Positions 1-28,573 of a stretch of DNA of 28,573 bases are shown here, piece after piece. Source of the stretch: a virus; IMG/VR virus record IMGVR_UViG_3300037189_008230, positions 1 to 28,573 of that record; one strand, given 5' to 3'. Under the pieces are notes generated by a model. That model was not told where the DNA came from. It searched no databases and worked only from the letters and a program-made list of their open reading frames with translations. Within the stretch, counting starts at the first letter, position 1. Every line of letters begins with the position of its first letter. The position numbers were made by a program, and so were the translations under genes.

Positions 1-2
1 GA

Positions 3-50
3 ACAATTGGCATCTTTGAAACGCTGGATGCCGCTTCCGAAATTGCCTAA
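3..50 (+). CDS. 3' end of an upstream gene (partial)
   Basis: An open frame enters from the left edge and ends with TAA at 48-50, directly abutting the ATG at 51. Only 15 codons are visible (ending DAASEIA), so no function can be assigned. The zero-gap junction with the next gene fits the tight polycistronic packing of the early region. It could be chance read-through of a random frame. Confidence 0.35.
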   Translation, partial: TIGIFETLDAASEIA

Positions 51-356
51 ATGACCCCACAACAAATCATCGACCTGACCTCAGAAATTACCGGCATTCC
101 GCGTGAAGAAATCACCAGCCGCTGCCGGGAGTTTCCGATCTGCAAAGCTCGCAACATCGCAGCCTGGGGAATTAAGCGCATTCGACCGACATGGAGCTTG
201 ATCCGGATCGCCAACGAGCTTGGAATGACTGACCACGGAAGCGCACGACACGCCCTGATCCGGTGCCGCGAACTTTACGGGAGCAATCCCGAGTTTCGCG
301 AGATGGTGAATAAGCTCAAATCTGCAATCACAAAAACTAATCAACCGACTCTATGA
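51..356 (+). CDS. DnaA domain IV-like DNA-binding protein
   Basis: The 101-residue protein resembles the C-terminal double-stranded DNA-binding domain (domain IV) of DnaA without the AAA+ ATPase. A helix runs from residue 3 (QQIIDLTSEITGIPREEI), followed by a basic segment with KARNIAAWGIKRI and a signature-like stretch GMTDHGSARHALIRC near residues 58-72. That stretch corresponds to the DnaA signature, usually containing DHTTV or HGSV. Stand-alone DnaA_C proteins occur in phages, where origin binding or a transcription-factor role is inferred. The stop overlaps the next ATG (ATGA at 353-356), suggesting translational coupling. Family assignment is fairly secure; the biological role is inferred. 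Confidence 0.75.
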   Translation: MTPQQIIDLTSEITGIPREEITSRCREFPICKARNIAAWGIKRIRPTWSLIRIANELGMTDHGSARHALIRCRELYGSNPEFREMVNKLKSAITKTNQPTL

Positions 357-565
357 AAAACAATTGCTCGCGCTGTAATGGCGATGACCCTTCCTGCTAC
401 GTTTGCCAGGACCGACAAATAGCGGATGAGATAGCACAACTTGAATACGCTTTTGAGATGCACGAAAAATGCTGCAAACATTTGCAGCTTGATCCTGACA
501 ATGCTTCGCAAGGCGACACGTTGCTTGAAGCTATTTGCAGGCTGGAGAACCAAATCAATCTATGA
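353..565 (+). CDS. Small Cys-rich protein, duplicated mosaic copy
   Basis: A 70-residue protein with a zinc-binding-like N-terminus (CSRC at 5-8, CYVC at 15-18) followed by a helical segment containing EMHEKCCKHLQLD. Bases 431-546 match 2283-2398 with only two mismatches in 116, so the central part is a recent duplicate of the gene at 2197-2582. Its last residues (NQINL) resemble instead the end of the zinc-ribbon protein at 2579-2782 (EQINLP), so the gene looks like a recombinant. It starts and ends with ATGA overlaps to its neighbours. Function unknown. Confidence 0.6.
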   Translation: MKNNCSRCNGDDPSCYVCQDRQIADEIAQLEYAFEMHEKCCKHLQLDPDNASQGDTLLEAICRLENQINL

Positions 566-751
566 GCCAACTTTACGTCGGCATCGACAATGGCCTGACA
601 GGCGGACTTGTCGCGCTCTCCGATCACCCAGGACCGACTCGCCGACGAAGCCGTTGCCGCCAAAGTCCCGAACATCGAATTCCCCGCCGACCTCTGGAGC
701 TTTCCGGAAGAATATCCCACCATCCTCGAACTCGTCAAAAAGTTGCGCTGA
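562..751 (+). pseudogene. Truncated RuvC-like gene joined to the 3' end of another gene
   Basis: The first ~25 codons (MSQLYVGIDNGLTGGLV, continuing to DHPGP) copy the start of the RuvC-like resolvase at 2970, with about 9 differences in 75 bases, then the similarity stops near 637. From about 634 a different frame is coding-like (begins RLADEAVAAKVPN, ends LELVKKLR) and stops with TGA at 749-751. It looks like the tail of a lost gene that once preceded the ATPase at 788. The frame from 562 continues past this point only as arginine/proline-rich nonsense. I read this as a recombination scar. The resolvase fragment keeps the first catalytic Asp but lacks all the others. Confidence 0.6.
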
Positions 752-787
752 TCGCTCACACTCCGCCACCACACCTGTTTTGTCATT

Positions 788-2152
788 ATGAACACCACCA
801 CCACACCGGCCACGTCCGGATTCCGTATTGTCGGCCTCGCAGCCACTGACTTCAAACGTCTCGAAGCCGTCGAGATTCATCCCGTCACCGGTAAGCCGAT
901 CGTTTTGACCGGCGACAACGGACAAGGGAAATCCTCCATCCTCGATTCCGTCCTTTGGGCGCTCCAGGGCGGAGGTTCTGAAATGCCGGTCCGCAAGGGT
1001 GCCGAAAAGGCGACCGTCACCTTGCAGATGAGCAATGGCTCGCAGTCCTTCACCATTTCCCGCCGGGAAAACGAGAAGGGCAACAACTACCTCGACGTGA
1101 AGAACGACGAGGGGTTGATCGTTCCCAAGGCTCAAACATTCCTGAACGGGTTGATCGGAAACTTGTCCTTCGATCCCGAAGAGTTCGCGCGCCTTGGAAC
1201 GACCGCCCCCGGCATGCGGAAGCAGGCCGACATGCTCCGCCAGATCAGCGGACTCGACACCCGCGACCTCGACGCCCGCCGCAAGCAACTCTTCGACACG
1301 CGCACCGAGGCCAACCGGACCAAGGACGAGGCGCAGACGATGCTCGACCAGACTCCGCTTGTGACCGGCGAACCGCTCGCCCGAAAGAGCGCGTCCGAAT
1401 TGATCGGCAAGCGCGACACGCTGCTGAAAGAAATCGACGAGTTCGAGCAGTCGGAGCAGTTGCTCGACGATGAGAAGAAGAAACTTCAAACGTGGATCGA
1501 CCGAGTGATGGAATTGGAGAGGCAGCTTGCCGCAGCCAAGGAACAAGTCACTACGATGGAGGCCACCGTTCAGGAATGGTCCGGCCGGGTCGGAGTCCGC
1601 CGCGCCGCCGTCGCCGGCCACGATGCCGCCCTGGTCGAAGTCAACCGCTCCCTTTCCTCGCTAGAGGAGGACAACGCGAAGGTGGACGCCCACAACCGCA
1701 ATCTGGAACTCCGCGAACAGCGGGCTAAAATGCTCCACGCCGCGACCGCTCGCACCACCGAACTGTCCGGCAAGATCGCCGAGGTGGACGAGGCCAAGGC
1801 GAAGATGATCGCCGAGGCCAAGATGCCGCTCGAAGGTCTGACGATCGACGACGACGGCGTGAAGGTGAACGGCATCCCGTTCTACGACCTCAACACCGCC
1901 GAGCGCATCAAACTATCGACCGCCGTGGCGATGGCACAGAATCCGGAACTTCGAATCATCTTCGTTCGCGAAGGCGCGCTGCTTTCCCGTGCGAACCTCC
2001 AGATCATCGCCGACATGGCGGAGGCCCAAGGCTACCAGCTTTGGGTGGAGATTTTCAGCGAGGAGCCGCGCGAGGGAAGCCTCCACATCGTTGAAGGTGC
2101 CGTTTCTACGCCGCCCGCCGCAGCCGCCGAGCAAACCGCCCTTGGCATCTAA
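788..2152 (+). CDS. SMC/RecF-like AAA family ATPase
   Basis: A 454-residue P-loop ATPase of the RecF/RecN/SMC type. It has a short N-terminal strand region (FRIVGLAATDFKRLEAVEI), Walker A GDNGQGKSS at 42-50, then a long charged helical region (about 190-345), predicted coiled coil, rich in Glu, Lys and Arg. The C-terminal ATPase half has TAERIKLSTAVAMAQ followed by LRIIFVREGALLS. In the last, the Walker B Asp-Glu pair is replaced by Arg-Glu, as I recall for some phage members. Such phage ATPases often sit beside a recombination exonuclease. Here the upstream neighbour survives only as a 3' fragment. Role in recombination or replication repair is inferred. Confidence 0.75.
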   Translation: MNTTTTPATSGFRIVGLAATDFKRLEAVEIHPVTGKPIVLTGDNGQGKSSILDSVLWALQGGGSEMPVRKGAEKATVTLQMSNGSQSFTISRRENEKGNNYLDVKNDEGLIVPKAQTFLNGLIGNLSFDPEEFARLGTTAPGMRKQADMLRQISGLDTRDLDARRKQLFDTRTEANRTKDEAQTMLDQTPLVTGEPLARKSASELIGKRDTLLKEIDEFEQSEQLLDDEKKKLQTWIDRVMELERQLAAAKEQVTTMEATVQEWSGRVGVRRAAVAGHDAALVEVNRSLSSLEEDNAKVDAHNRNLELREQRAKMLHAATARTTELSGKIAEVDEAKAKMIAEAKMPLEGLTIDDDGVKVNGIPFYDLNTAERIKLSTAVAMAQNPELRIIFVREGALLSRANLQIIADMAEAQGYQLWVEIFSEEPREGSLHIVEGAVSTPPAAAAEQTALGI

Positions 2153-2154
2153 CC

Positions 2155-2190
2155 CCAGCGCGTGGAGGTCCGATCCCTCCGCGCCACTCC
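2155..2190 (+). other. tRNA T-arm-like hairpin after the ATPase gene
   Basis: Just after the TAA stop lies GGAGG-TCCGATC-CCTCC, extended outward by GCG/CGC with one wobble pair. The five-base-pair stem and seven-base loop copy the shape of a tRNA T arm, but no matching 5' acceptor strand or anticodon arm is present, so it is not a tRNA gene. No T-tract follows, so it is not a typical intrinsic terminator. A similar hairpin lies at 4013-4040. Confidence 0.4.
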
Positions 2191-2196
2191 GCCCCG

Positions 2197-2582
2197 ATGC
2201 ACACTTGGAACCTAGTTCTCGACGGGACCATCTATTGCTCGCATCCGCGCTGCGACAGTCAGACCGACACATAGATGATAACATAGCACAACTCGAATAC
2301 GCTTTTGAGATGCACGAAAAATGCTGCGAACATTTGCAGCTTGATCCTGACAATGCTTCGCAAGGCGACACGTTGCTTGAAGCTATTTGCAGGCTGGAAA
2401 AGGATCGCGACGAATGGCGCGAAGAGGCCGACCTGCGAGAGAAGTCGCTAGATGTCAAGTTGAGCAAAGAACTCTTGCGGTCGGCATTACGCGAGCAGGA
2501 CTTCGATCAGATCCGGTCGATCATTGCCAAGGGCAGAACTGCCGCCGACATCCTCAAATTCTTAGATATCCCAAACGCATGA
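2197..2582 (+). pseudogene. Small Cys-motif protein gene broken by a one-base deletion
   Basis: ATG at 2197 opens a frame starting MHTWNLVLDGTIYCSHPRC that stops after 25 codons at TAG. Compared with the duplicate at 353-565, one G is missing after 2262 (CAGACC here, CAGGACC there). Restoring it joins the N-terminus to DRHIDDNIAQLEY and a helical, charged C-terminus (EWREEADLREKSLDVK) ending LKFLDIPNA at TGA 2580-2582, about 128 residues. The stop overlaps the next ATG, as for its neighbours, so the intact gene probably belonged to this operon. A sequencing error or a functional frameshift cannot be excluded. Confidence 0.55.
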
Positions 2583-2782
2583 ACCACCAACCTCAAACCG
2601 GAATCTGGAAAGATGCCGACTCGCCAGCAGGTCACGGTTTTTACGCGCCGATTGACCTGAGCGGACTGCCAGATTGTCCAGTGTGCAAGCACGGGACGCC
2701 ACGGCCACAAGGCGATGGAAAGCTCTGGGTTTGCATTGATTGCGGAGCAAAACTCACACCCGAACAAATCAATCTACCATGA
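2579..2782 (+). CDS. Small zinc-ribbon protein
   Basis: A 67-residue protein with two CxxC knuckles, CPVC and CIDC, separated by about 17 residues (HGTPRPQGDGKLWV), the usual layout of a zinc ribbon. The N-terminus (MNHQPQTGIWKDADSP) shows no domain I recognise. ATG at 2579 is chosen because it overlaps the previous stop (ATGA at 2579-2582), and its own stop overlaps the next ATG at 2779. Such small ribbons in phage early operons usually have unknown roles; nucleic-acid or protein binding is an inference. Confidence 0.7.
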   Translation: MNHQPQTGIWKDADSPAGHGFYAPIDLSGLPDCPVCKHGTPRPQGDGKLWVCIDCGAKLTPEQINLP

Positions 2783-2973
2783 AAATCACCATTGAGCCCA
2801 CCAAGAACCAGTCTAACGAAAAGCCAAACATGAAGCATCCGGTAGTCACCATCTTAGTGCCAGATGACGACCTTACGTTGCCCGACGTGCTAGAGATGCT
2901 TGTGGAACCCGCGCTGCGTGCGTTTGGCTACGGGTATGCCAGTATTGAACATGTGGAAAAGTTCGACCAATGA
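2779..2973 (+). CDS. Small hypothetical protein
   Basis: A 64-residue acidic protein (MKITIEPTKNQ at the start, then VTILVPDDDLTLPDVLEML and a C-terminus FGYGYASIEHVEKFDQ). No family recognised. The start is set by an ATGA overlap with the zinc-ribbon gene, and its stop overlaps the resolvase start in the same way at 2970-2973. The location inside a run of four translationally coupled genes supports that it is real. Confidence 0.6.
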   Translation: MKITIEPTKNQSNEKPNMKHPVVTILVPDDDLTLPDVLEMLVEPALRAFGYGYASIEHVEKFDQ

Positions 2974-3464
2974 GCCAGATTTATATCGGGATCGACAATG
3001 GCCTGACAGGTGGACTGGTCACGCTCTCCGATCATCCAGGACCGCCGATTGCCAGCATTCCAATGCCGACAAGGGGCAAGTCCAAAGGGAACGAGGTCGA
3101 TGCGTGGGAAGTCATGCGCTGGCTCTCGCAATTCGACCTTAGCTCCTCGACCGTGATCCTCGAGACACCCGGTAAGCACTCGCCCGGCGCACAGGCTCTC
3201 TGCTCAATGTGGGACAGTTACGGGGCCATTCGCGGTGTCCTCGAAAGCAAAGCAGTTCGCCATCACAGAATCGCGCCGCAGACTTGGCAAAAAAAGATGC
3301 TGCCGGGATGCGCCAAGGGTGACACGAAACCCGCGGCACTGCTCAAGGCTCGTCAACTCTGGCCGGATGAAACATGGCTGGCATCTCCTCGATGCACAAA
3401 GCCGCACGACGGCATGATCGACGCGGCTTTAATCGCCGAATACGCAAGAATCTCTAATCTGTAA
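2970..3464 (+). CDS. RuvC-like Holliday junction resolvase/endonuclease
   Basis: A 164-residue protein with the RNase H-fold layout of RuvC-type resolvases. It has the first strand with catalytic Asp (YIGIDNGLTGGLV, D8), a second acidic strand (STVILETPG), a basic helix region (APQTWQKKM) and a C-terminal KPHDGMIDAALIAEYA giving two further Asp. RuvC enzymes cut four-way junctions; in phages they resolve branched replication products before packaging. The length matches the family (about 150-190). It is the intact copy; a truncated paralogue of the first 25 codons lies at 562. It is the last gene of the early cargo operon and faces the repressor gene convergently. Confidence 0.75.
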   Translation: MSQIYIGIDNGLTGGLVTLSDHPGPPIASIPMPTRGKSKGNEVDAWEVMRWLSQFDLSSSTVILETPGKHSPGAQALCSMWDSYGAIRGVLESKAVRHHRIAPQTWQKKMLPGCAKGDTKPAALLKARQLWPDETWLASPRCTKPHDGMIDAALIAEYARISNL

Positions 3465-3492
3465 CGCATAACTGATGGCCGCCGCCCTAAAT

Positions 3493-3699
3493 CTACGCCT
3501 TGCCAGAATGCTTCCTTGGCGTTCCATCCAGCGTCTTGTTGTGCCTCTTTTGGGCTGCAACGATGGCGGGAAGATAATGCGTCTTCTGCCAGTCTGGCGG
3601 ACCGCTGCGGCGAATCCACGAATGGGCAGTGGTAACCGGACATCCGAGGATGGCGGCAAGGCGTGTGGCTCCAATTGCAAGGCAGTCGTCCCAGGTCAT
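3493..3699 (-). CDS. Cro/CI-like helix-turn-helix regulator
   Basis: A 68-residue minus-strand protein containing a helix-turn-helix at about residues 10-31 (GATRLAAILGCPVTTAHSW), followed by RSGPPDWQKTHYLPAI, similar to the Cro-type pattern of recognition helix, short linker and dimerisation segment. The C-terminus is basic (KRHNKTLDGTPRKHSGKA). It is one of only two convincing minus-strand genes in the window and is divergent from the gene at 3784, as expected for a phage switch. Palindromic sites lie in the shared 84 bp promoter region, so autoregulation is likely. Its -10 box is six bases before the ATG, implying a leaderless mRNA. Confidence 0.75.
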   Translation of the reverse strand: MTWDDCLAIGATRLAAILGCPVTTAHSWIRRSGPPDWQKTHYLPAIVAAQKRHNKTLDGTPRKHSGKA

Positions 3700-3705
3700 G
3701 GACGA

Positions 3706-3733
3706 ATTCTACCACCAAAAAAAAAGAACGCAA
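3706..3733 (-). promoter_or_regulatory. Leftward promoter of the Cro-like gene (leaderless)
   Basis: Read on the minus strand, TTGCGT (3733-3728) is followed after 16 bp by TAGAAT (3711-3706), and six bases later comes the ATG at 3699. Transcription would begin at or within a base or two of the start codon. The -35 hexamer lies inside the first palindromic site (3728-3738), so a protein bound there should block it. Confidence 0.6.
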
Positions 3734-3785
3734 TGCGCAAAAATAATCCTTGCAAGGTTCTACGCAATGCGTATTCTTTGCGCAT
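3728..3785. promoter_or_regulatory. Operator cluster between divergent switch genes
   Basis: The 10-mer ACGCAATGCG occurs twice as a direct repeat (3728-3737 and 3762-3771). The second copy extends to the palindrome ACGCA-A-TGCGT. Between them is the perfect palindrome CCTTGCAAGG (3748-3757). ATGCGCAAA near 3733 reappears inverted as TTTGCGCAT at 3777-3785. The first copy overlaps the leftward -35 and the second lies in the rightward spacer, the expected arrangement for a Cro-type repressor acting on both promoters. Binding is inferred from symmetry and position. Confidence 0.6.
3750..3777 (+). promoter_or_regulatory. Rightward promoter of the switch (leaderless)
   Basis: TTGCAA (3750-3755), 16 bp spacer, TATTCT (3772-3777), then six bases to the ATG at 3784. 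The geometry is identical to the leftward promoter and to the promoter of the antisense gene at 14046. The spacer contains a palindromic operator candidate. Confidence 0.6.
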
Positions 3786-4008
3786 GTCCAACACCAACCA
3801 CATCGCCACCATCGCATTCTTCGCCGCTACCGACGCAAAAACAAAAACCGAGATCCTGGCAGCAATCGCCAAGCACTACGGAATCAGCGAATCGGAAGCA
3901 CTGGAAGAAGTCACCGACGAAGAAGCCGAGAGCCTTCTCGACTACCTCACCGGAAGCATCCGCACCGCTACAAGCCTACTTATGAAACGCCACGGCATCG
4001 CCGCCTGA
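3784..4008 (+). CDS. Small hypothetical switch-region protein
   Basis: A 74-residue protein (MSNTNHIATIAFFAATDAKTK at the start) with an acidic middle (ISESEALEEVTDEEAESLLDYL) and a C-terminal SLLMKRHGIAA. The ATG at 3784 is chosen over upstream in-frame starts because the promoter -10 lies at 3772-3777, so upstream codons would not be transcribed. It is the first gene rightward of the repressor, the position of Cro/CII-like or early regulatory proteins. I see no helix-turn-helix I would trust. Function unknown. Confidence 0.6.
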   Translation: MSNTNHIATIAFFAATDAKTKTEILAAIAKHYGISESEALEEVTDEEAESLLDYLTGSIRTATSLLMKRHGIAA

Positions 4009-4012
4009 TAAT

Positions 4013-4040
4013 CCAGCGGGGTTCGATCCCCCGCCAATCC
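4013..4040 (+). other. tRNA T-arm-like hairpin
   Basis: GCGGGG-TTCGATC-CCCCGC forms a six-base-pair stem with a canonical T-loop sequence, followed by CAATCCA, which mimics a tRNA acceptor 3' strand and discriminator. There is no complementary GGATTGG or anticodon arm upstream (that stretch is coding), so it is not a full tRNA. It lies directly after the 3784-4008 stop codon and just before the first copy of the repeated leader. Confidence 0.4.
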
Positions 4041-4044
4041 AAAA

Positions 4045-4094
4045 CGTTTCGTGCATCACTCGATTCTAAATAATCTAACTAACATACAACACAC
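4045..4094 (+). repeat. Repeated ~50 bp leader, copy 1
   Basis: Starts CGTTTCGTGCATC and runs through TTCTAAATAATCTAAC to ACAACACAC, four bases before the ATG at 4099. It matches copies at 4440 and 5330 in order and spacing, each ending at the start of a different gene. The 3' part is A/C-rich with almost no G and has no Shine-Dalgarno sequence. Confidence 0.7.
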
Positions 4095-4098
4095 CTCA

Positions 4099-4449
4099 AT
4101 GAAAATCAACGAACTCAAAAAACTTGGAATCCACACTGACTTTGACCGGCCAAAAACCGGATTTTATGACGCTTCCGGTAACTATCAGAAGTATCCCAAG
4201 CAATGCCCGCGCATGGTGGATGACACCCTTGTCGTAAAATGCGAAGACGGCCAAATGCACGAGCTAGAACTCGTCAAGCATCGCCCGAAAAAGTGCGTCT
4301 GCGAAGTTGTCTTCCAAGCCGATGGATGGTTTTGGAAGTGGGATCAAAACGACTCCTACGAAGGATGGACTGCAACCGAAGACGAGCCGGACGATGATAA
4401 GTGCCAGTTCCTCGGCGAATGGATCAACACCTGCCTAAGCGTTCCGTGA
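4099..4449 (+). CDS. Hypothetical protein
   Basis: A 116-residue acidic protein (MKINELKKLGIHTDFDRPKTG at the start) with Cys residues in CEDGQMHELEL and KKCVCEVVFQ, and a Trp-rich segment ADGWFWKWDQNDSYEGW. A GTG at 4051 would extend it in frame, but that extension lies inside the repeated leader that is non-coding at the other two copies, so ATG 4099 is preferred. The last codons (CLSVP) lie in sequence that belongs to repeat copy 2, suggesting the stop was supplied or altered by the repeat. No family recognised. Confidence 0.6.
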   Translation: MKINELKKLGIHTDFDRPKTGFYDASGNYQKYPKQCPRMVDDTLVVKCEDGQMHELELVKHRPKKCVCEVVFQADGWFWKWDQNDSYEGWTATEDEPDDDKCQFLGEWINTCLSVP

Positions 4450-4489
4450 ATCGATCAGTTCTAAATAATCTCACCAACACACAACACAA
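4440..4489 (+). repeat. Repeated ~50 bp leader, copy 2
   Basis: CGTTCCGTGAATC, then AGTTCTAAATAATCTCACC and the A/C-rich tail ACACACAACACAA, 12 bases before the ATG at 4502. Similarity to copy 3 extends upstream to CCTAAG. It overlaps the stop codon of the preceding gene (4447-4449). Confidence 0.7.
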
Positions 4490-4501
4490 CTAACGAAAAA
4501 C

Positions 4502-5284
4502 ATGAAAGTAGAACTAAAAACCATCACTCCCGCAATAGCGCAAAAAATGCTCAAAATGAACATTGGGAATCGTGCGCTCACAATCTGGCATGTCGAAGAA
4601 CTTGCAAAAGAAATACGAGCTGGCCGATGGAGAGTGAACGGCGACATGATCCGAATCAGCATCACAGGCCGCGTGCTTGATGGCCAACACCGATTGGCAG
4701 CTATCGTAAAAACGAAAATGACAATCCAAACGTGGGTGATGGAAGGATTGGAAGATGATATCTTTGACACGATCGACGTGGGCAAGAAGCGGTCACAAGG
4801 CGACACGCTGGGATGCCTCGGCGAGAAAAACGCCTACAGACTATCGTCCGCTCTAATTCTCATCGACAAGTATTGCACGGGCCGTGTGCAAAACAATATC
4901 AGCTACTCGAATGGAGAAGTAGAGGAACTGCTTGAAAAATATCCAGGTGCTCGCGACTCGATCCAAACGAAGTGTAAAACAAAACTGATACTGCCGTCAG
5001 TATTAGATGCTTGCCACTTCCTTTTTTCGTCGAAAGACGCGAAACTAACCGGGGAGTTCGTGGAAAAGGTGCTGCGCGGAGCTGGACTAGAGGAAGGCGA
5101 TCCGTGGTATGTGCTGCGCGAAAGGCTGGTAGCTAACTCGCTGGCAAAAGCCAAGCTGAACAAGGCGTACATCTTTGCGCTGTGCATCAAGGCGTGGAAC
5201 CATGCACGAGTTGGTAAAAAGATCCAACATCTGAAACTGAACGAACGGGACGGAAAACTCGTCGAGTTCCCAGTGGTGCAATGA
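4502..5284 (+). CDS. ParB/sulfiredoxin-fold-like phage protein
   Basis: A 260-residue protein whose N-terminal third follows the phage ParB-like pattern: NRALTIWHVEELAKEIRAGRW, then VNGDMIRIS and GRVLDGQHRLAAIV (about residues 59-72). In ParB/Srx-fold proteins the loop G-x-x-R/H-R contacts nucleotide; here it is DGQHR. The C-terminal two thirds are helical and I do not recognise them. Phage members are annotated as ParB-like nucleases, usually without direct evidence. It is preceded by leader repeat copy 2 and followed by the SSB-like gene, suggesting a role in DNA metabolism. Confidence 0.65.
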   Translation: MKVELKTITPAIAQKMLKMNIGNRALTIWHVEELAKEIRAGRWRVNGDMIRISITGRVLDGQHRLAAIVKTKMTIQTWVMEGLEDDIFDTIDVGKKRSQGDTLGCLGEKNAYRLSSALILIDKYCTGRVQNNISYSNGEVEELLEKYPGARDSIQTKCKTKLILPSVLDACHFLFSSKDAKLTGEFVEKVLRGAGLEEGDPWYVLRERLVANSLAKAKLNKAYIFALCIKAWNHARVGKKIQHLKLNERDGKLVEFPVVQ

Positions 5285-5329
5285 TTCTTATCTGAACACC
5301 CCGATCACGGACACCTAAGCGTTCCGTGC

Positions 5330-5367
5330 ATCGCTCAGTTCTAAACAATCTCACCAACACACAAAAC
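5330..5367 (+). repeat. Repeated ~50 bp leader, copy 3
   Basis: CGTTCCGTGCATC, then GCTCAGTTCTAAACAATC and the tail TCACCAACACACAAAAC, ending directly at the ATG at 5369. With copies at 4045 and 4440 it forms a family in which each member introduces a separate gene, so it probably carries a shared promoter, processing or translation signal. Confidence 0.7.
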
Positions 5368-5368
5368 A

Positions 5369-5689
5369 ATGCAAAAACTGAACATTAACGTAAGCCTAAT
5401 CGACAAGTCCGAACTCTACGAAGGCAAGAAGGGAAAGTATCTGAGTCTGACTCTTTTTGAGAATCGAGACGGGACCGATCAGTACGGAAATGCGGGATTC
5501 ATCGTCCAAGACATCGGCAAACAACGCCGGGAAGCCGGTCAGAAAGGGCCGATTATTGGAAACTGGAAGCACGTCAACACGGCGCCAGGCCGCACCGTGA
5601 TGCCGAAGACCGCGACGGCACCACCTACACCTCCGAAAAGTGGGTATGAGCCGGATCCGAATGACGATCAAAGCGATATACCGTTTTAG
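5369..5689 (+). CDS. Single-stranded DNA-binding-like protein
   Basis: A 106-residue protein with an N-terminal strand-rich part fitting an OB-fold (LNINVSLIDKSELYEGKKG, then KYLSLTLFENRDG) and a Pro-rich linker (TATAPPTPPKSGYEPDP). It ends in the acidic tip DDQSDIPF, the hallmark C-terminus of bacterial and phage SSB proteins that recruits replication partners. It is shorter than cellular SSB (about 170). The neighbouring primase, helicase and organiser genes support a replication role. The identification rests mostly on the tail and the fold pattern. Confidence 0.65.
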   Translation: MQKLNINVSLIDKSELYEGKKGKYLSLTLFENRDGTDQYGNAGFIVQDIGKQRREAGQKGPIIGNWKHVNTAPGRTVMPKTATAPPTPPKSGYEPDPNDDQSDIPF

Positions 5690-6092
5690 ATTTGATTTGA
5701 ACTGCGACAACGCAGCCAAGGGGCATGTTTCGATTGAGACGCCACTATTCAGTCACATAGACAGCATGTAACCAACTTTCCCCAGGCTCCCGGCGTGTGC
5801 CGACGGGTCGCGCCATCCGCTGACCGCTCGCCTAATCTCAGAAGGGCTGGGAGGGCGGCAGCGGAGGCAGGGAACTATTGCTGGAAAATTTAAGAAAACA
5901 TCGGCAAAAGTTTCCGCTTTTTTCGATTTCGCAAACATACCACTTGTCGGGGGAACGGAATATCAGCAATCTCAGCGCGTCAAACGAATCGGAATCCGCC
6001 CGGTTCACAGTCAACTTCTATTTTCCCCGTCCGGGGATCGGTTCCAAGGCAACTTGGGCGGAAACCGAAAACCGGGCGGGATTTTTGTTTTT
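5690..6092. other. Non-coding structured interval in the replication module
   Basis: No convincing gene is found in these ~400 bases. A GC-rich imperfect hairpin pairs CCGCTG (5817-5822) and CCGC (5824-5827) with GCGG and CAGCGG (5855-5864). A second, long-range inverted repeat pairs CCGCCCGGTT (5996-6005) with AACCGGGCGG (6070-6079). A/T-rich stretches lie between them (near 5885-5935). Candidates are a replication origin, a small RNA or a leader for the HNH gene; the sequence alone does not decide. Confidence 0.45.
5996..6092 (+). terminator. Possible attenuator or terminator before the HNH gene
   Basis: The arm CCGCCCGGTT at 5996 can pair perfectly with AACCGGGCGG at 6070-6079, followed by GATTTTTGTTTTT that runs up to the ATG at 6093. 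The 64-base loop contains CCCCGTCCGGGG and other short inverted repeats, so alternative folds are possible. A GC stem plus T-tract looks like an intrinsic terminator, but its contact with a start codon suggests attenuation or a structured leader. Confidence 0.4.
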
Positions 6093-6374
6093 ATGCACCT
6101 AGCGAAACCGCCCATACAAAAGTCAGAGGACCGCGCCAGATACAAAATGTATCTGAGCAGCCGGGAATGGGCGATGAAGCGGTCAAGGGTGATCGATCGG
6201 GAAAAGTGCATTTGCCAAGGGTGTGGCGATGAACCGATAGAGCATGTCCACCATCTCACCTACACTCACATTTTTGACGAACTGCTTTTTGAATTAGTCG
6301 GGCTTTGCGAATCATGCCACCGCCGCGCCCATTGGATTAACCCTCACGATATTGGACATGAGATTGACTATTGA
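6093..6374 (+). CDS. HNH endonuclease
   Basis: A 93-residue protein with a compact HNH/McrA-type zinc-supported nuclease: CICQGC, then EHVHHLTY with the catalytic His pair, and CESCHRRAH closing the second zinc knuckle. It could be a homing-type or packaging-associated nuclease; its position far from the terminase and next to a structured non-coding element argues slightly for a free-standing mobile type. ATG 6093 is chosen; an upstream TTG at 6054 would translate the hairpin and T-tract. It overlaps the primase gene by 17 bases. Confidence 0.75.
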   Translation: MHLAKPPIQKSEDRARYKMYLSSREWAMKRSRVIDREKCICQGCGDEPIEHVHHLTYTHIFDELLFELVGLCESCHRRAHWINPHDIGHEIDY

Positions 6375-7206
6375 TCCGCCTCCCGCCTCGGGCATCAACG
6401 TCTGGATGCTTTCCACCGCTCGCAAGTGCCAGCTTGCCGGGATGGCCGCATGGGAAGCTGTTCGTGAAATCATGGTCTTCAACGGCACCGCTCGACGCCC
6501 GTTTAAGGCTGGCGAAGTTAACAGGGCCGTGGAAAAGGCATACAATACGACGCTGGACACGGCACCGATGGCTCGCCCGCAGAAGGATAAGTGGGAGCCA
6601 ATCAGGACCAGGCGGACGAACTACCGGAAGGACTCGAAACACTTCGACCGCTACCAGCTTTGGGAAATGTCGCCTTGGCGGATTGACGACGGCGTGACGC
6701 AGCGAATGATCCTCGACCTGCTTTTTCCTGATCCTGATGGACTCGTCTGCGTTGGCAAATCCGCTTTCGAGTTTCACACGGCACGACTGGCACAGTTCAA
6801 GGATCTGACAAAATGCCAGTTCATCGTGCCGTGCTACATGAGCAAGAAAAGCGGACTTACCCAGGAGGGAAAGCCGTCCATGCACTGCCTCGACAACTGC
6901 GGGCCTCGTCGATTTTGCGTCTGCGACTTTGACGAACCGAAATCGGAGGAGCACCCGTCGATCATCTGGCACCTTAAGAAGATCGCTGATCTTGTCATGG
7001 TTCTTTCAAGCGGAGGAAAAAGCCTTCACGCATGGTTCACCGTTCCAGAGGACAGTGAGCCGGATTTCTGGAAAGCGGCGATTCAATCCGGCGCAGACGC
7101 GGCCATGATGCGGAACCGCTCGTCATTCGTCCGAATCCCGTTCGGCACCCGCGACAACGGAAACATTCAATCCGTCATTTACTTCGACCCGTCAAAAATC
7201 AAATGA
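6358..7206 (+). CDS. Archaeo-eukaryotic-type primase-like protein
   Basis: A 282-residue protein with the sequence marks of an AEP-superfamily primase: CDFDEP (about 189-193) supplies the DxD metal site, SSGGKSLHAWF (217-227) matches the SxH nucleotide-binding motif, and FVRIPFGTRDNG (257-268) fits the third motif region. Cys and His residues in MHCLDNCGPRRFCVC may form an additional metal site. The N-terminal 100 residues are helical. It makes RNA or DNA primers if active. It overlaps the HNH gene and is coupled to the organiser by ATGA at 7203. A TTG at 6352 is an alternative start. Confidence 0.6.
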   Translation: MRLTIDPPPASGINVWMLSTARKCQLAGMAAWEAVREIMVFNGTARRPFKAGEVNRAVEKAYNTTLDTAPMARPQKDKWEPIRTRRTNYRKDSKHFDRYQLWEMSPWRIDDGVTQRMILDLLFPDPDGLVCVGKSAFEFHTARLAQFKDLTKCQFIVPCYMSKKSGLTQEGKPSMHCLDNCGPRRFCVCDFDEPKSEEHPSIIWHLKKIADLVMVLSSGGKSLHAWFTVPEDSEPDFWKAAIQSGADAAMMRNRSSFVRIPFGTRDNGNIQSVIYFDPSKIK

Positions 7207-7853
7207 AGCGACCATCTTTCCAATTCTACCCAGCCGACTGGCTCCGCGATACAGCACTCAGAACTTGCTCAGTCGGTGCAAGAGGACTCTGGATAGACAT
7301 GCTTTGCTTCATGCACGAAGGAAACCCCTACGGAACTTTAAAGGTTGGAAACAAGGTTATCCTTCCAGCCAACCTTGCAAGCATGATTGGGGCAACCTTA
7401 CTTGAAGTGGAAGGTTGGCTTTCTGAGTTGGAAAGCGCCGGGACGTTTGACCGAGGGGATGACGGGTCCATCCAATCACGACGCATGATGCGTGATGAAT
7501 ACCTTAGAACCGTAAGGGCTGCGGGCGGAAAGCTAGGCGGAAATCCAGCATTGAAGGATAACCCCAAGGTTGACGGAAGGTTAACCTCTAAGGTTAAGCA
7601 AAAACCAACCCCTTCATCTTCATCTTCAATTTCATCTTCAAGGTTTATTCCGCCATCTATCGAAGAGGTTAAGGAATATGGCCATTCTCTCAATCCTCCT
7701 TTTGTTGATGCTGCCAAGTTTGTGAACTTCTACGAATCGAAAGGCTGGAAGGTTGGCAAGAATCCAATGAAGAGTTGGAAGGCCGCCGTCAGAACGTGGA
7801 ACACACCATCCGACAGCAATAAGACCGAAACCGGAACCCGCCCCTGTTACTGA
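7203..7853 (+). CDS. Replication organiser / helicase loader-like protein
   Basis: A 216-residue protein. The N-terminus (SFQFYPADWLRDTALRTCSVG, then ARGLWIDMLCFMHE) follows the pattern of phage replication-initiation proteins of the YdaU/DUF1376 type. A Ser-rich linker (SSSSSISSS) leads to a C-terminal segment FIPPSIEEVKEY, then FYESKGWKVGKNPMKSWKAAVRTW (about 145-200), shared by many phage replisome organisers. It probably recruits the DnaB-like helicase encoded two bases downstream. Repeated GGTT-rich words in 7340-7590 reflect unusual codon choice (AAGGTT) rather than a separate element that I can demonstrate. Confidence 0.6.
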   Translation: MKRPSFQFYPADWLRDTALRTCSVGARGLWIDMLCFMHEGNPYGTLKVGNKVILPANLASMIGATLLEVEGWLSELESAGTFDRGDDGSIQSRRMMRDEYLRTVRAAGGKLGGNPALKDNPKVDGRLTSKVKQKPTPSSSSSISSSRFIPPSIEEVKEYGHSLNPPFVDAAKFVNFYESKGWKVGKNPMKSWKAAVRTWNTPSDSNKTETGTRPCY

Positions 7854-7855
7854 CC

Positions 7856-9118
7856 ATGATCGAATTTGAAACATCCCTTCCCTACGCTCCAGAAGCAGAA
7901 GCGGCATCGCTTTGCTGCCTGATTGAGAACCCTGACCGCTTCACCGCTTTTGCCTGGGAAGCTCAGATCGAGTCTGGCTTTTACCATAACCCGGCTAACG
8001 CCACTCTCTGGTCGCTCATTTCCAACCGACTCAAGAACGGCAATGCGGTCGATCCGGTTTCACTGAGGGAAGCCATTGCCGACAGTCGCAACCCGGTGCT
8101 GACCATCGCGGACCTGTCAAACACCCTGCTGGCTCAGTTTGACGAAACGGCATGGCATGGCTACGTCGAGACATTACGCGACCGCTACGCCCGTCGAATT
8201 GCCATCGAAGCCGGACAATCAATTTCCAGCGAGAACCAGAGTGGTGAGGATGCCATTCAGAGCCTCAGGATGGCCACTGAGCGAGCCGCAGCCGCTATGT
8301 CGGGTATTTCTGCCGTTCTTGATGCCAAGAGCGTGATCAAGGCGTTTATGGCGTCCGTAGAGGCAAGGATTCAAAATGGCGATATGCCTGGGCTTTCAAC
8401 TGGAATTGATCAGATCGATCAAAAGACCGGCGGCCTTCGGCCTGGCGAGCTTTGGGTTGTCGGAGCCAAGACCAGTTTTGGCAAGTCGGTGCTGATGTTG
8501 CAGATCGGAGGAAACGCTGTGAGACTTAACAAACGGGTAGCAGTGTTCACCCTCGAAATGGGAGCCGACGAGATTGTCGCTCGGACAATTTCCTGCCATT
8601 GGAACGTGCCGATGGACAAGATCAGCAACCCGAGATCCGCTGCTCCTCATTACCGAAAGATTATTGAGGCCGCTTGCGTCGAACTATCCGGCTCGGATTT
8701 GCTCGTTTGCGACAAGGCCGACCAGACCGTCGAAAGCATTTCGGGCCATTGCCAGCGGTTGTCGGACACTGGCAAGCTGGACTTGGTGATCGTCGATTAC
8801 CTCCAGCTTGTCGGAACTCCGAAGATCAAAGGTCAGAACAGGGAGCAGGAGGTTGCCACGATCAGCCGAGGATTGAAGCAACTGGCCAAACGCCTGAAGG
8901 TTCCGGTCCTCACCGCTACCCAGTTAAACGAAGCTGGAGAGGCTAGAGAAAGCCGTGCCATCGAGCATGACGCCGACAACGTGCTTTTCATCGTGCCGCA
9001 GAAGGGAAAGGAAAGCGATTTCCAAACGCTTCAATTCTGGAAGTGCCGCAACGGAAAACGCGGCGAGGAGATACAGGTCAGCCTTGACGGAGCGCACCAG
9101 AAGTTCAGATTCTTTTAA
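7856..9118 (+). CDS. dnaB: Replicative DNA helicase, DnaB-like
   Basis: A 420-residue RecA-fold helicase with an N-terminal DnaB domain (PYAPEAEAASLCCLIENPD) and a RecA-like domain. Walker A is GAKTSFGKS (203-211), an unusual version of the common GARPGMGKT, keeping the Lys-Ser pair. It is followed by VAVFTLEMGADEI, Walker B LVIVDYLQLVG (about 304-314) and the late motif ATQLNEAGEARESRAIEHDADNVLFI. It unwinds the fork 5' to 3' as a hexamer. The length is slightly shorter than bacterial DnaB (about 450-470). Upstream organiser and primase genes complete the replisome. Confidence 0.9.
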   Translation: MIEFETSLPYAPEAEAASLCCLIENPDRFTAFAWEAQIESGFYHNPANATLWSLISNRLKNGNAVDPVSLREAIADSRNPVLTIADLSNTLLAQFDETAWHGYVETLRDRYARRIAIEAGQSISSENQSGEDAIQSLRMATERAAAAMSGISAVLDAKSVIKAFMASVEARIQNGDMPGLSTGIDQIDQKTGGLRPGELWVVGAKTSFGKSVLMLQIGGNAVRLNKRVAVFTLEMGADEIVARTISCHWNVPMDKISNPRSAAPHYRKIIEAACVELSGSDLLVCDKADQTVESISGHCQRLSDTGKLDLVIVDYLQLVGTPKIKGQNREQEVATISRGLKQLAKRLKVPVLTATQLNEAGEARESRAIEHDADNVLFIVPQKGKESDFQTLQFWKCRNGKRGEEIQVSLDGAHQKFRFF

Positions 9119-9141
9119 CCAAACCACCACCAACCGAACCA

Positions 9142-9402
9142 ATGAACCTACACGATAGACCGACGCCAAGAACCAATCAGCTTGTGCGCGAACAGCTTGC
9201 TAGGCTAGGAATGACACCAACGGCACTGGCGGCCAAGCTGACGATGCACAGTGAGAAACTTGAACGCGAAGCCTCAGCATGGCGGGAGGTCGCAGAGAAA
9301 TACCGAGGACTTGCTGGTTGTGATGCAATCCACGATGTAATCGCGGAAGCAATCGAGGCGAACGCTGCCTTCGACGCGCTCAGGGAGGTGGTGGACGGGT
9401 GA
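9142..9402 (+). CDS. Small hypothetical protein, helical
   Basis: An 86-residue protein starting MNLHDRPTPRTNQLVREQLAR, with an amphipathic helix (LTMHSEKLEREASAWREVAEKY) and a C-terminus EANAAFDALREVVDG. The start follows the A/C-rich leader ACCAAACCACCACCAACCG with no Shine-Dalgarno, like many genes here. It is the last gene of the replication operon; the following 399 bases are non-coding. Function unknown; coiled-coil oligomerisation is plausible. Confidence 0.6.
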   Translation: MNLHDRPTPRTNQLVREQLARLGMTPTALAAKLTMHSEKLEREASAWREVAEKYRGLAGCDAIHDVIAEAIEANAAFDALREVVDG

Positions 9403-9801
9403 CACTACTATCGAGACGTTTCCCCGACCAGGTCAGCAAGTCAGCAATGCGCCATTGAACCGTTCAATTCGCGTTCGGATGGCAGGAGCGCGACTAGACT
9501 AGGGACGGGTAACACAGAGCCAGCGAAGCAAACGACAAACAGTTAAAAGCCAATTACAAACCAACGAGTCAAGACTGAAATCAAAATGAACCCGAAATCA
9601 ATGAGTTACAAGCCAGAATGGAGCTTGACGGAATCCCCCGTCAAAGGGCGAAATACGGATGACCGCCCATCCCCCACCCCTTTTCCCCTCCTCCCTCCCC
9701 CGGTTCAAGGAATCTTTTATCTCTACCTCTTAATCAGGGTTTGTTTCCGGTGTTACTAATTTCTGCGAGACAATTCTACACTTCCCAAATCTTTACAAAT
9801 C
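9403..9801. other. Non-coding region before the terminase genes, possible cos/regulatory site
   Basis: Contains a perfect 8 bp tandem repeat GTCAGCAA (9432-9439, 9440-9447), the inverted repeat ATTGAA-CCG-TTCAAT (9454-9468), the hairpin TTGACGG-AATCCC-CCGTCAA (9625-9644) and a long C-rich tract (9666-9701). A 57-codon frame (ATG 9586 to TAA 9759) crosses the hairpin and C tract and is Pro-rich; I do not accept it as a gene. Lambda-type phages place cos just before the small terminase gene, so this interval is the best candidate packaging site. Confidence 0.45.
9666..9701 (-). other. Minus-strand G-quadruplex-forming motif
   Basis: The plus strand holds runs of C separated by T or A. On the minus strand this gives GGGGGAGGGAGGAGGGG, four A, GGGG, T, GGGGG, AT, GGG: at least five G-tracts of three or more within 36 bases. 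This exceeds the usual four-tract requirement for an intramolecular G-quadruplex. The polypurine/polypyrimidine asymmetry could also support triplex DNA. Confidence 0.65.
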
Positions 9802-10230
9802 ATGGCCGCTCATAAACGAAAAGGAATCCCAGACTACGCTGACTCAATGGCTCAAGCCGCTGGCTACTGGGGCATTCCTAAGCGCGTCATTCGTGTCGCG
9901 AAGGATAATGGTTGCCCCGCGTTTGTGGCGCAAAGAGTTCACCGCGCCCCACTGGTCAAGTGGCTGCAAGAAAATCCTGACATCGCGGCCCAGGGCGAGG
10001 CGCAAGAAGGCGCGGCGGATTTGAAAGTTAAGAAGCTCGCCGCTGAGGTCCGAATCCTTGAAGGCAAGATTGCACGCGAGAATGCGGACGTGATTCCGAA
10101 AGGCATCGTCAAGGACGAATGGGGCAGGGGAGTCGCCATCATTTTCGAGGAGGCCAAGGCATTTCTAAATCGGGACGAATACCTGGCCTTCACGAAAGCC
10201 TGCAAGGCCAAAATCAAGACAATCGAATGA
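9802..10230 (+). CDS. Terminase small subunit-like protein
   Basis: A 142-residue protein with an N-terminal winged helix-turn-helix (MAQAAGYWGIPKRVIRVAKDN) of the Nu1/TerS type. A charged helical region follows (ADLKVKKLAAEVRILEGKIAREN, about 72-95) with VIPKGIVKDEWG, and a C-terminal segment that would contact the large subunit. Small terminases bind the packaging site and recruit the motor. It is the first gene after a 399-base non-coding region and lies four genes upstream of the large subunit. The leader (CAAATCTTTACAAATC) lacks a Shine-Dalgarno. Confidence 0.7.
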   Translation: MAAHKRKGIPDYADSMAQAAGYWGIPKRVIRVAKDNGCPAFVAQRVHRAPLVKWLQENPDIAAQGEAQEGAADLKVKKLAAEVRILEGKIARENADVIPKGIVKDEWGRGVAIIFEEAKAFLNRDEYLAFTKACKAKIKTIE

Positions 10231-10397
10231 CCCCGATAAAAGCCGAATCGCACCTAGGCCGGATCATCCAAATCGATAGCGACCCGGCACCGAATGGCAA
10301 GCAAGTCGTCGTCATTCAGATCGAGCTTCCAGAATCCGTGCTTGTCCCCTTTGCCGATTTCGTGCTAGGACAGGTCCGGTTAACCATTACCAAATGA
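10227..10397 (+). CDS. Small hypothetical protein
   Basis: A 56-residue protein (MTPIKAESHLGRIIQIDSD at the start, ending FVLGQVRLTITK) with alternating hydrophobic residues suggesting a small beta-rich domain. The start at 10227 is fixed by an ATGA overlap with the small terminase stop. A longer upstream in-frame extension lies wholly inside the terminase gene and is rejected. No family recognised. Confidence 0.55.
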   Translation: MTPIKAESHLGRIIQIDSDPAPNGKQVVVIQIELPESVLVPFADFVLGQVRLTITK

Positions 10398-10403
10398 CAA
10401 ATC

Positions 10404-10583
10404 ATGAAAACAATCATTGCTCATTATGCCACCCCGGTTATGCCGGGACATTACCCCACCAAATCCGCGCAAGACCTTTTGATCGAAGACCTGCGCCGCG
10501 AGAACGACGCCGCGCTTGAAAAGATCGAGCAATTATCCAGCGCCCTTTTTGACCTTGGGTTTGACCCGACGCAGTTGCCTTAA
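10404..10583 (+). CDS. Very small hypothetical protein
   Basis: A 59-residue frame from ATG 10404 to TAA 10581-10583, in the 6 bases-after-stop position of the previous gene. The N-terminus is MKTIIAHYATPVMPGHYPTK; then comes a heptad-like helix (LLIEDLRRENDAALEKIEQL) and a short tail SALFDLGFDPTQLP. The helical coiled-coil pattern and tight spacing support a real gene. Function unknown. Confidence 0.55.
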   Translation: MKTIIAHYATPVMPGHYPTKSAQDLLIEDLRRENDAALEKIEQLSSALFDLGFDPTQLP

Positions 10584-10600
10584 TTTTAACCAAAATAAAA

Positions 10601-10954
10601 ATGAAAATACAGGAATTGGAATCTTTTTACGAATTTGTCGAAATGGTGGAAGAGATACAAGAATCCACCAAAACACTTTCCGCCTTTTTTAAGGGTGCAA
10701 TGGTGACATCTCCATCTCACATAAAGGAAAAGGCGTCGGCATACGCTACAGAAAAAGGAATAATAATTGGATTCCCGTTATTCAGCAAGATAGATCCATA
10801 CGGGGAAACCCATTCGATCAGCTTAGAGTGGTTGCTGAAAGAAAATCTAATTGCCGCTGAAGGGTGCGAAGAAACAAAAGAAAAAACCGCCTTAGCGTTA
10901 GAGGAATTGGCTAAAAAGATCCGAAAATTTAAATTTAAAAAACCACGCATTTGA
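10601..10954 (+). CDS. A/T-richer hypothetical protein between terminase genes
   Basis: A 117-residue protein (MKIQELESFYEFVEMVEEIQ at the start), mostly helical with a Lys-rich C-terminus (ELAKKIRKFKFKKPRI). It is visibly richer in A/T codons (AAA, ATA, TTT) than the flanking genes, as for a late-acquired 'moron'. The leader is A/T-rich (TTAATTTTAACCAAAATAAAA) with no Shine-Dalgarno. It overlaps the large terminase start by TTGA at 10951-10954. No family recognised. Confidence 0.6.
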   Translation: MKIQELESFYEFVEMVEEIQESTKTLSAFFKGAMVTSPSHIKEKASAYATEKGIIIGFPLFSKIDPYGETHSISLEWLLKENLIAAEGCEETKEKTALALEELAKKIRKFKFKKPRI

Positions 10955-12846
10955 CCGATCTAGAGCTTGACGAAGACGAGGTAGAAGCCAAGTGCGTCAC
11001 CTATTGCCGCGACTTGATGGCGGGACTAATAACCCCGCCGTTTGAAGGCGACATGGTCGAATGGGCAGATGGCACGTTGAAAATCCCCTACTCGGTCCGA
11101 TACCCGATCTTCCTTGCCGGGGAATCGCCGTGGCTACTCGGTCCGATGCGGGCAATCTCCGATCCGCAAGTCAAGCGGGTTGACGTTCGCATGCCAGCAG
11201 GTGCGGCCAAGTCTCTGATTGGCGAGGTGATGATTGCCTACACGATCAGCGAAGACCCCGGAATGCTCTATTACGTTTGGCAAACCGACGACGACGCCAA
11301 GGACGCAATGGAGGATCGAATCAGCCCGATGATCGAGGCCAACGACTTTCTTTCCGTCCGACTGCCGGTTGATCGGAACAAGAAACGGTCCGTCAAAATC
11401 GCATTTCCGCACATGAGCCTTTACGCGGTCGGGGCAAACCTTTCCGCTGCTCAGTCAAAGCGGGTCAAGCGGCTGATCATGGAGGAACCGCACCTATACG
11501 GACCCGGCATGATGACCGCATTTGAAAAGCGCGTCGAAGGCGTCGATGACTATAAAATCGTAACGCTTTCCACAGGATCAGTCATTGGCGACGAGTCTGA
11601 CGAATCTTTCAACTCGGGATCGGTTGAACGTTGGCAAGTTCCCTGCCCGCATTGCGACACGTTCCAAGCGATGAGCGACAACCGGGACAGGCTCGTTGCC
11701 AAGATTGACGACGAGACGTGCGACGAAAACGGCGAATACGATTGGAAGCGCATTCTTCCGACCGTCCGATACAACTGCCAGCATTGCGGCGTGGATTGGC
11801 CGACTGACAACGAGTTCCGGCGCATCCAGGCCAAGAAAGGCCAATACATCGCAACGAACCCGAACGCGCCATCCGATCACCGCTCGTTCCACTTGGCCGC
11901 GCCGTCCGTCCATTACTTCCCGCTTTCCAAAATTCTCATGGAGAAAATAAAGGCTTCCTACTCCGCGCGGCGAGGAGCATTGGAACCACTGAAAGACTAC
12001 GTTCAAAAGCGCAACGCTGATGCTTGGGATGAGTCCCCCGTTGACAGCGATGTGGACGCGGCGTTTGAACGGGCCAAGGGTGAATACCTCATGGGCGAAC
12101 CGCACGAAGCGGAAATTGCCCGGTTTATGACAATCGACAACCAGGCGGGTCGCGCCAGCAAGGGACAAGGCGCACACCGATGGATCGTCGTCCGGTCATT
12201 TGGTCCGATGGAATGCAGAACGATTTGGGCCGGGAGGCTGGACACTTGGGAAGAGGTTGAGGAAAAGCGAATCGAGCATGGCGTAGAACCCGCACGAACG
12301 CTCGTTGACATGGCCTACGACACGCCAGCGGTTCAAGAGGTTTGCGTCCGTTACGGATGGCAAGGCTTGTGGGGAGACAATACAGCCAAGCGATCATTCC
12401 CCCACCATGAGACGGTTCTGGTCAACAACCAGCCGCAGCGACTTACCCGCAAGTTGCCATACTCCCCAGTCAACTTAGGCCACGTCGGAATTGGCAAGGG
12501 AGGCGTCAAACGGCAAGCGCGATACTTCTTTTGGTGCCAGCATCCAATCAAAGATATGTGGCACCGTCTCAAAGACGGTCTTTCAACTTACCGCTGGACG
12601 GTTTCCAAGGACATCCCCGACGAATACAAAAAGCATTGCAGCGTCGAGTTTAAAAAGCTAACCGTCGTGAAGAAAACTGGGCGTAAAGAATGGACGTGGT
12701 TCACGCCAGACAAGAAAGACGACCACTTAGGCGACTGCGATCAAATGTGCCTTGTCGCTGGATTGATGGACGCACGAATCAGGGTTATCCTCTGGAGTTC
12801 ATCCGACGAAGAAGGACAAACCGAAAGCGATAATCATGAGCATTGA
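10951..12846 (+). CDS. Terminase large subunit, GpA-like
   Basis: A 631-residue packaging motor of the lambda GpA type. Walker A-like RMPAGAAKSL (80-89) keeps Ala-Lys-Ser, and Walker B-like KRLIMEEPHLY (173-183) has the two acidic residues. A zinc-knuckle region with CPHC (232-235) and CQHC follows, typical of GpA. The C-terminal nuclease half includes ARFMTIDNQAGRAS, LVDMAYDT and the final KDDHLGDCDQMCLVA with an acidic residue expected at the nuclease site. It translocates DNA into proheads and cuts concatemers. TTG 10951 is inferred from the TTGA overlap; an ATG at codon 23 is the alternative. Confidence 0.85.
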   Translation: MTDLELDEDEVEAKCVTYCRDLMAGLITPPFEGDMVEWADGTLKIPYSVRYPIFLAGESPWLLGPMRAISDPQVKRVDVRMPAGAAKSLIGEVMIAYTISEDPGMLYYVWQTDDDAKDAMEDRISPMIEANDFLSVRLPVDRNKKRSVKIAFPHMSLYAVGANLSAAQSKRVKRLIMEEPHLYGPGMMTAFEKRVEGVDDYKIVTLSTGSVIGDESDESFNSGSVERWQVPCPHCDTFQAMSDNRDRLVAKIDDETCDENGEYDWKRILPTVRYNCQHCGVDWPTDNEFRRIQAKKGQYIATNPNAPSDHRSFHLAAPSVHYFPLSKILMEKIKASYSARRGALEPLKDYVQKRNADAWDESPVDSDVDAAFERAKGEYLMGEPHEAEIARFMTIDNQAGRASKGQGAHRWIVVRSFGPMECRTIWAGRLDTWEEVEEKRIEHGVEPARTLVDMAYDTPAVQEVCVRYGWQGLWGDNTAKRSFPHHETVLVNNQPQRLTRKLPYSPVNLGHVGIGKGGVKRQARYFFWCQHPIKDMWHRLKDGLSTYRWTVSKDIPDEYKKHCSVEFKKLTVVKKTGRKEWTWFTPDKKDDHLGDCDQMCLVAGLMDARIRVILWSSSDEEGQTESDNHEH

Positions 12847-13066
12847 AATCAACACAAGGCGACCAATCCAAGAGTGTCCACAATCACAGAAGGAACAAGT
12901 TGCTTGCGTCATTTATGGGGCAAAGCAAGTGGAGATCACCGGCATTGACCCGCCAATTGCGTTTCGTTGCGGCGGTAAAGTTTACACCGAATGCGAACGA
13001 CCTTACATCAAAACGCTGATGGATCGGGAATGGGAAACAGGATTGATTGACGGACGGGCTCAGTAA
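12836..13066 (+). CDS. Small hypothetical protein after terminase
   Basis: A 76-residue protein (MSIEINTRRPIQECPQSQKE) with single Cys residues at ECPQ, VACVI, FRCGG and YTECERP, four in all and possibly metal-binding. It overlaps the terminase end by 11 bases and the antisense gene's stop by 7 bases at its own end (13060-13066). The position is that of a gpW-type joiner in lambda, but the sequence does not look like gpW; that role better fits 14111-14374. Function unknown. Confidence 0.55.
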   Translation: MSIEINTRRPIQECPQSQKEQVACVIYGAKQVEITGIDPPIAFRCGGKVYTECERPYIKTLMDREWETGLIDGRAQ

Positions 13067-14046
13067 ACCACGCGAGCGTCAAGAATCGTGTCAGTCGTAT
13101 TTGCGTTCGTCACGATCACCATGCGAAGAAAGTCGTGGATCTGAGCAAAAACAACCGTCGTCCATGCGGAGGTTGAAAGGGTGATGTCCCCTTCCGAAGT
13201 CGTGTGCCAGTTTTGATTGTCGGTTGACGATTGAAAGCGGACCGTGATTGCATGATCGGTATAGTAGCGGAACATGGACGTTCCACCGTTGATCGAAACG
13301 GCAGACGACGTTCCCTTCATCAAGGCCGGCAAAGTCGCGGCACTGGCATCTTCTGTCGAAAATGTCAACTTGTTGGCCGCGGTCAAAACGGACGGAGAAA
13401 ACGTAAAAAGCTGAAGTCCGTCTGCACCGTCACGCGGAACCCGTTTGGCAAAATTGCTAGCGGATTCGGTAAACGTCCACGCGAGCTGGCGGTTGCACGG
13501 GATTCTGTCAGTCAGTGTCACAACCGAAGTCGAAACCGTAGCGGACAAGTAAGGATTGACCAAAGTTCCGGCGTAATACTCGGTCCCCGGCGTTCCGCTG
13601 GCGTTGATGGCCTTACTAAAATTCGACATTGTATCCTGAACCGTCGCGCCGATCTTCACGTCATACGCCGCCGCTAGCGTGTTTTTGAAGCGATAGGCGC
13701 GGGTGAATCCGGTTAATCCGATTGTCAGGGTTGCACCGTCTGATGGGTTTGTCAGGCCGGTAATGTCCCCCACCGCAGACGTTCCCGCCGCGTAACCGCT
13801 GACCGTCCCAGCCTCGCCAACTCCAAGAATTGCTTGGGTTAAAGCGGAAAAGCTGGATGTGGAATTGACCTCAACTTTGCCAGCGAGCGTCAATGTCTGC
13901 GATCCAGGTGCCGCGGAAATCGTGCCGTAGATCGCAAGCGTTGTCGCGTCAGCAGCGTTATCCGAGCGGATGTAAATAGGACCATCAACGACGGGTTGAG
14001 CAAGGATCGGATTTGAGGCAATAGTGGAAAAGGCAGTGTTTGACAT
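13060..14046 (-). CDS. Antisense virion-like protein
   Basis: A 328-residue protein encoded against the packaging/head operon. It is rich in Ser, Thr, Ala and Gly with beta-strand repeats (VVDGPIYIRSDNAADATTLAI; ATLTIGLTGFTRAYRFKN; VVTLTDRIPCNRQLAW) and a C-terminal part with FRYYTDHAITVRFQSSTDNQ and FLRMVIVTNANTTDTILD. This is the style of phage structural or adhesin-like proteins, not an enzyme. I recall similar segments in phage proteins of unknown function. No signal peptide. Stops of the two converging genes overlap by seven bases. Its own -10 box sits six bases before ATG 14046, so it can be expressed without the late operon. Confidence 0.75.
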   Translation of the reverse strand: MSNTAFSTIASNPILAQPVVDGPIYIRSDNAADATTLAIYGTISAAPGSQTLTLAGKVEVNSTSSFSALTQAILGVGEAGTVSGYAAGTSAVGDITGLTNPSDGATLTIGLTGFTRAYRFKNTLAAAYDVKIGATVQDTMSNFSKAINASGTPGTEYYAGTLVNPYLSATVSTSVVTLTDRIPCNRQLAWTFTESASNFAKRVPRDGADGLQLFTFSPSVLTAANKLTFSTEDASAATLPALMKGTSSAVSINGGTSMFRYYTDHAITVRFQSSTDNQNWHTTSEGDITLSTSAWTTVVFAQIHDFLRMVIVTNANTTDTILDARVVY

Positions 14047-14052
14047 GCCGCA

Positions 14053-14080
14053 ACCATATCAAAAAAGTTTTCTCTTGCAA
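14053..14080 (-). promoter_or_regulatory. Leaderless-type promoter of the antisense gene
   Basis: On the minus strand: TTGCAA (14080-14075), 16 bp, TATGGT (14058-14053), six bases (TGCGGC), ATG at 14046. Hexamer type, spacer length and -10 to ATG distance equal those of both switch promoters near 3700-3783. The -35 abuts a 25 bp quasi-palindrome at 14079-14103. Confidence 0.6.
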
Positions 14081-14103
14081 TCCTTAGTATTTTAGTAATG
14101 ATT
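14079..14103 (-). repeat. 25 bp quasi-palindromic element, copy 1
   Basis: On the minus strand this reads AATCATTA-N9-TAAGGATT and runs straight into the -35 of the antisense promoter. Related copies are at 21329-21353 and 27329-27353 on the plus strand. Shared core after orientation: TTACTAA or TTACCAA, then ACTAAGG or GCTAAGG. Confidence 0.6.
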
Positions 14104-14110
14104 CGCGCCA

Positions 14111-14374
14111 ATGGCGGTCAAGCAAACCCTCGTAGGACTGGAAGCATCGGATCTAATCGACATCCGTGATGCCTGCAAACGCGCTATTGTCTCCGGAACG
14201 GTCCGGGGCATCTCTTACACTATCGCTGGCCGTTCATTTAGTTTTCCATCGCTAGAATCAGCGCAAATTACGCTCCAAGAGGCATCTTATGCGCTTGGGT
14301 TAATCCAAGGCACTCGGTCTGAGCAGGTCCGATCGTGCTTTAATTCTAGCCTCGGACGAAACCGTCAATCGTGA
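14111..14374 (+). CDS. gpW-like head-tail joining protein
   Basis: An 87-residue protein whose core (LIDIRDACKRAIVSGTVRGIS, then YTIAGRSFSFPSLESAQ and LQEASYALGLI) follows the gpW fold of helix, beta hairpin, helix and is about the right length. In lambda, gpW closes the filled head and prepares it for tail attachment, and lies directly before the portal gene as here. Its stop overlaps the GTG start of the portal. Transcription must cross the divergent 14047-14110 region. Confidence 0.6.
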   Translation: MAVKQTLVGLEASDLIDIRDACKRAIVSGTVRGISYTIAGRSFSFPSLESAQITLQEASYALGLIQGTRSEQVRSCFNSSLGRNRQS

Positions 14375-16359
14375 AAGAGTTCAAGCCATCATTTCTTGAT
14401 CGAGCCGTTTGTGCCGTCGCCCCAATTTCGGGGATGAAGCGGCTAGCTGCACGTCGCGTTTTACATGAATTTCGATACGACGGAGCAGGAATGACCTACA
14501 AGCGGGCTAGCGCACCGCAAAATATGTCCCCGAACTCGTATGACGTTCAGCGGGACCGACTCCAGCTAATGCGCGAGGCCGAAGATCTTGAACGCAACTT
14601 TTCTCCAGCAAAAATGCTCAATAGGAAATACGCGCTCTATACTGCGCCGATTTCCTACCACGCACAGACGGGTGACAGCACGCTTGACCTAGAAGTCGAA
14701 TCTTACTTAAACGACGAAATCTTTCCAAATTGCGACGTTACTGGCCGATACGATTTTTTCAAAATGATGGAGTTCGGCATCATGGGCTGCAATCGCGGAG
14801 GTGATTACGGATGGGCATTTGTCCGACCTGGGCTGCAAGATGGAATGTCGGAAGATGAAGCTCTTGAGTTTGATTTGAAAATTCAAGCGGTCGAGCCAGA
14901 TCGAATTGGAGGCGTTTATCAAAATGTTGTTTCCAATAATTACGTTTCTGGCTGCATTATTGGGGAATATGGTGAGATTACCCACTTTCGAGTTTTCCAT
15001 CGGTCGATGACTTTGAATGTCTATGACAACCCGGTTGACATTCCAGCATTTCAATTTGTCCATTTTACCGATCCGCTACGAATTGACCAGTATCGCGGCG
15101 TTTCACGTTTGGCGACCGCCACAACCAACTTGCGCGATCTTTACGAGATGATTGATTTCGTCAAAGGAAAAGCCAAGCTGTCCAGTGCGTTGACGGTTTT
15201 CACCAATTCCAACGGCGCCACAATCGGCAGCGGAGCGATGGATCCTTACGGCGTCAATGTCCCCGGAGGCGGGGCAATGGCGATGCAACAGGATATCCAA
15301 TTTGGCCAGATTAATCACCTAGCGGGCGGAACCGACATCAAGTTTCCGTCAAGCAATTCTCCATCGAGCGAAGAGCAGGCTTTGATGACTATGCTCTTAA
15401 AGCTCACGGCAATGTCCTACGACTTGCCATATTCCTTTGCCTTGGATGCGTCGGCCCTCGGGGGAGTGTCTAGCCGACTCGAAAGTGAGCAGGCTAAAGC
15501 GGAGTTTGAGCGCGGGCAGCGCGTCCTTGCCCCTCATGCTCACCGTATCAAAAACGCTTTTCTTTTCGATGCAGTAGCAAAAGGCATTTTCCCGCAGCGT
15601 GTTCTCCGAAGCATTACGAAGGGGCGATGGGGCTACCGATCGCACCCGCAACCGGACATCGGTAAGGAAGCAACCGCAGCGGTGAATCTTTACCAGACGG
15701 GACTGCTTGACCCGCTCAAATACTGGGTGGACAACGCACAAGACCCGGAGGAAGTGGCAAAGTCGATGGGCCGTTGGCACCAGATCAAAACAAAGGTTGC
15801 CGAAGAAGTTGGAGTGCCGATTGAGGACATCTTTGGAAGCGGTCCCGCGAAGCCTCTCAGTGTATCGGAAAGCGCGACGGAATCCACTACTACGGACGCG
15901 ACCAATTCGGAAATGTCCCGCAAGAATTTCGGCAAGCATGATGCGCAAATCGGACAGCTTACGGATTCGATTCAAGGCAACCGAGCCAAACGTGATGACC
16001 TCAAACAAAAGCTGATCGACGTCCAATCGAAAGGCGACGATTTCTCACCTTCCCTCGTTCAACGACTTCGCGTTGAAATCGACCAGATCGACGCGCAAAT
16101 CCAGCGGGACAAGAACCAGCGAGCGCGGCTTCGCGGGCAGAATGACGCGCCGGAAAAAAAGCCGCCCACACCAGAAGAACAACGCGAAAAGATCAAGACG
16201 GCCATCAAGCGCGATGACCGTCACTCGCTTGTCATGGCATTGATCCACGAAGGCTATCCCGAAAACCAAGCCTACGCGATTAGCTACGACATCGTAGAGA
16301 ACGGGAGCTTCAACGCGAGCAAGTTGCCGAAATCCATCCGTGAAAAATACTACCCATGA
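14371..16359 (+). CDS. Portal protein, lambda GpB-like
   Basis: A 662-residue protein of the lambda portal family. It has an N-terminal MKRLAARRVLHEFRYDGAG, then MLNRKYALYTAPISYHAQTGD, MEFGIMGCNRGGDYGWAFVRP, VHFTDPLRIDQYRGVSRLA and the TM-helix-like region LKLTAMSYDLPYSFALDASA. It forms the dodecameric DNA entry ring. The last ~160 residues are a charged, coiled-coil-rich extension (RQIDQIDAQ-like repeats, KKPPTPEEQREKIKTAIKRD) not typical of lambda GpB (about 530). GTG 14371 starts it through a GTGA overlap; it ends with ATGA overlapping the protease gene. Confidence 0.85.
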   Translation: MKEFKPSFLDRAVCAVAPISGMKRLAARRVLHEFRYDGAGMTYKRASAPQNMSPNSYDVQRDRLQLMREAEDLERNFSPAKMLNRKYALYTAPISYHAQTGDSTLDLEVESYLNDEIFPNCDVTGRYDFFKMMEFGIMGCNRGGDYGWAFVRPGLQDGMSEDEALEFDLKIQAVEPDRIGGVYQNVVSNNYVSGCIIGEYGEITHFRVFHRSMTLNVYDNPVDIPAFQFVHFTDPLRIDQYRGVSRLATATTNLRDLYEMIDFVKGKAKLSSALTVFTNSNGATIGSGAMDPYGVNVPGGGAMAMQQDIQFGQINHLAGGTDIKFPSSNSPSSEEQALMTMLLKLTAMSYDLPYSFALDASALGGVSSRLESEQAKAEFERGQRVLAPHAHRIKNAFLFDAVAKGIFPQRVLRSITKGRWGYRSHPQPDIGKEATAAVNLYQTGLLDPLKYWVDNAQDPEEVAKSMGRWHQIKTKVAEEVGVPIEDIFGSGPAKPLSVSESATESTTTDATNSEMSRKNFGKHDAQIGQLTDSIQGNRAKRDDLKQKLIDVQSKGDDFSPSLVQRLRVEIDQIDAQIQRDKNQRARLRGQNDAPEKKPPTPEEQREKIKTAIKRDDRHSLVMALIHEGYPENQAYAISYDIVENGSFNASKLPKSIREKYYP

Positions 16360-17324
16360 AATACTTTTCAGCACTTAGCACTCCGGTAGTTGAATCCGAC
16401 AAGGGCATCATCCGTGCCGCGTCGCTCATTTCGATGGGAGACGCCAAGGGCCACTTTGACGACAAAGGCCGCCAGATCATTGTTGACGAGGTGACGCTTG
16501 AGCAGATTTTCAAGCAGTGCAAAAAGCTCGGCACGATCAAAGTCAAGGCCGACCACGGCAGCGGAGTTTTCGAGATCGTCGGATGGGCTGACAACTTTTG
16601 CATGACCGCCGAAAAGGTGCTTGCCGACATCCACCTTTACGAGTCGGAACCACGCCGCCCGCGCCTCCTCGAAATCGCAGCAACCAATCCCACTCACATG
16701 GGAATCAGTATGGAGTTCACCGGGGCTGACAAGGCACGCGGAACCGTTTGCTTGTCCCGCTGCGATGAAGTCGTCGCTGCCGCCATCGTGGACGACCCAG
16801 CCGCTAACTCTTCTTTATTCTCGGCAATTTCGCCAGAAACTGAAAACAACAAAAACATGGAACCTGAAAACACACCGGAAGAAACCCCGGATAAGTATGA
16901 AGAGTTGTCGAAGAAGTTCGACGCTCTTTCCTCACAAATGGAAGAAATGGCAAAGCGATTTGCTACTCCAGAACCCGACACCGATGAGGTTGAAAAGCCT
17001 GACGTTGTTGCCATTGATGAGCAAAACGAACCTGCTAAAAATCCAGATGCCGACATTGACGACGAAATCACCAAAAAGGTCGAAATGGCCGCTGAACGTG
17101 CTTTCAAGAAGTTTGCCGCGCAACTTGGAGTTTCGACGCTTAAGAAGCCAGGTAACAGCGGAAACGCTCCAAAGGTGAAAACCTATTCGGAGATGATTGA
17201 CGACGAAGCTAAGAACTTCGATGGCGACCGCGTAAAAGCCGAATCACTTCTTTTGTCGAAAATCGGCAAAGATGAATCAATCAAGAAGGCATACGCCGCT
17301 CATCGCTTGGTTAAATCTGCCTGA
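16356..17324 (+). CDS. Prohead protease-scaffold fusion
   Basis: A 322-residue protein. Residues 1-155 form a prohead protease: KVKADHGSGVFEIVGW (H67 as likely catalytic His), THMGISMEF (S118 as nucleophile) and AAIVDDPAAN (145-151), matching the common protease end VDxPAAN. From residue 160 the sequence becomes acidic and coiled-coil (KYEELSKKFDALSSQMEEMAK), then ends in a helical AAERAFKKFAAQLG, typical of scaffolding. The protease matures the head; the scaffold guides capsid assembly. An internal ATG at 16857 may give free scaffold. Confidence 0.8.
   Translation: MKYFSALSTPVVESDKGIIRAASLISMGDAKGHFDDKGRQIIVDEVTLEQIFKQCKKLGTIKVKADHGSGVFEIVGWADNFCMTAEKVLADIHLYESEPRRPRLLEIAATNPTHMGISMEFTGADKARGTVCLSRCDEVVAAAIVDDPAANSSLFSAISPETENNKNMEPENTPEETPDKYEELSKKFDALSSQMEEMAKRFATPEPDTDEVEKPDVVAIDEQNEPAKNPDADIDDEITKKVEMAAERAFKKFAAQLGVSTLKKPGNSGNAPKVKTYSEMIDDEAKNFDGDRVKAESLLLSKIGKDESIKKAYAAHRLVKSA
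16857..17324 (+). CDS. Possible internally started scaffold protein
   Basis: In frame with the protease gene, ATG 16857 (residue 168) is preceded by the A/C-rich GAAAACAACAAAAAC. This closely resembles the non-coding leader AACAACAAACGAACCAC of the next gene and others in the window. The product, 155 residues starting MEPENTPEETPDKYEELSKK, would be the entire scaffold domain without the protease. This parallels lambda, where Nu3 is started inside gene C. It is an inference from context and leader similarity. Confidence 0.5.
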   Translation: MEPENTPEETPDKYEELSKKFDALSSQMEEMAKRFATPEPDTDEVEKPDVVAIDEQNEPAKNPDADIDDEITKKVEMAAERAFKKFAAQLGVSTLKKPGNSGNAPKVKTYSEMIDDEAKNFDGDRVKAESLLLSKIGKDESIKKAYAAHRLVKSA

Positions 17325-17354
17325 TCCATTTTAACAACAAACGAACCACAAATT

Positions 17355-17717
17355 ATGTCCTCCCAAAATAGCGACGGATTTAAGTCGTTCCTTGCGTCTG
17401 GCGCGATTTCGGCTTATGTCGCAGTTGACGTTCAATCCGATGGAACAATCAAAGCATGTGCAAACGGCGTTTTCGGCGTTGGCGTGCTTCAAGAAGACGC
17501 GGCAGATGCAAATTATGCCAGCGTGAAACTTTGGTCTGCTCCCGGCACCTACATGGTCGCCGTTAGCGGAACCGCAGTCACTCCAGCAACAAGCTATTCC
17601 ATTATCACTGGTGGATTTGCCGGAACAGTGACCACTGGTAACAGCGCCTTTTTGAAGGGACTGAAAGCAGGGGTTGCATCCAACGGTATTGTTCTTGAGT
17701 TCTCGAAATACAACTAA
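17355..17717 (+). CDS. Head decoration (capsid cement) protein
   Basis: A 120-residue protein (SDGFKSFLASGAISAYVAVDV, then GVGVLQEDAADANYASVKLW) matching the pattern of small phage head decoration proteins of the gpD/DUF2190 type: an 'ASGAI' start, beta-rich body and glycine-rich C-terminus. They bind the outside of the capsid at three-fold positions and stabilise it. The position between scaffold and major capsid gene is the lambda C-D-E order. The leader AACAACAAACGAACCACAA has no Shine-Dalgarno. Confidence 0.75.
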   Translation: MSSQNSDGFKSFLASGAISAYVAVDVQSDGTIKACANGVFGVGVLQEDAADANYASVKLWSAPGTYMVAVSGTAVTPATSYSIITGGFAGTVTTGNSAFLKGLKAGVASNGIVLEFSKYN

Positions 17718-17751
17718 TCAATAAAGGAAGTAATTCCAACCACCAAAGACA

Positions 17752-18717
17752 ATGCCTTACACCAACTCACAAGCCACCCCTCGCAGCGACATCTACGCGC
17801 TTGCGATGCAGGCCAATGCCGACTTCAACAAACTCTTCATCGCCGACAAGATCCTTCCTGTCAAAAGCGAAGACGTGAAGCGCGGCATCTACATGCGTGC
17901 TAAGCTCGCCAACGCTGAATTGCTCAATGGCGATGCGCTTCCGCGCGAAGCTGGAGATGCTTATCAGCGCGTCAACCGCAAGTATGACACCGACACGTTC
18001 GATGCCGTTGAATACGGTCTGGAGTCCATTATTGACGACGCCTATGAGGCCGAAGTTGAACGGTTCATGAACATCGAAGCTACCGAAGCAAGTCTTCTTA
18101 TGAAGTCCCTTCAGATCAGCTACGAAACCCGTGTTGCCGCCGCTGTGATGAACGCTTCCACGTTTACCGCAACAGCAGCCGCCGTTGCCTATACCGAAGC
18201 TAACCTTGCTACGATTAACCTTCCAGCCGATGTCGCTGCTGCCAAGCTGCGCCTCTTGAAGAAGGGTATCGTTCCAAACGCTATCATCATGTCGGCAAAC
18301 GTGTTCTACCGCATTCAGCGTTCCACGCTCATGCAGAACCAGATTTTCGGTGTCGTTCCGAAGTCTGCGAGTCAGTTCACGCTTCCAGGTGAAGATGATG
18401 TTGCCCGCGCTCTCGGCGTGGATACGTTGTTTGTCGCCAAGGCTGCTTACAACGCCAACCAAAAGGGCCAGACCTATTCTGGCTCATTCATCTGGTCGGA
18501 TACATATGTTAGCGTTGCTCAAATCCAAGGCGGAGAATACCAAGCGGGCGGAATCGGACGGACGATCCAGTGGTCGAAAGACACGACTGGCTTGTTCACT
18601 CCCGAAACCTACCGTTCGGATGAGCGTCGCTCCAACGTGATGCGCGTTCGCCAGCACGTCGCTGAAAAAATCATCGACGAAACTGCCGCTGAACTAATCA
18701 CCACGTCCTACGCGTGA
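17752..18717 (+). CDS. Major capsid protein
   Basis: A 321-residue HK97-fold capsid subunit of the type seen in lambda-like phages. It has N-terminal YTNSQATPRSDIYALAMQANAD, then LPVKSEDVKRGIYMRAKLAN, VEYGLESIIDDAYEAEVERF, MKSLQISYETRVAAAVMN, a P-domain strand region around RLLKKGIVPNAIIMSANVFYRI and C-terminal RSNVMRVRQHVAEKIID. It lies directly after the decoration gene and is followed by a strong terminator, consistent with a need for high, self-contained expression. The leader is A/C-rich (CCAACCACCAAAGACA). Confidence 0.85.
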   Translation: MPYTNSQATPRSDIYALAMQANADFNKLFIADKILPVKSEDVKRGIYMRAKLANAELLNGDALPREAGDAYQRVNRKYDTDTFDAVEYGLESIIDDAYEAEVERFMNIEATEASLLMKSLQISYETRVAAAVMNASTFTATAAAVAYTEANLATINLPADVAAAKLRLLKKGIVPNAIIMSANVFYRIQRSTLMQNQIFGVVPKSASQFTLPGEDDVARALGVDTLFVAKAAYNANQKGQTYSGSFIWSDTYVSVAQIQGGEYQAGGIGRTIQWSKDTTGLFTPETYRSDERRSNVMRVRQHVAEKIIDETAAELITTSYA

Positions 18718-18725
18718 TGAACCAT

Positions 18726-18770
18726 GAGTCCCGCCGTTTGCTCATGGCGGCGGGACTCTACCTTTTTTTT
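18726..18770 (+). terminator. Intrinsic terminator after the major capsid gene
   Basis: GAGTCCCGCCG (18726-18736) pairs perfectly over 11 bases with CGGCGGGACTC (18748-18758), with an 11-base loop, followed by TACC and eight T. It lies nine bases after the capsid stop and ten bases before the next start codon. It should separate head transcription from the glycosyltransferase and tail genes. Confidence 0.9.
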
Positions 18771-18780
18771 ATAACTTATC

Positions 18781-20547
18781 ATGAAAATTACACTTGCCGC
18801 CATTGTTGGAAACGAGGAAGCCGTCATTGAACGCTTCATCCGTTCTTTTGCTCCCGCCGTCGATTCCATTGTTCTTGTGCGAGCCACTGGGACCAAGTTC
18901 CAAGACTGGACGCTTCGCAAAGCACAAGAGCTTTGCCTTGAACTTGAAAAACCAATCCACACCGAAGCCTATTTCAACTCGACCGATTTCCCTCACGTTG
19001 ACGACTTTGGGAAGGCAAGGCAAATAGCATGGGAGATCGCGGGCCGCACGGATTCTGATTGGCTGCTTTGGGCCGATGCCGACGACGTTCTTACCGATGG
19101 CGCAGCGGAGGCAATCCGCCAAGCAGCGGAAGACGGTAAGCATGAGGTTTACATCATGCCTTACAACGTTCGGGGGGACAAGCAAGTCGTCATGCGCGAA
19201 AGATTGATCCGCGCTGATCTTGGATCAAAATGGCGTTACCCCGTCCACGAACAACTCGCATTCCCGAAAGACGTGTCCTATCGTATCGTGACGGATGCTG
19301 TGTTCATTCACTCCCCGCTGGAATCAAAGACCGGAAGCCATGAGCGCAACGTGTCGATTCTCGAAACTCAGATCGAGCAATCCGCCCGCAATTTTTTTTA
19401 CCTCGCGCAAGAGTATTTTCAGACAAACCAAATCGGGAAATTCAAGCGGGCCGCAAAAGCCTCGCTCGCATGTGGGAACCTTGACCGAATCGAGCAATAC
19501 GAACTTCTATTGCAACTCTCCCAGGTTGGCGAGGATTCCAAGCGTAACGCGGCGGAAGCGTTCGCGCTCATGCCGGATCGACGCGAGGCACTGGCATTGC
19601 TCGCCAATTACGCGCTGATCGACGGCGACAACAAAAAGGCATTGATGCTGGCGGAACGGATCGACGACACGCCGGCGCCGTCGATGACCTATTGGAATCA
19701 AAACAACGAATGGTATGGGTGGAAAGCGAAAGAGCTTTACCGTCAATGCCTTCGATTAAACGACAGGGAGATTGAGGCGAAAAATGATTTCGAGGCTGAA
19801 ACAAATCCCGATTACCCGATCTTCTCAATCATTCACGCCACGCTTGATCGTCCAGAAAAGGCACTAGCCATCCGTGAAATGTGGCTTTCCCGCGCCAATC
19901 ACCCGGAGAACGTTGATTACATTTTCGGAATGCATGCATGGGATGAAAAAAGCATCCGATTGCTAAAGGGCTTCAAGCACACGATCACCGATCAAAAGGG
20001 ACCAGGCTGGAATTACGACACGGCAGCAGGCGCAGCGATTGGCGAAATCATCGTCCAAGCGCAAGACGATTGCTATCCGCCGCAGGGCTGGGATGATGCA
20101 CTTTGGAAGATCATGGGCGATATTGACGAGCCCGTTTTCGTCGCGCCAAACGACGGCCATCGAATCGACCGCTTGAGCGTCAACACGATCATGACGCGAT
20201 CTTACATGGAACTAAAAGCCTCTCGCGACCTAGGAGAAAATGGTTTCTTTCATCGTGGGTATCCGACTGTCTTTCCAGACACCGAAAACAGTTTTCGAGC
20301 CATCCAAGACGACAAGGCGGGGCTTTGCCGTTACGTTTGGGCTCCCGAGTTTGTTCTTTATCACGATCACCCGGCATTCAACCCAGCGATTCCATGGGAC
20401 GCAACTTATCAATGGGAAAACGCGGAACCGCATTACGTCGCTGGCGAAAAGATCTTTTACGAGCGCAACCCGGAAGCGTTGGCGGAAAAGAACGGCATCG
20501 GAATCTCTGAAACCAAAGAGGCAAAACTTGAATTTGCAACGGCATGA
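18781..20547 (+). CDS. Two-domain glycosyltransferase
   Basis: A 588-residue protein. Domain 1 (about 1-190) is GT2-like: ITLAAIVGNEEAVIERFIRSF at the start, SDWLLWADADDVLTDGA (93-107) with the DxD metal motif, and PVHEQLAF. The middle (195-335) is helical and TPR-like (FFYLAQEYFQTNQIGKFKRA; ALLANYALIDGDNKKA). Domain 2 (345-530) is another glycosyltransferase-like domain: IFSIIHATLDRPEKALAIREMW at the start and IIVQAQDDCYPPQGWDDALW (423-442) with an acidic pair. It would transfer sugars to a virion or host surface glycan. A TATAAC hexamer five bases before the ATG could drive leaderless mRNA, but no -35 is visible because the terminator is there. Confidence 0.8.
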   Translation: MKITLAAIVGNEEAVIERFIRSFAPAVDSIVLVRATGTKFQDWTLRKAQELCLELEKPIHTEAYFNSTDFPHVDDFGKARQIAWEIAGRTDSDWLLWADADDVLTDGAAEAIRQAAEDGKHEVYIMPYNVRGDKQVVMRERLIRADLGSKWRYPVHEQLAFPKDVSYRIVTDAVFIHSPLESKTGSHERNVSILETQIEQSARNFFYLAQEYFQTNQIGKFKRAAKASLACGNLDRIEQYELLLQLSQVGEDSKRNAAEAFALMPDRREALALLANYALIDGDNKKALMLAERIDDTPAPSMTYWNQNNEWYGWKAKELYRQCLRLNDREIEAKNDFEAETNPDYPIFSIIHATLDRPEKALAIREMWLSRANHPENVDYIFGMHAWDEKSIRLLKGFKHTITDQKGPGWNYDTAAGAAIGEIIVQAQDDCYPPQGWDDALWKIMGDIDEPVFVAPNDGHRIDRLSVNTIMTRSYMELKASRDLGENGFFHRGYPTVFPDTENSFRAIQDDKAGLCRYVWAPEFVLYHDHPAFNPAIPWDATYQWENAEPHYVAGEKIFYERNPEALAEKNGIGISETKEAKLEFATA

Positions 20548-20885
20548 GCGACACAATGCAAGACTACATGGCGTCCGACCTTTCGGAGCTTTTCGACCGG
20601 GACATGCCCGCCGAATGCAAGGTCGGCGCGAAAACCTACATTGTCCTGGTTGACGACCTTCTTAGCGACGAGGCGGAAGGCTACGGCGGGCCGGAAGCGA
20701 TCGACATGCAGCGCGTCCACTTCAAGGCGTCCGACCGCGACAGCATCGAGATCGGAACCAAGCTGGGAGTCCGTCAAAAGGCCGTCACCGGGCAATCCGT
20801 CAAACCGTGGAAATCCAAGATCGTTCTTTCGTCCATCCTTTCGGCGGATGGCAACGAACTGATCGCAACCGTAAGAGGAGCCTAA
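20544..20885 (+). CDS. Neck/head-completion-like hypothetical protein
   Basis: A 113-residue protein (MQDYMASDLSELFDRDMPAE at residue 5) with IVLVDDLLSDEAEGYGGPEAID in the middle and a beta-rich C-terminus (KIVLSSILSADGNELIATVRG). The gene lies where lambda gpFII-type head-tail connectors lie, between head genes and the tail terminator. This is a placement-based guess; I see no decisive motif. Coupled to the glycosyltransferase stop by ATGA (20544-20547). Confidence 0.55.
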   Translation: MSDTMQDYMASDLSELFDRDMPAECKVGAKTYIVLVDDLLSDEAEGYGGPEAIDMQRVHFKASDRDSIEIGTKLGVRQKAVTGQSVKPWKSKIVLSSILSADGNELIATVRGA

Positions 20886-20888
20886 GCC

Positions 20889-21329
20889 ATGATCCTCCAA
20901 GACACTGAAAAAGCGATTCAGGGGCTACTACAAGCGACCATCACGGACGCGGTTGGAAATAAGCTCCAAGTCCCGGTTTACCTTTCCGACGCTGACATCA
21001 CGAAAGCGCCCATGCCCTACGTCGTGATCCAGTGCAACGAATCGGAGGAGCAAATCACCCCCGGAAGCGGCATTTTCAAGGTATCCGGCACCCTTGCGTT
21101 CCGCAGTCACACGAAGGAAAACACCCCCGGTTTTCGCCAGAAGGTTTTGGATGCGATCAACAACTTTGCCTACGACTCGACCGCCGCGAAGCTCTCTCAA
21201 ACCGCTGGATTCCACTGCCACGGATGGCAACCGACGACCGGGGTAATTTCGACTGACAACGACAGAAAATCCACCAATTACGACATGACCTATTGGGTTT
21301 ACTGCATGTCGCTTGACCAGCTTGCATGA
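20889..21329 (+). CDS. Tail terminator/completion-like protein
   Basis: A 146-residue protein (MILQDTEKAIQGLLQATIT at the start) with VPVYLSDADITKAPMPYVVIQ, then GTLAFRSHTKENTPGF and TYWVYCMSLDQLA, in the style of gpU/tail-terminator proteins of about 130-150 residues. These cap the growing tail tube. It is followed by the small tail tube candidate, the expected order. Here a purine-rich AGAGGAG lies 8-14 bases upstream of the ATG, one of the few Shine-Dalgarno-like starts in the window. Confidence 0.55.
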   Translation: MILQDTEKAIQGLLQATITDAVGNKLQVPVYLSDADITKAPMPYVVIQCNESEEQITPGSGIFKVSGTLAFRSHTKENTPGFRQKVLDAINNFAYDSTAAKLSQTAGFHCHGWQPTTGVISTDNDRKSTNYDMTYWVYCMSLDQLA

Positions 21330-21353
21330 ATCCTTACTAATTCGCTAAGGATT
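21329..21353 (+). repeat. 25 bp quasi-palindromic element, copy 2
   Basis: AATCCTTA, nine bases, TAAGGATT: a perfect 8 bp inverted repeat starting on the last base of the preceding stop. Three bases later comes TTGAAA (21357-21362) and, 17 bp on, TAGAAC, a promoter-like pair. Matching copies lie at 14079-14103 (inverted) and 27329-27353. Confidence 0.65.
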
Positions 21354-21356
21354 AGC

Positions 21357-21385
21357 TTGAAATGACAGATCAAAACGATTAGAAC
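21357..21385 (+). promoter_or_regulatory. Putative promoter for tail genes
   Basis: TTGAAA (21357-21362), 17 bp spacer, TAGAAC (21380-21385), then an A/C-rich leader (CAAACCAACAAACACTC) to the ATG at 21409. The hexamers are moderate matches to sigma70 consensus. The 25 bp element lies just upstream. Confidence 0.45.
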
Positions 21386-21408
21386 CAAACCAACAAACAC
21401 TCAAAATT

Positions 21409-21771
21409 ATGGCTGTCATCACAATCGGCACGACCGGCGCAACCTGGGGCTTGACCGCAGAAACCGGAATCCTCGTTCAAACCACGTCCAGCAAGGACAC
21501 CCGCGAAAAGAATCAAGTCCGTGACGAGCAAGGCGACTTTGCCCTTGTCGCGTTCTACAACCCGACGCAGGCGATTAGCATTGCTGGCGTCATCGTTAGC
21601 ACCACCGGAGTTGCTGCTGCGGCACCCGGCGTATCCCTCGCGTTCGCAAACAAAAACGGACTCAATGGCGTCACAACTGGCGGCATCTACACGGATGACG
21701 TGGACGTGGCTGGTGGTAATACCGAGTTCAAGAAGATCACCGCAACCGCGACCCGCTACAAGTTCGCGTAA
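21409..21771 (+). CDS. Putative major tail tube protein
   Basis: A 120-residue, beta-rich, Thr/Ala/Gly-rich protein (ITIGTTGATWGLTAETGILVQ, then VRDEQGDFALVAFYNPTQ and EFKKITATATRYKFA). Its placement between the tail terminator and the chaperone/tape-measure genes is that of a tail tube protein, and its own promoter fits a high-copy subunit. It is smaller than lambda gpV (about 246), so the identification is by position and composition, not by motif. Confidence 0.5.
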   Translation: MAVITIGTTGATWGLTAETGILVQTTSSKDTREKNQVRDEQGDFALVAFYNPTQAISIAGVIVSTTGVAAAAPGVSLAFANKNGLNGVTTGGIYTDDVDVAGGNTEFKKITATATRYKFA

Positions 21772-21783
21772 ACCATCAAACCT

Positions 21784-22188
21784 ATGACAGATATTTTCGT
21801 CACCGACATCAAGTTGGCGTCCATTCTAGTAGCCCTCGGCGTTCCTCGGCGTCCAAGTGATCCTGTCACTTGCGAAATCGAGGAACGCCACGGCGTTAGG
21901 AAGGAACAATTCAAGTTTTGGTTTGGCTTGGACAACCCGGACCACCGGGACACAGCCAAGGAAATCATCAATGCTTACTCTAAGGCGCGAAATTGGGAAG
22001 AGTTCACGATGGACAAGGAACATCCGATTTACTGGATGAAAGGCGTTCTTGAAAACCGGGAATGCTACCTTGGAGAAATCCGCAAGAAAGTCGCGCCAAT
22101 CCGAATCATCCAGGTAGGCGAAAAAACCGTTCTCATCGGCGAACACGCAAGCCGTGAATTGCGTGACAAAATGAAGAAACTACTATGA
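21784..22188 (+). CDS. Tail-region hypothetical protein
   Basis: A 134-residue protein: MTDIFVTDIKLASILVALGV at the start, FKFWFGLDNPDHRDTAKEIIN in the middle and IRIIQVGEKTVLIGEHASRE near the end. It has Lys/Glu-rich helical segments. It sits between the tube candidate and the chaperone genes and overlaps the next gene by ATGA (22185-22188). No family recognised. Confidence 0.55.
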   Translation: MTDIFVTDIKLASILVALGVPRRPSDPVTCEIEERHGVRKEQFKFWFGLDNPDHRDTAKEIINAYSKARNWEEFTMDKEHPIYWMKGVLENRECYLGEIRKKVAPIRIIQVGEKTVLIGEHASRELRDKMKKLL

Positions 22189-22556
22189 CCGACACACTCG
22201 AAACAATCGACACGATGGATCAAACTTGGGAGTTCAAGGGAATCGAAATCCTTGCACCGAGCTACTCAAGAAAGGCCAACATCATCAGCCTTCTCAACTC
22301 GTCCAACTTCGGACCGACCGATGCCGCGACGTTCCTTTTCGGGTGCATTTGCCCTGAAGCTGAACTTCGCAAGGGTCGCCGCAAACCGGAAGACTTTGAC
22401 GCCGAGGTTGCTAAATGGATGGACAAAATCAAATACGGACCGAGCGATTACGCCGCTGCTGCTGAGTTGTTCAGCGCGATCATGCAGCATTCCAACAGCA
22501 ACCGCGCCGTTCCTATTTCCGATCCATCCTTGGAACCGGACCCACTGGGAAACTAA
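22185..22556 (+). CDS. Tail assembly chaperone, gpG-like (zero-frame product)
   Basis: A 123-residue protein (MDQTWEFKGIEILAPSYSRKA near residue 11, FGPTDAATFLFGCICPEAE in the middle) ending PDPLGN at TAA 22554-22556. Position just before the tape measure gene and the -1 frame continuation identify it as the shorter of the two tail chaperones that coat the tape measure during tail assembly. The last sense codons GGA AAC form part of the slippery heptamer. Confidence 0.75.
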   Translation: MTDTLETIDTMDQTWEFKGIEILAPSYSRKANIISLLNSSNFGPTDAATFLFGCICPEAELRKGRRKPEDFDAEVAKWMDKIKYGPSDYAAAAELFSAIMQHSNSNRAVPISDPSLEPDPLGN

Positions 22557-22750
22557 TCGACCCACCAGATGAAGCAGCTTACGTCGCCCTCATTGCCCGT
22601 TACACAGGATGGAGCGAACACTTCATTCGGTGGGAACTACCACTTGCACGCGGAAACGCCTATTGCCACGCGTTCATGCGAATGCAGAACGTCAACACTG
22701 AGCCGGAATCATCCTGCTCTGAACTTGCAAAACTGATTGATGAGATTTGA
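22185..22750 (+). CDS. Tail assembly chaperone fusion, gpGT-like, by -1 frameshift
   Basis: Slipping back one base on G-GGA-AAC (22547-22553) bypasses the TAA and continues from CTA at 22553 for 65 codons to TGA at 22748-22750. The added part reads LIDPPDEAAYVALIARYTGW, ending ELAKLIDEI. It is coding-like, whereas no other frame is, and it fills the otherwise unexplained 22557-22750 gap. The fusion would be 188 residues. In lambda the gpG/gpGT ratio is set by a similar GGGAAAG site. The next gene overlaps its end by 11 bases. Confidence 0.8.
22547..22553 (+). other. -1 ribosomal frameshift slippery site GGGAAAC
   Basis: The heptamer fits X XXY YYZ exactly in the zero frame (G GGA AAC), with the zero-frame stop TAA immediately after. 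Both tRNAs re-pair as GGG and AAA after slipping. The site is in the same place as lambda's GGGAAAG, at the end of gpG. Confidence 0.85.
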
Positions 22751-23189
22751 CCCGTCAGGCTTTGACAGCGCATTTGACCGCATGGAGGAAACCGCCAAGC
22801 GACAAGGCAAAACCGTAGCGGAACAGCAGGGACAGTTTTTTATCAAGATTGCCAAGGCGCAAGGATGGCTAATTGCGCCGTCATCTCATACGATTATTGA
22901 TAAGGTTAAAAGCCTTAAAGGTCGAATCCTCCACTACAATAAAAGGTCAACTGTCAAACAAGAGCTTGATCGACGCATCCGCGCCCGTGGCACGTTCGCC
23001 CGCAAATGGGTGACGACGAAGATTGAGAGCGTGGGTTTTTCAATCCGCATTTGGGTGATGAACAAATCGGCATTCTCCGAAATCGTGGACAAGCAGAAGC
23101 ACGTTTTCGACAAGTCGGCGGAAATGGCGAAATCCGGCTACAAAGCCAAGCTCGACAAGCTCGCAGATCAAACCACGAAAGCATTCTGA
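22740..23189 (+). CDS. Minor tail protein-like hypothetical
   Basis: A 149-residue basic, helical protein (MRFDPSGFDSAFDRMEETAKR at the start; QGQFFIKIAKAQGWLIAPSS; KQELDRRIRARGTFARKWVTT; SGYKAKLDKLADQTTKAF at the end). It lies between the tail chaperones and the tape measure, where some phages have small tail proteins. ATG 22740 is chosen; a TTG three bases earlier would add one residue. No secure family match. Confidence 0.55.
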   Translation: MRFDPSGFDSAFDRMEETAKRQGKTVAEQQGQFFIKIAKAQGWLIAPSSHTIIDKVKSLKGRILHYNKRSTVKQELDRRIRARGTFARKWVTTKIESVGFSIRIWVMNKSAFSEIVDKQKHVFDKSAEMAKSGYKAKLDKLADQTTKAF

Positions 23190-23192
23190 ACC

Positions 23193-24680
23193 ATGGCAAG
23201 TCCCGGACCAAAAGCAATCGGCTACCTTGAACTTAATATCGACGGGTTCGACAAGGCCATCAAGTCGGCCAAGAACCTTTTAGGCGGTTTGGCTGCCGGG
23301 TTCGCAGCGTTCAAGGTTGGCGAGTTTTTCAAAGATGGCATCAAGGATGCAATCGACTTTGGGAAGGAGATGCAAAACGCATCCCGGACGATGGCGGGAT
23401 TCGATCCTGGCAACATCCTCCTAGTTCAAAAGGCTCTCGAAAAAACCGGGATGGGAGCGCAGGAAGCGCAAGGCCATATTGACGACTTCATCAAGTCGGG
23501 CCGCGACATTTCGGAAATCTTTATGGGCGCAGACAACTACGCCGCCGCGTTAAAAGACGCATCAAAAGACTATGGACAGCAAGCCGACATTTTGACCCGT
23601 TCCGGCAAGGCGCTGCAAACCGTATGGAACACAATGGAAGCGATCAGCTCCAAGGTCAGGACGTTCTTTTTAGCCATGACGGAGCAGTTCGTTAAGCCGC
23701 TTCAAGTCGCGCTTGATTACCTTAATCAGATCGACCTTGGGAGCATCGGCGAGGAGTTCGGGAAATACATCGCGGACGCAGCCAACATCTTGATCGGACT
23801 TTTCGCAAATGGCGACATTTACACGGCGTTACAACTCGGCTTGACGTTGGCTTTTAAGGAGTCGGTCAACTGGCTTGTGGGAGGATTCAACTACCTCGCC
23901 AACCTCACGATTCCTTACATTGGAGAACAGCTAGGCAAGGCACTTCTCTGGTCGGTCGAAATGATGAAGAAGGGATTTGACCTGATCTTCAGCGGGGAAG
24001 GCGTCCAGACGTTTGCAGAAGCGTTTGTTGGCATCGCGTCGAAGTTCATTGCCTCAATCCTTGACGGCTTGAACGTCATCTTTCGGACCATGCAAGCAGG
24101 CGTGCAATACGCGGTGCAAGCAGGAATCGAAGCGATTCCTGGCGCAAAGGAGTTTCTTGGAATGAGCGGCGTCGAAAGCCAATCATTCGGTGATCTTTAC
24201 GACCAGACAAGCGGCATTGTCCCGCAAGACATAATCGACTCACTCAAAAACGCGGGCGGTCAACTTCTCGACGGCGTTGGCGAGAAGCTATCAGGGTTGA
24301 AAGAAGCCATGTTCAAACCGGGCGAGGCTGGCGTTTTCCAAAAAGCCAACGTCTTTAACACCGACGACGACAAAGCGAAGTTTGCCGACGTAATCGGACG
24401 CGCAACCGCAACCGCGCAGGAGATGGGCGGGAAAGCAGGGAAGGGCGAGCAGGCGTCAAAGATCCTTACCAACCTTTCGACCAACGCCGGAAGTCGCTAC
24501 GTCATCGCGGACAATCTTGCCAAGGTAGGCGGCGGCGGTGGGTATCTCAAAGTAGGAATGACCCTTTCTGAGCGGACCGCCGTCGAGCAACTCAAAGCTC
24601 AAAAGCAGTCGGAAAAGACACTTCAAGCGATTAAAAAAAATACCGAACCGAGGACTCGGCCAGTAACACTCGCACGCTAA
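23193..24680 (+). CDS. Tape measure protein
   Basis: A 495-residue protein with the alternating hydrophobic and helical segments of a tape measure: ELNIDGFDKAIKSAKNLLGG at the start, GLAAGFAAFKVGEFFKDGIKD, then membrane-like segments (IADAANILIGLFANGD; WLVGGFNYLANLTIPYI; FVGIASKFIASILDGL) and a charged helical C-terminus (AVEQLKAQKQSEKTLQAIKKN). Tape measure length sets tail length; about 1.5 Å per residue predicts a tail near 75 nm, shorter than lambda's. It follows the chaperones as expected. Confidence 0.8.
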   Translation: MASPGPKAIGYLELNIDGFDKAIKSAKNLLGGLAAGFAAFKVGEFFKDGIKDAIDFGKEMQNASRTMAGFDPGNILLVQKALEKTGMGAQEAQGHIDDFIKSGRDISEIFMGADNYAAALKDASKDYGQQADILTRSGKALQTVWNTMEAISSKVRTFFLAMTEQFVKPLQVALDYLNQIDLGSIGEEFGKYIADAANILIGLFANGDIYTALQLGLTLAFKESVNWLVGGFNYLANLTIPYIGEQLGKALLWSVEMMKKGFDLIFSGEGVQTFAEAFVGIASKFIASILDGLNVIFRTMQAGVQYAVQAGIEAIPGAKEFLGMSGVESQSFGDLYDQTSGIVPQDIIDSLKNAGGQLLDGVGEKLSGLKEAMFKPGEAGVFQKANVFNTDDDKAKFADVIGRATATAQEMGGKAGKGEQASKILTNLSTNAGSRYVIADNLAKVGGGGGYLKVGMTLSERTAVEQLKAQKQSEKTLQAIKKNTEPRTRPVTLAR

Positions 24681-24681
24681 C

Positions 24682-25401
24682 ATGGCTACAATCAAAATCG
24701 GCAACGTCACCGGAGCGATCTACCAAGCGGAGCGCCCGCTGCATCTTAACCCGGACGGGAGCGCACAGGCGTCTCTTACCTACAAGTGCGCTGACACGTC
24801 GGCCTTTGCTGTCATCCCGGCTTACCTCACAAACCACCCGTTCATTCCCGCGCTCAAGTGCTACGAGTCGGACCTTGACCAAGAACACGGCGGAATCATT
24901 CGGATCACGTCGATTTATCGCGGAGTCATTGCCCAGAATCCCGAATCACTAGCACAGCATGAATACAGCAGGACATTGACGGAAGCACCGATTGAGACGA
25001 ATCCAGCATACTACCTGCCCCGTGACAATCCGCCAGTAACAGCAGCGAACATCAACGATATTGAGTTGAGGCTTCAAAATTGCCAAGACGCGAATCCAGC
25101 ATGGAGCGAACTTGTGAAAGGGCTCTGGGAAAAAAAACGTCGCGGCATTGAATCATTTTTGAAGCCGGGTGCAATTTATAAACGCACATACGCGAGCGAT
25201 TCAATCCCGAGCAGTGGATTGCTTGATAAAGTCGGCAAAAGACTTGCTCCACCGTCTCCATGTCCACCTGCACCCATTGGTCAAAATTATCTTGTGATGG
25301 GAGTCTCATGGACTAAGCAGGCGGGCGTCGTCACCATTGTTGAAGAATACCAGCTTTCCGGCCCCGGAGGATGGGATCCTGACCTTTATCCACAAGGATG
25401 A
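24682..25401 (+). CDS. Tail-tip region hypothetical protein
   Basis: A 239-residue protein with a beta-rich N-terminus (MATIKIGNVTGAIYQAERPLH), Cys in TYKCADT, KCYESD and NCQDA, and a C-terminal IGQNYLVMGVSWTKQAGVVTI. It follows the tape measure, where distal tail or baseplate proteins lie, but I do not recognise the family. It overlaps the next gene by ATGA (25398-25401). Confidence 0.6.
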   Translation: MATIKIGNVTGAIYQAERPLHLNPDGSAQASLTYKCADTSAFAVIPAYLTNHPFIPALKCYESDLDQEHGGIIRITSIYRGVIAQNPESLAQHEYSRTLTEAPIETNPAYYLPRDNPPVTAANINDIELRLQNCQDANPAWSELVKGLWEKKRRGIESFLKPGAIYKRTYASDSIPSSGLLDKVGKRLAPPSPCPPAPIGQNYLVMGVSWTKQAGVVTIVEEYQLSGPGGWDPDLYPQG

Positions 25402-26021
25402 ATAATTTGCCACATTTTCAGCCAAACAATCCAATTTACTCTGAGCTTTCATCGGTTCGTTTAAATTCCATTGTTCAGAATCAACTGGCGAGTGATATTA
25501 AACCGGGGTTTGGAATTAGAACCTCGCGCACGCCGGGAGGAACTACGCTTTCAATTATTAAAAAACGATCTCCCGCAACTACAAGCCTTTGCCCATTCGG
25601 GGAAATCATAAGCGTCGAATTAGAAGGATTCACCAGAGGCATTCGCGGCGGTGTCTGCTATTGCGGAGACAAGAATTTCAACGTGCCGCCCATGGGGATC
25701 AATCTAGGTGCCGATGGCGCATGGCTCGTCTATCTATCGGTTCCGTGCGAATCTCAGCGCGACGATGATGGGGAAATCTTTTTACCTGGCATCGTGACTT
25801 CAAGCGCCTCCGCGGGAAGCTTATTCGCTAAGATAGCATGGACGGAGGGAACAAACTATCCCGACAACACCAACCCGGACGTGTCAGATGGACTCGGAAC
25901 CGTGATCATACCCCTTGGGAAGCTGACGATCAAGAATGGCGGTGCAGATTTTGAAAAGGTTGGTTGCGGCAACGTGACGATCAATCAGTGCGCCGGAATC
26001 CTCAGCGCCTCACGCGAATGA
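25398..26021 (+). CDS. Tail-tip region hypothetical protein
   Basis: A 207-residue protein (MNNLPHFQPNNPIYSELSSV at the start), beta-rich, with GGVCYCGDKNFNVPPMGINLG in the middle and VGCGNVTINQCAGILSASRE at the end. Four or more Cys residues suggest a metal-binding or disulfide-linked structural protein. Its first part is A/T-richer than neighbours. It is coupled to both neighbours by ATGA overlaps. No family recognised. Confidence 0.6.
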   Translation: MNNLPHFQPNNPIYSELSSVRLNSIVQNQLASDIKPGFGIRTSRTPGGTTLSIIKKRSPATTSLCPFGEIISVELEGFTRGIRGGVCYCGDKNFNVPPMGINLGADGAWLVYLSVPCESQRDDDGEIFLPGIVTSSASAGSLFAKIAWTEGTNYPDNTNPDVSDGLGTVIIPLGKLTIKNGGADFEKVGCGNVTINQCAGILSASRE

Positions 26022-27178
26022 AGATCGTCACCATCGACGAGGTGAACTCCCTCGGCTGCTGCCCTTGCACTCTGCCGACGTGCGATTCGCCTAGAGAGGG
26101 GTTTGAGTCACGCTCGGCCAGCTACACCATCACTTGTGCCTTTGATGGCGGGGTGATCGGCTCCGCTCCCTTGGTGCCTTGTAATGTTCTGAACGGAAAG
26201 TTTCGCACCTACACCGAGGAAAGCACCTACTCCTTCACTCGGCATATCGATGACAGTGGCGGGAATTCCCGAGACTTCGCTTTTGAAAGTCATATCACGA
26301 CGACGGTGACCTACACGCTGGCGGATGTAGAGGGTGAGCGGGTTTGTAGCTCAAGAGAAGTCTGGAACTACACTTTAAATAATACCACCACTTATAGTTA
26401 TTCATCGCCAGTCTCGACCGACATTCTCACTGATGTTTACATCTCCAGCGGTGCATACGATTCGGATGCTCCCCCTGCGGTTTGCACTACCACCCGCACG
26501 GTGACCTATTCCGGCTTACCGCCTGTTGTAACGACGAATGCGGTTTGTCAGACAGTGCCATCCACCGCAGTTGGTGGGGTTCTGGCGGGCACGGCGGTAA
26601 CCTACACGGATACCTTCGGGGATGCTAACTCGGGCGTGACCACGATCACCACGATTAAAACGGTGTCGGATCGCTGGACCGAGGCGCAAATGGTCTCGGA
26701 GTTGGATCTGCTGTTGGCGGCAGAGGCATTGGTTGCCGGCGGCGCATTCGTCGCCAAGCTGGACGTCACCTACGCATCGTGCCCTGTTGATCCAGAGGCG
26801 GATCCTGTGGTCTATGAGCCTGCTCTCGATTGCCCGCTATCATGCTCCGCGATCGAGGGGCGTTACCGCTATGGTGTCCCCTATGGCTATGAACGTACCA
26901 CTTGGGAAATGCAGTGGGATGAGGGTTTCTTTCCGCAGGCGTGGCTCGATTGGGATTCGGGCGGCAGGATCGGTTCGGAGCCCACCCGTCCCACGCGCCT
27001 TACTGCCCGCTCATGGATCTATGGCGGCACCGATGAGTGGTCGGATTGGTTTGATCTCCCCGCGCCGGATGAGGCCGGGGAGATCCGCCGGGTAAACGTC
27101 ATGATCAAGTGCTGGAAGAGCACCCGCCATGGAGTCAAGCCAACCGCCTTCGGTCCGGTATTCGTATTCGATTCATGA
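26018..27178 (+). CDS. Cys-rich tail-tip protein of distinct composition
   Basis: A 386-residue protein starting MKIVTIDEVNSLGCCPCTLPT, long beta-rich stretches full of Thr, Ser and Tyr (YTLNNTTTYSYSSPVSTDIL; VTYTDTFGDANSGVTTITTI), a helix (QMVSELDLLLAAEALVA), and a C-terminal part with SCPVDPEADPVVYEP, LDCPLSCSAIEGRY and many aromatics (TDEWSDWFDLPAP). The gene is visibly G/C-richer than its upstream neighbour, and its codon choice (CTG, GTG, GGG) differs, suggesting acquisition from another source. The start is set by ATGA at 26018-26021; the tail-tip or receptor-binding role is inferred by position. Confidence 0.6.
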   Translation: MKIVTIDEVNSLGCCPCTLPTCDSPREGFESRSASYTITCAFDGGVIGSAPLVPCNVLNGKFRTYTEESTYSFTRHIDDSGGNSRDFAFESHITTTVTYTLADVEGERVCSSREVWNYTLNNTTTYSYSSPVSTDILTDVYISSGAYDSDAPPAVCTTTRTVTYSGLPPVVTTNAVCQTVPSTAVGGVLAGTAVTYTDTFGDANSGVTTITTIKTVSDRWTEAQMVSELDLLLAAEALVAGGAFVAKLDVTYASCPVDPEADPVVYEPALDCPLSCSAIEGRYRYGVPYGYERTTWEMQWDEGFFPQAWLDWDSGGRIGSEPTRPTRLTARSWIYGGTDEWSDWFDLPAPDEAGEIRRVNVMIKCWKSTRHGVKPTAFGPVFVFDS

Positions 27179-27348
27179 GCCAACCTTCTTCCGGTGAATG
27201 GCCTCGCCCGCGTGCCCGGAAGTTGCCGGTCGGCACGCCAGAACGTCCGGTCGGCGTTCCGATCTTGACCACTCCCGGAGCGTCTACACAGGCACGGTGC
27301 AAAACTTGCCCGCCTACTACTCAAAAGAAATCCTTACCAATCCACTAA
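27175..27348 (+). CDS. Small Pro/Arg-rich protein
   Basis: A 57-residue basic protein (MSQPSSGEWPRPRARKLPVG at the start) with a CKTC knuckle near the end (ARCKTCPPTTQKKSLPIH). The start overlaps the previous stop by ATGA; the final codons lie inside the 25 bp element at 27329, which supplies its TAA. No family recognised; the low complexity makes it a moderate call. Confidence 0.45.
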   Translation: MSQPSSGEWPRPRARKLPVGTPERPVGVPILTTPGASTQARCKTCPPTTQKKSLPIH

Positions 27349-27353
27349 GGTTT
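27329..27353 (+). repeat. 25 bp quasi-palindromic element, copy 3
   Basis: AATCCTTA, nine bases (CCAATCCAC), TAAGGTTT, one mismatch from perfect symmetry. Five bases later comes TTGACA (27359-27364), a perfect -35 match. Copies 1 and 2 lie at 14079-14103 and 21329-21353. Confidence 0.65.
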
Positions 27354-27358
27354 TCAAA

Positions 27359-27387
27359 TTGACATTCACCGCCAAAAATAGAAATCT
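27359..27387 (+). promoter_or_regulatory. Putative promoter for baseplate/fibre genes
   Basis: TTGACA at 27359-27364 matches the -35 consensus. A -10 is less clear: AAATCT after 17 bp (27382-27387), six bases before the ATG at 27394, or TAGAAA after 14 bp. The first option gives the same -10 to ATG spacing as the leaderless promoters. Confidence 0.4.
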
Positions 27388-27393
27388 CCCGCC

Positions 27394-27795
27394 ATGCTGA
27401 TTTACGACCTTGACCTTAACGCTTGGGTTCAGCGACCAGGTGACTCGACGCCGCCCCAAATGACTCCGGCGCTAGTCGCTGGCGGAACCTACTCGCTAGG
27501 AGTCCAATTTTACCGGGGAAGCGAATTGCAGGACATAGGAGCAGCATCGTCATGGCTGGCACGAATACGCGTTGTCGGCGTTTACACCGGGACACCAATC
27601 GCCACCGCGTCGACTGCCGCCGAAGACGGGGAGAATATGATCGTTTTCTCGCTTACAATCGGGACCGCCTATTTCACGACGAATCCAACCTTGGAATCGG
27701 TCGATTGCGTTCTGGCGATTGGCTACACGCTCGACGGCGTTTCCTCGTTGCTTACCACCCTGCCGATCACAATCCAAAACAGCTACTCATCATGA
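27394..27795 (+). CDS. Baseplate/tail structural-like protein
   Basis: A 133-residue, beta-rich protein (MLIYDLDLNAWVQRPGDSTP at the start; YSLGVQFYRGSELQDIGAAS; VDCVLAIGYTLDGVSSLLTTL). The pattern of an N-terminal strand 'LIYDLDLNAW' followed by Ig-like strands resembles small phage upper-baseplate or tail-tip proteins preceding a fibre. Coupled by ATGA (27792-27795) to the next gene. No enzymatic motif. Confidence 0.5.
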   Translation: MLIYDLDLNAWVQRPGDSTPPQMTPALVAGGTYSLGVQFYRGSELQDIGAASSWLARIRVVGVYTGTPIATASTAAEDGENMIVFSLTIGTAYFTTNPTLESVDCVLAIGYTLDGVSSLLTTLPITIQNSYSS

Positions 27796-28151
27796 TCGGA
27801 AAAGAGACACAAGCACCATTCCGATTTGCCGCTCTCGTCTCAGGGACGACGATGAAATCCGTGCAATTTGTTATAACGGCAAACGGCATCGCTCCGACCT
27901 ACTCGCTTTCAAGCGCAACCGTTGTTTTTTACAAGGACGGCGCACGGACGCTAACCTTGACGGTTGGAAATGGAATCACGATTAACAACGCAGCAACGTG
28001 GACGTTTACGGTCGGTCCGATTGCAGCTAGCAGAACGTCACTTGCCGTTGGAGATCATTCAGGATCGTTCAAAACGACTGACGCCAACGGAGGCGTTCAA
28101 GAATATCTTTTCCTAACCCTTCCGGTTTTACCAACCGCGCCACCAGCATGA
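27792..28151 (+). CDS. BppU-like upper baseplate domain protein
   Basis: A 119-residue beta-rich protein (MIGKETQAPFRFAALVSGTT, MKSVQFVITANGIAPTYSLS, VVFYKDGARTLTL, FTVGPIAASRTSL, EYLFLTLPVLPTAPPA). The strand pattern with 'VVFYKDG' and 'WTFTVGP' is like the N-terminal Ig-like domain of phage upper baseplate proteins (BppU), which link fibres to the tail. It lies just before the fibre gene and is coupled to it by ATGA (28148-28151). Longer upstream in-frame sequence belongs to another gene's shadow. Confidence 0.5.
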   Translation: MIGKETQAPFRFAALVSGTTMKSVQFVITANGIAPTYSLSSATVVFYKDGARTLTLTVGNGITINNAATWTFTVGPIAASRTSLAVGDHSGSFKTTDANGGVQEYLFLTLPVLPTAPPA

Positions 28152-28573
28152 GCGAATCAGTCTCAGTAACCGTCACTCAAGTTCCCAACAATGTTTCTGT
28201 CGCGGCCACTCAATCGCGGGATATTGTTGGTGTAAATGTCTATCAAGGAGGTTCCGTCACTAATGAAAACGTTGGCGCAGTCCTAACCGCAGCGACAGCG
28301 AAGACGACGCCGGTTGATGCGGACACGATGCCATTGACCGACTCGGCAGCATCGAACGCGCTCAAGAAAATCACATGGGCGAACATCAAGGCGACTCTGG
28401 CAAGCTATTTCGGAACGGTTTACGCGGCCTTGGTCCACACTCATGTGAGTGCGGACATCACCGACGCGACCAGCGCAGCGACGGCAAACAAGATCGTCCT
28501 TCGGGGAAGCGAGGGAGATGCGATGTTTGCCGGAAATACTCGAAACGCTCTTGAGGGAAACGGAAGCGGAAAC
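28148..28573 (+). CDS. Tail fibre protein, N-terminal part (cut by window edge)
   Basis: An open frame of 142 codons from ATG 28148 to the right edge. It begins MSESVSVTVTQVPNNVSVAA, then contains TPVDADTMPLTDSAASNALKK and ITWANIKATLASYFGTVYAAL. The segment 'DSAASNALKKITWANIKATL' followed by 'HTHVSADITDAT' is common in the N-terminal, virion-attached part of phage tail fibres. The C-terminal receptor-binding part is outside the window. Confidence 0.75.
   Translation, partial: MSESVSVTVTQVPNNVSVAATQSRDIVGVNVYQGGSVTNENVGAVLTAATAKTTPVDADTMPLTDSAASNALKKITWANIKATLASYFGTVYAALVHTHVSADITDATSAATANKIVLRGSEGDAMFAGNTRNALEGNGSGN

Follow-up and report, generated by a model that had tools for sequence, protein, structure and literature searches.

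A 25-bp palindrome at structural-gene promoters of a phage genome recurs in unrelated phages

The window, by which we mean the whole stretch of 28,573 nucleotides of the virus record IMGVR_UViG_3300037189_008230, contains three 25-bp palindromes of the type AATCCTTA-N9-TAAGGATT, at 14079 (minus strand), 21329 (plus strand) and 27329 (plus strand). Their coordinates and strands and the adjoining -35-like hexamers, as given by a first-pass annotation made from the sequence alone, were all confirmed. Two placements are distinguished in the following. Type P palindromes are internal to the promoter: they occupy the spacer between -35 and -10, are centred near -20 and have TAAGGW in the right arm. 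Type U palindromes end 3-5 bp before the -35, with their centre at about -52 (window copies 2 and 3 and sites in the phages L121, L259 and L297). The features under study are:

13060..14046, minus strand: divergent gene, 328 aa, no clear family, predicted leaderless start
13533..13557, minus strand: weak fourth match with 1 mismatch, inside the 13060-14046 gene
14075..14080, both strands (self-complementary): TTGCAA, candidate -35 of putative promoters, overlapping copy 1 by two bases
14079..14103, minus strand: copy 1, type P for the 14111 operon, the same site being kept in L010 and L013-type phages
14111..14374, plus strand: small gene, 87 aa, first in the portal/protease/capsid operon
21329..21353, plus strand: copy 2, perfect arms, type U
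21357..21362, plus strand: TTGAAA, putative -35, 3 bp after copy 2
21409..21771, plus strand: 120-aa gene after copy 2, a tail-region gene by position
27329..27353, plus strand: copy 3, type U, overlapping the 3' end of the small gene 27175-27348
27359..27364, plus strand: TTGACA, candidate -35, 5 bp after copy 3
27394..27795, plus strand: 133-aa gene after copy 3, in the distal tail region by position

The copies had been described as intergenic or gene-terminal. The second part of this description holds, since the first base of copy 2 is the last base of the stop codon of the gene 20889-21329 and copy 3 includes the last codons and the stop of the gene 27175-27348, which is conserved in L293; "intergenic" applies only partly. 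Copy 1 faces two ways. On the plus strand it sits between the -35 and -10 of the 14111 operon with a degenerate right arm (TAATGATT), and on the minus strand it adjoins, and partly overlaps, the -35 of the divergent 13060-14046 gene. On the minus strand TTGCAA is followed after N16 by TATGGT, with the ATG 28 nt after the hexamer; on the plus strand an ATG follows the hexamer after 30 nt. As a self-complementary candidate -35, TTGCAA can be used by both predicted divergent promoters. At copy 2, the candidate -10 for TTGAAA is TAGAAC after N17. The copy 3 promoter combines a perfect -35 with a poor -10 (best 3/6), and gene 27394 starts 29 nt past TTGACA, a leaderless spacing. In contrast, the promoters of the 27394 orthologues in L049/L050 are palindrome-free and have AATAAT (5/6) as -10, a difference that fits activation from the U position. 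The gaps from palindrome to -35 in the window are thus -2, +3 and +5. Between copies 1 and 2, at 18726-18758, a strong terminator-like hairpin with a T-run directly follows the capsid gene and precedes a glycosyltransferase-like gene (18781-20547).

The repetition of the palindrome is far beyond chance. An untargeted search of the window for inverted-repeat families (8-bp arms, gap 9, at most 1 mismatch) recovered the three copies as 3 agreeing pairs, against a mean of 0.08 in 200 dinucleotide shuffles, none of which reached 3. With gaps of 0-15 allowed, the trio was still the sole three-member family. When the same search was applied to 14 other phage sequences, identical arms emerged only in L289, an unrelated phage. 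A pattern search of the genome and its relatives, which had been proposed as a check, found the element in relatives and in unrelated phages and added just one weak match in the window, the intragenic one at 13533-13557. Its arms vary among relatives, with substitutions in L031 (CTACAGTTT), and it is probably a coding coincidence outside the palindrome system. A partial match, TTACTAATT, that had been pointed out as a related site lies at 9753-9761, not at 9754-9762; it comes without a palindrome and looks like chance.

Relatives were gathered by searches with TerL and the capsid protein, which yielded about 80 loci. The arms are unchanged (0/16) in all close relatives, while the flanks differ by about 1-31%. 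This applies to copy 1 against five close relatives (arms 0/16) and to copy 2 against L039 (arms 0/16, loop 3/9 changed). Copy 3 is identical over its 25 bp in L185/L293; against L293 it shows 0/25 changes and the 300 bp upstream differ at 87/299 sites (29%). Since copy 3 encodes the last codons and the stop of 27175-27348, part of its constraint could be coding. Among the relatives, a spacing of 9 alone yields arm matches of 15-16/16. The distance of copy 1 to the 14111 gene start is the same in L010 and in the group L013/L014/L015/L032, where the homologues of the 14111 gene are 59-69% identical, whereas the distance to the divergent 13060 gene shifts by about 24 bp in these phages. Copy 1 is therefore anchored to the plus-strand operon.

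In L010 and the L013/L014/L015/L032 group, the palindrome fills the space from TTTACA or TTGCTA to TAAGGT or TAAGGG. The loci L019, L021, L023, L041 and L055 have the same promoter with TTGAC/TTTACA-N16-TT(A/G)CTAAGGW and no left arm. This right-half form reads TTGAC-N16-TTTACTAAGG (CTTGGTAAGG in L021); it is located about 100 nt or more upstream of a gene that mostly has its own Shine-Dalgarno sequence, and L055 carries a second one at its 27394 orthologue. A right half that is kept so far from a gene with its own Shine-Dalgarno sequence marks TAAGGW as the likely -10, and it counts against a ribosome-binding site. The orthologues of the 13060 gene that were inspected (L006, L010, L017, L020, L021, L032, L041, L043, L048) share TTGNNN/TTTACA about 28 nt before the ATG, and we predict leaderless transcripts for them. 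Between the 13060 and 14111 orthologues of L021, L041, L043, L048 and L055 lies a leader of ~100-150 nt. It contains a strong hairpin, which is followed by a T-run in several of these phages. The leader gave no Rfam match; possibly it is an attenuator or a small RNA that was lost in the clade of the window.

The geometry of the promoters is recurrent. At most of the other copies the palindrome is inside the promoter and not upstream of it. The placement just upstream of a -35, as noted in the first-pass annotation, was found again, independently, in L121, L259 and L297, where the gaps are 3-4 bp. The -35/-10 spacers of P sites measure 15-17 bp, and the dyad is placed consistently relative to both hexamers across three phage groups. 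TAAGGW usually follows a TTG(A/C)C-like or TTTACA -35 after 16-17 nt, a spacing that is more frequent than with control hexamers, in a count that is inflated by related contigs. It is the likely -10 at P sites. TTACTAA, which had been suggested as a -10 within the element, is absent from copy 3 and from most homologous copies, and TAAGGW is the conserved candidate in its place. In the promoters compared, that of copy 2 excepted, the start codon is found 28-32 nt after the -35; upstream of the scaffold gene of the L121/L259 group, a conserved ATC at the predicted start point takes the place of the start codon in this spacing. From this we infer leaderless mRNAs, with both the start points and the promoter activity being predictions.

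Scans of the collection with the palindrome and then with its refined form detected the element in two further, unrelated phage groups. The first (F2) comprises about 18 contigs; their GC is 0.62-0.66, and their portal, protease and terminase genes are Mu-like. Here the palindrome lies between the hexamers of TTGCCA-N17-TAAGGA upstream of the portal gene and of TTGACT-N16-TAAGGT upstream of the protease gene. The second (F3) consists of L121, L259 and the related L297. L121 and L259 have P sites ahead of the gene upstream of the portal gene, and tandem U and P palindromes, 33-35 bp apart with the -35 sandwiched between them, at the scaffold gene. L297 has only the upstream palindrome and TAAAAG as -10, and at the place of the P site it reads TTTGCTAAAAG with the left arm absent. 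Each record carries 1-3 copies at head-gene promoters, and the reversed-pattern control gave zero. A strict scan returned the groups F1-F3, the T7-like phage L176 and a few matches at chance level. We discarded the many exact matches of the first collection scan that are coding sequence in one conserved gene, and thus coincidence, as well as the matches in L299 and L301-L303, which look like chance or terminators. The copies in the T7-like phages L176/L178/L188 were set aside as possible terminators; in L176 (3273) and L188 (3603) the palindrome follows the terminase and lysis region and is itself followed by T-runs. There was no convincing motif in Verrucomicrobia phage P8625, Akkermansia phage Chantilly and phage C75C1. 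The consensus over 17 copies, which were collected by motif similarity, is AATCCTTASYAANTTRSTAAGGATT, with both arms about equally conserved, and the 25-bp element can be written as 12-bp half-sites AATCCTTASYAA around one central base. By its occurrence at head-gene promoters of distant relatives (L010, L013) and in two unrelated groups, the element is not confined to one phage.

Overall, repetition, conservation, promoter-like geometry and occurrence in unrelated phages establish the palindrome as a real, conserved regulatory element. The best explanation, which we hold with moderate confidence, is that it is the operator of a dimeric DNA-binding regulator at the promoters of head and tail structural genes. 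Its parts differ in strength. That an operator is present at structural promoters, one site type as first proposed, is well supported by the comparisons, and it is probable that one regulator would serve all copies. A division of labour, with repression from P sites and activation from U sites, has a somewhat less than even chance. On a P site, the regulator would sit over the -10, in competition with RNA polymerase; on a U site, it would touch the polymerase from the side of a normal activator. At copy 1 it might act in both ways simultaneously, holding back the 14111 head operon while helping the divergent 13060 gene, and copies 2 and 3 would assist initiation at the 21409 and 27394 tail operons.

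The first-pass annotation had suggested a phage regulator for the site, and a phage-encoded protein is not supported. An all-against-all BLAST protein comparison revealed no regulator gene common to F1, F2 and F3; the genes that they do have in common are for recombination, methylation and SSB-like proteins only (RuvC-like 79%, methyltransferase 78%, SSB-like 54% identity). Regulators of the Mor/C family (PF08765) were found in 0/13 records and those of the Ogr/Delta family (PF04606) in 0/14 records at E ≤ 1, with the reservation that the records may be incomplete. A stand-alone DnaA-domain-IV protein does not track the site in its distribution, as it is present only in the window, in G033 and weakly in G002, and for the 3493-3699 protein the sole HTH match is below threshold. 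The DnaA-domain-IV protein of the window (51-356; PF08299, E 1.8e-9) is phage-encoded. In the same part of the window, duplicated segments (353-565 / 2197-2467 and 535-849 / 2970-3464), which encode a small Cys-rich protein and the start of the RuvC-like gene, flank an SbcC-like gene (788-2152).

Since the groups have no regulator gene in common, a host factor is the simplest guess, and it is more likely that the regulator is encoded by the host, or is a protein still to be recognised, than that it is one of the genes found in these phages. The RuvC-like resolvase of the window (2970-3464) is ~79% identical to that of L290 (4568-5104), an otherwise unrelated phage. This degree of identity points to recent gene exchange among the phage groups and thus implies related hosts. 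Weak hints at a verrucomicrobial host come from TerL, whose matches extend to phage P8625, and from the F2 portal, which is closest to Akkermansia phage Chantilly. When 84,980 bacterial and archaeal genomes were scanned with the strict pattern, there were 5 scattered matches in Bacillota and Bacteroidota and no regulon, and a capsid search of the genome collection for the host gave no match. Rfam and tRNA scans revealed nothing relevant, and neither did the literature on the sequence or on promoters of Verrucomicrobia phages. We put forward tentatively that phages which infect one host group, probably Verrucomicrobiota, but are themselves unrelated have each come independently to carry the operator of one host factor inside their structural-gene promoters, whereby a single host protein would time capsid and tail synthesis in several phage lineages.

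The operator has to be weighed against other readings. The element might be promoter sequence only, with the right half (TTKRC-TAAGGW) as an extended -10 for the host polymerase or an alternative sigma factor and the left arm as its mirror image, leading to a partly bidirectional start without any separate regulator. The five loci that keep the right half without a left arm at N16 from TTGAC/TTTACA agree with this, as do L297, where TTTGCTAAAAG stands alone at the same place, and L013, in which both sides carry TTGAC/TTGCT. Given the right-half loci, some of the conservation could be due to promoter sequence alone. However, over the 17 copies the conservation of the left arm equals or exceeds that of the right one, and most P sites have no -35 on the opposite strand. 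Moreover, copies 2 and 3 and the U sites of L121/L259 are without a good -35 at N16-17 upstream, so that the right arm is unlikely to be an ordinary -10 there. We regard promoter sequence alone as an unlikely explanation.

It is rather improbable that every copy is the site of a late activator of the P2 Ogr or Mu C kind that recruits polymerase. The placement near -52 at copies 2 and 3 and in L121, L259 and L297, the weak -10s and the operon layout of a divergent head site and tail sites, which resembles the P2 late promoters (PMC3931495), would suit such a protein. Nevertheless, the palindrome covers the -10 in P sites, none of the records tested has a member of the Ogr_Delta or Mor families, and the distance to the -35 varies (-2, 3, 4, 5 bp), which is awkward for an activator with a strict contact. 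A pure repressor operator that keeps the structural genes silent until late is quite improbable, even though three phage groups have P sites that overlap both -35 and -10 and the tandem sites 33-35 bp apart in L121/L259 could bind cooperatively: the U-only promoters (copies 2 and 3, L297) have both hexamers free, and there are no copies at early genes, where a lysogeny repressor would act. Finally, an element acting in the RNA, as a terminator hairpin or a hairpin that hides a Shine-Dalgarno sequence (TAAGGA), is very improbable: TAAGGA does match the anti-Shine-Dalgarno and is found 6-9 nt ahead of a number of start codons, the fold of copy 3 is somewhat better than those of its shuffles (z -2.0) and the T7-like L176/L188 copies precede T-runs, but the folds in the window are weak (-6 to -7 kcal/mol), copy 1 does not fold on the minus strand, no window copy has a terminator-like site (GC-rich hairpin plus T-run) or is followed by a T-run, TAAGG lies about 100 nt from a start codon with its own Shine-Dalgarno sequence in L041, L055 and similar loci, and the invariant -35 spacing would stay unexplained.

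An operator for a dimeric regulator thus remains our preferred reading. As a rule, a late-gene control element belongs to a single phage lineage, which brings its own activator. The present 25-bp element occurs with a recurring geometry at the structural promoters of three phage groups, and no regulator gene common to them was found; this suggests a common, perhaps host-encoded, late-gene switch for which the element is a ready probe. The promoter map additionally predicts leaderless starts for several structural genes.

Several known systems resemble the element in part. MerR-type operators have their palindrome in an over-long spacer of 19-20 bp, whereas the P-site spacers described here are 15-17 bp. 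HrcA/CIRCE and other inverted repeats with a 9-nt spacer have the same arm-N9-arm geometry in promoters, but the sequence is unrelated, the inner bases are conserved here and no heat-shock genes are involved. The CI operators of lambda are located at the divergent PR/PRM promoters, and one dimer that covers one promoter and touches the divergent polymerase is what we propose for copy 1; unlike in lambda, the genes are structural, the operators are mostly single and there is no CI-like gene in common. Phage Mu has a dyad at its late promoters, including a promoter that precedes the protease gene I, and the Mu-like-head group shares this position; yet no Mor-family protein was found here, and both sequence and spacer differ. 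The late promoters of P2 carry the activator site TGT-N12-ACA for Ogr/Delta (PMC3931495). The present element differs from it in sequence and size, its consensus being AATCCTTASYAANTTRSTAAGGATT and not TGT-N12-ACA upstream of the -35, in that no Ogr_Delta homologue occurs in the records tested, in that many copies lie inside the promoter, and in being common to unrelated phages. The resemblance to P2 is in the layout, where one site type serves several structural operons and the dyad is repeated at a divergent head operon and at separate tail operons: in the window, the same dyad is found at one divergent pair (14079) and at 21329 and 27329.
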